From Sulfuricurvum sp. (GTDB taxonomy: Bacteria > Campylobacterota > Campylobacteria > Campylobacterales > Sulfurimonadaceae), in the NCBI RefSeq assembly GCF_030691015.1, contig NZ_JAUYFF010000019.1, positions 1 through 64,000 of the forward strand: a stretch of DNA of 64,000 nucleotides, written 5' to 3'. How positions within the stretch are numbered: the first letter of the stretch is position 1; each line of letters starts with the position of its first letter. Below are positions 1 through 64,000 of the stretch, one piece after another. A program made the translations under genes and the position numbers. The notes under the pieces are model-generated. The model was not told the origin of the DNA, searched no databases, and worked only from the letters and a program-made list of their open reading frames with translations.

Positions 1-1
1 G

Positions 2-298
2 GGTCAAGTAGACCAAGTAACCCAACAAGTTGCCGCCAACTCCGAAGAAGCGGCCGCAGCAGCAGAAGAGCTTAACGCACAAGCGACATCGATGATGGAA
101 ACCGTTCGTATCCTTGCCAAAATGGTAGGAATGGAGAGTGACGCACCCGCAGCACATTCGCTAAAAAAGATGAACCTTCATCATATCGAGATGAAATCAT
201 CGGCACCGCGTAAAGTCTCTCCCGCACTACAAAACAGAGTCGCACCCAAAGCAGATGATGTGTTTCCGCTCAGCGAAAACGATCTGAAAGAGTTCTAA
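2..298 (+). CDS. Methyl-accepting chemotaxis protein, C-terminal end (5' truncated)
   Basis: Only the last 98 codons are present; the reading frame is open from base 2 to the TAA at 296-298. The first residues (QVTQQVAANSEEAAAAAEEL) are the distal arm of the antiparallel coiled coil of an MCP cytoplasmic signalling domain, with the Glu/Gln/Ala-rich pattern of a methylation helix. After it comes a tail of about 65 residues that is not coiled coil and ends NDLKEF. The sensor and hairpin tip lie upstream of the window. The next gene begins with no gap, so this receptor is probably the first visible member of the chemotaxis operon that follows and a likely input to its CheA. Confidence 0.9.
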   Translation, partial: GQVDQVTQQVAANSEEAAAAAEELNAQATSMMETVRILAKMVGMESDAPAAHSLKKMNLHHIEMKSSAPRKVSPALQNRVAPKADDVFPLSENDLKEF

Positions 299-562
299 AT
301 GGAATTTGACGGAGACGCGCTTACCATCGATTTATCGATGAGTATGGAAGAGATTAAAGAATTTGAAGCGTTCGTCCGCCCCCGTATCGACTATATCGAG
401 TGCATCGAGGTAGAAGAGGGGGGGATGTTGAAAAGCAGTGCTCTTCTGGCTCTTTTAGCGAGCTTAAAAAAAACACGTCGTGAATTGGTAATCCCTTTTT
501 TAGAAAAAGGGATTACTGTTTCACCGACGTATGGAACCATTCATTGGATATGTCATGACTAA
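299..562 (+). CDS. Small STAS-like protein of the chemotaxis operon
   Basis: An 87-residue protein whose ATG directly follows the stop of the MCP gene. Its beta-rich start (DALTIDLS), the strand IDYIECIEVEEGG, a helix rich in Leu and Ala (SSALLALLASLKKT) and a final strand fit a single STAS-like fold, but I cannot confirm the family by eye. Its place between a receptor and cheA suggests an accessory or scaffold role in the signalling complex, which is an inference. The last eight bases overlap cheA if that gene starts at 555. A chemotaxis-associated hypothetical protein is the safe alternative name. Confidence 0.6.
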   Translation: MEFDGDALTIDLSMSMEEIKEFEAFVRPRIDYIECIEVEEGGMLKSSALLALLASLKKTRRELVIPFLEKGITVSPTYGTIHWICHD

Positions 563-2684
563 ACAAGAACAAGTCAAAGCGATTTTTATCGAAGAGGCGG
601 GAGAGATTATCGAAAAACTCGATGTCGATATTCTCCGCTTTGAAGAGAACTCTACCGATTTTGATCTCCTGAATGAAATTTTCCGAGGGGTTCATACTCT
701 AAAAGGAAATGCCAACGCGTTCGGCTTTACCCGTTTGGGTGAATTTGTTCACCATTTTGAAGATGTCCTTGATTATTACCGAAGTACCAAAGAGGTGATT
801 GAAACAGCTCAACTCGAACTGATTGTTAACAGTGTCGATGTTATCAAAGAGGTGATGGTCTGCGAACTCGATGCACTTCCCGATTTACCTAACGACTATG
901 AGGAGTGTTTGGAGGGGATCAAATCTTTGATCGCTTCCAAAAAAAGGGGATCGGTTGAAAGTATTCCGGTTGAAGCCACTGCAACATTTGCTGATTTGGC
1001 ATCGGAATTTGGATTGGACTGTCCCGATCAGTATGAAAATGATATGACGCAATCGATCGAGATAATGCGTGCCGCGTATCAGGAGGGGATGCAAATCTAT
1101 CGTATTGAGTTGACTCTTGATACAGACAGCTATAAGCGTGGATTTGATCATCTCATCTTTATCGGGCTACTTGCTGAAAAAGCGGTCTCCATTGAGAGTT
1201 TTTTCAATCTTGAATCGGTTCCTCCCCTGGATAATTTCTCTTGTGAAGAGAATTATCAGAACAAGATGGGTATCGTTCTCCTCACCACGCAATCACGTGC
1301 CGAAGTGGAGGAGAATTTTGAATTTTTATTTGATCATGAATATTCAATTCAACCAATGGAACCGGTATCTCAGCCGAGCGTAACGGTAGAAGCTGTTGAA
1401 GCAACCGTTGAATCACCTGTTGCAATGGAAACCCCAAAAGCGGTTCAAACACCTTCAGCGGCAGCAAAACCCTCTCCAGGATCGGATATCTCTTCCTTGA
1501 GCAATGGAGCAAAATCGACGATTCGTATCGATACGTTCAAACTCGATGAACTCTTTGATTCAGTTGGTGAGCTCGTCATCGCTCAGAACTTTATCGCCCA
1601 AAATGAGAAAATCCGTTTGATTGAGGATGAATCGATCAGTCGAACCATTGAGACCCTCTCTAAAATTACGAAACGGATTCAAGATCGGGTTATGAGTCTG
1701 CGAATGGTTGCCATACGTGATACGTTTGATAAAATGAAACGGGTTGTGCGCGATACTTCCAAAAAAACGGGGAAAGAGCTTCATCTCAACGTTATGGGAG
1801 AAGAGACCGAGATCGATAAAACCATGATCGACAGCCTTTCTGATCCAATGATTCATATTATCCGTAATGCGATCGATCACGGGCTCGAAGCCGATGCGGC
1901 CGAACGTATTAGTGTCGGTAAAAAGGTCGAAGGGAATATTACTCTGCGAGCGTACCACAAAAGCGGCAGTATCGTTATCAGCGTCAGTGATGACGGTCGC
2001 GGTATCAACAAAGCAAAAGTACTCCAAAAAGCGATTGAGCGCGGCATTATTACGGGGGATGAGAATCTTACCGACAGCCAAATCTTCGGCCTGATCATGC
2101 AGCCGGGATTCTCGACCGCAGATACGATTAGCGATCTCTCAGGCCGAGGGGTCGGATTAGATGTCGTCAAAACCTCGATTGAAAAACTGCGTGGAAAGAT
2201 CGAAATCGAATCCAAAGAGGGGGAGGGGACAACTATCTCTATGGTTCTCCCTTTGACCTTGGCAATCATTGACGGAATGCTCGTTGAAGCCTCAGGTGAG
2301 ATTTACATCATACCGACGTTGAGCGTCGTTGAATCGTTTCGTCCGGAGCAGGAGATCGTCCACGCGCTCAAAGAAAAAGGGGAATTTGTCTCCTTGCGCG
2401 GACAGCATTTGCCTATTATCCGCCTCAGCGATGTATTCAGTCTAAAGGCTGAGCGAATCGAACCGTGGGAAGGGATATTGGTGTGTGTCGAGACCGAAGC
2501 GGGAAGAATCGCTATTATGGTCGACGAACTGGTAGGTCGCCAACAGGTTGTTATCAAACCGTTGGGGAAATCTTTGGCTAAACTTAAAGAGATCTCCGGC
2601 GGAGCGATACTGGGAAGCGGCGATATCGCATTGATTTTGAATGTTGATGCTTTGCGTCCGGTTATCGAGGGCACGCATGCATGA
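555..2684 (+). CDS. cheA: Chemotaxis histidine kinase CheA
   Basis: CheA autophosphorylates under receptor control and passes phosphate to CheY and CheB in the cytoplasmic array. Domains in order: an Hpt (P1) domain with phosphoacceptor His47 in GVHTLKGN; a P2-like segment; a low-complexity Pro/Ala/Val linker near 270-320; the dimerisation helices (RIDTFKLDELFDSVGELV); the HATPase domain with N box (IIRNAIDHGLE, near 431) and G1 box (SDDGRGIN, near 478), and GRGVGLDVV; and a C-terminal CheW-like domain. No receiver is attached, unlike CheA of Campylobacter jejuni and Helicobacter. I chose ATG 555 because the Hpt helix follows at once (MTKQEQVKAIFIEEAGEI) and it overlaps the previous stop by eight bases; an in-frame ATG at 531 is possible. 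The 3' end overlaps cheR. Confidence 0.95.
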   Translation: MTKQEQVKAIFIEEAGEIIEKLDVDILRFEENSTDFDLLNEIFRGVHTLKGNANAFGFTRLGEFVHHFEDVLDYYRSTKEVIETAQLELIVNSVDVIKEVMVCELDALPDLPNDYEECLEGIKSLIASKKRGSVESIPVEATATFADLASEFGLDCPDQYENDMTQSIEIMRAAYQEGMQIYRIELTLDTDSYKRGFDHLIFIGLLAEKAVSIESFFNLESVPPLDNFSCEENYQNKMGIVLLTTQSRAEVEENFEFLFDHEYSIQPMEPVSQPSVTVEAVEATVESPVAMETPKAVQTPSAAAKPSPGSDISSLSNGAKSTIRIDTFKLDELFDSVGELVIAQNFIAQNEKIRLIEDESISRTIETLSKITKRIQDRVMSLRMVAIRDTFDKMKRVVRDTSKKTGKELHLNVMGEETEIDKTMIDSLSDPMIHIIRNAIDHGLEADAAERISVGKKVEGNITLRAYHKSGSIVISVSDDGRGINKAKVLQKAIERGIITGDENLTDSQIFGLIMQPGFSTADTISDLSGRGVGLDVVKTSIEKLRGKIEIESKEGEGTTISMVLPLTLAIIDGMLVEASGEIYIIPTLSVVESFRPEQEIVHALKEKGEFVSLRGQHLPIIRLSDVFSLKAERIEPWEGILVCVETEAGRIAIMVDELVGRQQVVIKPLGKSLAKLKEISGGAILGSGDIALILNVDALRPVIEGTHA

Positions 2685-3498
2685 AATTGAACTCCGTCCT
2701 GAGGAGTTTGCCCTATTTCGAAAATATATTTATGAAAAAGTGGGAATCTCCTTATCGGATCAAAAAAGTACTCTGGTAAAAGGACGGCTTAATAAACGGC
2801 TTAATCATCTGGGGCTTAAGTCGTTTCGTGATTATTACGATTACCTTGTTTCCGATCTGAGCGGTGAAGAACTCTCTTTTTTCGTCAGCGCCATTTCGAC
2901 CAATGTCACCTCATTCTTCCGAGAAGGGGCGCAATGGAAATGGCTGGAGAGTTATCTGCCGGCACTCGTCGCGTCCAAACGGGAAAAAAAGCTCCGTATC
3001 TGGTCAGCTGGATGTTCCAGCGGGGAAGAGCCCTATACGATACTGATGTTTTTACAGCATCATCTGAGTGATTTTGAGAAATGGGATATCAAGATTTTGG
3101 CAACGGATATCTCCTCGAAGGTTCTTACCCATGCCATGCAGGGTGCGTATGAGCCTAAAGCGGTAGAGGGATTATCCAAAGAGATCATTGCCCGTTCGTT
3201 TGAGGCCAAAAAAACGGAGGAGGGGCGATATCAAATACGTGCTTCTTTGAGAGAGAAAATTTTGTTTCGCAAATACAATCTTGTGACCGATCCGTTTTTT
3301 TTCAAAAATAGTTTTGATATGATTTTTTGCCGTAATGTGATGATCTACTTTGATGAGGCTACTCGTTTCGATTTGATAGGGCGCTTTATAACGCTTCTCC
3401 CCAAAGGAGCACCTTTGTTTCTCGGGAGCTCCGAATCACTCACTACCCACCGTGAGAGCCTAAAACTTTTAGGTTCTTCAATTTATCAACGACTATAA
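2677..3498 (+). CDS. cheR: Chemotaxis protein methyltransferase CheR
   Basis: CheR uses S-adenosylmethionine to methylate receptor glutamates. The 273-residue protein has the N-terminal helical CheR domain (ELRPEEFALFRKYIYEKVGI), then the SAM-binding Rossmann domain with IWSAGCSSGEEPYTI near residue 107, an acidic loop (ILATDIS) and the conserved FDMIFCRNVMIYFD near 212. There is no TPR extension. The start at 2677 is preferred over one 36 bases upstream because the family begins here and the ATG overlaps the cheA stop by eight bases, the same overlap as between the previous two genes. Confidence 0.95.
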   Translation: MHEIELRPEEFALFRKYIYEKVGISLSDQKSTLVKGRLNKRLNHLGLKSFRDYYDYLVSDLSGEELSFFVSAISTNVTSFFREGAQWKWLESYLPALVASKREKKLRIWSAGCSSGEEPYTILMFLQHHLSDFEKWDIKILATDISSKVLTHAMQGAYEPKAVEGLSKEIIARSFEAKKTEEGRYQIRASLREKILFRKYNLVTDPFFFKNSFDMIFCRNVMIYFDEATRFDLIGRFITLLPKGAPLFLGSSESLTTHRESLKLLGSSIYQRL

Positions 3499-3508
3499 GG
3501 GATTATAA

Positions 3509-4888
3509 GTGAAAAACCTAGGGTGCGCCAGTGCTATGAGAGAGGCAAAATTCGATACCGAAGAGCTTTTCTTTTCGATTACCGATCATGCAAGTACGAT
3601 TCTCTCGGGCAATGAGGTATTTGTCCGTATCAGCGGATATAAAAAAGAGGAGCTAATCGGGCAATTTCATAATATCATCCGACATCCCGATATGCCCCGT
3701 GTTGTTTTTAAAACCCTTTGGGATCATCTCAAAAGTGATAAACCGGTTGTAGCGTATGTCAAAAATAAGACAAAAGATGGGGGATTTTATTGGGTTTTAG
3801 CGGCCGTATTTCCTCTGCATGACCGCTTTGTATCGATTCGTATCAAACCGAATTCCCACATTTTTGCTGTAGTTCGGGAACTCTATTTCAAGCTTTTAAT
3901 GGCAGAAACAAGCGGAGGGATGACAGCGAGCGAGTCAATGATGTTCGAACTCTTGAGAGAGTTAGGGTATAACAGCTATGACGATTTTATGTCGGATGCC
4001 CTTTTGTCGGAACTCAGTGAGCGTAAAAAAATCATTTCGTATGTCGATTCGTCTGAAAAAATATGTTCCGAAGTTACTACACCTCTTGGGATTGGCCTTA
4101 AAGGTTTGTTAGGACATAGCCAAATGTTGATGCGCCGATATGAACAATGGTTTGAAAAAATTGGACTCTACAATCAGGTCAAAAGTGTCTTTGAAGAAAA
4201 AGGGGGGATTTTACGTCATCTCGCCCGGGACATCGTTTTCTTATCCCTCAATGCGTCGGTGGCTTCATACAAAGTTGCCACAGGAGGAGAGACATTCGGT
4301 GTACTAGCCAGTGATATTCGTATCAATGCCAAAGAGAATGACAGATTGATCGGACATGTTCATACGTTGGCTCAATCGTTGAGTGACACCCTCAATGAAC
4401 TGATCTTTACCGTTTCCGCATTGAGTATTCAGATAGAGATGGTTCATAATTTCATCCAAGAGACATTACAATGCAACGTTGAAGCCGTTTCCTCGGAGTT
4501 GAGCGAGAATATTGATTTTCTTGTCGCGTTGGTTTTGATTTACAGTGAAAAATTGAATGCATTGCAGTTAAAGATGGACTGTTCCATCCAAGAGAGCACT
4601 AAAACCCTCAATCAGCTCGAGCAGCAGGTTATGTATTTGGGATATATCCAAGTCTATGGGATTATCGAAGCGGCTAGCAATACGGATGAGACGGTCGGGT
4701 TTGGCGGGATTTTTTCACAGTTAAAAGGGTTGATCGGAAAAACGTCCGAAGAGATTATCGTGATGCAAAAAATGGGAATCACTTTTCATACCGAAAATCA
4801 AAACCTTATGGCAGAAGCACACAATATCGGGGAGATCTTAAATCAATTTCAAACTGAATCGGATGCTATCAAAACAATGGATGTGTAA
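3509..4888 (+). CDS. Aer-type PAS protein with a degenerate MCP-like signalling region
   Basis: Starts with GTG at 3509, after an AAGGGA-type ribosome site. Residues about 20-130 form a PAS domain of the Aer/CetB type (ISGYKKEELIGQFHNIIRHP), a class that often binds flavin to sense redox state; no cofactor can be proven here. Near 230-300 the text FLSLNASVASYKVATGGETF and GVLASDIRINAKEND follows the pattern of the MCP hairpin tip (LALNASIEAARAG...FAVVADEIRKLA) with many substitutions. No transmembrane segment is evident, so it should be soluble. Sitting between cheR and a kinase-like gene, it could be a cytoplasmic receptor or an adaptor that has lost normal CheA contacts. Confidence 0.75.
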   Translation: MKNLGCASAMREAKFDTEELFFSITDHASTILSGNEVFVRISGYKKEELIGQFHNIIRHPDMPRVVFKTLWDHLKSDKPVVAYVKNKTKDGGFYWVLAAVFPLHDRFVSIRIKPNSHIFAVVRELYFKLLMAETSGGMTASESMMFELLRELGYNSYDDFMSDALLSELSERKKIISYVDSSEKICSEVTTPLGIGLKGLLGHSQMLMRRYEQWFEKIGLYNQVKSVFEEKGGILRHLARDIVFLSLNASVASYKVATGGETFGVLASDIRINAKENDRLIGHVHTLAQSLSDTLNELIFTVSALSIQIEMVHNFIQETLQCNVEAVSSELSENIDFLVALVLIYSEKLNALQLKMDCSIQESTKTLNQLEQQVMYLGYIQVYGIIEAASNTDETVGFGGIFSQLKGLIGKTSEEIIVMQKMGITFHTENQNLMAEAHNIGEILNQFQTESDAIKTMDV

Positions 4889-4893
4889 CTACT

Positions 4894-5706
4894 ATGAAAG
4901 AAATTGAAAATAATGAAGTCGCTTTTTTAAGCCGAAAATTACTCGATTTAAATAAACAGCTTATCGACAGTGAAAAAGCAAAAACACGGTTTTTATCACT
5001 GATTGCCAATGAGCTGAATAATCCGATGACGGCGCTTTTGGGATTGATTCCCCATTTGGCTTCAGAGAATAGCGAAAAGCGTGAAAAGATACTGGAGTTG
5101 GCAGAACAAGAGGCGCTTCATTTGGATTTTCATATTCAAAATCTTGTTGCAGCGGCAGAGATTGAGAACGGAGAGATTAAAATGAGTTATTCTCTGATTG
5201 ATCCCGAAGAGTTGATCGACGAAGTTCTGAAAGGGCTGAAATATTGGATGAAAGAGAAAAATATTCAGATTCTTATCGAAAATAATCTGAAGCAGAAAAT
5301 TGTCACTGATCCGCAAAAACTTCATCTTATAATAAAAAATCTTTTAGCCAATGCCTGTGCTTACGGTAACGCCGACAGTACGGTAAAAATTGCTATAAAT
5401 TGTAACGGCAGTAAATTGAATATAGATGTTAATAATCAAGGTGAAGCGCCGAAAGTAGAGTTTAAACCGCAAATTTTTACCCGTTTTGCCCAACAAGCGG
5501 GGGGAAGTGTACACGGTCTGGGAATCGGACTAAGTATTGTACGCGGCTTGTGCGAACTTTTAGAGGGCGAAATCGACTATGATACGGATGGGGAATCTGT
5601 GACGTTTACGGTGACCTTGCCGCTTGATACAAAGCTTCCTGATTCAGAAGCATACGGTTCAAACGAATTTTTATTTGAATCATTCAATGACTCGATTGAG
5701 CTTTAA
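4894..5706 (+). CDS. Histidine-kinase-like protein lacking the phosphoacceptor histidine
   Basis: A 270-residue soluble protein with the layout of a two-component kinase: a short N-terminal coiled coil, a HisKA-like helix pair and a C-terminal HATPase domain. The H box reads FLSLIANELNNPM where kinases have S-H-E-L-x-x-P; Asn39 (codon 5008-5010, AAT) replaces His. The N box is present (IIKNLLANACAYGN) but the G1 box is VNNQGEAP rather than DxGxG. The G2 box (GLGIGLSIV) is intact. ATP binding is doubtful and self-phosphorylation at the usual site is impossible. It starts five bases after the PAS/MCP-like gene and overlaps cheD by one base, so it may act as a binding partner or allosteric module in this chemosensory pathway. 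Confidence 0.8.
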   Translation: MKEIENNEVAFLSRKLLDLNKQLIDSEKAKTRFLSLIANELNNPMTALLGLIPHLASENSEKREKILELAEQEALHLDFHIQNLVAAAEIENGEIKMSYSLIDPEELIDEVLKGLKYWMKEKNIQILIENNLKQKIVTDPQKLHLIIKNLLANACAYGNADSTVKIAINCNGSKLNIDVNNQGEAPKVEFKPQIFTRFAQQAGGSVHGLGIGLSIVRGLCELLEGEIDYDTDGESVTFTVTLPLDTKLPDSEAYGSNEFLFESFNDSIEL

Positions 5707-6188
5707 TGATACAAGGGTGCTCCACGTTTATTCATGTAGGTCAAATTCATGTTGATACTTCTCCCTCAGCTATCTCTACCGTTTTAGGCTCCTGTGTTGC
5801 AGTGTGTCTGTATGATACAGCACTCGGCTTAGGAGGGATGAACCATTATTTGCTCCCTTTTTGGAATGGTAATGGCTTACAATCACCAAAGTTCGGCAAT
5901 ATAGCCATTCCGAAATTGATTGAAGCGATGTTAGACGCCGGTTCATCGATAAATAGGATGGAAGCAAAAATATTCGGCGGTGCATCGATGAACATCGGTG
6001 CATCGGAAGCCATGATGATTGGTCAAAAAAATATTTTGGTGGCCCGAGAAATTTTGCGAGAGTATCGTATTTTCATTGTTGCTGAAGATGTCGGGGGACA
6101 AAACGGACGAAAAATCCAATTAAATTTGGAGCGGGGCAAAGTACAGCTAAAGTATACTACCCGAAGTGATATAGGAAACGGAGGATAA
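5706..6188 (+). CDS. cheD: Chemoreceptor glutamine deamidase CheD
   Basis: CheD converts specific receptor glutamines to glutamates. The 160-residue length is typical. The catalytic Cys30 lies in TVLGSCVAVCLYD and the catalytic His47 in LGGMNHYLLP; a Thr-containing stretch and KIFGGASM follow as in the family. The ATG shares one base with the preceding stop (TAATG), so translation is coupled. Being next to cheB and in the same operon as cheR gives a full receptor-adaptation set. Confidence 0.95.
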   Translation: MIQGCSTFIHVGQIHVDTSPSAISTVLGSCVAVCLYDTALGLGGMNHYLLPFWNGNGLQSPKFGNIAIPKLIEAMLDAGSSINRMEAKIFGGASMNIGASEAMMIGQKNILVAREILREYRIFIVAEDVGGQNGRKIQLNLERGKVQLKYTTRSDIGNGG

Positions 6189-6190
6189 AA

Positions 6191-7216
6191 ATGGCGATAC
6201 GGGTGCTGATAGTTGATGACAGTGCCACGGCACGAGCCGTACTGCGTGAAATTTTAGAGAGCGATCCCGCTATCGAAGTTGTAGCAACCGCTTCGGATGC
6301 CTACGTGGCTCGTGATAAAATTGTCGAATTAAAACCGGATGTCGTGTGTCTGGATGTAGAGATGCCGCGTATGGATGGCATTACGTTTTTGAAAAGACTG
6401 ATGCACTATATGCCCCTACCGGTTGTGATGGTGTCCTCTCTGACTCAAAACGGTGCACGGACAACCCTCGAAGCACTTGAAGCAGGAGCAGTCGATTTTG
6501 TCGGAAAACCCCATTCTCATATATACGACGGCGTTGAAACAATGCGCGAAGAGCTTCTCAGTAAAATCAAAATGGCCTCTCGTGTCCGTGTCCGTCCCCG
6601 ATTACTTCAGAGTATTCAACAAGCCAATACAACCTCTTTGGCGGAAACTACCAACAAGATTTTGGCTATCGGTGCCTCAACAGGGGGAACAGAAGCGCTC
6701 AAAGACCTATTGATGGGCTTGCCGCGTAACGCGCCGGGTACCATTATCGTACAGCATATGCCCGCGAATTTTACCGGACCGTTTGCCGAGAGGCTCAACG
6801 GATTATGTGCGATGGAAGTACGAGAGGCTCGCAATGGCGACTCTATCACTCCGGGTGTCGCACTCATTGCTCCGGGAGATTATCACATGGTGGTTCGACG
6901 CTCGGGTGCTAGATACTATGTCGAAATCGGGAGCGGTGAAAAGGTTTCCGGTCATCGTCCTTCCGTCGATGTCCTCTTTAATTCTGTAGCCAAAATCGCC
7001 GGAGTGAATGCCATCGGCGTTATTTTAACCGGAATGGGGGGGGATGGTGCACGCGGATTATTGTCCATGCGTAATGCCGGCTCTCGTACTCTAGGACAAG
7101 ATGAATCCAGCTGTGTCGTGTATGGGATGCCGAAAGTTGCATTTGATATAGGTGCCGTTGAAAAGCAGTTGCCGTTGAATAAAATAGCTCAAGAGATTAT
7201 TACTCTCATTACATAA
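6191..7216 (+). CDS. cheB: Chemotaxis methylesterase/response regulator CheB
   Basis: CheB demethylates receptors and deamidates glutamines when phosphorylated. A full receiver domain is present (LIVDDSATARAVL, phosphoacceptor Asp55 in CLDVEMPRMDG, Lys in VGKPH), then a linker and the esterase domain with catalytic Ser near 162 (AIGASTGGTEAL), His near 190 (VQHMPANF) and Asp near 283 (LTGMGGDGARG). Having the receiver sets it apart from the receiver-less CheB of Campylobacter jejuni. It begins two bases after cheD with GGAGG-like text upstream and appears to close the che operon, since a 38-base gap follows. Confidence 0.96.
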   Translation: MAIRVLIVDDSATARAVLREILESDPAIEVVATASDAYVARDKIVELKPDVVCLDVEMPRMDGITFLKRLMHYMPLPVVMVSSLTQNGARTTLEALEAGAVDFVGKPHSHIYDGVETMREELLSKIKMASRVRVRPRLLQSIQQANTTSLAETTNKILAIGASTGGTEALKDLLMGLPRNAPGTIIVQHMPANFTGPFAERLNGLCAMEVREARNGDSITPGVALIAPGDYHMVVRRSGARYYVEIGSGEKVSGHRPSVDVLFNSVAKIAGVNAIGVILTGMGGDGARGLLSMRNAGSRTLGQDESSCVVYGMPKVAFDIGAVEKQLPLNKIAQEIITLIT

Positions 7217-7254
7217 TTACCAGAAGAGTAAATGCATCCCAACAGGAGGGTTTT

Positions 7255-8397
7255 TTGAGTTCCGATTTTTTTAGAAATCAGCAATATTTTAAAGCCTTGA
7301 CGGAATCTTCGATTGTTTCAAAATCGAATACCAAAGGGACAATTATTTATGTGAATGACAATTTTTGTAAAGTGACAGGGTACACTGAACAGGAGATGAT
7401 AGGACATTCCCATAATCTTTTTCGGCATCCTGATAACCCTGACTCTCTGTACAAAGAGATGTGGGAGACGATCAATGCGGGGAAGATTTGGCGTGGACGT
7501 ATGATTAACCGCAACAAAGACGGGTCCGATTTTATTGCGGAATCGACTATTATCCCTTTGGTAGACGAAGACGGGAATATCCGTGAATATATGGCGATTC
7601 GAAATGATATTACCGATATGGTCAAATTAAAGAGGGAGATATTTTTAAAAGAGCAGGAAAAGGTTGAACAAGAGAAAATACGAGAAGCCCAAAAATCCTT
7701 TCTTTTACTCTTTACCCATGAGCTTAAAACTCCTCTCAACGCGATTATTAATTTTACCAAATACATTCGAAAACAGATTGAATCACCCAAAGCCATCAAT
7801 CAAGAAAAACTTTTAGCTCTTTTAGATACCGTTTCGGATAATGCTGCGGATATGCTTGAAACCATCACGATGATATTAGAGACTTCCAAGCTTACTACTC
7901 ACAAACTTACCTATAACTATACTCTCTTCAGTCTCAATGAGTTGATTACGGTAGCGTTGACAAAGTATGATTCCCTAATCAACGAAAAAAATATTAAGCT
8001 TATCCAGCATTTTGATCGCGATGTTTTTATTTACAGCGATATTCTTCGTATCCAACAGATATTTTCCAACATACTCTCTAATGCTATCAAATACGGCAAT
8101 GATGAAATTATTATTACGCTTCGTGATAATGCGGATACGGTTGTCATCACTATTGAAGATAACGGTCCTGGAATTCAGGATAAAGAGGCAATTTTTGATC
8201 TTTATGTTCAAGAGGGTGAAAGTTTTTTACAACGAAAAGGGCAGGGAACCGGTATCGGTCTTTACTTTATCAAACTTCTGTGTCAAGATTTAAATATTTA
8301 CTATAAAATTGAAGATAGAGAACAAGGAAGCGGGACAAAGTTTATCCTCTCCTTTAGCAAAAAATCAAAAAAATCAGAGAGCAATGGACGCGTATGA
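7255..8397 (+). CDS. PAS-domain sensor histidine kinase
   Basis: Starts at a TTG with a strong AGGAGG five bases before it (7244-7249). Residues about 10-125 are an Aer-type PAS domain (VTGYTEQEMIGHSHNLFRHP) with a PAC tail (IPLVDEDGNIREYMAIRND). After a short coiled coil comes a normal HisKA domain (FTHELKTPLNAI, His near 155) and an HATPase domain with N box (ILSNAIKYGN), G1 (EDNGPGI) and G2 (GQGTGIGLYF). No membrane segment is visible, so it is a cytoplasmic sensor. Its stop overlaps the next response regulator (ATGA), its likely partner. Confidence 0.92.
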   Translation: MSSDFFRNQQYFKALTESSIVSKSNTKGTIIYVNDNFCKVTGYTEQEMIGHSHNLFRHPDNPDSLYKEMWETINAGKIWRGRMINRNKDGSDFIAESTIIPLVDEDGNIREYMAIRNDITDMVKLKREIFLKEQEKVEQEKIREAQKSFLLLFTHELKTPLNAIINFTKYIRKQIESPKAINQEKLLALLDTVSDNAADMLETITMILETSKLTTHKLTYNYTLFSLNELITVALTKYDSLINEKNIKLIQHFDRDVFIYSDILRIQQIFSNILSNAIKYGNDEIIITLRDNADTVVITIEDNGPGIQDKEAIFDLYVQEGESFLQRKGQGTGIGLYFIKLLCQDLNIYYKIEDREQGSGTKFILSFSKKSKKSESNGRV

Positions 8398-9686
8398 AAT
8401 TATTAATAGTAGATGATGATCAAAACAACCGGATGACGTTACAGCTTCTTTTGGAGGAATTTGACGGTATAGAAGTTTCAGAAGCCAAAGACGGTCAAGA
8501 GGCGATTACCCTTTGTAAAAGTACCCATTATGATATCATTTTTATGGACATTATGATGCCCAATGTTGACGGTATTACGGCAACCAAAATTATTAAGTCG
8601 TTCGATAAAAAAACGATGATACTGGCATTAAGTGCATTAGACGATGAAACATCTAAAAACCAAATGCTCTCAAGCGGTGCCGAAGATTATATGACAAAGC
8701 CGATTGAAGATCAGTTATTTCATCAGCGTGTAAAAAATTATATGCAGATTGTAGAACTTCGCCAAATTAAACCCTCTAACTCCGAGGCCATTAACCCCTT
8801 TAGTCAAGAAGTCTACTCTCGATCGTTAAAATTCAATATCAACTCTCTTCAATCTCTCGCTGAATTTTGGGATTATTATCTTAATGAAGCTTGCTATGAA
8901 ATAGAAGGGTTAGAAGAGTGTATTCGAATCGTTTACGCGTATGGACAGTACAGTTTAAAAAATGATTTTCCCTTTACGATTGCCGCTGAAGAGAATGATA
9001 AAAATCTCTTTTTAACATTCCCCCTCATAGAAACGATTAGTGACCTTGTCGTGCAAAATACGTTGATCAAGAACTATCAAAATGCTATTTTCATTCTCGA
9101 TCGGCATCAACTCTCTTTTCGGCTTCCTAAAAAGAAATTGATGGGGAACGAGGAGATACAAAAACTGGATGTGAGCGATTATACGCAGACCATTCTCTCC
9201 AAAACCCATTTTAATAAGATAACCGCTTCTGAATATGTCAGAAGTACGGCAATAGCCTTGATGGAGAAAATAGAAAATCTTGAGAGTATTAAAGATACGT
9301 TGGAATTAGTAGCGATCGAATTTGAAAAACAGCCGACAAAGGATAATTTAGAATCCATTACTAAACTGCTGAACTCTTATATTGATGTTATTGATAATCT
9401 GATGGATTTTGAACATTTTGCGTATGCACTCAAAACACTCAATGAGTTTTTAACCATGTTAAATCCCGATACTATGGATGCCTCGGATTGTAAAAAATTC
9501 TCCCTTCTTTTCTTATCGTTACTGGATGATATCGAAGGGTGGAGAACGAATATTTTTATTTCACAAAAAGCGAATGATATACATTATTTAGACTCTTCTC
9601 TCTTAAGCTCATGCCTCCAGATACAATCAATATTGACGAAAACAGAGGTGTCGCAACACGATGACGATGACTTTGAGCTGTTTTAA
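8394..9686 (+). CDS. Response regulator with uncharacterised C-terminal helical domain
   Basis: The N-terminal 120 residues are a receiver (LLIVDDDQNNRMT, phosphoacceptor Asp in IIFMDIMMPNVDG, Lys in YMTKPIE). The remaining 300 residues match no output domain I recognise: no DNA-binding helix-turn-helix, GGDEF, EAL or HD-GYP motif. The C-terminal third is predicted helical and ends in an acidic tail (HDDDDFELF). A similar helical segment may occur at the end of the regulator at 9768. The ATGA overlap with the preceding kinase points to a cognate pair. Confidence 0.85.
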   Translation: MKLLIVDDDQNNRMTLQLLLEEFDGIEVSEAKDGQEAITLCKSTHYDIIFMDIMMPNVDGITATKIIKSFDKKTMILALSALDDETSKNQMLSSGAEDYMTKPIEDQLFHQRVKNYMQIVELRQIKPSNSEAINPFSQEVYSRSLKFNINSLQSLAEFWDYYLNEACYEIEGLEECIRIVYAYGQYSLKNDFPFTIAAEENDKNLFLTFPLIETISDLVVQNTLIKNYQNAIFILDRHQLSFRLPKKKLMGNEEIQKLDVSDYTQTILSKTHFNKITASEYVRSTAIALMEKIENLESIKDTLELVAIEFEKQPTKDNLESITKLLNSYIDVIDNLMDFEHFAYALKTLNEFLTMLNPDTMDASDCKKFSLLFLSLLDDIEGWRTNIFISQKANDIHYLDSSLLSSCLQIQSILTKTEVSQHDDDDFELF

Positions 9687-9767
9687 AATACGAAAAAATC
9701 ATTGTGATTGTTTTATGATTTTAAATGCCTATGATATCACTAACTAAATGACGTATGAGTTTATTAA

Positions 9768-10817
9768 ATGATAACTATCAAAGATGTGCAAAATTATTCA
9801 CAGCAATTGTCTGTATTGTATGTTGAGGATAATGATAAAGTTAGAGAAGAGACCGCAGAAATTTTCAAACTCCTTTTTGCCAAAGTAGAGACGGCAAGTA
9901 ACGGACAAGAGGGGATAGAAAAATACAATTATGAACCATACGATATTGTTATTACCGATATCAATATGCCCCGCCTAAACGGAATTGAGATGATTTTTCA
10001 AATTCGAGAAATTAATCCCGAGCAGAAAATTATCGCGATTTCCGCGCATGATGAACCCGAAACTTTGATTAGCATGATGCGTAAAGGGGTAAGTACCTTT
10101 TTACTGAAGCCGATTAGCCACGATGAAATGTTGAAAATCATTTATCCCGTGTGCCGTGATGCCTCTGCCCAAAATGTCAATGCCGAACTGTTTGAAAAAC
10201 TGAACGAAGAACGTAAAAAGTACAAAAAAATTGTTTCTAAACTGATGAGTCACTTACAGACGGTTGAGATTAAAAATGGTCAAATTGAAAAACTGTATGC
10301 CCAAAATCATCAGGAAGAGCGTTCAGAGTTGCTGGAAGAGTATTTTGCTAAAGATAACGATGATGAATGTGAAAAAGTGATTTTCTTGCATGATGATTGC
10401 GAGGAGATGACCGATATCTTAGGTGAAATTCCTGATAAACTTTCACTCTATATTGACGAAAAAGATATTCGCCATATCCATAAAACACGCGATGACGTTG
10501 CTAAACTCTCTAACATTTTGTATCGCTATACCCCCTTTTTAGATCCGTTGGCAAAAAGTCTCGAAGAGCTCTCTTCCGTAGTCGCCCAAGAGGAAGAATT
10601 TTTGGTAAAGTTTGATGCCAAGCCCGAACAAATTCTCTCACTGTTTGATGCGGTGTGCATCGATTTGAGTCTTTACGTCAAGCGTTTTGCCATAGAGAGT
10701 ATGGCAATGAAAAATATTCATCATATCCATCAGCCTACCACATTAAGCATCCATCAGATTATCGGGTTGATTCGTCCTGATTTAGCTGATGAGGGCGGCG
10801 ATATGGATTTCTTTTGA
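9768..10817 (+). CDS. Response regulator with C-terminal helical domain (possible paralogue of the preceding one)
   Basis: Receiver at residues about 12-130 (LSVLYVEDNDKVREE, Asp in IVITDINMPRLNG, Lys in FLLKPIS). A coiled coil follows near 145-190, then a helical domain ending IHHIHQPTTLSIHQIIGLI and an acidic tail (DEGGDMDFF). The end resembles the tail of the regulator at 8394 (IHYLDSSLLSSCLQIQSIL, then DDDDFELF), so the two may share an output or protein-contact domain. The 81-base gap before it is AT-rich and may hold a promoter. The receiver start ITIKDVQNYSQQLSVLYVED resembles that of the REC-HD-GYP gene at 12858. Confidence 0.85.
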   Translation: MITIKDVQNYSQQLSVLYVEDNDKVREETAEIFKLLFAKVETASNGQEGIEKYNYEPYDIVITDINMPRLNGIEMIFQIREINPEQKIIAISAHDEPETLISMMRKGVSTFLLKPISHDEMLKIIYPVCRDASAQNVNAELFEKLNEERKKYKKIVSKLMSHLQTVEIKNGQIEKLYAQNHQEERSELLEEYFAKDNDDECEKVIFLHDDCEEMTDILGEIPDKLSLYIDEKDIRHIHKTRDDVAKLSNILYRYTPFLDPLAKSLEELSSVVAQEEEFLVKFDAKPEQILSLFDAVCIDLSLYVKRFAIESMAMKNIHHIHQPTTLSIHQIIGLIRPDLADEGGDMDFF

Positions 10818-10839
10818 CTCCGGCAGTATCGTGAAACAT

Positions 10840-12861
10840 ATGAAAAACAAACTCAGAAAACTTTTCTTCGAGAATTTTCAAGAGAATGAGTTTATTTACG
10901 GCAGATATGTTTCGATAATCGGGTTGATACTTTCTCTCGGGTTGATCTATGGTGTTTGGTTTTTTTCAGAACGTTTTTTTTACAATCAGGCAAAGGTTCG
11001 TTTTGAGCGTCATGTGGATAAAGATCTCCAGACTCTTAGAGAGCGTCTTCAGCAGTATGAAAATACACTGCGCGGAGGGATCGGTGATTTAATCAATGCT
11101 AATAAAGAGATATTGGAGCTTGAAATTTATGACGGTAAGCGTATGGGGACAACTAATCTCCTCTACAAATCACCCGATGTCTCCGGTTATCATTCTGATC
11201 ATCATACCGAACGTACTTTACGCATCGGAGGGCGTGAATGGCATATGTATTATTCGAGTTCTTCGGCTTTTGATGCGCATCATAGCAGTCATTATCCAAA
11301 ATTATTCGCCCTCATTGGGTTGATCGTTTATTTGATGATGATGTACATCATCATAGAGCTGCTGAGAAAGCGGGCATTATTAAAAAAACAAACGCAAGCG
11401 CTTCAACATGAAAAAGAGTTGGCTCAAACGTATCTTGATATCGCAGCGGTAATGGTCTTGATTCTAGATACTAAATACACCATCAAGAGCATAAACCGCA
11501 AAGGGTGTGAAGTTATAGGCTACAGTGCCGATGAAGCGATCGGGAAAAATTTTATTGAGTTATTCGTACCGCTGCGAATACGCGAGGAATTGCACAAGGT
11601 AGCGAATGCATTTGTTGATCACAATAAAAATGATTACTATGAAAATCCGATTCTTACCAAAAATGGTGATGAGAGACTGATCGCATGGCGCAATCGACAG
11701 TTATTCGATGAGCAGGGGGAGTTAATTGGTATCCTGAGCTCAGGGGAAGATATTACTGATATACGGCATGCGCAAAAAGAGTTGCAAGAGCGCGAAACAT
11801 TTTATCGTACCATATTTGAATCTATCGATAAATCCATCGTCATTTTAAGTGATACGATTATCGTCGATTGCAATAAAGTTGCATTGGATCTTTTTGATAG
11901 TACCAATGAACACTTTATCGGCCAATCACTTTTCGATACAGCCTATGAAATTGATTGTCAAGATGGGTCATTGCATCACCATCTTACATGTGCGTATAGC
12001 GGAGAGAGGGTTTCCACTCGATGCACATTGCGTCATCATGCGAATCCGAATAACGTCAAGATCGCCGATTTCTATTTTTCACAATTCGGTTCTGCGGAGC
12101 ACAATAAGTTGATTATGATAGCGCGTGATATTACGGATAAAATCGAAAAGGAGAAAATGCTTACCCTTCACGGACGTCAAGCTCAGATGGGGGAGATGAT
12201 TTCAATGATTGCGCACCAATGGCGACAACCGTTGGCGATTATCAATGCGATTACCACCCAAATGAGATTCAAAGCGATTATGAATGACATTGAAGATCAT
12301 ACGTTCATTGATAATTTGGTGAAAATTGAGCAACAAAGTTCTCATCTCTCGCAAACGATTTCTGATTATCGAGATTTTTTCCGCCCTGATAAACCTAAAG
12401 AACATTTTCGGATAGTCTCTCTCATCAATCATGCCCACAACCTGATTGACCATACGTTAAAAAATCACTCTATCCATGTAGAGCAGGAAGAGTTGTACAA
12501 TCCGATGCTTTACACGTACCGTAATGAAGTGCTTCAGGTATTGATCGTCTTGCTTAAAAATGCGTTGGATGCTTTTGTCGAGAACAAAGTGCTCGGAGGG
12601 AAGATCACTATCACTGTCCGTGCAGAAGAGCGCTATTGTATTATTTCCGTCACTGACGATGCGGGCGGCATACCAAGTGGAGTGATGCACAAACTTTTTA
12701 GCCCCTATTTCACAACCAAAAGTGAGAGTTACGGAACAGGTCTTGGGCTGTATATGAGCCGAATCATTATCGAAGAGCATTGTGATGGATTGATCGAAGC
12801 TTTTAGTGAAGAGAATACCACCACATTTAAGATCAAATTACCGTGCGAGGAAGATCTATGA
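10840..12861 (+). CDS. Membrane-bound sensor histidine kinase with two PAS domains (HWRQPL type)
   Basis: The 673-residue product has an N-terminal membrane helix (IIGLILSLGLIYGVWFF), a short periplasmic loop of about 140 residues rich in His, a second helix (LFALIGLIVYLMMMYIIIEL), a PAS domain (IKSINRKGCEVIGYSADEAI), a second weaker PAS, and a kinase core with H box MIAHQWRQPLAIINAI (His near 457). The HATPase domain has DDAGGIP and GTGLGLYMS. The HQWRQPL form is frequent in Campylobacterota kinases. I chose ATG 10840 because the first membrane helix follows after about 20 residues; in-frame GTG 10831 and ATG 10789 (inside the previous gene) are alternatives. It overlaps the next regulator by four bases. 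Confidence 0.9.
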   Translation: MKNKLRKLFFENFQENEFIYGRYVSIIGLILSLGLIYGVWFFSERFFYNQAKVRFERHVDKDLQTLRERLQQYENTLRGGIGDLINANKEILELEIYDGKRMGTTNLLYKSPDVSGYHSDHHTERTLRIGGREWHMYYSSSSAFDAHHSSHYPKLFALIGLIVYLMMMYIIIELLRKRALLKKQTQALQHEKELAQTYLDIAAVMVLILDTKYTIKSINRKGCEVIGYSADEAIGKNFIELFVPLRIREELHKVANAFVDHNKNDYYENPILTKNGDERLIAWRNRQLFDEQGELIGILSSGEDITDIRHAQKELQERETFYRTIFESIDKSIVILSDTIIVDCNKVALDLFDSTNEHFIGQSLFDTAYEIDCQDGSLHHHLTCAYSGERVSTRCTLRHHANPNNVKIADFYFSQFGSAEHNKLIMIARDITDKIEKEKMLTLHGRQAQMGEMISMIAHQWRQPLAIINAITTQMRFKAIMNDIEDHTFIDNLVKIEQQSSHLSQTISDYRDFFRPDKPKEHFRIVSLINHAHNLIDHTLKNHSIHVEQEELYNPMLYTYRNEVLQVLIVLLKNALDAFVENKVLGGKITITVRAEERYCIISVTDDAGGIPSGVMHKLFSPYFTTKSESYGTGLGLYMSRIIIEEHCDGLIEAFSEENTTTFKIKLPCEEDL

Positions 12862-14291
12862 ACTTAAAAGAGATGATACAGCAGCTATCGGAATATGCAA
12901 AAGGGATGAGCGTCCTTTATGTTGAAGATGAATCTTTGATACGGATCAATACCTCCATGTTATTGGAGAGTATCTTCTCGGATGTGACAACGGCAGAGAA
13001 TGGACGAAAGGGGCTGGAACTTTTTGAGAAAAAAAAGTTTGACATTGTCATCACCGATATCCTTATGCCGGAGATAAGCGGTATCGTAATGATCCAAAAA
13101 ATGAAAGAGATCAATCGCACGCAACCTTTTATTGTCACCTCCGCCTGCGAAGAGAGCAGTTATCTCCTGGAACTAATTAATCTGGGAGTGGCGCAATTTT
13201 TACTCAAACCGATTCAATCGGAACAAATCGTACAAATCTTATACGAAGTAGTTAAAAATATCTACAATGAACGTAAAGTAGACGAGTTTACCACTCAGCT
13301 GAAACAAGATTTATTGCATCAAACAACGTTGTTAGAACAGTATAAAGAGATTGTGGATTTATCATCTATCGTGATCAAAACAGATGTTAATGGCAACATT
13401 ATCTATGTAAACGAGCTATTTTCCAAAATCAGCGGTTACAGCTTTGAAGAAATTATTACTCATGGCCATAAATTATTGCGTCATCATGAAAGCAGTACAG
13501 AATTTTATGATGATCTTTGGAAAACCATTTTGTCTAAAAAAACATGGAACGGGATTATTAAAAATCTCAGAAAAGATGGAAGCCATTACATCTCCGATAC
13601 AACCATTAAACCGATTTCGGATGAGTTCGGAGACATCATTGAGTATATCAGTATCAGTAATGATGTAACAGAACTCTTTGATCTTAATGAAGAGATATGG
13701 CAAACACAGCACGAAATGCTTTCTCTCTTGGGCGAAGTGGGGGAGACACGATCACAAGAGACAGGCAACCATGTCCGCCGTGTCGCTAAATACGCACAAC
13801 TTTTAGGCGAGCTCTATGGCTTGGAGGAGGAAGAGATTCGTCTCCTCTACAGTGCATCGCCGATGCATGATATCGGTAAAATCGGTATTTCCGATGCGAT
13901 TTTACTCAAACCCGGCAAGCTTGACGTTGATGAATATGAGGTGATGAAAACCCACAGTACCATAGGGCATAATATCCTCAAAAATTCCTCCCGTCCCCTC
14001 CTTAAAGCAGCGGCCATTATTGCCGGAGAGCATCACGAAAAGTGGGATGGAAGCGGGTATCCCAATGCATTACAGGGATCCAAAATTCACATCTATGGGC
14101 GCATTACGGCTTTAGCCGATGTATTCGATGCCCTTAGCTGTGAACGTGTCTACAAAAAAGCGTGGCCTATGGAGCAGATTATCGATTTTGTCTCACAAGA
14201 GCGCGGGAGACATTTTGATCCTGATTTAGTGGATATGTTTATGGAAAATATCGATCGCTTCAAAGAAATTGCGGCGAAATATCAAGATTGA
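12858..14291 (+). CDS. REC-PAS-HD-GYP cyclic-di-GMP phosphodiesterase
   Basis: A 477-residue response regulator that should hydrolyse c-di-GMP. Receiver at 15-135 (VLYVEDESLIR, Asp in IVITDILMPEISG, Lys in FLLKPIQ), PAS at about 165-290 (ISGYSFEEIITHGHKLLRHH), then an HD-GYP domain: ETGNHVRRVAKYAQ, the metal-binding HD in PMHDIGKIGI near 336, GEHHEKWDGSGYP and ITALADVFDALSCERVYKKA. All signature residues are present, including GYP. ATG 12858 is preferred over one 15 bases upstream because it forms an ATGA overlap with the kinase stop and has GAGGA upstream. This links the sensory cluster to the motile/sessile switch. Confidence 0.93.
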   Translation: MNLKEMIQQLSEYAKGMSVLYVEDESLIRINTSMLLESIFSDVTTAENGRKGLELFEKKKFDIVITDILMPEISGIVMIQKMKEINRTQPFIVTSACEESSYLLELINLGVAQFLLKPIQSEQIVQILYEVVKNIYNERKVDEFTTQLKQDLLHQTTLLEQYKEIVDLSSIVIKTDVNGNIIYVNELFSKISGYSFEEIITHGHKLLRHHESSTEFYDDLWKTILSKKTWNGIIKNLRKDGSHYISDTTIKPISDEFGDIIEYISISNDVTELFDLNEEIWQTQHEMLSLLGEVGETRSQETGNHVRRVAKYAQLLGELYGLEEEEIRLLYSASPMHDIGKIGISDAILLKPGKLDVDEYEVMKTHSTIGHNILKNSSRPLLKAAAIIAGEHHEKWDGSGYPNALQGSKIHIYGRITALADVFDALSCERVYKKAWPMEQIIDFVSQERGRHFDPDLVDMFMENIDRFKEIAAKYQD

Positions 14292-14303
14292 AGGGACTTC
14301 ATT

Positions 14304-14984
14304 ATGCCTAAATTCAATGAATTTAGAAATCTTTCGGTTTTGTATGCCGAAGATGATACTGAATTACGTGAAATCACCACAAAGACGCTTCAGCTTATTG
14401 TAGGGCAGGTCTTTGCCGTTGTTGACGGGACAGAAGCCTTGTTCATCTATGAGAACAATCGTATCGATATTGTTATCCTTGATATTTATATGGGAGCCGT
14501 GAGCGGTCTCGATGTTGCAAAAATGATACGAAAAAGCAACGAAAAAATCCCTATCGTGATCGTATCGGGATCGATAGCGACACAAGATTTATTGGAAGCA
14601 TGCAAACTGAACCTGATAGAGTATATTTACAAGCCGATTGAGTTTAATGCCCTCATAAAAGTCCTCTATCTTGCGGTGGATCGTCTCAAATCTCAGGGGA
14701 TGCTGGTTGCAAAAATCAATGATTCACTCTCCTATGACTATTTTGCCAAGTCCTTTATCCATTCAAACGGCGAAAAAACGGCATTAACAAAAAATGAGAT
14801 ACAAGCACTGGAACTTTTATTGGCTCATCGAGCTCAAGTGGTAACGTATGAAACATTTTCAAATGTTTTGGAAGAGGAGATGTCTGATGGTGCGTTGAAA
14901 AATCTTATTCTACGAATCCGTAAAAAGATGGGAGATGATACGAACTTGCGCAATCTTGCTAAAGTAGGGTATACGCTGGTTTAA
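14304..14984 (+). CDS. OmpR-family-like response regulator (REC plus winged helix)
   Basis: Residues 1-125 are a receiver (VLYAEDDTELREITTKTL, Asp in IVILDIYMGAVSG, Lys in IYKPIEF). Residues 155-226 form a winged-helix DNA-binding domain of the OmpR/PhoB type (ALTKNEIQALELLLAHRAQ, LKNLILRIRKKMG and the wing LAKVGYTLV). It is therefore a transcription factor and the likely output of the preceding kinase cluster. It begins 12 bases after the HD-GYP gene and is the last gene before the integrated element, whose left repeat starts 13 bases after its stop. Confidence 0.88.
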   Translation: MPKFNEFRNLSVLYAEDDTELREITTKTLQLIVGQVFAVVDGTEALFIYENNRIDIVILDIYMGAVSGLDVAKMIRKSNEKIPIVIVSGSIATQDLLEACKLNLIEYIYKPIEFNALIKVLYLAVDRLKSQGMLVAKINDSLSYDYFAKSFIHSNGEKTALTKNEIQALELLLAHRAQVVTYETFSNVLEEEMSDGALKNLILRIRKKMGDDTNLRNLAKVGYTLV

Positions 14985-14997
14985 AAAAGGTGCTTTA

Positions 14998-15059
14998 GTT
15001 TGTCTTTTTGGATTGTATTAGAGGGGATTAAATTGATGTGGCGGACGAGGAGAGATTCG
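14998..15059 (+). repeat. Left attachment repeat (displaced tRNA-Ser 3' end)
   Basis: A 43-base identity (14998-15040) with 32608-32650, then a 19-base identity (15041-15059) with 32654-32672. The two blocks are separated in the right copy by one extra GTG unit. The 19-base block is the complement of the tRNA-Ser 3' end. Beyond 15059 the sequences diverge. This is the signature of tyrosine-integrase insertion at a tRNA 3' end. The GTG difference looks like slippage in a GTG repeat. Confidence 0.9.
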
Positions 15060-15105
15060 TGAAACACCTATTTTAAGCACTTTAAAGATATTTTATAAGA
15101 ATAAC

Positions 15106-15126
15106 CTACATTAAAAACTACATTAA
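15106..15126 (+). repeat. Left terminal direct repeat, putative integrase arm site
   Basis: This 21-base sequence contains two copies of CTACATTA-like units spaced by AAAA. The identical 21 bases occur at 32510-32530 near the other end, in the same orientation. Matching short repeats just inside both ends of an integrase-borne element are what arm-type integrase binding sites look like; the function is inferred. Confidence 0.55.
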
Positions 15127-15207
15127 CAACAATGTGACTCAACATTTGTATGAGATAAAGTCCTCTGCTATTTTTCTGATTTAGAATTGTATTTATTTTG
15201 TTTAAAA

Positions 15208-15276
15208 CTACCATATTTATTTTATATGGTAGAAATATTGTAAAAAACTACCATATTTTAATTATATGGTAGTTTT
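15208..15276 (-). terminator. Tandem hairpins after the Fic gene
   Basis: Two adjacent inverted repeats share the arm CTACCATAT. The first is 15208-15216 with 15224-15232. The second is a perfect 13-base arm, 15244-15256 with 15264-15276. On the minus strand the second follows the Fic stop within two bases and ends in a T run, as expected of an intrinsic terminator. The same nine bases also occur at the very end of the Fic coding sequence, so a repeated binding site is an alternative. Confidence 0.6.
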
Positions 15277-15277
15277 C

Positions 15278-16351
15278 CTACCATATCCCTTCACCCAATA
15301 GTGCATAGAGTTTAGGATTGATATAAAGGATAATTCGCGATCTTTTTTGCGACGTCAGTATTCCAATTTTTTCGAGTTCTTTGAGGTACTTAGATGCTGC
15401 GTGCCGCTCAACATCCAAAGCAACTTCGACATGAGCCGTTTTAGTATAGACTTCGGTAAAAATAGCATCGATAAGTTCACGTTTATAGATTTTTGGCAAT
15501 TTAGCTTTGACTTCATTTGCCGTTTCATCTACAAGCTCTTTAATTGCCTTAGCTTTCGTCAACGTACGAACGGCTGTCTCTTCAATGCCTTTGAGCATAT
15601 ATAAAGTCCACTCTTCCCATGCATTACTGACTCGCACTTCTTGTAATAATCGATAGTAGTCGCTTTTGTGTCGGATGATATAGCCACTCAAATAGAGTAT
15701 CGGTGCATCCAATAATCCCTCAAGACAAAGATAGAGGATATTGAGAATACGTCCTGTCCGACCGTTTCCATCGTAAAACGGATGAATCGATTCAAACTGG
15801 TAATGTAATATCGCCATTTTAATCAAAGGGTCTAATTCATCGGGCTCGTTGATTTGTTTTTCTAGGTTGGCAAGCAGTTCATAAATCATCGCCTCATCTT
15901 GAGGAGGAGTGTAAACAACTTCACCCGTTTTAGCGTTGCGTAGTACAGTGCCGGCTTGTTTTCGGATACCGGCATTATTACCGGAGAGTTCTTGTTGAAT
16001 GGCAACAATATCGTTTGTTGTTAAAAGTTGGCGGTGTTGCAAGTGAGTAAAACCAAAACGCAATGCTTTGCGGTAATTTAAAACCTCTTTGATGTTATCA
16101 GGAATATGGTGTGATTCACTCGCTAAGGCTTCAAATAGTTCATCTTGGGTGGTAATAATATTTTCAATTTCTGAGCTGTCTTTTGCTTCTTGGAGGGTAA
16201 GAGAATTGATGAGTATCTCTTTATTCGGGATTTGATCGGCAAACCCTTTTAGCTCTGCTAATGCCTTGTGTGCTTTAGAGAGTTGTTTGAGTATTGCAAC
16301 TGTGTCAAAATCAAATTTTGGCGGTAAAGGAGGTAAAACAAATTCATCCAT
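15278..16351 (-). CDS. Fic-domain protein (class II) with C-terminal winged helix
   Basis: Fic enzymes usually transfer AMP to a hydroxyl side chain of a target protein. The signature HPFYDGNGRTGR is complete at residues 190-201, including the catalytic His. Residues 59-64 (SSEIEN) match the inhibitory-helix motif (S/T)xxxE(G/N), placed N-terminally as in class II proteins that inhibit themselves. The C-terminal 80 residues resemble a winged helix (AASKYLKELEKIGILTSQKR), common in stand-alone Fic proteins. A GAGAGGAAGAG ribosome site precedes the ATG at 16351. No separate antitoxin gene is visible. It is cargo of the integrated element; target unknown. Confidence 0.9.
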   Translation of the reverse strand: MDEFVLPPLPPKFDFDTVAILKQLSKAHKALAELKGFADQIPNKEILINSLTLQEAKDSSEIENIITTQDELFEALASESHHIPDNIKEVLNYRKALRFGFTHLQHRQLLTTNDIVAIQQELSGNNAGIRKQAGTVLRNAKTGEVVYTPPQDEAMIYELLANLEKQINEPDELDPLIKMAILHYQFESIHPFYDGNGRTGRILNILYLCLEGLLDAPILYLSGYIIRHKSDYYRLLQEVRVSNAWEEWTLYMLKGIEETAVRTLTKAKAIKELVDETANEVKAKLPKIYKRELIDAIFTEVYTKTAHVEVALDVERHAASKYLKELEKIGILTSQKRSRIILYINPKLYALLGEGIW

Positions 16352-16421
16352 TAAAATGCTCTTCCTCTCAAATCATTAATATCAAAAAGAATATTTTAGC
16401 CGAAATGATCCAATATCTACT

Positions 16422-16477
16422 ATTCATTTGGCATTTTTCCCTTATATGGTCTTAGCGGGTAGGGGAATGAGGAAACA
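16422..16477. repeat. Imperfect 57-bp direct repeat, copy 1 (upstream of fic)
   Basis: Closely matches 17146-17202 in the same orientation, with roughly seven differences or indels. It contains a GC-rich run (TAGCGGGTAGGGG) that stands out from its AT-rich surroundings. It lies about 70 bases before the Fic start. The two copies bracket the unknown gene 16507-17091. Confidence 0.75.
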
Positions 16478-16506
16478 CTACTTCCTTGAAAATTGAGCCA
16501 ATATTT

Positions 16507-17091
16507 TTACAGATAGCTTTGAATCGTTGCTTTCCCAATCAACCGATACACTGCATCGAGAAAATTTTCAAGTGCATTCTTTTCTACTATAGCCTCAAAT
16601 TCATAGGAAGCATCAAGTGCAAGATGAGGGAATTTTTCTAACAACAGTTCATGCAAGCGTTCTGAAAAAGTATTTCTTCTCGCCATCGTGATAGTGATCG
16701 TAAATGTGTCATTTGTATTTCTAACAAGATTGAAATCATAAATCAAACTTGGATCATGATATGCGGATAAAAATATTGCTCTTCCATTTATCTCGGTTTC
16801 TTGTTCGAGATATTCTCCGAGAGTTTTGGCGAATTCGAGAAAGGCATAAAGGAAACAGTAGTCATTGCTTCTTTGCAACATTATGCCGCGTTCGTACATG
16901 AGATTATCATATATCGAAGTCGCCGCTTGTTGGTAGTTTATATTATTGACAAATACATCACCTGTAAAATAATCTTTTTCTAAATTTAATAAACACACTT
17001 CTGAATAGGGAGTTCCTTTTTTAAAACATCCAATTTCAAAAATAACATTACCTTCAATATCAACCAAGACAGCTTTTTTAGTTGAATCCAT
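16507..17091 (-). CDS. Hypothetical protein flanked by direct repeats
   Basis: A 194-residue soluble protein I do not recognise. It has no signal peptide, membrane helix or clear catalytic motif. The start has a beta-rich pattern (KKAVLVDIEGNVIFEIGCF) and the middle a helical stretch (CFLYAFLEFAKTLGEYLEQE). The ATG at 17091 has AGGAAAG upstream, and TATAAT lies at 17120-17125 on the same strand. It sits between the resolvase and Fic genes, all minus strand, and is bracketed by a 57-bp repeat pair, suggesting it moved or was duplicated as a cassette. Whether it works with Fic is unknown. Confidence 0.7.
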   Translation of the reverse strand: MDSTKKAVLVDIEGNVIFEIGCFKKGTPYSEVCLLNLEKDYFTGDVFVNNINYQQAATSIYDNLMYERGIMLQRSNDYCFLYAFLEFAKTLGEYLEQETEINGRAIFLSAYHDPSLIYDFNLVRNTNDTFTITITMARRNTFSERLHELLLEKFPHLALDASYEFEAIVEKNALENFLDAVYRLIGKATIQSYL

Positions 17092-17145
17092 TAACTTTCC
17101 TAAAAAATATTATTTCACTATTATACCCTTGATATTGACATAGAT

Positions 17146-17202
17146 ATTCATTTGGCATTTTTCCCCTATAGGGTCTTAGCGGGGTAGGGGCATGGGGAAA
17201 TA
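17146..17202. repeat. Imperfect 57-bp direct repeat, copy 2 (upstream of the 16507 gene)
   Basis: Partner of the repeat at 16422-16477. This copy holds the palindrome CCCTATAGGG and G-rich runs that could pair with the C-rich bases just after it (17203-17213), giving a structured element on the minus strand. It begins about 55 bases upstream of the 16507-17091 gene start and lies after the resolvase stop. Confidence 0.75.
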
Positions 17203-17239
17203 CCCACCCCCCCGATATAGCAAAAACATTTTTGGAAAT

Positions 17240-17854
17240 TTAAACTATCTTCTTGCTTTGTATATAGTTTGTGAGGCTTTGTCTCGTTCCGACTCCGATG
17301 ATCTTGGTGATACTTGCTATCGAAACATCTTTAGCAACTAATTCTTGGATCATAGATAAATGCTCATCGTACTTGGATTTAACAACTGCCCCTTTTTGTC
17401 TGCCGAGTTTGACACCGCTTGCTTTACGTTGCGCCAGTGCCGATTTGGTGCGTTCACTGATAAAACTCCGCTCCATTTGGGCAAATCCGGTGAGAAGTGT
17501 GATTATCATTTGATTGATCGGGCTAGTATCATTTCCGTCCACAACAATCCCATCTTTGATGATGTGAAGCTGAATACCCCTATTTTTAATATCCTCGATG
17601 ATTTGTAGCACTTCAATCGTCGAACGTCCGAGGCGGTCTAGTTTGGTAACTATGAGAATATCACCGCTTTTTAACTGTTCTAGCGTTTCATCAATGAGTC
17701 GCTCTTTTTTATTTTTCGTAGAGGAAACTTCAATTTCAACTATTTTATCAATAGTCATCTTTTTCGTATGAGCGTAATCGAGAATCTCTTTACGTTGATT
17801 TTCAGTTGTCTGCACCCCTGTTGAGACTCGGCAATATCCATAAATTCTGCTCAT
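17240..17854 (-). CDS. Serine recombinase of the resolvase/invertase family
   Basis: Small serine recombinases invert, delete or resolve DNA between short sites. The N-terminal catalytic domain has the nucleophile Ser11 in IYGYCRVST and the arginine-rich signatures IVTKLDRLGRS and GFAQMERSFISERTKSALAQ. The C-terminus carries a helix-turn-helix (VSIASITKIIGVGTRQSLTNYI). The 204-residue length is normal. I chose ATG 17854 with AAGG eight bases upstream; a TTG 15 bases earlier lacks a ribosome site. A consensus promoter lies directly upstream. It probably acts on the element itself, perhaps resolving dimers or rearranging neighbouring cassettes. Confidence 0.93.
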   Translation of the reverse strand: MSRIYGYCRVSTGVQTTENQRKEILDYAHTKKMTIDKIVEIEVSSTKNKKERLIDETLEQLKSGDILIVTKLDRLGRSTIEVLQIIEDIKNRGIQLHIIKDGIVVDGNDTSPINQMIITLLTGFAQMERSFISERTKSALAQRKASGVKLGRQKGAVVKSKYDEHLSMIQELVAKDVSIASITKIIGVGTRQSLTNYIQSKKIV

Positions 17855-17883
17855 TTTGCGACCTTGCAAGTTTAGATGTAATA

Positions 17884-17912
17884 ATCATATCTATACTTGC
17901 TTATTTTGTCAA
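17884..17912 (-). promoter_or_regulatory. Sigma-70 promoter of the resolvase gene with ACTTG/CAAGT motifs
   Basis: On the minus strand: TTGACA (17907-17912), a 17-base spacer and TATGAT (17884-17889), a near-consensus promoter with a leader of about 23 bases to ATG 17854. ACTTG/CAAGT half-sites overlap the -35 region and recur in the leader (CTTGCAAG), so the recombinase or another protein may bind here. Confidence 0.75.
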
Positions 17913-18077
17913 GTTTAAATAGCTATATTTACTTAACAATAAAGCATTAGTAAACGTTCATCTATTATTGACAGATAAAGACATAAATATTTTCACGATC
18001 TTAAAATATCAAATTAAAAAAGGTTAACTTTTATTTAAGAACGCTAAAATATATAAAACTTTAGCCTGAAGTCCTTT

Positions 18078-20822
18078 ATGAACGAAAAAATAACGCGAAA
18101 ACAATTAATTGATCAGCGTCTAATGCAAGCTGGTTGGCATCTTGAAGACAGAACTCTTGTTGTAGAAGAGTTATATCTTGCAACAACCAATGAATATGTT
18201 GATTATGTTCTTTATGCTAAAGATGGGAAACCATTCGCTGTTATCGAAGCTAAAAAAACTTCCAAAGATGCTGAACTCGGCCGCGAGCAGGCTAAACAGT
18301 ATTGTCAAAATATTCAACAATCATTTAATTGTGAATTGCCATTTTGCTTTTATACAAATGGCAACGATATTTACTTTTGGGACATAGGTAAACATCCTCC
18401 ACGCAAAATACACAGTTTTCCAGAGCGTCAAGACCTTGAGCGTCTTCGCCATATCCACATATACAAAAAACCCTTAGCCCATGAATTTATTAATACTTCA
18501 ATAGCCGGACGTGATTATCAAGTAAGCGCCATACGTTCGATTATGGAAGCAATTGATAAAAAACGTCGTAACTTCTTGCTTGTAATGGCAACCGGTACCG
18601 GTAAAACAAGAACGACGATCGCATTGGTCGATGCGTTGATGCGTGCTGGTTACGTCAAACGCACACTTTTTTTAGTAGACCGTATAGCTCTTAGAGAACA
18701 GGCACTCGATGATTTCAAAGAGTATCTCCCAAATGAACCTATTTGGCCGAAGTTTGGTGAAAAAGCGATTGCCAAAGATCGCCGTATTTACGTCTCCACT
18801 TATCCAAGTATGCTCAATGTCATTCGTGATGAAGAACAGACGCTTTCATCACACTTTTTTGACCTTATTATCGTTGATGAATCTCACCGTTCTATTTATA
18901 ATACCTATGGTGAGATATTTGATTATTTCGATGCAATGCGTCTTGGACTAACCGCAACTCCAACCAATGTAATCGATCACAATACCTTCCAATTATTTGA
19001 TTGCTCTGATGGATTACCAACCTTTGCTTTTTCATACGAAGAAGCACTTTTGCATGAACCCCCGTATTTGTGTAACTTCCAAGTTATGAAAATTAAAACC
19101 AAATTTCAAGATGAAGGTATTAGTAAACGTACCATCAGTTTAGAAGATCAAAAACGCTTGATCCTTGAAGGGAAAGAGATCGAAGAAATCAACTTTGAGG
19201 GTAGTGATCTCGAAAAACGAGTGATTAACAAAGGGACTAATCAGCTTATCGTTAAAACATTTATGGATGAGTCTATAAAAGATAATGATGGCGTTCTCCC
19301 CGCTAAAACTATCTTTTTTTGTATGACTAAAGCGCATGCCAGACGTATAGAAGAACTTTTTGATGAACTCTATCCCGAATATGCCGGTGAACTTGCAAAA
19401 GTTATGGTGTCTGATGACAGCCGCGTTTATGGCAAAGGCGGTTTGCTCGATCAATTTAAAAACAAAAATCTTCCACGTGTTGCTATCAGTGTAGGGATGC
19501 TCGATACGGGTGTGGATGTACGAGAGCTCACCAATCTAGTATTTGCAAAACCTGTCTATTCCTATACCCGTTTTTGGCAGATGATAGGTCGAGGCACACG
19601 ACTATTAGAGCCTACCAAACCTAAAGCATGGTGCACCAAGAAAGATCATTTTCTTATTATGGATTGTTGGGATAATTTTGAATATTTCAAACTCACACCT
19701 ACGGGGAAAGATCCAACTTCTTCAGTACCTCTTCCCGTCAAGCTCTGTGAAATACGTATCAATAAAATAAGTGTTGCACTGGATACAGCGCCAGAGATTT
19801 CCGAAAAAGAGATCACAAAGCTCAAAAATGAAATTGCCCATTTACCCGAAGGATCGATCGTCATCCGTGATGCGAGAAATGATCTTGATCAATTAGATGA
19901 AATCTTTTGGAACAACTTGGATGAGGCAAAAATAGCTTATCTTCATGACAAGATTCAACCCCTTTTCAAAACCATGGTCGGTGTTGATTTTAAAGCTATG
20001 CGTTTTGAAAAAGACGTACTTGATGCTTCTTTGTCAAAACTGGCAAATGATGAAACCAACTACAAAAAACAAACCGACTCTCTAATAGCTCAAATCTCAG
20101 AATTACCTCTTTCGATTAATATCGTAGCCCATCATGAAGATGTCATTAATGAAGTTTTAAAACCTTATTTTTGGGAACATGCGATTGATGAACAGTTTGA
20201 TGGCGTCAGCGAAGAGCTTGCCCCTTTAATGAAGTACAGAGAGGTAATAGATGACGGTCAACAAACTAGACTTAACATCAAAGATATCATCAAAGAAATA
20301 GAATATGTAGAATTTGGTGCATCCACTGAATCAGTTAGTATCTCTCAATATAAAGCGATGGTAGAGCAAAAGATCAGTGAGCTACTTGCACAAAATCCAA
20401 TTCTCCAAAAGCTCAAAGAAAAAGGTACGATCAGTGAAAATGAGACCCGTGAGCTTGCGATAGTATTAGAGCATGAGTCTCCACATATTACTATTGATCT
20501 GCTTCGCCGCGTCTATCAAAATAAAAAAGCACCGTTTTTAAAACTCATTCGTCATATCTTAGGTATCGAAATGCTAGAGAGCTTTCCCGATACGGTGAGT
20601 GCTTCCATCGACAAATTTATACTGCAACACACGACTCTCAGTAAGAAGCAGTTAGAATTCCTCAATCTGTTAAGGGATTTCCTTATAAAACAGGGTGATA
20701 TACAGAAAAAAGATTTTATTTCCGCACCTTTTACCGTGCTGCACCCAGACGGAATACGAGGGATATTTTCACCGCAAGAAATCAATGAAATATTAGATAT
20801 GACAAAGGAACTCGTCGCATAA
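18078..20822 (+). CDS. hsdR: Type I restriction enzyme, R subunit HsdR
   Basis: HsdR is the translocating and cleaving subunit. The N-terminal nuclease domain has the D...E-x-K core (YVDYVLYAKDGKPFAVIEAKK). A superfamily 2 helicase follows: Walker A in MATGTGKTRTT near residue 173, DESH box in IIVDESHRS, then LTATPT and the motif VI region QMIGRGTRL. The C-terminal 300 residues match the EcoEI-type HsdR tail. Length 914 is normal. It leads a seven-gene operon with one-base or four-base overlaps between most neighbours; hsdM starts on its last base. Confidence 0.95.
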   Translation: MNEKITRKQLIDQRLMQAGWHLEDRTLVVEELYLATTNEYVDYVLYAKDGKPFAVIEAKKTSKDAELGREQAKQYCQNIQQSFNCELPFCFYTNGNDIYFWDIGKHPPRKIHSFPERQDLERLRHIHIYKKPLAHEFINTSIAGRDYQVSAIRSIMEAIDKKRRNFLLVMATGTGKTRTTIALVDALMRAGYVKRTLFLVDRIALREQALDDFKEYLPNEPIWPKFGEKAIAKDRRIYVSTYPSMLNVIRDEEQTLSSHFFDLIIVDESHRSIYNTYGEIFDYFDAMRLGLTATPTNVIDHNTFQLFDCSDGLPTFAFSYEEALLHEPPYLCNFQVMKIKTKFQDEGISKRTISLEDQKRLILEGKEIEEINFEGSDLEKRVINKGTNQLIVKTFMDESIKDNDGVLPAKTIFFCMTKAHARRIEELFDELYPEYAGELAKVMVSDDSRVYGKGGLLDQFKNKNLPRVAISVGMLDTGVDVRELTNLVFAKPVYSYTRFWQMIGRGTRLLEPTKPKAWCTKKDHFLIMDCWDNFEYFKLTPTGKDPTSSVPLPVKLCEIRINKISVALDTAPEISEKEITKLKNEIAHLPEGSIVIRDARNDLDQLDEIFWNNLDEAKIAYLHDKIQPLFKTMVGVDFKAMRFEKDVLDASLSKLANDETNYKKQTDSLIAQISELPLSINIVAHHEDVINEVLKPYFWEHAIDEQFDGVSEELAPLMKYREVIDDGQQTRLNIKDIIKEIEYVEFGASTESVSISQYKAMVEQKISELLAQNPILQKLKEKGTISENETRELAIVLEHESPHITIDLLRRVYQNKKAPFLKLIRHILGIEMLESFPDTVSASIDKFILQHTTLSKKQLEFLNLLRDFLIKQGDIQKKDFISAPFTVLHPDGIRGIFSPQEINEILDMTKELVA

Positions 20823-22471
20823 TGTTACAAAACAATCCTCAGCTAAAAAGCCTTATAGACAAACTATGGAACAAATTCTGGGCTGGTGGCATTTCTAATC
20901 CGCTGACGGCTATCGAACAGATTACTTATTTGATTTTTATGAAGCGTCTAGACGAACTGGATACTAAGCGAAAAGCTAATGCTGAGTGGACAGAAGAACA
21001 ACATATTTCTATTTTTGATGGTGTCTTTCCAGAACCTACTGAACAAGAGATTGAAGATTTTGCAAATGGTAAAGCAGACACTGTAGTTCGAGTTAAAAAA
21101 CAAACATTACGTTGGAATTATGTCAAAGAGCTTAAATCTGAAGAAATGTTAACACATATACAACAATATGTTTTCCCTTTTATTAAACAACTTGGTGGCG
21201 AGAGTTCCCATTTTGTTAAACATATGAAAAATGCGGTCTTCATCATACCCTCTGCATCATTATTAGTAGAAGCAATTAGCATTATCGAAGATCTATTCAA
21301 AGAAATTGATAAAGATGCCAAAGAACAGGGGCATGCTTTTCAAGATATCCAGGGTGATGTTTACGAAATGCTTCTCAGTGAGATTGCAACAGCTGGGAAA
21401 AATGGACAGTTTAGAACACCAAGGCATATAATCAAACTCATTGCAGAACTGGTAGAGCCAAAACTTGGTGACAAAGTGGGAGATCCAGCATGTGGTACTG
21501 GTGGCTTTTTGCTTGGAGCATATCAGTACATTGTTTCATCATTGGATACTGAGGGTAAATTCGCCCAAAAAGACGAAGATGGTTTTACACGTAGCAGCAC
21601 TAGCGCATTACTTACCGCTGATGTCAAATCAAGTTTAGATGGTTCATTCCATGGCTATGATATAGATGTTACGATGGTACGTCTTGGGCTCATGAACCTC
21701 ATGATGCACGGCATTGATGATCCGCAAATTGATTATATGGATACCCTCAGTAAAAAATTCAACCATAGTGAATTAAATTCTTATGATGTAATCTTAGCAA
21801 ACCCTCCTTTTACAGGAAACTTGAATAAAGGTGAAATAGATAGTGAATCTTTAACGTTAAATACCACTAAAACCGAATTATTATTTATCGACCGTATTTA
21901 TACTTTGTTACGACAAGGTGGAACAGCAGGCGTTATTGTTCCACAAGGCGTACTTTTTGGTACTGGAAAAGCTTTTCAAGAAGCACGAAGAATAATGATT
22001 GAAGAATCTCAGTTAAAAGCAGTAATTAGTATGCCAAGTGGTGTTTTTAAACCTTATGCTGGAGTTGCAACAGCAATCCTGATTTTTACTAAAGCAGGTG
22101 TTACTGACAATGTCTGGTTTTATGAGATGGTGAATGACGGTTATTCATTGGATGATAAACGTACAAAGATTGATAAAAGTGACTTACAAGATATAGCAGA
22201 TAAATATAAAACACGTAATGTAATGATTGAAAATGACCGAAAAGCTAAGCACTTTTTTGTAACTAAAAATGAAATTAGCGAAAATAACTATAACCTTAGC
22301 CTTAACAACTATAAAGAAGAAGAGTATACAGAAATCCAGTATGAAGCTCCTTTGGTAATTTTAAATAAATTGCTGAAAAATGAGATTGGAGATATATCTG
22401 AAAATGAGCTAAAAAAAGTTAAAAGTGGTATCGTACGAGAATTATTGGAGCTAAAGGAGATGATTGGGTGA
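20822..22471 (+). CDS. hsdM: Type I restriction-modification methyltransferase HsdM
   Basis: HsdM methylates adenine at the site chosen by HsdS. A helical HsdM N-terminal domain (residues 1-140) is followed by an N6-adenine methyltransferase domain with SAM motif GDPACGTGGFLLGAY near 221 and catalytic motif ILANPPFTG near 325. Length 549 is typical. Its ATG shares one base with the hsdR stop. Its 3' part becomes more AT-rich, matching the following genes rather than hsdR. Confidence 0.96.
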   Translation: MLQNNPQLKSLIDKLWNKFWAGGISNPLTAIEQITYLIFMKRLDELDTKRKANAEWTEEQHISIFDGVFPEPTEQEIEDFANGKADTVVRVKKQTLRWNYVKELKSEEMLTHIQQYVFPFIKQLGGESSHFVKHMKNAVFIIPSASLLVEAISIIEDLFKEIDKDAKEQGHAFQDIQGDVYEMLLSEIATAGKNGQFRTPRHIIKLIAELVEPKLGDKVGDPACGTGGFLLGAYQYIVSSLDTEGKFAQKDEDGFTRSSTSALLTADVKSSLDGSFHGYDIDVTMVRLGLMNLMMHGIDDPQIDYMDTLSKKFNHSELNSYDVILANPPFTGNLNKGEIDSESLTLNTTKTELLFIDRIYTLLRQGGTAGVIVPQGVLFGTGKAFQEARRIMIEESQLKAVISMPSGVFKPYAGVATAILIFTKAGVTDNVWFYEMVNDGYSLDDKRTKIDKSDLQDIADKYKTRNVMIENDRKAKHFFVTKNEISENNYNLSLNNYKEEEYTEIQYEAPLVILNKLLKNEIGDISENELKKVKSGIVRELLELKEMIG

Positions 22472-23943
22472 AAAATACTGTCATTAAATCTATCTCAAAA
22501 TTTGCGGAAGTTATTACTGGTGGGACACCTTCAACCGGAAAGTCTGAATATTGGGATGGTGATATTCCTTGGTTAAATTCTGGCGTATTAAATGATGGAG
22601 ATATTAAAAAACCATCAAAATACATTACAAAACTTGGTTTAAAGAATTCATCTGCTAGGTTAATGCCAAAAGATACTGTTTTGATCGCATTAACTGGAAC
22701 TACAACAGGTCAAGTAGGCTATTTATCATTTGAAGCAGCTGCAAATCAATCAGTCACGGGGATTCTTCCATCAAGCCAACATCATCCTCGTTATCTCTAT
22801 TACTATCTAAAATCGAAGCGATCTAAGATACAAGGCGATACTTTTGGTGGTGCACAGCCACACATTAATCAAAAATATATTAAGGATTTTAAAGTTCCCC
22901 TGCCATCTCTTGAGTATCAAATCCAAATTGCTACAATTTTAAGTCAAGTTGATGAACTGATTACAAAACGCGAAGATAGTATTAAACTTCTCAATGAATT
23001 GCTTATGAGCACTTTTTTAGATATGTTTGGAGATCCTGCTTTAAATCCTAAGAGTTGGAATATCAAAACGTGTATAGATGTCGCATCATGTATAGTACCA
23101 GGGAGAGATAAGCCAAAATCATTTACGGGAAGTGTTCCTTGGGTAACCACAAATGATTTAGTCAATAAAGGAATTATGAAAATATCTGAAGATCACCTAG
23201 GTTTATCTATTGAAGAAATTGATGAAGTAAAAGCTAAATTAATTCCAAAAGGAAGTGTTATATTCACATGTGTTGGGGACTTAGGGATTGTAACTATTAA
23301 TGATGAAGCTATAGTTATTAATCAGCAATTACATGCCTTTCAGCCTTCTGATGATGTAAATAATATCTTTATGATGTTTAATCTTAGTTTTCAAAAAAAT
23401 TTTATGTACAAGTATGCATCAAAAACAACTGTCCCATATATGAATAAAACTACTTGCAATAGAATCCCTATTATTTTACCTCCAAAATATCTCCAAGATA
23501 AATTTGCTACCATTGTAGAAAAAGTAGAGTTAACAAAAATAATCTATCGGGAAAGTCTAGATCAACTTAATAAGCTCTTTAACTCATTGGCACAGAGAGC
23601 TTTTAATGGGCAATTAGATTTCAAAAAGTTTAAAATAGATAATAGTCAATATCAAAATAATGTTGAAAGTATTGCAAAGATTGACAATATATCTCCGTTA
23701 GAATATGTAGATGAAAGTAATGCTCCTATATTTGATGAACAATTTTTAGAAATGCTTTTGTTTCAAGCAGATGATGATATCACATTTGAATCCATCAATC
23801 ATAAACTAGTAAAATTTTCTTTTCGAGAACAGCCAAGTTATGATGAAATACAAAAACATATTTTTTCTTTGATAAAAAAATCAAAATTAGTACAAATATT
23901 TGATCAAGAAAGAAATAAAATCGTATTAAGTAAAAAAATATGA
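22468..23943 (+). CDS. hsdS: Type I specificity subunit HsdS with extra C-terminal domain
   Basis: Two target-recognition domains (about 1-150 and 195-340) alternate with two conserved helical regions (QIQIATILSQVDELITKRED and LQDKFATIVEKVELTKIIYR), the usual HsdS layout. It starts with GTG after AAGGAG and overlaps hsdM by four bases. Unusually, residues about 391-491 continue beyond the second conserved region with a helical, perhaps winged-helix, extension (EQPSYDEIQKHIFSLIKKSK). This tail might connect the methylase/restriction complex to the ATPase encoded next, which overlaps by four bases; that is inference. Base composition is markedly AT-rich. Confidence 0.92.
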   Translation: MKNTVIKSISKFAEVITGGTPSTGKSEYWDGDIPWLNSGVLNDGDIKKPSKYITKLGLKNSSARLMPKDTVLIALTGTTTGQVGYLSFEAAANQSVTGILPSSQHHPRYLYYYLKSKRSKIQGDTFGGAQPHINQKYIKDFKVPLPSLEYQIQIATILSQVDELITKREDSIKLLNELLMSTFLDMFGDPALNPKSWNIKTCIDVASCIVPGRDKPKSFTGSVPWVTTNDLVNKGIMKISEDHLGLSIEEIDEVKAKLIPKGSVIFTCVGDLGIVTINDEAIVINQQLHAFQPSDDVNNIFMMFNLSFQKNFMYKYASKTTVPYMNKTTCNRIPIILPPKYLQDKFATIVEKVELTKIIYRESLDQLNKLFNSLAQRAFNGQLDFKKFKIDNSQYQNNVESIAKIDNISPLEYVDESNAPIFDEQFLEMLLFQADDDITFESINHKLVKFSFREQPSYDEIQKHIFSLIKKSKLVQIFDQERNKIVLSKKI

Positions 23944-25547
23944 AATTATTAAGCATAAAATTATTAGGAGATACAAGTTTTAGAAGTTTGGCTCAAGGTT
24001 TTGAAATAAAATTTTCAAGTAAATTAAGTGAACACATACAACCTAAATGTATTATAGGATTAAATGGTAGTGGCAAATCTAACCTCCTAGAATTGTTGTC
24101 TGAAATCTTTTTTTATATAGAAGAATATCTTATGCAAGTAGAAAAAAATACTTTGCTTGAAAAAAAAGATTTTGACTTTGAATTAGAATATCTATTGCCA
24201 CTTTCTAAAGTATCTTTTTTATTACAACTTGGTTTTGAAAAAATTGATAAATACATTCAAGTTAAGATAAGAAAAGAAAATAGTGGATACCCTGTATTTT
24301 CAATTAAACGTTATGAATCCAATAAGCCATACATAGTACAAACAGAGCGTTTAGCTAGTTTTTTACCTTCAAAAATTATAGGTTATAGTTCAGGGATGAA
24401 TGAATTAATAAGTAATCCTTATTTGAAAATGAACTTTCAATACTTCAAAGATTATGAAGAAAGTTTAAAAAATAATTTTACATATCATTTCGATACTAGT
24501 AGATTGTTTTTTATGAGCTACGAAAGTAATAATTTAATTGTTGTAGCAAATTTTTTATTGGCCGAATCAAAAAAGTTAAAAATATTCCATCAAGAATTAA
24601 AAATCGACTCACTAAACTCTTTTAGAATCAAAATTCGATTTCAAGATTATGATAATAAAGTTATTCTCGTACCTGATGATATTGGAAAAGATATAGAAAA
24701 GTTAAAATCATGTGCAACAATATATCATGACCAAGGAATAGGTAATAAAAGAGAAATAGTAATGGATTTTTATGTCGATGCTATGCTGAAAATAGCATTT
24801 GAAAATCACTTTATTTCTGCATTTGAATTATTTAAAAGTTTTTATCGCTTGGACTTACTCAATATACATTTAGTACCCAAAAGCATTAGAAATCAAATTT
24901 TGAAATCATCTGGCTCATTAAATATTTCTCAGATTATTCCTTCAGCTCCATCAAAAAAATTATTTGACTTTGAATATATTAAATTAAATAAAGAAAATAC
25001 TTTTGAACCAGTTCTATATGAGAATTTATCGGATGGGGAACACCAGTTTTTACAAATTTTTGGTTCATTGAGTATGCTTAATGATGAAGGGAATCTTTTT
25101 TTATTAGATGAGCCGGAAACGCACTTTAATCCAAATTGGCGTTCAAAAATGATTAGTATTATAAATAATTTGTTAAATGAACAAGAAAGCACTGTTAAAA
25201 ATCAAGAAATTATTTTAACAACGCATTCACCTTTTATTCTGTCGGATAGTAAAAAAGAAAATATTTTTAAATTTAAAAAAGAAAATGGTAATGTTAAATA
25301 TGAAAGTTTTGAGAATAGTGAAATCAAAACGTACGGAACGTCAATTAGTGATTTACTTGAAATGTTCTTTGAAAAATCAGAATCAATTGGAGCGATGTCG
25401 TATGAAGAATTACAAGAAATAATTTCAAATATTAAGACAATAGAAAATTATAATGAAGCAAAAAAGAAACTTAGTAAATTTGGTGATTCTATAGAGAAAT
25501 TTGATGCATATAATTTTTTAAATCAAAAGAAAATGGAACTAGAATAA
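23940..25547 (+). CDS. Restriction-associated AAA/ABC-type ATPase (PtuA-like)
   Basis: A 535-residue ATPase of the RecF/OLD-like ABC group without a long coiled coil: Walker A GLNGSGKSN near residue 43, signature-like NLSDGEHQF near 362, Walker B LFLLDEPETHFNP near 382 and switch His in LTTHSPF. No Toprim nuclease domain follows. ATPases of this kind occur beside type I systems, and the pairing with the HNH gene downstream is that of Septu (PtuA/PtuB). ATGA overlap with hsdS and a one-base step to the HNH gene imply a co-expressed module. A sensing or gating role for the nuclease is inferred from Septu. Confidence 0.85.
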   Translation: MKLLSIKLLGDTSFRSLAQGFEIKFSSKLSEHIQPKCIIGLNGSGKSNLLELLSEIFFYIEEYLMQVEKNTLLEKKDFDFELEYLLPLSKVSFLLQLGFEKIDKYIQVKIRKENSGYPVFSIKRYESNKPYIVQTERLASFLPSKIIGYSSGMNELISNPYLKMNFQYFKDYEESLKNNFTYHFDTSRLFFMSYESNNLIVVANFLLAESKKLKIFHQELKIDSLNSFRIKIRFQDYDNKVILVPDDIGKDIEKLKSCATIYHDQGIGNKREIVMDFYVDAMLKIAFENHFISAFELFKSFYRLDLLNIHLVPKSIRNQILKSSGSLNISQIIPSAPSKKLFDFEYIKLNKENTFEPVLYENLSDGEHQFLQIFGSLSMLNDEGNLFLLDEPETHFNPNWRSKMISIINNLLNEQESTVKNQEIILTTHSPFILSDSKKENIFKFKKENGNVKYESFENSEIKTYGTSISDLLEMFFEKSESIGAMSYEELQEIISNIKTIENYNEAKKKLSKFGDSIEKFDAYNFLNQKKMELE

Positions 25548-26654
25548 TTGCTATTTTTTTATAAACCTTTACACAACCATAAAATTGAAAAGCTACATCA
25601 TTATAATAGATATTTTTTTATTGGTTTATTTACATTTGAACCAAAATTTGTTCATTCTAGATTACTAATACACCCTGATTTTGAAGAAATTTATACATCC
25701 TATAAAACAACAATAAAAGACCATTTGGAAAATATTCACAAAGTCTATATTGCATTATCTTCACATGATAAAGAACTTGTTAAAAATGCATTTTACAACA
25801 ATCAATTAATTGAAGATATTTGTAAATGTTCAATTAATCCAGTGAGCTATTCTGAATTACCTAAAGAGATCAATAATTTATTAGAAGAATATTTAACTAA
25901 CTTATGGTCATTACTTACAACAAAGGATGCTAAAAAAAATATTAAACTAAAAGAACAATGTGGAAATATATATGAGCACTATTGTGACTTATTTAAAGAT
26001 AAACGACAAATATTTACTGTTTGCCCGGTCTGTGGCATTGAAGAATTATTAGAAGAATATGACTCTTGTAACGATGAAAATGAAGAAAATCAAACAAAAG
26101 CCAGAGAAGCATATGACCATTATTTGCCAAAATCACTATATCCCTTTATGTCTATAAGTTTTGAAAATCTCATACCAATCTGTCATCACTGTAATAGTGA
26201 TTATAAACATAAATATAACACACCATACGATGGAAGCCATAGACAGAAATGTTTTTTCCCTTATTCATCTGGTAATAATAGTATTCAAGTCAATATCCAA
26301 TCTGAACATATACTCAAAGCTTTGAGTTCCTCAAACAGTTGGTTTATAGAGTTAAATTCACCTAATGATATCCAAGAAGAAATAGATTCTTGGGATCGAA
26401 TTTTTCAAATTAAATCAAGATATAAAAACCGGATAAAAACAAAAGAAGCATCCTGGAAGCAACGTCTTTATACTGAATATAAACATGATAGTTCATCGAA
26501 TACTTTTACATTAGATTCTTTTAAAATTAAAATGTATCGAGATATTCAATTAACTGATCAATCAAGTGCAATTGTTCAAAAATCTTACTATGATTATTTT
26601 TTAAATAATTTATTGCCATCATATATGGCAATGGAAGAAGAAATGAACCAATGA
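25548..26654 (+). CDS. HNH endonuclease (PtuB-like)
   Basis: The 368-residue protein holds a complete HNH nuclease centre near 160-230: a zinc-type VCPVCG, the motif DHYLPKSLYP, and NLIPICHHCNSDYKHKYN. The DHYLPK form followed by NLxPxCxxCN is what PtuB of Septu systems shows. The N-terminal 150 residues are helical with no recognised domain. It starts with TTG right after the ATPase stop, with only weak GGA upstream, so it probably depends on coupled translation, which would keep nuclease low relative to ATPase. AT-rich like the ATPase gene. Confidence 0.85.
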   Translation: MLFFYKPLHNHKIEKLHHYNRYFFIGLFTFEPKFVHSRLLIHPDFEEIYTSYKTTIKDHLENIHKVYIALSSHDKELVKNAFYNNQLIEDICKCSINPVSYSELPKEINNLLEEYLTNLWSLLTTKDAKKNIKLKEQCGNIYEHYCDLFKDKRQIFTVCPVCGIEELLEEYDSCNDENEENQTKAREAYDHYLPKSLYPFMSISFENLIPICHHCNSDYKHKYNTPYDGSHRQKCFFPYSSGNNSIQVNIQSEHILKALSSSNSWFIELNSPNDIQEEIDSWDRIFQIKSRYKNRIKTKEASWKQRLYTEYKHDSSSNTFTLDSFKIKMYRDIQLTDQSSAIVQKSYYDYFLNNLLPSYMAMEEEMNQ

Positions 26655-27340
26655 CAAAAGCACAAAAATACCTCGAAGCCCTCAAAACCTTTGATGACTG
26701 GATCATTGTCTCCGAATGGGCAATACGTGTTAGTGAACTTTATCCTGATCTCCTAGAAGAAGCCAATAAACAAGCTGAGCAACAGAAAAACGATACAACA
26801 GGACTTCGTGAACTGGCAGCACGCATCAGTTCACGTCTCTCTACTGGTGGTTTTGGTACTGATGTAGAAATCGATGAGTCTGAACGCCCTAGAAAGGTAC
26901 GATATGTCTCGGAAGAATTTAAAAAAGAACGAATCGATCAGGAACTTGCTGAAGATATTGAACCGTTAACCAGAGCTGAGCGGATCAAACAAGATTGCAA
27001 AGCGTTAAGTGTCACTGAAGAGTATCGTATAGCGGAGTTTGAAGCCATCAGCAGACAGCTCAACCGGTTTTTTGGATTAGATTTTGAAGTCGATCATGCA
27101 ATGGCTATTCTCAATCCCGAAAATCCGGGTAAACATCACCCCGATAATCTTCAAATACTCATAAAAGCCCATAATGGCAAGAAACATAAATACAACTGGC
27201 AACGCTTTAGTATCGATGATCAAATTGCTTATATAGAAGCTGTAATTAGCTTGCAAACGATCGTTGCGCCGAAATTCGGCATTGAGCTTGAACCCAAGGT
27301 GCTAGAAAACTTGATCACTCGATTGCGTGAGGTCTTTTAG
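26651..27340 (+). CDS. Second HNH-like protein of the restriction operon
   Basis: The 229-residue product has a variant HNH pattern near 150-185: FEVDHAMAIL, then GKHHPDNLQILIKAHNGKKH, which gives the DH, N and H/K positions of a beta-beta-alpha-metal nuclease without zinc cysteines. The N-terminus is helical and charged. It overlaps the PtuB-like gene by four bases. Its base composition is visibly richer in GC than the three preceding genes and close to that of hsdR. That suggests it belonged to an older hsdRM-linked operon into which the hsdS-ATPase-HNH segment was placed. Confidence 0.7.
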   Translation: MTKAQKYLEALKTFDDWIIVSEWAIRVSELYPDLLEEANKQAEQQKNDTTGLRELAARISSRLSTGGFGTDVEIDESERPRKVRYVSEEFKKERIDQELAEDIEPLTRAERIKQDCKALSVTEEYRIAEFEAISRQLNRFFGLDFEVDHAMAILNPENPGKHHPDNLQILIKAHNGKKHKYNWQRFSIDDQIAYIEAVISLQTIVAPKFGIELEPKVLENLITRLREVF

Positions 27341-27876
27341 TGTTTAATGACTGCAATGCGCTGCTTCCATTTTCCGCAGTATTGTTCAGTGCAGGTATAG
27401 CGTATTATATTTACTCACGTAATCGTCGTTACGATAAGGCGAAAGAAAAACTCAAAAACCTCTATAATCCCCTTAATGCACTAATCCAAAAGCGATCAAA
27501 ATATCTAGCCTTCCTCAACATTCGTGATCGTTCACGCTATGAAATCGAATACTACAATTTCTTTTTAGAACTTCGAGATATTTATCTCGAAAATTCAATG
27601 TATGGTACAGTTAAACTCAGAATGGCTTTTCATACCCTATGGCACGCACATGAGATAGAATATAACCTTGTTGATAAAGGCAATTCCTCAGAAGAAGAAA
27701 TGATTAAACAAATTGCTAATTTTGAGCTAAACCATCGTATTGGTAAAGATGAGAATAGTGAATTTGAACGCAAAATGGAAGAGTTAATCCGAATCATCTC
27801 AATAGAGCAATATTATTTGAGCAAAGAGATCATGTTTAAATTTAAAGAAGCAATTTACGACGGTACCAAGGATTGA
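27340..27876 (+). CDS. Small membrane-anchored protein at the end of the restriction operon
   Basis: Starts with GTG sharing one base with the previous stop (TAGTG). The first 25 residues form one membrane helix (LLPFSAVLFSAGIAYYIYS) followed by a basic stretch and a helical cytoplasmic domain of about 150 residues with no catalytic motif. I do not recognise the family. Single-helix membrane proteins occur as effectors in some defence operons, so an effector or regulator role is possible but unproven. It is the last gene of the operon; an antisense remnant overlaps its final 22 bases. Confidence 0.65.
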   Translation: MFNDCNALLPFSAVLFSAGIAYYIYSRNRRYDKAKEKLKNLYNPLNALIQKRSKYLAFLNIRDRSRYEIEYYNFFLELRDIYLENSMYGTVKLRMAFHTLWHAHEIEYNLVDKGNSSEEEMIKQIANFELNHRIGKDENSEFERKMEELIRIISIEQYYLSKEIMFKFKEAIYDGTKD

Positions 27877-28061
27877 TTTGATTTATCAAAGCGAGTCTCC
27901 TTGAGCTGTAGAACGGTTTGCTTTTTGAGAAATGCTTTAGCCGAATCCGAAAGCATCTGATAATCGCTGATGATGTAGTGAAAAGCGACTTGTTTTTTGA
28001 CAGGGTTTTGGATCAAATAGAGATAGCAATCACCGATAAATGCACGAAGATGATCCCTGCA
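27855..28061 (-). pseudogene. Possible C-terminal remnant of a lost gene
   Basis: On the minus strand a frame of 68 codons without a start is bounded by stops at 28062-28064 and 27855-27857. Its translation reads like protein (DHLRAFIGDCYLYLIQNPVK, then ISDYQMLSDSAKAFLKKQ). There is no ribosome site or start at its left boundary. It probably represents the tail of a gene whose front was deleted. No family recognised. The region from 28065 to about 28137 shows nothing further. Confidence 0.35.
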
Positions 28062-28137
28062 TTAACTTTTTCCGGTTGATTCTCAAATTGATTGTATATA
28101 TTTTCACAAAATATTTTAAATAACCTATGAAATATTA

Positions 28138-28365
28138 TCAAGTTGTCTTTATATTCTTCAACATTTCAACAAACTCCTTGAAGCTTCGGGTGTTAGGTGT
28201 TTTTGGCTGTTGAAGATACCAATCAACATAATTTAAACAATCAACATCCTCTTTTTCCACTTTCCGGAAATTCCGGTTTTGTTCTAATTTCCGTACCCAC
28301 CTAGCAAAATCCTCCGGTTTGGGAGGAAAAGGCGGGGGATGCCAATAATAAACTGTATATAAACT
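28138..28365 (-). other. In-frame open extension after the replicase stop codon
   Basis: Directly after the TAG stop of the replicase gene, the same frame stays open for 75 codons to a TGA at 28138-28140. The translation has a coding look (PPKPEDFARWVRKLEQNRNF, then DVDCLNYVDWYLQQPKTPNT). No ATG lies near its beginning. It may be a former C-terminal part of the replicase cut off by an amber mutation, a readthrough product, or a small gene that lost its start. Confidence 0.45.
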
Positions 28366-29367
28366 CTATTTCTGCCATCGTAATTTAATGAAATCGCCAT
28401 AGGTAGAATTGAGTGAAGTTACCGAAATGCTGAGGTTTCTAGCGAGTTCAGCTTTGATCGGATTTCTATTCTCTTCCTTGCACTTTAAGAAATATTTAAT
28501 GATTTGTTTTTTTCTATCTTTGACCAATTTTGCTCTATTGATCTGTGCTTTTTTGCTTCCGCTTCTCAGTGTGGCGTTTTGAGATAGCTTGTATATGCTG
28601 TTTGTGATCGAGCGTATTTCATTGATCGGTAGGGGTTCATAACACTTTTCATCGTTTAACCGCTTCGCAAAGCTAAAAATATGTTGTTTGGTAGCTTTAG
28701 AATAGGCGAATTCCCGACAACAGAGTTTAAAGATAGTGCAGTTGCGATTAGAGCTGATCTTTTGATGTTTACTGACCGATAGATAACTCTTGGAGCTGTA
28801 GGAGAAAATTTCACTTGCGAACGCTTCGAGTGGTAATGCGCCTTTTAAATCCTTTAGGTCATAAATGACACTGGTATATGCGATGTGTTTGTGCCGTAGT
28901 GGATTTCTAAAAATACCATGATTTTTACTACTGGCAATTTTGTCTAAATCTAAATACCGTATGTACCTAGATTTGATGTCGGAGAGAAAATATTGGGGGG
29001 AGTTTTTCGGATTGTGTCCGGCTTGAACGTTTAAAAATCCTTTGATGAAAAACCCAAACTGAAACCCTTTCGTAGTTGCACATATATAGCTAGGGCGTAT
29101 CTCGATCATTTCCAAAAGCCATTCCTCAAAAATAACCAAATCCCCGAAATACTCAAGTGCCGTTTGACCCTCATGGGTATCTTTATCAAATACCACAATA
29201 GTTGTCCGTTCTTTTGAATTAAACTCGATAAATAGAGACGATTTTAATGCATTATGCGTCATTTCAAGAGGCTTAGAATAAGCCCCCGATTTGTTGTCAC
29301 TGCAATGGATTTTTGGCGGGAGATTTTTGAGTAATAGTGCAAATAAATCGCCTTCATTTGTTTTCAT
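28366..29367 (-). CDS. RepA/replicase-type replication protein with PriCT-like tail
   Basis: Resembles the plasmid replicase family typified by ColE2 Rep: a primase-polymerase-like N-terminal half with GIFRNPLRHKHIAYT, then the family hallmark SSNRNCTIFKLCCREFAY, a PriCT-type helical module (INEIRSITNSIYK) and a basic C-terminal helix-turn-helix-like end (IKAELARNLSISVTSLNSTY). Such proteins prime replication at their own origin. It is the last gene of the minus-strand replication operon, nine bases after the DUF3987-like gene. The stop TAG at 28366 interrupts a frame that stays open for 75 more codons, so it may be shortened. Confidence 0.75.
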   Translation of the reverse strand: MKTNEGDLFALLLKNLPPKIHCSDNKSGAYSKPLEMTHNALKSSLFIEFNSKERTTIVVFDKDTHEGQTALEYFGDLVIFEEWLLEMIEIRPSYICATTKGFQFGFFIKGFLNVQAGHNPKNSPQYFLSDIKSRYIRYLDLDKIASSKNHGIFRNPLRHKHIAYTSVIYDLKDLKGALPLEAFASEIFSYSSKSYLSVSKHQKISSNRNCTIFKLCCREFAYSKATKQHIFSFAKRLNDEKCYEPLPINEIRSITNSIYKLSQNATLRSGSKKAQINRAKLVKDRKKQIIKYFLKCKEENRNPIKAELARNLSISVTSLNSTYGDFIKLRWQK

Positions 29368-29376
29368 TCATCGCCC

Positions 29377-30615
29377 CTACTGCTCATTTACGCAATAGCG
29401 TAGAACGGTTGTGGCGGGCTGAATTTCGAGAAAGCCTTTTGTCAGGGACAATAAATCTTTTTTCGAAATACGCATCCGTTGTTGAATTTCTCGAATTTTT
29501 GGCATAGTTCCATGCTCATTTAGGAATGTTTCGACCAAGTATTTAATCTTCTCAATCTTTTTTTCTTCCCAGATGACCGAGCTATTATCGGTGAGATAGT
29601 CGATTAGTTTGTCAATTTGCGGATAGATAATCTGCTTCATAAAAGCTACTGCCAATTCTGTGGTCGAGGGAGTGACGTTCTCGTCCCATTGTCCTTTTTC
29701 AAAGCATCTAAGTGCATGAAAAATACGGATAATGATGATAGTGTTCTGAGCGATACGGTTATAAAAAAAACCAAAGTTCTCGTTACCTTCTCGTAGAAAA
29801 TTGATTTTTATTGATTGTATCTCTTGTTTAAACTGTGTGAGCAGTTCTTTGGAAGTTATACAGTAAGAGACCTCTAGTGAGTTTTCTCGTAAAAATTTCA
29901 ATAGCTCTACGATTTGTTCATTTATTGCTGATGTATCTATCTCATTCAAACCGATAGGATTAATCTCTTCAGGCAATTTAAGCCGATTGTTAAAAACTAT
30001 CAAAGAACGGTTGACAAAACCTCCGAGAAGATGGTGTTTCAACTTCTCTTTTGACCCGAAGTAATCGAGTGTCGTTGCTCCTATAAAACTTAGAGCGACA
30101 GAAACGACCGAATCGGTAGAGGGTAATTCGGTTTTTAAAACGGGTAGGGTTGTTTCCTCTAAACCGTATAGCTCCGTTACGGTATGAATGATCTCATCAT
30201 TCGTTTTTAGGCTTAAGCCCAATTCATCATTGATAATCAATTGAGCGGGAACCGTTTTAAAACACTCATACAGTGCCGGAATCGTCACTCTATTGCGATG
30301 AATATTCATATATCGCTTTGTTCTCTCTTCGCCGTCATTTGTAGAAGCTTGGAGAGCTTTTTGCTCATTGATGATTGGACGAAGCAATGCTTGGTATTGA
30401 AGATCAATGTTATGTGATTTACCCGAACCGGAAATACTAAAATCAAGTAACAACAAAGATGTTTTTCTCATTCCTGCGTGAGAGAGGATAAATCCAAACA
30501 TACTGATGGCTACTAATGAAACCTGCGCATAATCGGCTTCGCAATATTCCATAACAGTATCGATATGTTTATCCAACAGAGTGATATTGGTAGTAAAAGG
30601 AGTCGATGCGTTCAT
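29377..30615 (-). CDS. DUF3987-like ATPase of the replication module
   Basis: A 412-residue P-loop protein: Walker A FSISGSGKSHN near residue 60 and Walker-B-like LIINDELGLS near 130, followed by a region with SFIGATTLDYFGSKEK. This pattern fits DUF3987-type proteins that accompany primases or replicases in integrative elements and satellites, probably as helicase-like factors. It overlaps the AlpA-like gene by four bases (ATGA) and precedes the replicase, so the three form one minus-strand operon. Helicase activity is inferred, not visible. Confidence 0.7.
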   Translation of the reverse strand: MNASTPFTTNITLLDKHIDTVMEYCEADYAQVSLVAISMFGFILSHAGMRKTSLLLLDFSISGSGKSHNIDLQYQALLRPIINEQKALQASTNDGEERTKRYMNIHRNRVTIPALYECFKTVPAQLIINDELGLSLKTNDEIIHTVTELYGLEETTLPVLKTELPSTDSVVSVALSFIGATTLDYFGSKEKLKHHLLGGFVNRSLIVFNNRLKLPEEINPIGLNEIDTSAINEQIVELLKFLRENSLEVSYCITSKELLTQFKQEIQSIKINFLREGNENFGFFYNRIAQNTIIIIRIFHALRCFEKGQWDENVTPSTTELAVAFMKQIIYPQIDKLIDYLTDNSSVIWEEKKIEKIKYLVETFLNEHGTMPKIREIQQRMRISKKDLLSLTKGFLEIQPATTVLRYCVNEQ

Positions 30616-30791
30616 GCAGACTCTTTTGCTTGCTCGATAAAACGGGTTAACTCGTCGATATCGAAAACGGTAACTCTTTGGGAGAGTTTTATGGTATGCA
30701 GTTTTTGTTGTTTTGCATATAACCAGACGGTACTCACGCCGATTCCTAAAAATTCGGCAGCCTCAGGGGCTCTATAGTATTTTTTACTCAT
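30612..30791 (-). CDS. AlpA/excisionase-like DNA-binding protein
   Basis: A 59-residue protein of the MerR-like winged-helix excisionase type: YYRAPEAAEFLGIGVSTVWL forms the helix-turn-helix and QRVTVFDIDELTRFIEQ the wing and tail. The ATG (30789-30791) has AAAGGA upstream and the stop overlaps the next start. AlpA-like proteins act as excision factors or as activators of integrase genes in satellites and genomic islands. Here it heads the replication operon, so it may coordinate excision with replication. Confidence 0.8.
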   Translation of the reverse strand: MSKKYYRAPEAAEFLGIGVSTVWLYAKQQKLHTIKLSQRVTVFDIDELTRFIEQAKESA

Positions 30792-30933
30792 TGTTTGTCC
30801 TTTTATTAGTGGACTCGAAGCTTCAAGATTTGAATACCGCTCTGTTGGATTTATTTGAGCTGTATTGGGCGTGCTTGGATGAAAGTTTACATAATAAAAA
30901 TGAGCTAAGTGGGCTGTAAAAAAGGTACAGTTA
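30792..30933. other. Upstream region of the AlpA operon with a short open frame
   Basis: This intergenic stretch should hold the promoter of the minus-strand replication operon, but I see no clear -35/-10 pair. On the plus strand a frame from a GTG at 30809 runs to a stop at 30919 with coding-like text (LNTALLDLFELYWACLDESL) but no ribosome site. I do not call it a gene. Confidence 0.3.
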
Positions 30934-31089
30934 ATGAAATTTAAAATAACACAATGGAAGATTTTTTTGATGAGAGTGAAATTAAAGTCCGAGGCAGGAA
31001 TTACAACGAATAAGCCGACAACCCCTTACTCTATTCCTACAATTGTCGAATGTGCTTTAAGCTCTTATAATTTACGGAGAGATTTTTAA
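30934..31089 (+). CDS. Possible small basic protein
   Basis: A 51-codon frame starting at ATG 30934 with AAAAAAGG about eight bases upstream and ending at TAA 31087-31089. It begins MKFKITQWKIFLMRVKLKSE and has no known motif. It lies in the 400-base space between the integrase and AlpA genes, opposite in strand to both. The ribosome site supports it, but length and lack of homology knowledge leave it uncertain. The remaining 100 bases to the integrase stop show nothing else. Confidence 0.3.
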   Translation: MKFKITQWKIFLMRVKLKSEAGITTNKPTTPYSIPTIVECALSSYNLRRDF

Positions 31090-31189
31090 GACGAACCGAT
31101 TGTATCCGTTGCATGAACGGAACTTTTTTATCATCTAGCATTGAAAGTATACTAAAAATTAACTCATATCAAAATTTGAATAATTTGCA

Positions 31190-32452
31190 TTACTGGCTTT
31201 GTCTTGTTTTTAAAGTATCCAAATAATCCGCATACCATTGCATCAGTCCAAAACGCTCTTGAGAGTATTGAGCATGATTGTAAGCCCCTTTTACCTTGTT
31301 CCCCTCGACGTGTGCCAAACATCGCTCTATTACGTCGGTGTGGTAGCCATGTACGGTTATGTTTTCGTTTGCTAATGTGCTAAACATTGCGCGGAAACCA
31401 TGAGATACAATTTCTTCTTTAGAATAACCCAAGCGTCTTAATGCTTGATTCATCGTATTTTCGCTGATAGGCTTAATGGTTGTGTGGAGAGAGTGAAACA
31501 AGTATTTACTTTTGTGTTGAGTGTGCGGACGTAAATTATCTAACACTTCTTTTATTTGCTTTGTGATCGGTACGATATGGGGGCGTTTCATCTTCATTTG
31601 ATCGGCAGGGATCATCCACTCGTTTTTAATCAGATCAAATTCCTCCCATTGAGCGAATCGAATATTATGAGGACGTTGAGCGGTGAGTGTTGCTAATTGT
31701 AAAGCACTTTTAACGATTATTTCCCCGTGGTAATTGTCTATCGCGGCTAATAATTTCCCTACCAATTTTGGATCGGTGATCGTTGGCATATTTTTACGTT
31801 CTATCTTTCCGATTACAAAGCGTTTATCAATATCTGCAACGATATTGTGAGGGGTGATCTCACGGGTTACAGCATAGCGATATACTTGAGAGATAATATT
31901 GAGGGTTCTTAATGCTGTGTCGGCTTTGTTGGCTAGTTTCAATCTGTCTAAACACTCAATTATCATGATACGGGTTACTTCGTTGATTGGTTTATCTCCT
32001 ACGTAAGGGAAAATATGATTTTCAAGACGTGCCAGCTTAAGAGAGTGATAACGGGGTACAAGTTCACCTGTGATGCTTTCGATAAAATCCCGTGATACTT
32101 TTTCAAAGGTATTTAACAATACAACGCTTTCGGCTTTTAATGTCTCCTCCTCGATAATCTTTTGCTTTTTGGTTTCTTTTTTCTCTTGTATCGGATCGAT
32201 ACCTGATGAAACTTTTGCTTTGAATTCGTCACGCTTTGCCCTTGCTTTTGCAAGTGATACAGTTGGGTAACTTCCTAATGTTGTGGTTTTTGGTTTTCCA
32301 TCAAGGGTGTAGCGTATTTCCCATATTTTCTTAGTATCTGGTTTGATAAGGAGTTGAAGTCCATTTCCATCGGATAATGTGTACTTTTTTTCTTTGGGTT
32401 TTGCGTTCTTGATTTCGGTATCCGTAAGCGGTGAAACCTTCTTGTTAGCCAT
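31190..32452 (-). CDS. P4-type tyrosine integrase
   Basis: A 420-residue tyrosine recombinase with the N-terminal DUF4102-type arm-binding domain (LTDTEIKNAKPKEKKYTLSD), a SAM-like core-binding domain and a catalytic domain with Arg in TAQRPHNIRFAQW near 259, the H-x-x-R box in HGFRAMFSTLANE near 349, His in RCLAHVEG and the nucleophilic Tyr in GAYNHAQYSQERF near 394. All catalytic residues are present. AGGGG precedes ATG 32452. It reads away from the tRNA-Ser attachment site about 200 bases off, the usual arrangement. It should integrate and excise this element. Confidence 0.95.
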   Translation of the reverse strand: MANKKVSPLTDTEIKNAKPKEKKYTLSDGNGLQLLIKPDTKKIWEIRYTLDGKPKTTTLGSYPTVSLAKARAKRDEFKAKVSSGIDPIQEKKETKKQKIIEEETLKAESVVLLNTFEKVSRDFIESITGELVPRYHSLKLARLENHIFPYVGDKPINEVTRIMIIECLDRLKLANKADTALRTLNIISQVYRYAVTREITPHNIVADIDKRFVIGKIERKNMPTITDPKLVGKLLAAIDNYHGEIIVKSALQLATLTAQRPHNIRFAQWEEFDLIKNEWMIPADQMKMKRPHIVPITKQIKEVLDNLRPHTQHKSKYLFHSLHTTIKPISENTMNQALRRLGYSKEEIVSHGFRAMFSTLANENITVHGYHTDVIERCLAHVEGNKVKGAYNHAQYSQERFGLMQWYADYLDTLKTRQSQ

Positions 32453-32467
32453 AATCTACCCCTTCTA

Positions 32468-32496
32468 ATGTAGGTTTTAAAACCTACATAATGTAG
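32468..32496. promoter_or_regulatory. Nested palindromes upstream of the integrase gene
   Basis: A perfect 22-base palindrome (32468-32489, ATGTAGGTTTT arms) overlaps a 13-base palindrome (32484-32496, CTACAT-A-ATGTAG). They sit 16-44 bases before the integrase start, where a -10 region would lie. TTGATA on the minus strand just upstream could be its -35. The position suggests an operator for integrase control, perhaps bound by the AlpA-like protein or by integrase itself, since the half-site resembles the terminal repeats. Confidence 0.55.
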
Positions 32497-32509
32497 TATT
32501 ATCAACAAA

Positions 32510-32530
32510 CTACATTAAAAACTACATTAA
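32510..32530 (+). repeat. Right terminal direct repeat, putative integrase arm site
   Basis: Identical 21 bases to 15106-15126, same orientation. Together with the CTACAT half-sites at 32484-32496 it gives a cluster of related motifs near the right end. Confidence 0.55.
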
Positions 32531-32607
32531 GAGAGTGGATGGTGTTGAATAAGACAAATGGGTGTTAGAGGCTAAATAGTGTTAAAAGTGCCTATTTAAG
32601 GGTTTTT

Positions 32608-32672
32608 GTTTGTCTTTTTGGATTGTATTAGAGGGGATTAAATTGATGTGGTGGCGGACGAGGAGAGATTCG
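32608..32672 (+). repeat. Right attachment repeat overlapping tRNA-Ser 3' end
   Basis: Counterpart of 14998-15059. Bases 32652-32672 are part of the intact tRNA-Ser gene, so the element supplies the 3' end of the functional tRNA. The copy holds one more GTG unit than the left repeat. Confidence 0.9.
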
Positions 32673-32741
32673 AACTCTCGGTACCGTTGCCAGTACGTCT
32701 CCTTAGCAGGGAGGTGGATTCAGCCGCTTTCCTACTCGTCC
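32652..32741 (-). tRNA. tRNA-Ser (anticodon GCT)
   Basis: Read on the minus strand, GGACGAG at 32741-32735 pairs with CTCGTCC before discriminator G and an encoded CCA (32654-32652). The anticodon arm is CTCC, loop CTGCTAA, GGAG, giving anticodon GCT for AGC/AGT serine codons. A long variable arm precedes the T arm (GAGAG TTCGAAT CTCTC), as in class II serine tRNAs. Length 90. Its 3' end is the integration target of the adjacent element. Confidence 0.96.
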
Positions 32742-32784
32742 ATTTATGTTTAAGAGGGCGTAATTATAAGAACAAGTACATAAC

Positions 32785-32805
32785 AAGCACCTTAAATAGG
32801 TGCTT
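32785..32805. terminator. Perfect 8-bp hairpin between tRNA-Ser and a small gene
   Basis: AAGCACCT (32785-32792), loop TAAAT, AGGTGCTT (32798-32805). It lies eight bases past the stop of the 48-residue minus-strand gene and before the tRNA. It lacks a strong T run, so it may be a weak terminator or an RNA-processing signal. Confidence 0.45.
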
Positions 32806-32812
32806 TGGAATG

Positions 32813-32959
32813 TTAAATTACGGGAGAGTTTTTGGGATTAGCGATAATTTGATCTAAAAGGGCTTGTAATTGCAGTGCGAGAGCTTCATTAGAGGCTTTT
32901 GTTTCGGCAATTTTTTCTTTAAGTTTTACAACCAGCTCGATTTTATCCATAAATTTCAT
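32813..32959 (-). CDS. Small hypothetical coiled-coil protein
   Basis: A 48-residue frame with ATG at 32957-32959 and a strong AAGGAG five bases upstream. The sequence is a single amphipathic helix (DKIELVVKLKEKIAETKASN) followed by NPKNSP. It begins about 50 bases after the pyrF stop on the same strand and is followed by a hairpin. No family recognised; the ribosome site makes translation likely. Confidence 0.55.
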   Translation of the reverse strand: MKFMDKIELVVKLKEKIAETKASNEALALQLQALLDQIIANPKNSPVI

Positions 32960-33009
32960 GCAGACTCCTTGTAACTGTTTACAAGAAATAAAGCAAGGAA
33001 TATTCCAAT

Positions 33010-33693
33010 TTATAATCGTGAGAGAATCTTTTCGACTACTGCGGCAGGATTGGCTGCTTTATAAATCGGGCGACCGACAACGATAAAATCAACCTCTTCA
33101 TCCCTCGCCGTCTCGATCGTCGCAACCCGCTCCTGATCTCCTGCATCTTCGCCGAAAGGTCGGATTCCGGGGGTAAGGGTGATAAATCTTCCGCTCGTCA
33201 GTGATTTGATCGAGGCACTCTCATAGGCACTGCAGACTACACCGTCCAACCCCGCTTGATGAGCATCTTGGGCAAAACGATCCGCTTTAGTAGCAATAGT
33301 CTCTCCGTATACATGGCAGAACTCACCCTCTTCAAATGAGGTCAGCGCCGTGACCGCTAGCACCAACGGGCGGTTTTCATAGGGGGCTAAACGTTTCATC
33401 ACTTCATGCATCGCTTTACGCCCTGCGGAGGCGTGGACGTTGAACATATCGACCCCAAGAGACATGATCGATTCGGCGGCATCGGCCATTGTGTTGGGGA
33501 TATCGTAGAGTTTGAGATCGAGAAAGATTTTAAATTCGGGATTGATCGCTTTGATCGCATCGATAAAAGGCTTCCCGTCACGGATATAGGAACGCAGTCC
33601 CACTTTGAGCCATAGGGGGTACTCTTTTATTTTTTCAATAAGGGCTAAATTTTCTTCTTGTGAGGGGAGATCGAGGGCGACACAGAGTTGCAT
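33010..33693 (-). CDS. pyrF: Orotidine 5'-phosphate decarboxylase PyrF
   Basis: Last step of UMP synthesis: decarboxylation of OMP. The 227-residue TIM-barrel protein starts with LCVALDLPSQEENLALIEKI, has the catalytic Lys/Asp cluster in FLDLKLYDIPNTMADA near 60, and the phosphate-binding end IVVGRPIYKAANP near 210. Length and start are typical for the group. Cytosolic homodimer. Reads toward tRNA-Ser. Confidence 0.96.
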   Translation of the reverse strand: MQLCVALDLPSQEENLALIEKIKEYPLWLKVGLRSYIRDGKPFIDAIKAINPEFKIFLDLKLYDIPNTMADAAESIMSLGVDMFNVHASAGRKAMHEVMKRLAPYENRPLVLAVTALTSFEEGEFCHVYGETIATKADRFAQDAHQAGLDGVVCSAYESASIKSLTSGRFITLTPGIRPFGEDAGDQERVATIETARDEEVDFIVVGRPIYKAANPAAVVEKILSRL

Positions 33694-33863
33694 GACAAGC
33701 CTTTGGAATATAATGCTAAAAGTATAACCAAGTGAAGTTTTGAAAGGGTTTAGAACGGTGTGCTGTATTAAATCTTAAAAAAAACGTCCATTAGTATTGT
33801 ATTAATAATTCATTGATAAAAACAGCATACAATGTGTACCTATTTACTCTAAAAGGATTCCTA

Positions 33864-34430
33864 ATGAAACAAAGTTTTATTGCAATAGTTTTGAGCGGAT
33901 TATTAATGAGTGTGAGTGTTGTTAATGCGGCAGTATATAAAGTTGACCCTTCCCATTCGAACGTGGGTTTTAAAGTCAAACATATGATGATCAGCACCGT
34001 AAGCGGGAAGTTTAATACTTTTTCAGGAATGTATGATTTGGAAAAAGGGCAGTTTAAATCCCTAAGCGGTTTAATAAAAGCTGATTCGATTGATACGGGG
34101 ATCGTAAAACGTGACGATCATTTACGCAGTGCCGATTTTTTCGATACCGCAAAATTTAGCGACATTACGTTTAGTATGACGAGTGCCACAAAAAATAAAA
34201 TGACGGGTAACCTTACCATCCACGGGATTACGAAAAAAGTTGTTTTGGATATTGATATGGGCGGTGTGGTCGAAGATCCATGGGGGAATCAACGTTCCGG
34301 TTTTGTATTGAGCGGAAAAATTAACCGTAAAGACTTTGGTCTAAACTGGAATAAAGCGATCGAAGCGGGCGGCGTTGTTGTCGGGGATGAGGTTAAAATG
34401 GTCGTCGAAATCGAAGGGATAGAAGAGTAA
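33864..34430 (+). CDS. YceI-family periplasmic lipid-binding-type protein
   Basis: YceI proteins are secreted lipocalin-like barrels that bind isoprenoid-type lipids. A Sec signal peptide (KQSFIAIVLSGLLMSVSVVNA) precedes AVYKVDPSHSNVGFKVKHMM, the family start. Later SADFFDTAKFSDITF and LTIHGITKKVVLDI are conserved family segments. I chose ATG 33864 with AAAAGGA upstream rather than a start 51 bases earlier, since only this one gives a normal signal peptide. Monocistronic; converges on the GNAT gene with no gap. Confidence 0.92.
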   Translation: MKQSFIAIVLSGLLMSVSVVNAAVYKVDPSHSNVGFKVKHMMISTVSGKFNTFSGMYDLEKGQFKSLSGLIKADSIDTGIVKRDDHLRSADFFDTAKFSDITFSMTSATKNKMTGNLTIHGITKKVVLDIDMGGVVEDPWGNQRSGFVLSGKINRKDFGLNWNKAIEAGGVVVGDEVKMVVEIEGIEE

Positions 34431-34832
34431 TTAAAGCATTTTAATAAAGCCGTCCCGCTTGGGGCGGAAGCCCTCTAAATCATCGATAGAAATCCCTTGT
34501 TGTTTCCCCCACACTAAAAGACTTCGGCATTTGTACATTTTTGCGTAATCAACCAAATAATCGATCATTTCACGGCTTAGATGCTCACAGCCGCTATAGG
34601 TCACAAAATCATCCACGATCAAATGTCGCCCAAGTTCTAAATTCTCCCGTATGCTCACTCCCGCATAAATTTGCAGTTCTCCCCGTTGATACGCACCGAT
34701 TGGTCGGTAGTCTTTGGGGTATTGCGAGGTGATAAAGGCATCGAACGCTTCGGAGGTGAGCTCGGGACGCAGTGTTGTGAGGAGAGCAAACCCCTCAACC
34801 AGTTCAGAAGCGGAGAGTTCCCGAAATTGCAA
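34431..34832 (-). CDS. GNAT-family N-acetyltransferase
   Basis: A 133-residue acetyltransferase-like protein. LQIYAGVSIRENLELGRHLI and VDDFVTYSGCEHLSREMIDY follow the GNAT strands 4 and the acetyl-CoA loop region, and YAKMYKCRSLLVWGKQQG the following helix and strand. The usual Q/RxxGxG/A loop is weak. The ATG at 34832 follows the valS stop by one base, so it is probably co-transcribed with valS. Substrate unknown. Confidence 0.75.
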   Translation of the reverse strand: MQFRELSASELVEGFALLTTLRPELTSEAFDAFITSQYPKDYRPIGAYQRGELQIYAGVSIRENLELGRHLIVDDFVTYSGCEHLSREMIDYLVDYAKMYKCRSLLVWGKQQGISIDDLEGFRPKRDGFIKML

Positions 34833-34833
34833 A

Positions 34834-37452
34834 CTAGTTGCCTAATGAGCTGAGTTGAGCGTCAATTTTACCGATTTTATCTTCGGCATCTGAGAGTCCG
34901 TTACGATTTTCAGCAATAACGGCTTCAGGGGCATTGGCGACGAAACGTTCATTGGAGAGCATACCTCGCAGTTTATCCACCTCTTTTTGAAGCTTTTCAC
35001 GCTGTTTGGTGAGTCGGTCGATGATCGGAGAGAGATCAATCGCATCGGTTGGGAGATAGACTTCGACAGTGTCTCCGATATCGCTGATGGCGTTGTCGAT
35101 TTTAGTCTCGGTAAAGTGCAGTGTTTCGACTCTCCCCAAACGGACGATAAACGGTTCCATCATAGCATGATCGCCGCCGCATTTGAGGTAGGCGAGATCA
35201 ATTTTTTGGTTCCCGAGATCGACGAGGGTTTTGGCACGGCGGATCGTGACGATCGCATCCATGATGATGGCAAATTCTGCTTCGATCGCTTCATCGACCG
35301 CTGTATTCTCAGGATACGGCATAACCATAATTGAATTCCCCTCTTCGAGGGTTGTTCCTGAGAGTTCATGGTAGAGATGCTCGGTGATGAACGGCATAAA
35401 CGGATGGAGAAGTTTCATGGACTCTTTAAAGATGCTTCCCAGCTCGTTGACGCTCTCTTTGGACGCTTTCCCTAGTTCGATACCCCAGTCGCAGAATTCG
35501 TTCCATAAGAAGCGATAGAGTACCGTTGCCGCATCGTTAAAGCGGTATTCGTCCAAGAACGCTCTCGTCTCTGCCGTTGCACGATGGAAACGTGAGAGCA
35601 TATAGCGACCCAACGGAGTCGTGATCTCTTGATCGGCTAAATCTTTAAATGTCGGAACATTCATTTGCAAGAACTTTGAGGCGTTGAAGAGTTTGTTGGT
35701 AAAGTTACGGCTTTGCTCCAGACGCTCATTGCTGAGGCGGATATCACGCCCTTGAGCCGCAAGGACAGCCAACGTAAAGCGGAGTGCATCGGCACTGTAC
35801 TTTTCGACCATATCGAGCGGATCGATAACGTTCCCTTTGGATTTTGACATTTTTTGCCCGTGTTCATCCCGCACCAATGCGTGGAGGTAGATGTGTTTAA
35901 ACGGCAATTCTCCCGTGAAACTCTCCCCCATCATCATCATACGCGCAACCCAAAAGAAAAGGATGTCAAATCCCGTGATAAGGAGGGTGTTCGGATAAAA
36001 GCGAGCCATATCTGCACTTTGGAAGAGTTGATCTTGCGCACTGTCGCCGTTCCCCCATCCCAGAGTCGAGAACGGCCAGAGAGCGGAGCTGAACCACGTA
36101 TCGAGAACATCAGGGTCTTGAGTGAAGTTTTTACTTGCACAATGAGGACACGAAGACGGGGCTTCTTCTAAACTTGCCCATTCATGATTACAATCATCGC
36201 AGTAAAAAACAGGGATACGGTGTCCCCACCACAGCTGGCGAGAGATACACCAATCACGTAATTCACCCATCCACGCGTTGTAGCTGTTGATCCAGTGAGG
36301 AGGGAAGAATTGAGTCAATCCCTCATTCGTTTTATCGATTGAACCGCGTGCTACCTCTTTGCGGACAAACCACTGTTTGGAGATGTACGGCTCAACGATA
36401 TTTTTACAGCGGTAACAATGCCCCACTTGGTGGGTATGCTCTTCGATTTTCTCGATAAATCCTGCTTCTTCGAGACGTTTGACGATTACCGCGCGCGCTT
36501 CGAGACGCTCCAACCCCTCAAACTCTCCGGCGTGGTGATTCAACATCCCTTTTTCATCGAATACGGTGATGAACTCTAAATCGTGACGTTTGCCCACTTC
36601 GTAGTCGTTCGTATCATGGGCTGGGGTGACTTTAACAACACCCGTTCCGAAGTCACGATCAACATGGCTATCGGCGATGATTTTGATATCGCGGTTGATA
36701 AGCGGCAAGGTGACGCTTTTGCCGATGAGGTGGAGGTAACGCTTATCATCGGGATGTACCATAATCGCCGTATCACCGAAATAGGTCTCAGGACGGGTCG
36801 TAGCCACGACGATATGACCGCTTCCGTCGCTGAACGGGTAGCGCATGTGGTAGAAGTTACCTTTATGCTCTTCGTGTTCCACTTCGATATCGCTCAATGC
36901 GCCATCATGCGTACACCAGTTAACCATATAGTTACCGCGCACGATGAGGTTTTGGTTGTAGAGGTGGACAAATGCCTCTTTTACAGAAGATTTCAGCCCC
37001 TCATCCATTGTGAAACGCTCACGGCTCCATGCAGGAGATACCCCGAGTTTACGCAGTTGTGAGACCATAATCCCGCCGCTCTCCTCTTTCCACTCCCAAA
37101 CGCGCTCTAAAAACGCTTCGCGACCAAGTTCTTCTTTGGTTTTCCCCTCGGCTAGGAGCTGTTTTTCCACGACGTTTTGGGTAGCAATTCCCGCATGGTC
37201 GGTTCCCGGCTGCCAAAGAGTCATATAACCGTCCATCCGTTTGTAACGGACGATGATGTCTTGGAGAGTAAAGGTGAGACCGTGTCCGATATGAAGCCGT
37301 CCCGTAACGTTCGGCGGAGGCATCATGATGGCAAAATGTTTGTCCGGCTTTGCGATCGTCTTATTCCCGTCGATTTCGAAATAGCCTCGATTCTCCCAGA
37401 TAGGATAGTAGGTCTCTTCAATATTTTTGGGATCGTAGTGAGTAGCGGACAT
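34834..37452 (-). CDS. valS: Valyl-tRNA synthetase
   Basis: Charges tRNA-Val in the cytosol. The class I signatures are clear: MPPPNVTGRLHIGHGLTF (HIGH) near residue 45 and GQKMSKSKGNVIDP (KMSKS) near 515. Between them lies the CP1 editing domain, and a zinc-like cysteine cluster (FYCDDCNHEW, SSCPHC) is near 405. The C-terminal coiled-coil arm (LTKQREKLQKEVDKL) typical of ValRS is present. Length 872 is normal. Starts at ATG 37452. Confidence 0.98.
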   Translation of the reverse strand: MSATHYDPKNIEETYYPIWENRGYFEIDGNKTIAKPDKHFAIMMPPPNVTGRLHIGHGLTFTLQDIIVRYKRMDGYMTLWQPGTDHAGIATQNVVEKQLLAEGKTKEELGREAFLERVWEWKEESGGIMVSQLRKLGVSPAWSRERFTMDEGLKSSVKEAFVHLYNQNLIVRGNYMVNWCTHDGALSDIEVEHEEHKGNFYHMRYPFSDGSGHIVVATTRPETYFGDTAIMVHPDDKRYLHLIGKSVTLPLINRDIKIIADSHVDRDFGTGVVKVTPAHDTNDYEVGKRHDLEFITVFDEKGMLNHHAGEFEGLERLEARAVIVKRLEEAGFIEKIEEHTHQVGHCYRCKNIVEPYISKQWFVRKEVARGSIDKTNEGLTQFFPPHWINSYNAWMGELRDWCISRQLWWGHRIPVFYCDDCNHEWASLEEAPSSCPHCASKNFTQDPDVLDTWFSSALWPFSTLGWGNGDSAQDQLFQSADMARFYPNTLLITGFDILFFWVARMMMMGESFTGELPFKHIYLHALVRDEHGQKMSKSKGNVIDPLDMVEKYSADALRFTLAVLAAQGRDIRLSNERLEQSRNFTNKLFNASKFLQMNVPTFKDLADQEITTPLGRYMLSRFHRATAETRAFLDEYRFNDAATVLYRFLWNEFCDWGIELGKASKESVNELGSIFKESMKLLHPFMPFITEHLYHELSGTTLEEGNSIMVMPYPENTAVDEAIEAEFAIIMDAIVTIRRAKTLVDLGNQKIDLAYLKCGGDHAMMEPFIVRLGRVETLHFTETKIDNAISDIGDTVEVYLPTDAIDLSPIIDRLTKQREKLQKEVDKLRGMLSNERFVANAPEAVIAENRNGLSDAEDKIGKIDAQLSSLGN

Positions 37453-37665
37453 AAATAGGCCTTGATTGGAAAATATGGGCGAATTATATCAAATTTTTGA
37501 GGAACGCTAATTGCTTAAATCATTGATATTATTGTTTTACCATATATACAGAAAGTTATTTATTGTATATTAACTAAATATAATATTTAAATGTTATTTA
37601 TCATAAGTGTGTGCTAGAATGATTTTGCTAAAAAAGCAGAAACATCTTGATAAAAGGATAAAAAA

Positions 37666-38049
37666 ATGCAATACGAAGTAAAGTCAACGATATTAGGGTT
37701 TGATCAAGTAACGAAGGTAGAACTGAGTGAAATCGATGAGATGTTTGCCACTCTTAAAAGTTGTGACGGAAGTAACATTAGTTTCACGGTTGTGAATCCT
37801 TATCGATTGCGGGAGTACTCTTTTGATCTATCTATCTCGATAAGAGAATTACTGGATATCAATGAAAATTCCAAGGTAGTGGTATATAATATCGCAGTTA
37901 TTCAAGATCCGCTCGATGAATCGTGCATCAACTTCCTAGCCCCGCTTATTTTTAATCAAGACAACGCGACTATGGCACAAGCGGTATTAGATGTGAAAAA
38001 TCACCCCGGTCTCGGTTTAGCCGAACCGATCAAAAAATTTAAATCATAA
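37666..38049 (+). CDS. fliW: Flagellar assembly factor FliW
   Basis: FliW binds flagellin and the regulator CsrA, tuning flagellin translation. The 127-residue protein has ILGFDQVTKVELSEID at the start and the conserved INFLAPLIFNQDNATMAQ near 95, then a short charged end. ATAAAAGGATAAAA supplies the ribosome site. The 213-base AT-rich intergenic region before it (37453-37665) should hold its promoter, but no clear motif stands out. Confidence 0.9.
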   Translation: MQYEVKSTILGFDQVTKVELSEIDEMFATLKSCDGSNISFTVVNPYRLREYSFDLSISIRELLDINENSKVVVYNIAVIQDPLDESCINFLAPLIFNQDNATMAQAVLDVKNHPGLGLAEPIKKFKS

Positions 38050-38084
38050 TTTAGCCTCATATTATAGGGGCTTTAAGGAGCCTC

Positions 38085-40163
38085 TTGCCTCTCTCGCGTC
38101 TCAACGATCAGCAATATACCGCCGCAACCGCCCCTTATGGACACAACCTTATTATCGCTTCGGCAGGGACGGGAAAAACCTCTACGATTGTGGGGCGTAT
38201 CGCCTATCTGATCTCTCAAAACGTCAAACCCGAAGAGATTTTACTTTTGACTTTTACCAACAAAGCTGCGGCTGAGATGGTGGAGCGGGTAGCGGCATTT
38301 TTCGGTCGGGAGATCGCTTCGAAGATCGATGCGGGGACGTTTCATGCGGTAAGCTACCGATGGCTTAAACGCAAAGAGGGGAAAGTCGTCCTCAAACAGC
38401 CGCGTGAACTCAAAACCCTTTTTCGAAGCGTCTATGAGAAACGGACCTTCAGCCACATCGACTGCGCCACTTCGGCGTACGGCGCCAACTATCTTTACGA
38501 TGTCTATTCGTTTTATCAAAACACGGAGATGAATGTCAATTTTGAAGAGTGGATTCTGACCCGTCAGGATGAACACGCGGTGTATGCCGCCATCTATGCC
38601 GATATCATCGATGAGTTTGAAGCGTTGAAAAAAGAGTACGGATTTGTCAATTTCAACGACTTACTGCTTCATATGCGTGCTTTGGCATTGGAAAGTGATT
38701 TAGGGTACAAAGAGGTATTGATCGACGAATACCAAGATACGAATGCCCTTCAGGGGACACTGATCAACGCTATGCGTCCGCCGTCGCTCTTTTGTGTCGG
38801 AGATTACGATCAGAGCATCTATGCCTTTAACGGTGCCGATATCTCTATTATCGGCTCATTCACGACCAATTTCCCGGATGCCGAGGTTTATACCCTCAAC
38901 AAAAATTACCGCTCCACGATTCCGATCCTCTCCCTTGCCAACACCGTGATCGCCTACAATGAGCGAATCTATCCCAAAGCCCTTGAAGTAACGCGCGACC
39001 ACGAAGCACAAAGCCCCGCATTGCTCATTTACGATGAACTCTTCGATCAGTATCATGGGATTGCCCAAAAAATCGGGGATTCCTCTACCAATCGTGAAGA
39101 GATCGCGGTGATCTTTCGGAATAACGCTTCGGCGGATGGGATAGAGGCGACGTTGCGTGAGATGGGGATACCCTGCCGCCGTCGCGGAGGCACCAGTTTT
39201 TTTGATTCGAAAGAGATTAAAGCCCTTTTGGATATGTATACATTGCTCGTGAACGAATCGGATATGATGGCATTTATCCATCTGTTTGATTACGCCAAAG
39301 GGGTAGGGAGTGCGATTGCCAAAGAGCTTTTCGTCGCCTTGCAAAAACTGGGGAAAGGCTCTTTTGTCCGAGGATTGTACTCCCCTGATGCAGAGATTAG
39401 CAATCCGTTTGAAAAACGGCGATTGAACCATCAGTTGGGACTGTTTGATGATTATGCGGAGCTCGGCAGTGCAGGGCGGTTTGCAAAACTGGGGTTTGAT
39501 CCCAATTTTATGGGTAACCCGATTTTAAAACACGCGAAGCTTTCCAAAGATTCGGCCACTTTTTTACACGACCTGTTTACCCTTTTTCGTCAATTACGGG
39601 ATATTAAAGAGCCAAAAGCCGCGGTTCAAAAAATAGCCCTTTCAGCACTCTACGGACATGTGATTGAGCACTTGTCCCATCGTCGTGCCATGACGGAGAA
39701 CGGCTCGATCGATGAGAAGGCAAAGAGCGAATCACAAGAGAGAATCCGTCGAAAATGTACGATTTTATTTGAACTTTCCCGTCCCTATAAAGATCATGAA
39801 CGTTTTTTAAATGCGATGGTATTGGGGTCTCAGGATTTGACGCAGGGTGAGGGGGTACATCTGCTGAGTATCCACGCTTCAAAAGGGTTGGAGTATCAAG
39901 AGGTTTATGTCATCGATTTGATGGACGGTCGCTTTCCCAATCGAAAGCTGATGAGCCGCAGCGGAAGTATCGAGGAAGAGAGACGGCTCTTTTATGTCTC
40001 CGTTACACGGGCGAAAGATCGCCTCTTTTTGAGCTACGCAAAGTATGACAAAATCAAAAAAACCAATTTTGTCCCCTCACAGTTTTTATTTGAGGCGGGG
40101 TTGATCCCCAAAGACGAAATGTATGCGGCACTGGTCGCGAAGGGTACCAACGAAGAGGCTTAA
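38085..40163 (+). CDS. UvrD/Rep-family DNA helicase
   Basis: A superfamily 1A 3'-5' helicase. Motif I IASAGTGKTSTI near 26, Ia LLLTFTNKAAAEM, II in VLIDEYQDTN, III VGDYDQSIYAFNGAD, IV LNKNYRST, V LLSIHASKGLEYQEVYVI and VI FYVSVTRAKDRLFL are all present. Length 692 is close to PcrA/UvrD. The start is TTG at 38085 with AAGGAG (38075-38080) four bases before it. It follows fliW by 35 bases. Likely role is repair or replication restart; assignment between UvrD, Rep and PcrA is not possible by eye. Confidence 0.93.
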   Translation: MPLSRLNDQQYTAATAPYGHNLIIASAGTGKTSTIVGRIAYLISQNVKPEEILLLTFTNKAAAEMVERVAAFFGREIASKIDAGTFHAVSYRWLKRKEGKVVLKQPRELKTLFRSVYEKRTFSHIDCATSAYGANYLYDVYSFYQNTEMNVNFEEWILTRQDEHAVYAAIYADIIDEFEALKKEYGFVNFNDLLLHMRALALESDLGYKEVLIDEYQDTNALQGTLINAMRPPSLFCVGDYDQSIYAFNGADISIIGSFTTNFPDAEVYTLNKNYRSTIPILSLANTVIAYNERIYPKALEVTRDHEAQSPALLIYDELFDQYHGIAQKIGDSSTNREEIAVIFRNNASADGIEATLREMGIPCRRRGGTSFFDSKEIKALLDMYTLLVNESDMMAFIHLFDYAKGVGSAIAKELFVALQKLGKGSFVRGLYSPDAEISNPFEKRRLNHQLGLFDDYAELGSAGRFAKLGFDPNFMGNPILKHAKLSKDSATFLHDLFTLFRQLRDIKEPKAAVQKIALSALYGHVIEHLSHRRAMTENGSIDEKAKSESQERIRRKCTILFELSRPYKDHERFLNAMVLGSQDLTQGEGVHLLSIHASKGLEYQEVYVIDLMDGRFPNRKLMSRSGSIEEERRLFYVSVTRAKDRLFLSYAKYDKIKKTNFVPSQFLFEAGLIPKDEMYAALVAKGTNEEA

Positions 40164-40175
40164 AAAAATCTCTTT

Positions 40176-41423
40176 TTAGCGGCGTCCCTGTACCGCATTT
40201 CCCATTTCCCACATTGGCAAGAAAATACCCAGTGCCAGTAAAACAACCATACACGCAATGAGCAAAAGCATAATCGGCTCTACCGCTTCGGAGAGACCGT
40301 CAATAATGGCGTCAAATTTCATTTTATAGTATTCCATAACTTTTTGCATCATCGCATCGAGCTGACCGCTCGCCTCTCCGGCGGAGATCATTTGAATAAT
40401 CATATTTTCAAAAAGTTTCGTTTCGGCTAAACCGTCGTGAAGCGTTCCCCCTTTTTCAACCGTTTGGCGTACGGTTAACAGCTTTTCTTGCAAGGGGAGG
40501 GTATCGATCATCGCAATCGCTGTTTCCAGTGCTTCGGCGATCGGGATACCGGCACGAACCAGTTCGGAAAAGACTAAGGTAAAACGGTTCAACGTTGCGT
40601 ACATGATAATATTTTTGATGAGATAGGTTTTGAGTAAAAATTGGTGCCATTTGTATCTGAATTCACGATTGTGATTAAGCATATATCGGAATGCGAAAAT
40701 GAAGATAAAGATTCCCGCTACGACATAAAGACCGTACGTATTAAAAAGGTGTTCTAAAAAGAGCAAGATTTTGGTCGGGAGGGGAAGCTCTGCCCCCAAC
40801 TGTTCAAAAATAGTTTTGAATTGAGGTACGACATACGAGATAAGAACGGTAAAGGCGATGGCCATAGCGATCATAACGTTACGCGGATAGGCCATTGCTT
40901 TTTTAAATTTAATGATATTACGTCGGATTTCTTCAAGCATATCGGCAAGTTTATGAAGCGCTTCAGCCATATTACCGGTTTTCTCACCCAGTTCAATCAT
41001 AGCCAGTGAGAGGGTTCCGAGTTCATAGCTGAAATTATGAGCTGAGTGGGAGAGGCTATGCCCGGCATTGATATCCTCAGCGATCGTTCCTAAAACGATT
41101 TGCAATGTTTTATCGGTTGTGGCATCGGCAATTTCTCTAAGTGAATCGTGAATCGAAATACCGGCATTCGTCATAACGGCAAGCTGTCTGATAGCGGCAA
41201 TAAGGGAGTCTTGTTTGAGTTTACGTTTTCTGATATTGGAAAAAAAACTCTCTTTTAAACGTCGGAGCTGATCTTCCAGCGGGGGGGCAGTTTCGGTTAT
41301 TTTTAAAACCATTCCCGTGTATTTGATTTTCGCTAAATAGTGAGCTTCTTTTTTACTCTCGGCATAAAAACCGACATCGGCTTTTTTCCCTTTTGTGAGG
41401 ATCGTTGCTGTAAAGTATTTCAT
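40176..41423 (-). CDS. mshG: Inner-membrane platform protein MshG (GspF/PilC family)
   Basis: Platform protein that couples the assembly ATPase to pseudopilus growth. Two T2SSF repeats (LAVMTNAGISIHDSLREIAD and FSELVRAGIPIAEALETAIA) alternate with membrane helices (VMIAMAIAFTVLISYVV; LYVVAGIFIFIFAF; PIMLLLIACMVVLLALGIF). Length 415 is typical. It is the last gene of the msh operon, with an ATGA overlap with mshE. It converges with the helicase gene. Confidence 0.93.
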   Translation of the reverse strand: MKYFTATILTKGKKADVGFYAESKKEAHYLAKIKYTGMVLKITETAPPLEDQLRRLKESFFSNIRKRKLKQDSLIAAIRQLAVMTNAGISIHDSLREIADATTDKTLQIVLGTIAEDINAGHSLSHSAHNFSYELGTLSLAMIELGEKTGNMAEALHKLADMLEEIRRNIIKFKKAMAYPRNVMIAMAIAFTVLISYVVPQFKTIFEQLGAELPLPTKILLFLEHLFNTYGLYVVAGIFIFIFAFRYMLNHNREFRYKWHQFLLKTYLIKNIIMYATLNRFTLVFSELVRAGIPIAEALETAIAMIDTLPLQEKLLTVRQTVEKGGTLHDGLAETKLFENMIIQMISAGEASGQLDAMMQKVMEYYKMKFDAIIDGLSEAVEPIMLLLIACMVVLLALGIFLPMWEMGNAVQGRR

Positions 41424-43156
41424 CCTTTTGCCACCCTTAGTATTTCATCAAATGTTGTAATTCCATGAACGGCCTTAGCCATTCCGTTCTCAAACATTCC
41501 GATAAAGCCTTCTTTCTTAGCCTCTTTAAGGAGATCATCTTTTGATGCCCCTCTGGCAATCATGCTGGAGAGCTCTTCGGTAATGGGGAGAACTTCACAA
41601 ATCATTTCCCGTCCCATATATCCCGATCCGTTGCACTCTTTGCAGCCGACTCCTTCATAAAAAACCGTATGAGGAGGGATCATAGCACTGTACTCTTGAA
41701 GCAACGTTTGAGGGATATCAATCTCTTTCTTACAATGGTTACAAATTCTCCGTACAAGCCGCTGCGCTTGTATAGCAACAAGAGCACCGCTGATGAGATA
41801 GGGTTCAATCCCCATATCGGACATACGAGGAATAGCACTGATGGCATCATTGGTGTGAAGCGTAGAGATAACAAGGTGACCGGTAAGGGCAGCTTTAATC
41901 GCAATCTCCAGCGTTTCATGGTCACGGATCTCCCCGATCATAATTTTATCGGGGTCTTGACGGAGAATGGAGCGGAGCGCATCGGCAAAAGAGAGACCTA
42001 CTTTTGGATTAACTTGTACTTGTTGAATAAGATTCATACGGTACTCAACCGGATCTTCGACGGTAATGACTTTATCTTCTACGTTACGGAGTTCATTCAG
42101 TGCACCGTAAAGGGTAGTTGTTTTACCGCTTCCGGTGGGACCGGTGACCAAGATGATACCAAAAGGGGATTGTAGCCCCTTAATCAGTTTTTGATAACTC
42201 TCCGAATCCATTCCTGAGTCTTCTAGTTTTACGAGTGCTTTGGTCTTATCCAAAATACGCATAACGATTGATTCTCCGTAGATAATAGGGAGTGTAGAGA
42301 GACGGAAATCAAATTCAGCGTCCATAACGATGGCGGAAAAACGTCCATCCTGAGGCTTACGGCGTTCAGCAATATCAAGATTGGCTAAGAGCTTAATACG
42401 TGAAGCGAGCGGAGGGTAAATATCCCGATCAAAAATAAAGATTTCTGCCAATTTACCATCAACCCGTCCGCGAACCACACAGTTCCTCTCCGTCGGTTCG
42501 ATATGAATATCACTTGCCCGTCCTTTAATACAGGCTTTGAGAATGACATCGATAAGCTGTAAAATAGAAGAAGCCTCTTGTTGTTCTTCTATGGTTCCGA
42601 TATTTCGCAATTCGTTACGGATGTTGGTAACGAGTTCTTTTACACTATCTTTAAGTTCCATTTTAAACAAATAGGCTTGGATCTGTTTTTCAGTCGCAAC
42701 GGCAATTTTAAGTGATTTTCGGGGAAAAAGGCGTTGAATTGACTCTTGTGCTTCAAGATTAAGGGGATCGGCAAATGCAACGACAACATACATATCATCT
42801 TGTGAAATTGGCAAAGCGTTGTAGCGCTTGAGCTGTACGGTTGGTATCTTTTCAACAAGACGATAATCCATATCGATGGAATCGAGATCGATAAACGGAA
42901 CTTCAATCACTTCAGCTAAATGGGTTAAAATGGAAGTTTCATCTAAAAAATGGTAATTTTTAATGATGGAGAGTTCATAGCGTCCAAGACGGATTTGTTC
43001 AACGATAAAACGTTTAATAAAATTGAGTGATATGGCACCCACTTTTGTTAATGTTTCTAAGACGGTATCGTCTTGTACCCCTCGAGATGTAAGTCGATCA
43101 ATTTGTTGTTGAGAGATATGGCGCTTCTCTAATAAGTCATGCGTGATGCGATCCAT
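41420..43156 (-). CDS. mshE: Assembly ATPase MshE (GspE/PilB family)
   Basis: Hexameric ATPase that powers pilus extension. N-terminal MshEN-type region (residues 1-160), then Walker A GPTGSGKTTTLY near 335, Asp box, Walker B DKIMIGEIRDHETLEIA, His box LVISTLHTNDAISA and a zinc-type tetracysteine (RRICNHCKKE, VGCKECNGSGYMGR). The MshEN domain of this group often binds c-di-GMP, which would connect it to the HD-GYP enzyme of region 1; the binding motif was not checked in detail. 578 residues. Confidence 0.95.
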   Translation of the reverse strand: MDRITHDLLEKRHISQQQIDRLTSRGVQDDTVLETLTKVGAISLNFIKRFIVEQIRLGRYELSIIKNYHFLDETSILTHLAEVIEVPFIDLDSIDMDYRLVEKIPTVQLKRYNALPISQDDMYVVVAFADPLNLEAQESIQRLFPRKSLKIAVATEKQIQAYLFKMELKDSVKELVTNIRNELRNIGTIEEQQEASSILQLIDVILKACIKGRASDIHIEPTERNCVVRGRVDGKLAEIFIFDRDIYPPLASRIKLLANLDIAERRKPQDGRFSAIVMDAEFDFRLSTLPIIYGESIVMRILDKTKALVKLEDSGMDSESYQKLIKGLQSPFGIILVTGPTGSGKTTTLYGALNELRNVEDKVITVEDPVEYRMNLIQQVQVNPKVGLSFADALRSILRQDPDKIMIGEIRDHETLEIAIKAALTGHLVISTLHTNDAISAIPRMSDMGIEPYLISGALVAIQAQRLVRRICNHCKKEIDIPQTLLQEYSAMIPPHTVFYEGVGCKECNGSGYMGREMICEVLPITEELSSMIARGASKDDLLKEAKKEGFIGMFENGMAKAVHGITTFDEILRVAKG

Positions 43157-43171
43157 ACACTCTATCCTTTT

Positions 43172-43714
43172 CTAATATACATGATGAAATGTCAATATTT
43201 TATCATAGTATTCGTCTATAGCTACGCTTTTTTGCCCGTTTGCTTCTGTCGTATAGAGTTTATAACTTGATCGGATATCGGATGGGTTTGTATATTCTTT
43301 GATAAATTGGGTCGGTTGAGGATTTTTGAGATACAAATCAAATACTTTGGAGAGTAAGTGTGAACTGCTGGGAAAGTTGAGGTTTTTAATCGGTTTATTA
43401 TCATATAAAGCTTGCATAAGAAGTTTTTTTTGCATGAGGATAACTGAAAAATAGGCAGAATTGGCACGTGCTTCTTTCGTTTGATTGAGTATCGTAATCG
43501 GCGCTGACAAACGATCGATAAAATCTGCTTTGAGGCATGAAAAGGCGTACAAAGAGACATAGGCTTCATCTCCTTTATGAAGAGAGAATCCTTGAAGTCC
43601 TAGATTGCATGCTTGAAGATAATTGCCTTGCTGATAAAGATTAAACATCTTTTGTTTAGTATCTGCCCAGGATGAGAGGGTAAACAATAACGTTAATAAG
43701 GCTAAAAATTTCAT
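43172..43714 (-). CDS. Periplasmic protein inserted in the msh operon
   Basis: A 180-residue protein with a signal peptide (KFLALLTLLFTLSSWADT) and a helical body containing NLYQQGNYLQACNLGLQGFS, a TPR-like opening. No known family recognised. It overlaps the TPR gene by four bases (ATGA) and precedes mshE by 15 bases, so it belongs to the operon. It may be a lineage-specific pilus assembly part. Confidence 0.7.
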   Translation of the reverse strand: MKFLALLTLLFTLSSWADTKQKMFNLYQQGNYLQACNLGLQGFSLHKGDEAYVSLYAFSCLKADFIDRLSAPITILNQTKEARANSAYFSVILMQKKLLMQALYDNKPIKNLNFPSSSHLLSKVFDLYLKNPQPTQFIKEYTNPSDIRSSYKLYTTEANGQKSVAIDEYYDKILTFHHVY

Positions 43715-44442
43715 TTAAACGTCCCTTGTTCAATTGAATCGAGTAAAGATCGTGCCGATTCAGAATTAGATTCGGAAATATAAAGATGCAATGTCTTTTT
43801 CGCTTGCTCTACTCTACCGAGTTTGACGAGTGATTTGGCAAAAATAATCCAACTTTCATCTATTTTGCTGTTCATACTATTGGTTTTTAATGAAAAATTA
43901 TAGGCTTCACTGTAGTTACCGTGATCATAATGGTAACGGGCAATAAACAATCCGAGATTAGGATTTGATGTCTCTTTGAAGCGGCGTTCAACACTTTCTA
44001 TATCGAGTTTGGATTCATTACGATTGAGTGAGAGCGATTTGTCACCGGACAAAGGGGAAATAGCCGGAGGGGGAGCTTTTATGGAGGTTGATGAGGGGAT
44101 ATTTAGGACTTTCGGAACCGGAATGCTCTGCTGCGGAGGCAGTGCTCTCTGAGGCGCCGGAGCGGTTGCTATTTGAGTTTCCGGTATGGTCGTTTGAAAA
44201 GATTGAACAAAATCCATGGAAGGCTCTAGGATGGTAACAGTTTCTGTATTGTTTGCTTTTATTTCTGAAGAATTTTCTGTGAGGGGTAGATTAATTTCTT
44301 CATTTGCGACGGTAGAACTGAGGGAATTGTAAAAGGCTATTAGTGACACCAAGAGAATGGTAAAAACTGCACCGAGGTAAGGCGCATACGATTTTATTTT
44401 ATATTTGAGCCAGCGGCGTTCTAAATCTCGAATGTTAAGCAC
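43711..44442 (-). CDS. mshN: MshN-like TPR membrane protein
   Basis: One N-terminal membrane helix (YLGAVFTILLVSLIAFYNSL near 20-40), a Pro-rich periplasmic linker (near 70-140) and a C-terminal tetratricopeptide region (NPNLGLFIARYHYDHGNYSE, then SWIIFAKSLVKLGRVEQAKK). This layout and the position after the ATPase gene fit MshN of MSHA pili. Overlaps the ATPase gene by eight bases. Similarity is by architecture more than sequence. Confidence 0.75.
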   Translation of the reverse strand: MLNIRDLERRWLKYKIKSYAPYLGAVFTILLVSLIAFYNSLSSTVANEEINLPLTENSSEIKANNTETVTILEPSMDFVQSFQTTIPETQIATAPAPQRALPPQQSIPVPKVLNIPSSTSIKAPPPAISPLSGDKSLSLNRNESKLDIESVERRFKETSNPNLGLFIARYHYDHGNYSEAYNFSLKTNSMNSKIDESWIIFAKSLVKLGRVEQAKKTLHLYISESNSESARSLLDSIEQGTFK

Positions 44443-45244
44443 GGATCAGTCCTGTATGAATCGCAGCCATTTCAATCCATTTTGATTTTAAGGCATTGTA
44501 TTTAATTAAAGTAGGATGGTTTTCTTCATACCAGTAATAGAGACTAAAAAGAGAAAATAATAATTTATTCGTATCACGATAATTTCCTTTTGTCAGAGAG
44601 GTAATTAGTTTCATGTTTTTGTCATTAAACATATTGGCGACATCAAAACAGTTTGCCTTTAAAAGTTTTTTTTGGATGTATACTTTAAGCTCTTCAGCAG
44701 AAGCATTTTGGAGTTCAATACTTTCCCAAATTCGTGTTTGAAAGTGCTCTTTTGCAATCACATCTTCTTTATCGGTTTTATGAAGCGTAATGACAAATTT
44801 AATAGCACGAGCATCGGAGATAAGACGAATCTTTTCCATAAGCGATGAGCTATAGAGTTGCGCTTCATCCAAAAGAACAATAGGTACATCCGGATACGAT
44901 ACGGCTTCGGCAATTTCTAAAAACCGGGTTAACGTCATCACTTCACGGGGAGAGTGTCCGAATATCCTTTGTGCCAATACACGGAGGAAATCATCTTCAT
45001 CCACAATAGGGATATCAAACATCAATACTTTTTGATGTTTGGAGAGGTCGTGGTGGAGTTTATGCAGAAGCATACTTTTCCCCGTCCCCGGTTTACCGAA
45101 TAAAAGGATCATTTTCAGAGGTTTTTGTACTGAGTTTTTAAGCGATTGATACATATGTGAGACACTGTCAATCTGGACGTAGTCCCTAGGGTTCACGACG
45201 TCCAAAAACAGATCACGCGGTTTTGAGAAAAGGGAATTCTCCAT
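44435..45244 (-). CDS. mshM: MshM-like AAA ATPase (ExeA family)
   Basis: A 269-residue AAA protein: Walker A LLFGKPGTGKSMLLHKL near 49 and Walker B VPIVLLDEAQLYSSSL near 120, the form seen in ExeA/GspA and MshM, which help insert or organise the secretin across the cell wall. The C-terminal part is helical with no peptidoglycan-binding domain. Starts three bases after the secretin stop. Confidence 0.88.
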   Translation of the reverse strand: MENSLFSKPRDLFLDVVNPRDYVQIDSVSHMYQSLKNSVQKPLKMILLFGKPGTGKSMLLHKLHHDLSKHQKVLMFDIPIVDEDDFLRVLAQRIFGHSPREVMTLTRFLEIAEAVSYPDVPIVLLDEAQLYSSSLMEKIRLISDARAIKFVITLHKTDKEDVIAKEHFQTRIWESIELQNASAEELKVYIQKKLLKANCFDVANMFNDKNMKLITSLTKGNYRDTNKLLFSLFSLYYWYEENHPTLIKYNALKSKWIEMAAIHTGLIRA

Positions 45245-45247
45245 CCG

Positions 45248-46885
45248 TTATTTACTTTCTGGCTTTGCTTCTTCTTCCATTTGTTTTCCAAGACGCGTAT
45301 AGCCTAAATCACCTAAGCTAACCGTATCTTTCTCTTTTTTGATGATATGCGGTTCGATGATAATGACGATTTCTTCGGTCCGTTTGCTCATCCCTTCACG
45401 TTTAAACATATAACCAAGGAATGGAATATCACCGAGTAATGGAACTTTATTATTATCTTGGACGTTTTTTGTATTAATCAAACCTCCGAGAATTACGCGA
45501 TTACCGTCTTTTACGGTAATGACGGAGGAAATCTGACGACGGCTTAAGTCAGGCGGCATATTACGGGCTGAGTTATCTGTAGAAATTTCAGATGCTGTTT
45601 CGGAAATGGATGGATTTATACGCAGGGTAATACTTCCGTCACCGGCAATTTCAGGTGTAATATCGAGGAGAACTCCCGAAAATACAGAACTGACCACTTC
45701 TGTTGTGGCTTGCTCTCCTGTTGTTCCCCCGGCTAGTGTAGAGGTATTTCTTGTTTTATAGAATAATTCTGTCCCCGCAGTAATAAGGGCAGGTTGATTA
45801 TTAAGAGTCAAGATCTTTGGATTTGATATCGAGTAAACATCCCCTTGAGTTTTAAGGAATTTGATAACTTCATTTAAGCTTCCTTTTGCACCCAACCTAA
45901 AAATACTAGCACCAGTTCGACCCGCGGAAGTAGTGCCATATTCGGTAAAGGAAGTCCCAGTATTTAAGGCAGTTGATGTAAATTTACCAACATCTTTTGA
46001 ATTCACATAATCAAATGTTAAATCAATATTTTGCAATGCATAAAGTTGCGACCAGTCGATACCGGTTGAAGAAGCATCACTAAAGACGACACTGTACATC
46101 TTCACATCGATTAAAACCTGTGTTTGCATTTTTTTCTGTAGATCATGGATGTAACTGTCAAGCCGTTGAATTTGTTTACCCGTACCGGTTACCGTCACTA
46201 AGCCAGCACTTTTATTTATAAATATATTGTGATACGTATCTTTTTCAGAGGTTTTAGCTGTTTCATTTTTTTTATCTGTTGATTGGGAGAGGTTCGTATT
46301 TTGTTTGTAATCATCCTCAGGGCGGCTAAGGATGCTTTTAACCTCCTGCTCTAAAGTATCCCAAAATTTTACTTCATCAATTGTCGAGATATTCGTTCCT
46401 GATTCTGATGATGCATTATTTGCTCCAGAACTTCCGGAACTTCCAGTTGCTCCAGCAGCTGTTCCGGAATTGGAACTCAATCGTATATTGGTACTTCCCG
46501 TCCCTTTACGTTCTGTCGTAATGTAATCAATATTATAAGTTTTTGTTGATAAATAAGAGACTCGAAGTACATTGTTTTGTAAGGTATATTGAAGATTATT
46601 CTCTTTGATAATCAAATCAAATACTTCATTAATCGTCAGATTTTTCAAAAAGGTTTTGTTCATCGGTCTTTTTAGAACTTCTTCTGCTTGTTCGTCTGTT
46701 ACAACGACACTCATGCCGCATTCATCACTGAGTTGGTCGACAAATTCTCCTACACTAGTTCCTTTGACTGAAGAGATATTGAAAAGCTCATACGTACAAT
46801 CTGCCTGAAGCGTAGGTGTGAGAAGGGCAGCCGTGGCAACGGATAACATAAACGTTCGTGCATGGTGTTTAATTATAGATGTCAT
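45248..46885 (-). CDS. mshL: Outer-membrane secretin MshL
   Basis: Forms the outer-membrane channel. Signal peptide (FMLSVATAALLTPTLQADC), secretin N0/STN-like domain (SVKGTSVGEFVDQLSDECGM), a Gly/Ser-rich linker near 140-165, an N1-type domain (LVTVTGTGKQIQRLDSYIHD) and the beta-barrel domain ending VPLLGDIPFLGYMFKREG, the secretin signature. 545 residues, typical of MshL. Confidence 0.95.
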   Translation of the reverse strand: MTSIIKHHARTFMLSVATAALLTPTLQADCTYELFNISSVKGTSVGEFVDQLSDECGMSVVVTDEQAEEVLKRPMNKTFLKNLTINEVFDLIIKENNLQYTLQNNVLRVSYLSTKTYNIDYITTERKGTGSTNIRLSSNSGTAAGATGSSGSSGANNASSESGTNISTIDEVKFWDTLEQEVKSILSRPEDDYKQNTNLSQSTDKKNETAKTSEKDTYHNIFINKSAGLVTVTGTGKQIQRLDSYIHDLQKKMQTQVLIDVKMYSVVFSDASSTGIDWSQLYALQNIDLTFDYVNSKDVGKFTSTALNTGTSFTEYGTTSAGRTGASIFRLGAKGSLNEVIKFLKTQGDVYSISNPKILTLNNQPALITAGTELFYKTRNTSTLAGGTTGEQATTEVVSSVFSGVLLDITPEIAGDGSITLRINPSISETASEISTDNSARNMPPDLSRRQISSVITVKDGNRVILGGLINTKNVQDNNKVPLLGDIPFLGYMFKREGMSKRTEEIVIIIEPHIIKKEKDTVSLGDLGYTRLGKQMEEEAKPESK

Positions 46886-46894
46886 GATACTTTC

Positions 46895-47398
46895 CTACTT
46901 TGTGATGATTTTAATATTATTATTTTGTTTGTGTAAAAACAAAATAAGTTTTTGATCTTTTTTTCCGGTCAATAAAACAGAATTTGATTTGATCTCAGCA
47001 AGGGTAAAATTACGAACACTTTGGCCTACTTTGTACCACTTTCCACTGATAAGCACTGATTTATTCATGATGGCGAGAAGTCGTAGCGGTTCTTCAATCA
47101 CTTTTGGTTGTGCTAAAATTCCTATACTGCCCAATTTTGGAGGGGCTAGAAGATTAGAACCTGATTTTAGGGTAGGGAGTGCTTTTTTCATTTTCATGGG
47201 ATCACGAAGTGAGTTGATATATCCATCCGGTATCCCTACTCTGGCAGGAAGGATTGCTAGAATTTGCTCATCAACCCATACTAACTCTTTGTCGGTGTTT
47301 GGTTGTGTCATAACGGTTACAGAGGGAGAACTTACAGCAGGGACGGCTGCATGGAGTATCATCATACTCATAAACCCTATAAGTAGATATTTTGTCAT
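46895..47398 (-). CDS. mshK: MshK-like periplasmic protein
   Basis: A 167-residue exported protein with a signal peptide (TKYLLIGFMSMMILHAAVPA) and a C-terminal beta domain (RLLAIMNKSVLISGKWYKVG, then EIKSNSVLLTGKKDQ) as in MshK/PilP-type pilot-like proteins. I chose the ATG at 47398, which forms ATGA with the mshJ stop, over one 18 bases upstream. Family name rests on gene order and layout. Confidence 0.7.
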   Translation of the reverse strand: MTKYLLIGFMSMMILHAAVPAVSSPSVTVMTQPNTDKELVWVDEQILAILPARVGIPDGYINSLRDPMKMKKALPTLKSGSNLLAPPKLGSIGILAQPKVIEEPLRLLAIMNKSVLISGKWYKVGQSVRNFTLAEIKSNSVLLTGKKDQKLILFLHKQNNNIKIITK

Positions 47399-48030
47399 TG
47401 TCTTACGATCCCCCATACTGAGATATTGAGATCCCCTTTGAGCTTTTCATCAGCCGTAATGTTAAATTTATGCAAATCTACAACCAAATGACTTTGTTCC
47501 AATGCATTAATAAACTTTAAGGTATTTTTATACGGTCCTTCAGATGCAATACTAATATCTAAAACATGTCCGAACGAGCTATTATCGGTTTGCAAGGTAT
47601 TTCCGAATTTGGCTAGCTTTACTTTATGTAAACGTGCATATCTAGATACCGAATCAAGGTATCCTCCCCACACTTTTTCATCATAGTATAAAGAAGAAAT
47701 CTGTTCCAACTGCTCTTTGATATAAGTATTGTACTGTACGTATAGAGCGCGTTGCCGTTCTATTTCGACTGTTTCTTGCTCTATTTGGGTAATGCGTTCA
47801 GGTGGATAAGTCGATAAATATTGTTTATCTACATTCAAATCATTTTCAACTTTCACCGCTTTCTCGTGAGAGATTTTGAAGCTGGCTTCAGAACTCTCCC
47901 AAAGCAATAGATAGGAGAAAGTGAACAAAGAGGCAAATATCATAATGAACAGCATCATTTTGTCACGATCACTTTTGTGTGAGAGCGATTGGTCTAATGT
48001 ATACAGGTAGTCTTCAATTTGTAATTTCAT
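47395..48030 (-). CDS. mshJ: MshJ-like (PilO/GspM-type) membrane protein
   Basis: One membrane helix near residues 25-45 (MLFIMIFASLFTFSYLLLWE), a long periplasmic coiled coil (ITQIEQETVEIERQRALYVQ) and a ferredoxin-like C-terminal domain (HVLDISIASEGPYKNTLKFI), the PilO layout. It would form part of the inner-membrane alignment complex. ATGA overlaps with both neighbours. Confidence 0.82.
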   Translation of the reverse strand: MKLQIEDYLYTLDQSLSHKSDRDKMMLFIMIFASLFTFSYLLLWESSEASFKISHEKAVKVENDLNVDKQYLSTYPPERITQIEQETVEIERQRALYVQYNTYIKEQLEQISSLYYDEKVWGGYLDSVSRYARLHKVKLAKFGNTLQTDNSSFGHVLDISIASEGPYKNTLKFINALEQSHLVVDLHKFNITADEKLKGDLNISVWGIVRQ

Positions 48031-49565
48031 TTGATTACCGCCTTGAGTTCACTAAGGTAGGATTTTTGCTCTTCATTATACGAAATAAGTTCAAGGTTAA
48101 AATCATACTGATCCCGTTTAATGTCCGTTAGATGTTTGAGCAATGCCGTAATATCTTGCGTACTTGATGATGTTAGCCCAAACGTGAACGTTTTTGTATC
48201 ATTAAGATCTTCTGCATACGCAATGGTTTTTAGTTGCACTCGATATTGATTGAAGCTACGAGTGAAATCAGCCATTATTTTGGCTTTCATCGGATAATTC
48301 ACTTTTTTATCATGCACTTGTACTAGCGTATCTTTTTTTTGTTTATAGGCTGTTTTTTGCTCATCTAAAAGTATCTGAGCGGCATTCTTATTCGCTAATT
48401 TTAAATTAACGGTTGCTTCCCGAGTCATTTTTTCGATGTGTACTGACTCATACTCTTTGGATAAGACAGCATGGTGAAACTCTTCGATGTAAGAGAGACC
48501 CCAATAGACCCCGGGGTATAGAAGAGCTGCAGCCAAAGAAGCAGCTGCAACTAAAATGAGTTTTCCGCTATCACGTTTTGCAAAAGGAGGAGGACGGTGA
48601 AATATTGTAAAGTTACACTCATATCGCTCATCTGCTTCAAGGCGGCCATAGAGGTGCATCAACTGATGGATTTGATCTACTTTTTCCCCGTTTGTGTTAA
48701 ATCCGTAATTAAAATCAAACGGAGTTGTTTTGATTCCTAAATAGGTTTGTGCGTATTCATCCAGTCCAAGAACTTTTCCGACCCCTGTGCCGATGTAAAT
48801 CTCATCAAATTTTTTGATGTCATAGGCTCTTTTTGCATACGTTATAACATCGCTGATATGGAGAAAAATCTCACCGAAAAGTTTAATAAGATTTTTTTGA
48901 TAATCGGGTTGAGAGGCATTAAGTCCTTCTTCTGCCAATAGGTTTTCAAATGTCAGAAGATCTGTTTGTTCGCCTAAAAGTTCACAAAAACGTTCATGCA
49001 TTTGTTTGAGTGAAAATTTCAGTGATTTAGCATAAATAAATTCCTGATGGCTGTAAATACAGAAAAAGGCGTCGTTTTCTTGAAAATAGATAAAACAATG
49101 AACATCGGTTGAATCAATGAGCTCTTTTACATAAAGCGATTTGAGTAATAGAGGAACCGGAATAATTTGATCAATGTATTTGATTGCATCGACGACTTGC
49201 GTATAGTCTTGTTCAAGGGTTAAGGGATCAACAACGAATATATGGAAAAAGCGTTCTCCCTCCGTGCTTCTATTGATCGCTTCAATGTATTTGATATGGT
49301 ATTCAATAGCCATATCCAATGCAAGCTCTTCGTAAACTTTATTCTCAAGGGCATCATAAATATCATCGTCAGGAATGTTTTTACTTATCCCGATCAATGT
49401 CGAGATAAACCCTTTGGTATTTAAAAAAGAGACTGAGTATTGTTCTTTAGAAAAAGAAGGAGAAGATGTTCTTGATATGGTATTAAACGTACTACCATAA
49501 TAATCTCCTTTATAAGGGTTTGCCGATACGATGGCTGAATAGGTTTGTTGTTTGCTTTTACTCAT
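48027..49565 (-). CDS. mshI: MshI-like PilM-PilN fusion
   Basis: The N-terminal 310 residues resemble an actin-like PilM/GspL cytoplasmic domain (KFDEIYIGTGVGKVLGLDEY), then a membrane helix near 335-355 (LILVAAASLAAALLYPGVYW), a coiled coil and a PilN-like periplasmic domain. This is the MshI arrangement, giving the inner-membrane base of the pilus machine. It is the first msh gene, eight bases after the pgp1 stop, so the msh genes may be transcribed with the upstream block. Confidence 0.82.
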   Translation of the reverse strand: MSKSKQQTYSAIVSANPYKGDYYGSTFNTISRTSSPSFSKEQYSVSFLNTKGFISTLIGISKNIPDDDIYDALENKVYEELALDMAIEYHIKYIEAINRSTEGERFFHIFVVDPLTLEQDYTQVVDAIKYIDQIIPVPLLLKSLYVKELIDSTDVHCFIYFQENDAFFCIYSHQEFIYAKSLKFSLKQMHERFCELLGEQTDLLTFENLLAEEGLNASQPDYQKNLIKLFGEIFLHISDVITYAKRAYDIKKFDEIYIGTGVGKVLGLDEYAQTYLGIKTTPFDFNYGFNTNGEKVDQIHQLMHLYGRLEADERYECNFTIFHRPPPFAKRDSGKLILVAAASLAAALLYPGVYWGLSYIEEFHHAVLSKEYESVHIEKMTREATVNLKLANKNAAQILLDEQKTAYKQKKDTLVQVHDKKVNYPMKAKIMADFTRSFNQYRVQLKTIAYAEDLNDTKTFTFGLTSSSTQDITALLKHLTDIKRDQYDFNLELISYNEEQKSYLSELKAVIK

Positions 49566-49573
49566 CCTATATC

Positions 49574-50866
49574 CTATTTAAAATGTACAAGAACCATACC
49601 GCAAAAACGGTTTTTCTGGTAAAACTCTACCCGATAGCTCTTATGAGCGGTATCAATAGAGTATTTTGAATCTAAATCACTTAATCCTACTAAAATGTTA
49701 GCTTCATCCTTTACCCCTTTTTTGGTAAATCCGATGACATTAACTCTCGTATTAAGATCATTATTGATAATCTTAAAATCGGCAGTTACAAAAAAATCTG
49801 TAGCGAATGATAACTTTTGTGTTTTTCCGTCCGCTAAAATAGTTATGGGCATAGAACAAAGCTCTTTTTGATGATAACTCGGGATAAGAGTGCTTATCTT
49901 TTGGTTACCGATAAAAAGATCATATTGCGTCTTGTTTTTTTGTACACTCCCCAAAGGATGGGCAAACTTAAACTCATTTCTCTCTGATTGTAGCGGAATG
50001 AAACTTAAACTGTTTTTTAAGTTTTGCAAATCAAAATAGATATTATTGTTAATGGTTAAATAATCGTGATTTTTAAGTAACTGCTCGATTGCATCCATGT
50101 TTAGTTCAAAAGTGCGCTCGTATTTTATCCCCATAAGTTTCATATAACACTCAATTGCATGCAGATGATAAAAAACTTTATGGTGCAGTGTGGGAAGGTT
50201 TTTACTTGTTTCGATAGCAAAGGCAGGTTTGTTATGTGTCACTGCAAAATAGGTTAAAGAGTGCTTCATCGCTTCATCATCAAATCGGGTATTTGTATTG
50301 CGTACATCAAAAAAATGATGTCCCTCAATCAAATCGTTATTAAGTTCACCGCTTACTTTTGATGCGATTTCATTTAAATTTCCGTAGGGGTGCTCGGTAT
50401 CAAGAGTCCCTTGATCAATAACACACGTTTGTCCCCAAGCATTAGGATTGAAAATAGTATTAAGATGCTTTTTCCGATAAAACCCATGACCGTCATGTAA
50501 ATTTAATATAAGTGCAACTTGCTGTTCGGTGATGATTTTTTGGATCTCTTGCACGGTTTCAACATCAGCATCTTGTGGGTCAATGTCAGAAAACTTTCGA
50601 TTCATATCCCCGTTGATACCACGGTTGTCTTGTTGGATACTGGGGCGATTCAAATCAGGAACTATCCAGAGATTCCCTTGCGTAATGTGATAATATCGGG
50701 ATAATAACGCAGCAGCAAAATAGCTTCCGGGCTCATTGCCGTGAATACCGCCGATGACAAGCAATGTCGGAGTATTTAGAATATCTGTCTCTTTTTTAAT
50801 GATATTAAAGGGGAGTGCATGGAGAGACATGATTGAAAAAAACAGGAGAAACAAGGAAAAATGCAT
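49574..50866 (-). CDS. pgp1: Periplasmic M14 carboxypeptidase Pgp1/Csd4 (cell shape)
   Basis: Pgp1 (Csd4 in Helicobacter) trims muropeptide tripeptides to dipeptides and is required for helical shape. Signal-like N-terminus (HFSLFLLFFSIMSLHALPF), zinc motif His42-x-x-Glu45 in VIGGIHGNEPG and the second His in ILNLHDGHGFYRKKH near 123. The long C-terminal beta-domain is typical. 430 residues. Lies four bases after the L,D-transpeptidase-like gene. Confidence 0.88.
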   Translation of the reverse strand: MHFSLFLLFFSIMSLHALPFNIIKKETDILNTPTLLVIGGIHGNEPGSYFAAALLSRYYHITQGNLWIVPDLNRPSIQQDNRGINGDMNRKFSDIDPQDADVETVQEIQKIITEQQVALILNLHDGHGFYRKKHLNTIFNPNAWGQTCVIDQGTLDTEHPYGNLNEIASKVSGELNNDLIEGHHFFDVRNTNTRFDDEAMKHSLTYFAVTHNKPAFAIETSKNLPTLHHKVFYHLHAIECYMKLMGIKYERTFELNMDAIEQLLKNHDYLTINNNIYFDLQNLKNSLSFIPLQSERNEFKFAHPLGSVQKNKTQYDLFIGNQKISTLIPSYHQKELCSMPITILADGKTQKLSFATDFFVTADFKIINNDLNTRVNVIGFTKKGVKDEANILVGLSDLDSKYSIDTAHKSYRVEFYQKNRFCGMVLVHFK

Positions 50867-50869
50867 AGG

Positions 50870-51823
50870 TTATTCTTCTGTGAGAATCGAGATCGATTGA
50901 TTAGCATTCAATCGAACTAAAAGCGATTTTTCTCCTTCAAAGCGATGTGAATCACTAACATAGAGTTGATTGAAAGTGACCCAAAAAAGGTTACGCTTTT
51001 CCCCAGGGTAGGGGATGATGTTGAGACGATCCAAGGTGATCGTTTTCATTTCATTTTTACTAAAAATACGTTCTTTATAGTCTTTAAATTGAGTAAGTCC
51101 CATCCCGTCATATCGTTTGAATGCGTTGTCATAGGTGGCAATGTAGCTATCGATATCATTATAAGTCCATGCATATTTCCATTGATACAAACCGGCCAGA
51201 ATAGCTGAATAAGCGGCAGGATTGACCCATTGTTTCAAAGAAGAATCGATGATTAAAAGTGTATTAGATGGGTTGATAGTCTGATCCAATTGTATTAAAT
51301 CGTTGTTGTTGATAGCAATACACCCTTTTGTAAAAGGGTCGCGTGTGCCGCTTAGAGGTACTCCGTGAACCCATATTCCATCACCGTTTTTACCTCTGAT
51401 ACGATCATACAAATTGGGATACGAGGTGACAAAAGCCATCGGTCCGTAAAAGGGGTCAACACGTCTCTTTTTTTCAGTCAACGTGTAAATACCTATAGGC
51501 GTTTTAAGATCACCTTCGGTTCTTTTGTCACCTGCGTTTTTTCCCGTAAAGGCACTGTAGCGTTTTTTAAGGGAAAATCGTTTCTGAGCATCCGGCGTAT
51601 AAAGTTCTAGCGAACCTTTGTCTTTACTACACGTTAGAAGTGAAAATGCCCGTTCAAAATAGCCGAAACGGAGATCTTTGTTGAAAAGGGTTCCTGACCA
51701 ATAGGTAGGGGTATTCATCTGGCTATCGAGCAATTTTTTACCGCCGCTTTTGTATAACGTTAGAACCTCTGAGGATAAAAGGGTTGTAGCCGTTAAGAGT
51801 GAAACAAAGAGAGCTTTTACCAT
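50870..51823 (-). CDS. pgp2: L,D-transpeptidase-fold carboxypeptidase Pgp2/Csd6 (cell shape)
   Basis: Pgp2/Csd6 cleaves tetrapeptides to tripeptides, giving the substrate for Pgp1. Signal peptide (VKALFVSLLTATTLLSSEV), YkuD domain with His153 (GIWVHGVPLSGTRD) and catalytic Cys168 (FTKGCIAINNND), and a C-terminal NTF2-like dimer domain (QWKYAWTYNDIDSYIATYDN). 317 residues. Overlaps era by seven bases. Being adjacent to pgp1 indicates a curved or helical cell. Confidence 0.9.
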   Translation of the reverse strand: MVKALFVSLLTATTLLSSEVLTLYKSGGKKLLDSQMNTPTYWSGTLFNKDLRFGYFERAFSLLTCSKDKGSLELYTPDAQKRFSLKKRYSAFTGKNAGDKRTEGDLKTPIGIYTLTEKKRRVDPFYGPMAFVTSYPNLYDRIRGKNGDGIWVHGVPLSGTRDPFTKGCIAINNNDLIQLDQTINPSNTLLIIDSSLKQWVNPAAYSAILAGLYQWKYAWTYNDIDSYIATYDNAFKRYDGMGLTQFKDYKERIFSKNEMKTITLDRLNIIPYPGEKRNLFWVTFNQLYVSDSHRFEGEKSLLVRLNANQSISILTEE

Positions 51824-52695
51824 TCGTATCCCAAATCGCTTAGAAATTTTTTATCGGTTGTCCACCCTTTTTTGACCGAGACAAAGAGTTCAAGATAAAC
51901 AGGTTTGGATGCTAGTCGCTCAATTTTTTCACGGGCATTTTGACCGATACGTTTTATCGCGGCGCCCCCCTTGCCGATAATGATTCCTTTTTGAGAATCT
52001 TTTTCGACGATAATAGTGGCACGGATATGTTCTACAGGGGCATCTTCATCGATTTTATCAATAATAACATCTGATTCATAAGGGATTTCATCACTGATAT
52101 TGTCAAAAATGGCTTCACGAATAAACTCTTTGTAAATAGTACGGATCATCTCTGTCGTAATATTTTCAGGATCATACAAGTACGGGGATTCATCAAGATG
52201 TTTAACAATGGTATCAAGTAAATCTTTTTTCCCCACATTCTTATTGACGGACATAGGGATGAGAGCAATAAAATGGTCACTGAAGCGGTTGTATTCTCCG
52301 ATTTTTTTGAGGAGTTCGGCTTGAGAAATTTGATCGATTTTACTCAGTACGATAATATGTTTGCGCTTGTCGGAGTTAATTTCTAGAAATTTTTCATAAT
52401 GTACGGTTTTATCCGATGCGGGAGCGAGATAGACAACAATGTCACAATCTCCGATGGCTTTGAGCGCTTCTTCTAACATATATTGGTTAAGAAGTTTTTC
52501 GGCCTGATGAAGTCCCGGAGTATCAACGAAAATAATTTGATCGTCATTGTGCATGACAATCGCATTGGAGCGTTTGCGGGTAGCGTTTGCTTTTTGACTT
52601 ACAAGGGCGATTTTTTCACCCAAAATCCAGTTCATTAGAGTGCTTTTTCCTGCATTCGGGCGTCCGACGAGAGCGACAAATCCTGCTTTGTTCAT
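51817..52695 (-). CDS. era: GTPase Era
   Basis: Ribosome-assembly GTPase acting on 16S rRNA. G1 VGRPNAGKSTLMNW near 10, G3 FVDTPGLH, G4 VLSKIDQ and a C-terminal KH domain with GIIIGKGGAAIKRIG near 240. 292 residues, normal. Thirteen bases after the hslU stop. Confidence 0.97.
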   Translation of the reverse strand: MNKAGFVALVGRPNAGKSTLMNWILGEKIALVSQKANATRKRSNAIVMHNDDQIIFVDTPGLHQAEKLLNQYMLEEALKAIGDCDIVVYLAPASDKTVHYEKFLEINSDKRKHIIVLSKIDQISQAELLKKIGEYNRFSDHFIALIPMSVNKNVGKKDLLDTIVKHLDESPYLYDPENITTEMIRTIYKEFIREAIFDNISDEIPYESDVIIDKIDEDAPVEHIRATIIVEKDSQKGIIIGKGGAAIKRIGQNAREKIERLASKPVYLELFVSVKKGWTTDKKFLSDLGYEW

Positions 52696-52707
52696 TTATA
52701 ATTGCCT

Positions 52708-54021
52708 TTAGAGTATATAACGTGCGAGGTCTTCATCCTCAACAAGTGGTAAGAGAATGGTATTAACCATCGCTTCGGTGATTGTAACGGTACTGCCTTG
52801 GTATAAATGGGCGTTAAAACTAATCTCTTCTAACACTTTTTCAACAACAGTATGAAGCCGTCTTGCACCGATATCTTCAGTTTTCTGATTGGCTCTTTGG
52901 GCATAACGTGCCATCGCATGTGTGGATGTCTCATCGAACGACAGGGTCATCTCTTCGGTTGCCAACAGTGCTTTGTACTGTTCTAATAAAGAGTTTTTCG
53001 GTTTGGTCAAGATCAAGTAAAGGGCATCTTCATTTAGAGGTTCTAATTCTACTCGAAGTGGAAACCGTCCTTGCAATTCAGGGATGAGATCACTGGGTTT
53101 GGTGAGATGAAAAGCTCCGGCGGCAATAAAAAGAATATGATCGGTTTTAATCGAGCCGAGCTTTGTTGAGACGATACTCCCTTCCACAATGGGGAGCAAA
53201 TCGCGTTGAACTCCCTCTTTGCTTGGGTCATTACGCCCGTCGCTTCGAGAACTGACAGCGATTTTATCGATTTCGTCAAGGAAAATAATTCCACCGTCTT
53301 CGGCACGTTTAAGCGCCTCACGCTTCATTTGATCATGGTTTAGGAGTTTATCGGCAGCTTCTTGGCGTAGGATATTTTTGGCTTCGGCTACCGTAACCTC
53401 TTTTTTACTTTCCTCTTTACCCATGATAGAAAACATTTTTGAAAAAGACTCTTGAACACGTGCGATTTCAGGAGGCATATTAGTGTCGTTAAATTCAACA
53501 CCACGAGCTTGGAGCTCTATCTCAACGATACACTCATCCAAGCTTCCGTTACGTATGTTTTCTCGTATATTCTCTTCACTGGATGAAAGATGTGCACTAT
53601 TGCTGAGTAATTTTTGGGTAAGGGTATCGATGACATAGTGTTCGATCGCCTCTTTATTATTCTCGTTGTGTTCAGCTTTTACCATAGACAGTGACGTCAT
53701 GACCAAGTCGCGAACCATTGATTCGACATCTCTTCCGACAAAGCCCACTTCGGTATATTTGCTTGCCTCAACTTTTATAAACGGCAATTGCATCATTTTG
53801 GCGAGACGACGGGCAATTTCCGTTTTACCTACGCCGGTAGAACCGATCATCAAAATATTTTTAGGCATGATCTCATCTTGTAAAATGGGATCAAGACGTA
53901 GACGTCGATATCGGGTTCGAAGGGCTAGAGCGATAGTTTTTTTAGCATTGTTTTGACCGATAATATGTTGATCCAGATAATCGACAATTTCTTGAGGGGT
54001 CATGTTCATAGTTTTATCCAA
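52708..54021 (-). CDS. hslU: HslU ATPase of the HslUV protease
   Basis: AAA+ unfoldase feeding HslV. N-terminal [20 protein letters not shown], Walker [18 protein letters not shown] near 57, the inserted I domain (about 110-225), Walker [12 protein letters not shown] near 246, sensor 2 [12 protein letters not shown] and the family C-terminus DLARYIL, which inserts into HslV. Overlaps hslV by eight bases. Confidence 0.97.
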
Positions 54022-54547
54022 GACTCAATGTTTTAATATTGTGATTTGTATAGATACACAAATCAGCGGCAACATTAAGGCTCTCTTTTACCAGTGATTC
54101 TTCATCCAAAGATGCATGTTTTTTCAGTGCACGTGCTGCTGCGATGGCATAACTTCCGCCGCTTCCGATGGCGGCAATTTCACCGTCTTCGGGTTCAACG
54201 ACATCGCCGTTTCCGGTAAGGATAAAAATATGTTCTTGATTGAGGACAATCATCATCGCTTCCAAACGACGAAGCACTTTGTCTTTACGCCATGCTTTTG
54301 AAAAGTCGATTACGGCTTTGATGAGTTCCCCTTTACGATGTGCTAGCTGCTCTTCAAACATATCAAAAAGGTTAAACGCATCGGCGGTTGAACCCGCAAA
54401 ACCTGCTAAAATCTCTCCGTTATGGAGGGTTCGAATTTTGGTTGCATTGCTTTTGAGAATACTTTGTCCGAATGTCACTTGCCCATCTCCACCGATAACG
54501 GCTTTGTTTTTACCTTTATAAGCGAGTATGGTTGTGGCATCAAACAT
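54014..54547 (-). CDS. hslV: HslV peptidase subunit
   Basis: Threonine peptidase ring. The N-terminus [20 protein letters not shown] holds the Thr-Thr nucleophile after a four-residue propeptide that needs processing, a form typical of Campylobacterota. [24 protein letters not shown] and [15 protein letters not shown] are conserved. 177 residues. Three bases after rplI. Confidence 0.97.
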
Positions 54548-54550
54548 CCG

Positions 54551-54997
54551 TTATTCTCCTTTGACTTCTAAATGGAGTGTTGCATGGATTCCATGACCGA
54601 GCTTGAGGTCTAAGTCATGTAGACCGGCTGTTTTAATCCCGTGTTTGGCATCAAGCTCTTTTTTGTCAATTTCGATATTGTGCTGAGCCTTCAGAGCATC
54701 GGAAATCTCTTCTTTGGTGACAGCCCCAAAAAGATGCCCTGTGTTTCCGAGTTTTTTAACGATAGTTACTTTGATATCGGCAAGCTGAGCTTTGATGGCA
54801 TTGAGCCGCTCAATTTCGGCGGCTTCATGGGCAGCTTTTTTCTTTTGTTCCGACTCATATTTTTTTAAAACTTCATTCGTAGCGGCAAGGGCGAGCCCTT
54901 TTCCGATTAAAAAGTTTTTACCGTAGCCATCCGCTACATCTTTGATTTCGCCGGCTTTTCCGACCCCTTTGACATCTTTTGTCAATAATACTTTCAT
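54551..54997 (-). CDS. rplI: 50S ribosomal protein L9
   Basis: L9 binds 23S rRNA near the L1 stalk. The N-terminal signature [20 protein letters not shown], the loop [14 protein letters not shown], a long connecting helix and the C-terminal domain ([20 protein letters not shown]) are all present. 148 residues. Confidence 0.98.
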
Positions 54998-55009
54998 TCT
55001 AATCCTTTA

Positions 55010-55741
55010 TTAACCGCGTACAATTTCACCACTATAGGAAACGATACCGTGCGCCAAATTAGAAACTTTGGTGTAGCCCATATCATTCAAAATACGTTGA
55101 CAGTGAGCACTACGGCTTCCGACATGACAATAGACGATAATATTTTCGTCTTTATCTAATTTGGACTCTGTGAGAGTTTGGAAGAAACTGCTGGTTGGAA
55201 CCAATACGTCTGCACCGGCTATGCGTCCCATTTTCCACTCCATCCATTCACGAACGTCTGCAACTTTAAACGTAACCATGCCAAGTTCACGTGCTTCGAA
55301 AAGTGCCGTGAGCTCATCACTGTCGATGTCGCTTTTACTCAAGAGTATTTGACACTCTTCCCTCGTAAGTCCGCGAGAGTGTTGGTGAACGATTTCTTCT
55401 ATCTCTTCACTTTTCGCTTGTGAAGCCGCAAATTCAGGAGTACAAAAAATCTGACAGTGACAAACACCCTCTTCAGGAATTTCATGTTCTAATGCCGGTT
55501 TACAAGGGCAAATACGATCTTCTTCTTTATTTCCGGTAATGAAAAAACAAGGGCAGTATCGTTTGCCGTGCATTAATTTGTTGCGAGTTAAACCGAATTG
55601 AATCCCTTGGTTGATTTCAGCATCAGGATTGTAGACAAATCCAAACTGTGCACATACTTTATCGGTAAACTTGACAGTTTTTTCGAGTTCAGTTTTAAAC
55701 TCGAGAGATTCTGGATCAATTTTAGTAATGGTTCCGCTCAT
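55010..55741 (-). CDS. Ferredoxin-thioredoxin-reductase-like/rhodanese fusion
   Basis: Residues about 20-105 carry the cysteine pattern of the ferredoxin:thioredoxin reductase catalytic chain: VCAQFGFVYNPD, then RYCPCFF, RICPCKP and VCHC, which hold a 4Fe-4S cluster and active disulfide. Residues about 140-243 are a rhodanese domain with active-site Cys in IVYCHVGSRSAHC and GYTKVSNLAHGI. Such a fusion could move electrons or sulfane sulfur to or from a thioredoxin-like partner, apt for a sulfur-metabolising cell. No partner alpha chain is visible. Lies between argG and rplI on the same strand. Confidence 0.85.
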   Translation of the reverse strand: MSGTITKIDPESLEFKTELEKTVKFTDKVCAQFGFVYNPDAEINQGIQFGLTRNKLMHGKRYCPCFFITGNKEEDRICPCKPALEHEIPEEGVCHCQIFCTPEFAASQAKSEEIEEIVHQHSRGLTREECQILLSKSDIDSDELTALFEARELGMVTFKVADVREWMEWKMGRIAGADVLVPTSSFFQTLTESKLDKDENIIVYCHVGSRSAHCQRILNDMGYTKVSNLAHGIVSYSGEIVRG

Positions 55742-55750
55742 ACTAGTTCC

Positions 55751-56968
55751 TTATTTATTTTTTCGTGCTTTACCGGCAATGATAAAACGAAGTGCATTGA
55801 GTTTGATAAATCCGCCTGCATCTTTTTGGTCATAAACAGAGTCTTCTTCAAACGTACAATACTCAGGATTGAACAATGAAAGATCCGAACTGCGTCCGAC
55901 AACCATCACGTTTCCTTTATAAAGTTTTAATCGAACGCTCCCTCGAACATTCTGTTGGGTTTTGTCGATAGCGGCTTGAAGCATTTCGCGCTCAGGAGCG
56001 AACCAAAAACCGTTATAGATCAATTTAGCGTAGCGAGGCATTAATTCATCTTTTAAATGAGCCTCTTCGCGATCGAGTGTTAATGATTCGATAGCACGGT
56101 GCGCTTTGATCATAATGGTTCCGCCCGGAGTTTCGTAGCATCCTCGGCTTTTCATTCCGACAAAGCGATTTTCAACAATGTCGGCACGCCCGATTCCGTG
56201 GCGGCCTGCAATAATATTGAGTTGCTCAAGCATAACAGCAGGTGAAAGGGCTTTGCCGTTCAAGCTGACAGGATCTCCTTTTTCGTAACCGATTTCAATG
56301 TACTCCGCTTCATCGGGTGCATTTTGAGGAGATACCGTCCAGCGCCACATGCTCTCTTCCGGCTCTGAGGCAGGATCTTCTAAGATTCCCCCCTCATACG
56401 AGATATGAAGTAGATTCGCATCCATAGAATATGGTGATTTTTTACCGCTCATTTCAATTTTGATACCATGCTCTGCCGCATAGGCCAAAAGTTTCTCTCT
56501 TGAGTTCAAATCCCATTCACGCCAAGGGGCGATAATAGTAAGTGCACTGTTTTGTCCCAAGTAGCCCATCTCGAAACGGACTTGGTCGTTTCCTTTTCCG
56601 GTAGCACCGTGGCTGACTGCATCGGCACCCGTGATACGGGCAATTTCTGCTTGGCGTTTTGCAATCAAAGGACGTGCAATAGACGTTCCGAGAAGGTATT
56701 CACCCTCATAAATCGCATTCGCACGAAACATCGGAAAAACATAATCGCGTACAAACTCTTCACGAAGGTCTTCGATATAGATGTTTTCAGGTTTAATACC
56801 GAGGCTAACCGCTTTTGCACGAGCCGGTTCTACCTCTTCACCTTGACCGATATCTGCGGTAAATGTGACAACTTCGCACTTGTACTCATCTTGTAGCCAC
56901 TTTAAAATAACACTCGTGTCCAATCCGCCGGAATAGGCAAGAACAACTTTTTTAACCTCTTTTTTCAT
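55751..56968 (-). CDS. argG: Argininosuccinate synthase
   Basis: Joins citrulline and aspartate using ATP in arginine synthesis. The ATP-binding PP-loop [15 protein letters not shown] is near residue 10; [14 protein letters not shown] and [17 protein letters not shown] are family signatures. I chose ATG 56968 ([20 protein letters not shown] upstream) over an ATG 66 bases earlier, which would add a non-conserved tail. 405 residues. Confidence 0.97.
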
Positions 56969-57053
56969 AACTGCATCCTTATCGTTGATACCCTTACTCC
57001 ATATACAATGGAGTGAATGTCGCGATTTTATCAAAAAAAGAGTGAGAAAAGGG

Positions 57054-57308
57054 TTAAAATTTTAGATTTAGGGAAGAGGGTGGTTCTGTTTGGGTAGATT
57101 TTAGAAAATTGAGGCTATTTTTGAGCTGTTGCAAGATATGTGCAGTCTCTGCTCTATTTTTCTCTAAGGATATTTTACTTTGTGCAAGAAGATAGGATGC
57201 TTCTTCTATTTGCTGGAGAGTATCAAACTGAGGCATCTCATCCAATAAAGAGGAGAGCGTCTCAAAATCTTCAAGAATAAGTGCTGTTTTAAGCTTGGTA
57301 AGCCACAT
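57054..57308 (-). CDS. FliT-like small flagellar chaperone candidate
   Basis: An 84-residue helical protein that overlaps the end of fliS by 20 bases. Two long helices ([20 protein letters not shown] and [18 protein letters not shown]) fit the FliT type of export chaperone in size, fold and position, but sequence identity is not evident. Named by context. Confidence 0.6.
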
Positions 57309-57669
57309 CAGTACTCTCTTTCCATGCTTCTAAAAGACCTTTAAACACTTGATTTATTTGATCGATTTTGGTTGAATCATTATAAAGATTGGCTTCTGCA
57401 AGTAGACGAAGTTGATAGGAATAAAGTCCTGATAAATAAAGTGAAATATCGCCTTGATTGTAATCTAAAATATTAATAAGTTCACTGACAACAGCATTTG
57501 AACGGTTAATCCAGTAGGTACGTCGCTCAATATCATTATCCTGGATTGAGCGTTTTGCCTGCATATTGAAGCGTAAGATCCCCTCATACATCATTTGTAC
57601 TAATTTTTCCGGAGACTCTACCCCGATATTATTTTGAGTATACGTATTGTAAGCTAGATTGGTATTCAT
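57289..57669 (-). CDS. fliS: Flagellin export chaperone FliS
   Basis: Binds flagellin before export. The signature MNTNLAYNTYTQNNIGVESP, LVQMMYEGILRFNMQAKRSI and DYNQGDISLYLSGLYSYQLR match FliS. 126 residues, normal. Lies about 50 bases after flaG on the same strand; fliD, often between the two, is absent here. Confidence 0.95.
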   Translation of the reverse strand: MNTNLAYNTYTQNNIGVESPEKLVQMMYEGILRFNMQAKRSIQDNDIERRTYWINRSNAVVSELINILDYNQGDISLYLSGLYSYQLRLLAEANLYNDSTKIDQINQVFKGLLEAWKESTDVAYQA

Positions 57670-57719
57670 AAAAATTCCTTTGATTGTTTCGAATAAAAGT
57701 TAGTTAATTTTGAAGGGAA

Positions 57720-58106
57720 TTACCCTTTTTGGTCGAATAAAAGTCCATTCACCTCTTGCATTTTCGGTAAAAGCGCTTCGGCTTGCTCGATGGGGAAACG
57801 TCTTAGCATACGATTACTCTTCGTTTCGACTACGGATACATAAAAATCGTCCGACGAGTTGTCAAACCCAAATTTTAATGTAGTGTTAAACGGATTTAAG
57901 GATTGATTGAGCTGATCGATCAATTTATCCATTTGCTCTTGGGAATCAATTTTTGTCGTTTTTTGCTCTGTAACACTTTGGGCAACTTTATCCTGATGGA
58001 TTTGTGCTTTTTGCATCTGCTGGACACTTTGAACATCTGCAACGTTTTGTTTTGGTGCAACACTCTGGCTTTGCTGCATCTTTGCGGTTGTTTGGAAGAT
58101 TTCCAT
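57720..58106 (-). CDS. flaG: FlaG family flagellar protein
   Basis: FlaG limits filament length in several bacteria. A Gln-rich N-terminal half is followed by the conserved domain LIDQLNQSLNPFNTTLKFGF, VSVVETKSNRMLRRFP and the end LLFDQKG. 128 residues. A sigma-28-like promoter lies 43-69 bases upstream and GGAGA precedes the ATG. Confidence 0.93.
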   Translation of the reverse strand: MEIFQTTAKMQQSQSVAPKQNVADVQSVQQMQKAQIHQDKVAQSVTEQKTTKIDSQEQMDKLIDQLNQSLNPFNTTLKFGFDNSSDDFYVSVVETKSNRMLRRFPIEQAEALLPKMQEVNGLLFDQKG

Positions 58107-58148
58107 TGTAATTCTCCTGATAAAAATTATGAGGCAATTTCTACCCCT

Positions 58149-58175
58149 AAATCGTCAATGAAAATAAAAACTTTA
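58149..58175 (-). promoter_or_regulatory. Sigma-28 (FliA)-type promoter of flaG
   Basis: On the minus strand: TAAAGTTT (58168-58175), an 11-base spacer, then GACGATTT (58149-58156), close to the FliA consensus TAAAGTTT-N11-GCCGATAA (six of eight at -35-like, and GxCGAT kept at -10). Late flagellar control of flaG and probably fliS fits this. Confidence 0.6.
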
Positions 58176-58200
58176 ATATTCACATGATACCCTTGCACTT

Positions 58201-59406
58201 ATGAAACGTTATGTAACTCTTTTACGCAATGAACCGCTCCTTCGCCGCCTCTCTTTAATTCAATTATTGGCGTATTTCGGTGCATGGTTTAGCAATGTCG
58301 CGATTTATACCCTTTTGATACAAATGGGAGCCGATGCAGCGACGATTGCTCTGGTCGCGGCACTCCATTTTTTACCCGGCGTATTTCAAGCTCCTCTAAG
58401 TGGCGTAATACTTGACCGTATCCATCCGAAACGGTTGATGATATTTCTGACTCTCATTGAAATTCTTTGTACTCTCTCATTAATCAGTGTGGATAATGTA
58501 GGGATGTTATGGTTACTCTATGTACTGGTATTTATCCGAATGGGGGCTTCGAGCTTTCATTTTACGGTGGAGATGTCGCTTCTTCCGAGAATTTTGGAAG
58601 GTAAATCCCTTCAAACGGCGAATGAAATTCATTCAATTATTTGGTCATTGTCGTACACGTTAGGAATGGCATTAAGCGGTCTGGTTGTTTATTGGGTAGG
58701 GGTAACAGCGGCTTTTCTGCTTGATGCGGGACTATTTGTGATCGTACTCATTCTGGCTTCTACTCTAAAAATAGAGATTGAACTCTCCGAAAATAGTGCA
58801 AAATTTACGGCGATGATGAAAGAGGCATTTGTCTATATCCGCAATAATCCCATTGTGTACCATTTGATGATACTTCATGCGATTCTCGGTTTTACGGCAT
58901 TTGATGCACTGGTTGCATTGGCGGCAAAACAGTACTATTCGCAAATCATTGCGGTATCGTTAGGGATAGGATTGCTCAATGCCGCACGTGCCTTTGGGTT
59001 GGTTATCGGTCCGATTGTATTGGGGCATTGGATTAATAATGCGCGGTTAGGGTGGCTCTTTTTTGCCGAAGCGGGTGCGATAGCATTGTGGGCACTATTG
59101 ATTGATAATTTTTACGGATCACTGATTGCTTCGGTAGCGGTCGGGTTTGTGACGACGACATTATGGTCGTATACCTACACTTTATTGCAGCATCATACCC
59201 AGAGTGATTTTTACGGTCGGGTCATTGCCTATAACGATATGGTTTTTTTAGGTGTAGGTGCATTTGTCTCTTTATTGATCGGTTATCTGGCGGTATTAGG
59301 AATGACTTTAGGGATGATTACCCTCATTTTAGGGGGAGTGTTTTTGATCGCGGCTTTTTATTACGAATGGGTACGGCGAACGTATGAACTTAAGGAGTTT
59401 GAATGA
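58201..59406 (+). CDS. MFS exporter (ENTS/MFS_3 type)
   Basis: A 401-residue transporter with about twelve membrane helices, starting LIQLLAYFGAWFSNVAIYTL. The inter-helix motif GVILDRIHPKRLMIF is the MFS motif A (D-R-x-x-x-K/R-R). The group includes enterobactin-type exporters; substrate unknown. Overlaps the next small gene by four bases. Confidence 0.85.
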   Translation: MKRYVTLLRNEPLLRRLSLIQLLAYFGAWFSNVAIYTLLIQMGADAATIALVAALHFLPGVFQAPLSGVILDRIHPKRLMIFLTLIEILCTLSLISVDNVGMLWLLYVLVFIRMGASSFHFTVEMSLLPRILEGKSLQTANEIHSIIWSLSYTLGMALSGLVVYWVGVTAAFLLDAGLFVIVLILASTLKIEIELSENSAKFTAMMKEAFVYIRNNPIVYHLMILHAILGFTAFDALVALAAKQYYSQIIAVSLGIGLLNAARAFGLVIGPIVLGHWINNARLGWLFFAEAGAIALWALLIDNFYGSLIASVAVGFVTTTLWSYTYTLLQHHTQSDFYGRVIAYNDMVFLGVGAFVSLLIGYLAVLGMTLGMITLILGGVFLIAAFYYEWVRRTYELKEFE

Positions 59407-59687
59407 AACAAGAGATGATAGTGGTAGTTGAGGGACAGGAGATTGATTTGAGCAAAATTACTCGCCTCTATCCTGCCGCACTTATCAGTGCCGGAGGGGA
59501 GAGTGCATCGGTTTCCCTGGAATGGGCGGAACTCAAAGCAGAACAGATTACCCTTGAAGCGTATGTTTTGATTTGTGATTTTGATCCGGTGGGTGAAGTT
59601 CCGCTCAACCGTATAGAATTGCGATTTGAGACAAAAGAGGAACTTTTCACCCTTATGCAAGAGATTGCCCAAAAGATTCAAAACTGA
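59403..59687 (+). CDS. Small hypothetical protein between two exporters
   Basis: A 94-residue acidic cytosolic protein, beta-rich (MIVVVEGQEIDLSKITRLYP, LEAYVLICDFDPVGEVPLNR). No family recognised. ATGA overlap with the MFS gene and an 11-base gap to the MATE gene place it in one transcription unit. Confidence 0.6.
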   Translation: MKQEMIVVVEGQEIDLSKITRLYPAALISAGGESASVSLEWAELKAEQITLEAYVLICDFDPVGEVPLNRIELRFETKEELFTLMQEIAQKIQN

Positions 59688-59698
59688 ATACCTTACTT

Positions 59699-61003
59699 AT
59701 GAAGCAACGTGTATTACACCTAGCAATTCCCGCTGCATTAAAACATTTTCTTGATATTGTCCAAATCCTCATTGATATGCTTATGGTAGGTGCTCTGGGG
59801 GTTGCAGCATTGGCAGCGGTCGGATTATCGATGCAGTTCATGATGGTGATTCAGGCTGTAATGACTTTTTATGCTGTCGGTTCGAGTGCGTTAATTTCCC
59901 GTTATATCGGGAGCGGGAGAGTTCATCGCGCTTCGGCAGTGGTTTTTGTCGGATTGTGGGTAGCCGTGGCAGGATCACTTATCGTCGGGGCAATAGGATG
60001 GAGTTTTTCGGCCGATTTTTTTCGCTGGATGGGTTCAAGTGAAGAGGTTATTGCTCTTGGGAGCGGATATTTCGGAATTCTCTCTTTGGGGATGGGGCTT
60101 ATTTTTCTCGATACATTGGCGTACAGTGCCCTTTCCGCCGCGGGTGATACACGGACCTCCCTTTTTATTAAAATCGCTTCCGCATTCCTTAATGCCGGAT
60201 TGAATTACCTCTTTATTTTCGGACACGGCGGATTTGAGGCGATGGGGGTCGAGGGGGCAGCGTACGCGACGGTGTGTGCGTATGGATTCAGTGTTGTCAT
60301 CTATGGATGGCTTTTAATCCGAAAAGGGGGCGTATTGGGAATCTATCCGATATTTTTCCTGAGTGATCTGAAAAAAATGATTGCAATCGGAACTCCTGCT
60401 GCGATAGAGAGGGTTGTCGGAGTGACATCGTTTTTATTATTTGTTATGATGATCGCTTCACAGGGGACGGAAGCTCTAGCGGGATATCAGATCGGATTAC
60501 GTATTGAGGCATTAGCGTTTATGCCGGGATTTGGGTTTTCTGTGGCTGCGATGGTGTTGGCAGGGCAGTACATCGGTTCGCGTCAATACGATCACGCGTA
60601 TGAGTCGGGAGTGTTGAGTGCTAAGATAGCGATGGTTTTTATGGGGAGTGTCGGGATAATTTTATTCACTATTCCTGAGATATTGATCCGATTTTTTACG
60701 AACGACAGTGCGACGATAGATCAAGCGGCACTCTATTTACGTCTTGTCGGTATTGCTCAAATTCCCCTTGCCCTGACATTTGTTTTAAGCGGTGCGCTGC
60801 GAGGTGCAGGAGCAACGAAGCTGAGTATGCAGATTTCGATCGGTTCATTGTGGCTTTTTAGGATTATCCCATCGTATCTTATTTTGACATTCGGCGGAGG
60901 AGTTTTGGGTATCTATGCGGCAATGACTATCGAGACTTTTATTAAAGGGTGGTGGTTTTGGCGCGTATATCGCCAAAAAGAGTGGCTCAGAGAGAAGATT
61001 TAG
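59699..61003 (+). CDS. MATE-family efflux transporter
   Basis: Twelve-helix exporter of 434 residues, starting VLHLAIPAALKHFLDIVQIL, with the paired MATE halves visible (LMVGALGVAALAAVGLSMQF; VLAGQYIGSRQYDHAYESGV; ALRGAGATKLSMQIS). It probably exports cationic compounds by Na+ or H+ antiport; the substrate is unknown. Its stop overlaps the convergent PAS gene by four bases. Confidence 0.9.
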   Translation: MKQRVLHLAIPAALKHFLDIVQILIDMLMVGALGVAALAAVGLSMQFMMVIQAVMTFYAVGSSALISRYIGSGRVHRASAVVFVGLWVAVAGSLIVGAIGWSFSADFFRWMGSSEEVIALGSGYFGILSLGMGLIFLDTLAYSALSAAGDTRTSLFIKIASAFLNAGLNYLFIFGHGGFEAMGVEGAAYATVCAYGFSVVIYGWLLIRKGGVLGIYPIFFLSDLKKMIAIGTPAAIERVVGVTSFLLFVMMIASQGTEALAGYQIGLRIEALAFMPGFGFSVAAMVLAGQYIGSRQYDHAYESGVLSAKIAMVFMGSVGIILFTIPEILIRFFTNDSATIDQAALYLRLVGIAQIPLALTFVLSGALRGAGATKLSMQISIGSLWLFRIIPSYLILTFGGGVLGIYAAMTIETFIKGWWFWRVYRQKEWLREKI

Positions 61004-61413
61004 CGCTCTTGAGCGAGTAACTCTTTGTATTGTTCTTCGATGACTTTGAGACGATTGCGGTCAGGCATTTTACGTGAGGCGATATAGCCGATAATTTCTC
61101 CATGTTCATCGAGTTTTGGGACGATATGGACAACTACCCAGTAAAACTTGCCGTCTTTGCGAAGATTCTTCACGTACCCTTCCCAAATTTTACCGCTTTC
61201 GATTATTTTCCACATTCCCTCAAATCCTGCTTTTGGCATATCGGGATGGCGCAATAGACTGTGGGGCTGTCCGACTGCTTCTACTGCGGTATATCCGGTC
61301 ATTTCAGTAAATTTACGATTAACGTAGGTGATGATACCTCTGGTATCGGTTTCTGAAATCAAACTTCGTCCGTCAAATAAAACTTCTTCGTTGAGCGGTG
61401 TGGGGCGCTTCAT
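61000..61413 (-). CDS. Stand-alone Aer/CetB-type PAS protein
   Basis: A 137-residue single PAS domain: ISETDTRGIITYVNRKFTEM, VGQPHSLLRHPDMPKAGFEG, VKNLRKDGKFYWVVVHIVPK. It is close to CetB, the FAD-binding energy-taxis PAS protein that works with the membrane receptor CetA in Campylobacter. No CetA-like gene is adjacent. TATAAT at 61453-61458 on the minus strand may be its -10. Confidence 0.88.
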   Translation of the reverse strand: MKRPTPLNEEVLFDGRSLISETDTRGIITYVNRKFTEMTGYTAVEAVGQPHSLLRHPDMPKAGFEGMWKIIESGKIWEGYVKNLRKDGKFYWVVVHIVPKLDEHGEIIGYIASRKMPDRNRLKVIEEQYKELLAQER

Positions 61414-61551
61414 TCGGTATATCCTAAACTTAGAGTAAAATATAAAAATGTGATTATAACTTGATTGTTACTAAAATAAAAGTTAAATGAGAACCATTTT
61501 TGTATAATTATCTCCATAAACTCCGTTTATAAATAAAAGTGGTGGTAATGT

Positions 61552-63582
61552 ATGCAAGAGTCTCAAGCAGCTTTATATATTGACCGTAACAGTGCCGGAT
61601 ATTCGATAGGGTTGGCTATGTTTGAGCCTTATGGATTAAAAGGGTGGCTATGTGAGATAGAGGTAGACCCCGCTCATCCTTACAGCGCAATCGATCGGGT
61701 ACTTCATTTACTGTTTGTAACTTCTAGCCGTACTCTGATTATCGGAGCGTCTTCACGAGTATTTTTTGATGAAATTGCAACTAACTTTTCAATGTTTGAG
61801 TACCGATACAATGAAAGAATATTTGAGAGTGCGGAACAAAATGCATTATTCAAAAAAGTTTTTGGTGTTTATTCTCTTTTAAGCCCGATAGAGCATTTCA
61901 GTCTTGAGAATAGACCCCTGTGTGCGCAAGCACTGGCATTGGTAGCCGATCATTTGAATCACATCGGTGCACGTGAATATGCTATTCCAGCTCTTTTGGA
62001 AACATCGCAGCTCATGGAACTTGGGAATAATGCCCTTGAGCAGCTCGAAATTTCGACAATCGATCCAAGAACCCCCAGTATCGCCAACCTTTTTATGACT
62101 ATGTCAACCCCTATGGGAAAACGGTTAGGCCGCTTTCGGCTGTTTTTACCGATCAAAGACTCCAGAGAACTCAACATCCGCTACGATTGGATCGATTCTG
62201 TTAACCCGCACGCTACATGGTTAGCGGAACGTTTGGGGGAGATTGGAGACATAGAGCTTTTGTGGTGGCGTCTTAAAAATAATCAGATGGCTGAGATTGA
62301 GAATATTCTTCACTCCTTTTCAATCGTTATTGAAATACAACACTATTGCCAGAAACATAATATGAGTAAAGTACTCTCTTCTAATTGTACCCAAGAGGGG
62401 TGGGAGATTGAGCTACGAAATCATTATCATGAGAGACAATGGATGGAGGCTCAAATTCCTTTTGTGAGGAATATAATGGAGTGGATCGCTCAAATCGACG
62501 TTGCGGTTGCATCGGCGATTAATGCCCAAAAATACGCTCTAGTCCGTCCAACTATTATTGAATCTTCAAATGAAAATTTTTTACAAATGAGTGGTTTGCG
62601 CCATTTACTAGTGGAAGCACAGGGAATTGCCTATGTCCCTAATGACATCGTGATGGGAAATCGTGATTATCTCGATCTCCCTTATCCTGACACGGTTATG
62701 TTGGATTCCAAAGTACATGATGGCTCAAACATTCGCGGGGTACTCCTCTATGGAATCAACTCCAGCGGGAAGTCTTCGTTGATGAAAAGTATCGGCATTT
62801 CTGTAGCTTTGGCGCAAAGCGGTTTTTTTGTTCCTGCGAAGGCGATGAAATTTTCCCTCTTTGACGCGCTTTATACCCGCATACAATCACGGGACAATGT
62901 GGCAAAATCGCTCTCCACTTTCGGGGTAGAGATGCTAGAACTTAATACTATATTTAGCCGTGCAACAGAGCGTTCACTGGTGTTAGGTGATGAGATTAGC
63001 CACGGTACCGAAACATTGTCTGCGGTTGCTATTGTTGCGAGTACAATTATGGAACTGTCCCGTAAAGGGTGCTTGTTTTTAATGACGACACATTTGCACC
63101 AACTCTCCATGATAAGTGAGCTTAGCCGTTTGCGTGAAGTGGTTAATCTTCATTTGAGTGTCCGCTATGATGAGACAAGTGATCGTTTGATCTATGACCG
63201 ACTTCTTAAATCGGGGAGGGGGAGCAGTGTGTACGGTTTGGAATTTGCCGAATCGCTCCATATGAATCCAAACTTTTTAACCAATGCCAAGCGGTTACGG
63301 GAAAATTTGGCTAAAGAATACGATGTATTAGAATTAGGAAATCAAAAAGAGTACATTAAACGCTATCGCGAAGTGGTTGCATGTGAATGTGTGATTTGCG
63401 GGGCATTGGTACGAAATCCGCAAAAAAACAGTTTTTCAAAAGAGCATCACCATCTTATACCTCTATGTAAAACACACACAGGAGAGATTTCACAAGGCAA
63501 AATCAAACTGCAAGGTTTTATAATGACACCGAATGGTTTACGTCTTGAGTATGAGACGCAATTAAAAGAGGATTCACATTGA
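61552..63582 (+). CDS. MutS-family protein with HNH-like C-terminus (MutS7-like)
   Basis: A 676-residue MutS homologue. The clamp/core domain occupies about 130-380; the ATPase has Walker A YGINSSGKSSLMKS near 400, FGVEMLELNTIF, Walker B LVLGDEISHGTETLSAVAIV and the switch LMTTHLHQL. After the helix-turn-helix, residues about 610-676 hold CECVICGALV and SKEHHHLIPLCKTHTGEI, an HNH-like zinc module. This layout fits MutS7, known from Campylobacterota, octocoral mitochondria and giant viruses. The usual mismatch-recognition Phe-x-Glu motif is not evident. Extended -10 TGTATAAT lies at 61501-61508. Overlaps dapE. Confidence 0.85.
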   Translation: MQESQAALYIDRNSAGYSIGLAMFEPYGLKGWLCEIEVDPAHPYSAIDRVLHLLFVTSSRTLIIGASSRVFFDEIATNFSMFEYRYNERIFESAEQNALFKKVFGVYSLLSPIEHFSLENRPLCAQALALVADHLNHIGAREYAIPALLETSQLMELGNNALEQLEISTIDPRTPSIANLFMTMSTPMGKRLGRFRLFLPIKDSRELNIRYDWIDSVNPHATWLAERLGEIGDIELLWWRLKNNQMAEIENILHSFSIVIEIQHYCQKHNMSKVLSSNCTQEGWEIELRNHYHERQWMEAQIPFVRNIMEWIAQIDVAVASAINAQKYALVRPTIIESSNENFLQMSGLRHLLVEAQGIAYVPNDIVMGNRDYLDLPYPDTVMLDSKVHDGSNIRGVLLYGINSSGKSSLMKSIGISVALAQSGFFVPAKAMKFSLFDALYTRIQSRDNVAKSLSTFGVEMLELNTIFSRATERSLVLGDEISHGTETLSAVAIVASTIMELSRKGCLFLMTTHLHQLSMISELSRLREVVNLHLSVRYDETSDRLIYDRLLKSGRGSSVYGLEFAESLHMNPNFLTNAKRLRENLAKEYDVLELGNQKEYIKRYREVVACECVICGALVRNPQKNSFSKEHHHLIPLCKTHTGEISQGKIKLQGFIMTPNGLRLEYETQLKEDSH

Positions 63583-64000
63583 ACGTTATAGAGCTATTTA
63601 AACACCTTTTGGAATCACCGAGTGTCACTCCCGAAGATGGTGGAATTTTTGAATTTTTGTCAGAGTATCTCAATGATTTTGAGATACTACGAATCGATCG
63701 AGAAGGGGTGAAAAACCTGTTTGCCTATCGTCGTTTCGGAGAGGGAAAACACCTCTGTTTCGCCGGACATGTCGATGTCGTCCCTGCAGGGGAGGGGTGG
63801 AATACCAATCCTTTTGTGGCAACTGAGATTGAGGGATATATCTATGCCCGTGGTGCACAAGACATGAAAAGCGGTGTGGCGGCTTTTACCCAAGCTCTTA
63901 AAGAAGCGGACGATTTCAATGGCACTCTTTCGATTCTGCTGACCTCCGATGAAGAGGGGCCGGCAAAATACGGGACGGTTGAGGTATTGGCGTATCTTAA
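63579..64000 (+). CDS. dapE: Succinyl-diaminopimelate desuccinylase DapE (3' truncated by window)
   Basis: Begins with TTG at 63579, overlapping the MutS-like stop (TTGA), with AGAGGA about eight bases upstream. The 140 visible residues show the M20 zinc peptidase pattern: LFKHLLESPSVTPEDGG, the metal His-x-Asp in FAGHVDVVPAGEGW, Asp in ARGAQDMKSGVAAF and Glu-Glu in LTSDEEGPAKYGT. DapE makes LL-diaminopimelate for lysine and cell wall. Continues beyond 64000. Confidence 0.93.
   Translation, partial: MNVIELFKHLLESPSVTPEDGGIFEFLSEYLNDFEILRIDREGVKNLFAYRRFGEGKHLCFAGHVDVVPAGEGWNTNPFVATEIEGYIYARGAQDMKSGVAAFTQALKEADDFNGTLSILLTSDEEGPAKYGTVEVLAYL

Follow-up and report, generated by a model that had tools for sequence, protein, structure and literature searches.

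The window, a 64,000-nucleotide stretch of Sulfuricurvum sp. DNA, contains at 14994-32672 a genomic island of about 17.6 kb at a tRNA-Ser(GCT) gene, with a likely role in antiviral defence; this feature was absent from the original prediction. The target tRNA-Ser(GCT), found with ARAGORN at 32652-32741 on the minus strand, is adjoined by a tyrosine (phage-type) integrase gene (31190-32452, minus strand). One att copy (32604-32672) includes the 3' end of the tRNA-Ser, and its counterpart at the opposite island end (14994-15059) is 94% identical to it over 69 columns on the same strand. The G+C content of the island is 0.350, against 0.414 and 0.419 in the flanks. Its cargo comprises a type I restriction-modification system (18078-23943, plus strand; hsdR 18078-20822, hsdM 20822-22471 and hsdS 22468-23943), a Septu-like pair (23940-26654, plus strand) made of a PtuA-like AAA ATPase and a partner that matches PDC-M62B and, more weakly, PtuB models, a SoFic-like fic gene, a serine recombinase gene and an orphan gene starting at 16507.

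Two further observations concern the island ends. A AACTACATTAAAAACTACATTAA-type sequence, possibly the arm sites of the integrase, occurs near both of them (15100-15126 and 32504-32530), and a similar sequence was seen by eye after fic in the genome G016 and in G007. The stretch that follows the tRNA-Ser (window 32574-32655) is 86% identical to L035 8257-8341 of G016, located after a tRNA-Phe recognized by eye, so it is probably a terminal part of some element using different tRNAs. In the literature we found nothing joining Sulfuricurvum with a genomic island and an integrase, or with Fic and restriction.

The repeats of interest lie among three cargo genes, all on the minus strand: fic (15278-16351; Fic_N, Fic and SoFic-like C-terminal domains), the orphan gene (16507-17091) and a small serine recombinase of the resolvase/DNA-invertase family (17240-17869). 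The first copy, R1 (16421-16478, minus strand), is situated upstream of fic, 28 bases past the stop codon of the orphan gene and with its end 69 bases from the fic start codon. The second, R2 (17145-17203, minus strand), is upstream of the orphan gene, 36 bases past the resolvase stop codon and 53 bases from the orphan start codon. Each copy follows a stop codon by 28-36 bases and precedes a start codon by 53-69 bases. R1 and R2 have the same orientation, with a start-to-start spacing of 724 bases, and align over 59 columns at 89.8% identity, with five substitutions and one 1-base indel.

This repeat pair is real and beyond chance. At E 1e-4 the 64-kb window holds just two pairs of same-strand repeats, R1/R2 (2.7e-14) and the att pair of the island (5.5e-23). 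A 36-base pattern allowing up to three mismatches matched both copies and had no match across 100 shuffles; at the same tolerance, a search of the 2.33-Mb genome found R1 and R2 and no further copy. The original prediction of 57-bp direct repeats around an unknown gene, each ahead of a minus-strand gene, is therefore confirmed, and its fic (PF13784 and PF02661) and resolvase (PF00239) labels hold. Its description of a repeat-gene-repeat-gene array is right as to a gene bracketed by repeats; there is one such gene and no longer array. Just inside the repeats, AT-rich inverted arms with 75% identity are present at 16489-16508 and 17103-17122, which we did not take as transposon ends.

The bracketed gene encodes a protein of 194 residues. 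Codon statistics trained on seven genes of the window give 0.142 for the annotated frame versus -0.036 to -0.161 in the other five, and so it is probably a real gene. A search with its protein at E 0.01 gave matches in 4 of 397 genomes, namely the protein itself and three alignments with E values of about 0.005, which were counted as chance because each has a stop inside. A peptide pattern matched 79 stretches in genome contigs, with none confirmed. The protein had no match in plasmids, phages, Pfam, PADLOC or PHROGs and no convincing one in the PDB (best E 0.13), and its single-sequence structure model reached a mean pLDDT of 55.7.

We searched for the repeat outside this locus with several queries. 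With a 26-base pattern and up to three mismatches, 1 of 60 genomes matched, the one analysed here, and none of the 59 relatives did. When an 80-base DNA query was run on a sample of 397 genomes of the phylum, the two copies described above were the only convincing matches; the next best covered 25 bases (E 7.5e-4), and with 347 of the 397 genomes matching at E≤10, such matches are noise. R2 together with the resolvase gene, used as DNA at E 1e-10, was found in its own genome and in none of 149 others. An exact 24-base pattern had no match in viral contigs or in genome contigs, the latter possibly leaving out the genome itself or very near records, and blastn of the repeat against plasmids and phages gave none. 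The proposed survey of Campylobacterota for copies with different genes between them consequently has no material to compare, since the repeat was found here alone, the outcome that the original prediction had itself set against its reading.

Of the two suggestions made there, one was that the repeats could be recombination sites of mobile cassettes. Plasmid-borne relatives of the neighbouring serine recombinase reach at most 42% identity to it, and some of them are annotated as Mpi-type invertases; its PHROGs match is a DNA-invertase family, and its best PDB matches are Tn3-type resolvases. In viral contigs 41 stretches fit the pattern for its relatives and none was confirmed. Two contigs of about 6 kb, L087 (G036:C31) and L088 (G026:C68), have identical 127-base ends and are likely circular plasmids; they carry serine recombinases 42-44% identical to that of the window together with iteron-like repeats containing TACATGTAAGG.

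In favour of R1 and R2 being sites worked by this recombinase or by another one, the orphan gene and its downstream repeat form a 724-bp unit, as in cassette arrays; the recombinase gene ends 36 bases from R2, and the R1 border coincides with a border of the fic module also seen in the genome G437. Against this, no further copy of the repeat turned up in the genomes, contigs, plasmids and phages searched, and four genomes encoding recombinases 42-44% identical to this one (G018, G026, G032 and G036) had zero matches to it each. Crossover sites of small serine recombinases are expected to be dyads of about 28 bp, and in a 13+2+13 layout R1 pairs at 6 of 13 positions, a level that 948 of 1000 shuffles attain, and R2 at 8 of 13 (136 of 1000), so a resolvase site is not supported, for lack of a dyad. 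Integron attC sites are expected to contain the core motifs GTTRRRY and RYYYAAC, and neither core is present on either strand of the 71-base stretches around R1 and R2; the four strands folded as RNA gave hairpin z scores of +1.12, -0.61, +0.24 and +0.62, no better than shuffles. An attC site is likewise unsupported, there being neither cores nor a special fold, and an RNA element was dismissed because of the same folding result; Rfam returned only two sub-threshold matches, both outside the repeats. Cassette sites are hence not supported, and we regard them as improbable.

The comparison with relatives is more informative on the fic side. Immediately upstream of fic, a block common to three relatives (16352-16420, minus strand) ends at the start of R1. 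A 911-base query from the fic start to the resolvase end matched 9 of 41 genus genomes at E 0.01, its own included. Matches to the fic upstream block were strong in 3 of the 40 others, G437 (query 1-72), G016 (1-67) and G007 (13-79), and the other five matched genomes gave short matches (E 0.0016-0.008); one of these five, with 23 bases in G002, also falls within the block, as does a second such match in G016. The homology ends at window positions 16421 in G437, 16416 in G016 and 16428 in G007, that is, at the start of R1. The module itself is well conserved as DNA, with 15107-16416 being 90.6% identical in G016 and 15213-16421 being 90.7% identical in G437, and the inverted repeats ATATGGTAG/CTACCATAT at the fic 3' end (15204-15276) are also present in G016; the fic of G007 breaks off after about 50 bases. 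Beyond the block, the DNA upstream of fic differs: G437 has a response-regulator tail, G016 the island arm found after its tRNA-Phe and also after the tRNA-Ser of the window, and G007 an AHSA1-domain gene, the last being surrounded by 27-base inverted repeats that are 89% complementary (L036 7407-7433 and 8066-8092). In these relatives the fic module stops where R1 begins on its fic side, so DNA has been joined at this place. Across the order, fic was detected at E 1e-20 in 18 of 298 genomes including its own, and in G157 alone does the match take in most of the gene; it reaches no further than the start codon and is therefore uninformative about the repeat.

G016 and G437 retain the block upstream of fic but not the repeat, and of the three relatives tested these two have no resemblance to the repeat there. 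With anchoring at the border, the sequence upstream of fic in G007 is similar to the initial 30 bases of R1: an equally good score came from 15 of 5000 random genomic positions, from 0 of 300 shuffles initially, and then from 6 of 2000 and 0 of 2000 with two kinds of shuffles. Without anchoring, the resemblance is not significant under two scorings (168 and 56 of 1000 shuffles for R1, 64 and 69 of 1000 for R2). As regards a relative with one copy and no insert, these 30 bases are all that was seen, and they are suggestive of the repeat being old fic-upstream DNA.

The main rival to our interpretation is that an upstream regulatory element was duplicated, the repeat being an operator or activator site through which fic and the orphan gene would come under common control. 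Both copies stand upstream of start codons, at 53 and 69 bases, and they end 19 and 22 bases upstream of the -10-like hexamers TATAAT and TAAAAT of the two genes, as identified by eye. However, G016 and G437 keep the promoter-proximal block of fic without the repeat, no dyad above shuffles exists in it, and a promoter scan listed neither hexamer promoter (11 sites, compared with a shuffle mean of 11.1). Moreover, if the G007 resemblance is real, the repeat has diverged faster there than the neighbouring block. The suggestion of duplicated regulatory regions thus draws support from the position of the hexamers and loses it with the two relatives, and we consider it rather unlikely, at about one chance in four.

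A parallel to this arrangement was found in G437, whose assembly is fragmented (85% complete, 230 contigs). Its contigs C190 and C218 carry four copies (L092 518-619 and 8021-8090; L034 6085-6163 and 7410-7488) of the 3' tail of a response-regulator gene whose domains are Response_reg and Trans_reg_C, and at E 1e-6 this tail was in no other of the 41 genus genomes. Two of the copies are direct repeats on both sides of fic, 79 bases at 95% identity; one lies inside the response-regulator gene, and two of the four end contigs. The order would then be tail, fic, tail, 7.4 kb, tail, where two of the four copies are presumably a single repeat split by a contig break. In G437 the fic module is bordered by GTAGAT, the point at which R1 ends in the window (16415-16420). 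One could go further and propose that this 5' border GTAGAT is a joining point for various single genes or small modules, each of which leaves direct repeats tens of bases long (R1/R2 here, the response-regulator tail in G437), through an insertion process of this genus that operates with no resident integrase of its own, a generalization to which we attach a low probability.

Since the G437 repeats are the 3' tail of a gene, R1 and R2 might also be remnants of a duplicated gene tail, or of some other older segment, unrelated to the arrival of the orphan gene. Their minus strand could encode the peptide PLRPY(K/R)GKMPNE, which at E≤1 matched 16 of 120 genomes including its own; 15 of the 119 others matched, and 10 of these 15 belong to the same genus, an apparent enrichment. 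Outside the window the best of these matches has an E value of 0.02, and the matching frame was the longest open frame at 0 of 18 match places, for which reason the matches were taken as chance and a minus-strand gene tail was rejected. A plus-strand gene tail was also set aside, as its one match among 397 genomes (39 bases at 83%, E 0.0023, at a gene end read as feoB in G017) is about what chance would give over that number of genomes. This origin of the repeats appears to us a rather poor prospect.

The interpretation we prefer, to which we give about an even chance, is that a gene gain left R1 and R2 as its scar, the orphan gene having been inserted into island cargo with a long direct duplication. 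A segment carrying this gene would have entered between the resolvase and fic, within the cargo of the tRNA-Ser island, and a stretch of about 59 bases would have been left on both sides as a long direct duplication produced by illegitimate or homologous recombination. Duplication and gain would be one event, and the duplicated stretch would derive from DNA formerly upstream of fic. If R1 and R2 recombined, the orphan gene could be lost as a 724-bp unit. The observed basis for this proposal consists of two same-orientation copies, one bracketed gene, the island and the fic-module border common to relatives, and we also count the finding of the same fic module between direct repeats of another sequence in G437. 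Because no empty site (resolvase, repeat and fic without the orphan gene) was found among relatives, the gain is not itself observed. The two copies are 10% apart, indicating that the event is not recent or that the copies already differed at the outset. In Helicobacter pylori, insertion with long target duplication reportedly needs no transposase. If our interpretation is right, this would be another accessory defence-island gene gained with a long direct duplication outside that species and with no visible transposase, and a single fic module with a common border in several genomes would be a place to test the insertion process.

Among known systems, tRNA islands with a phage-type tyrosine integrase share the features of the surroundings (a tRNA-Ser, an adjacent integrase, an att repeat with the tRNA 3' end, lower G+C and defence cargo), whereas R1 and R2 are internal to the island and unlike its att sites. 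A gene with a repeat of about 59 bases behind it recalls integron cassettes, which differ in their GTTRRRY/RYYYAAC cores, special fold and arrays. Small serine resolvases and DNA invertases with their sites are approached in that such a gene adjoins R2, but the repeat has no dyad and is absent from the four genus genomes that encode related enzymes. The last comparison is with restriction-modification genes of H. pylori, for which insertion with long target duplication was found through comparison of two strains (Nobusato et al., 2000, as outlined in passages of PMC3031569, PMC1643837 and PMC4978471). Relative to those passages, the present case differs in that no empty-site strain was found and that the gene is an orphan matching no restriction-modification family. 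As far as the same passages go, it is alike in that one pair of direct repeats directly flanks an accessory gene, and in its restriction-modification neighbourhood, here represented by hsdRMS.
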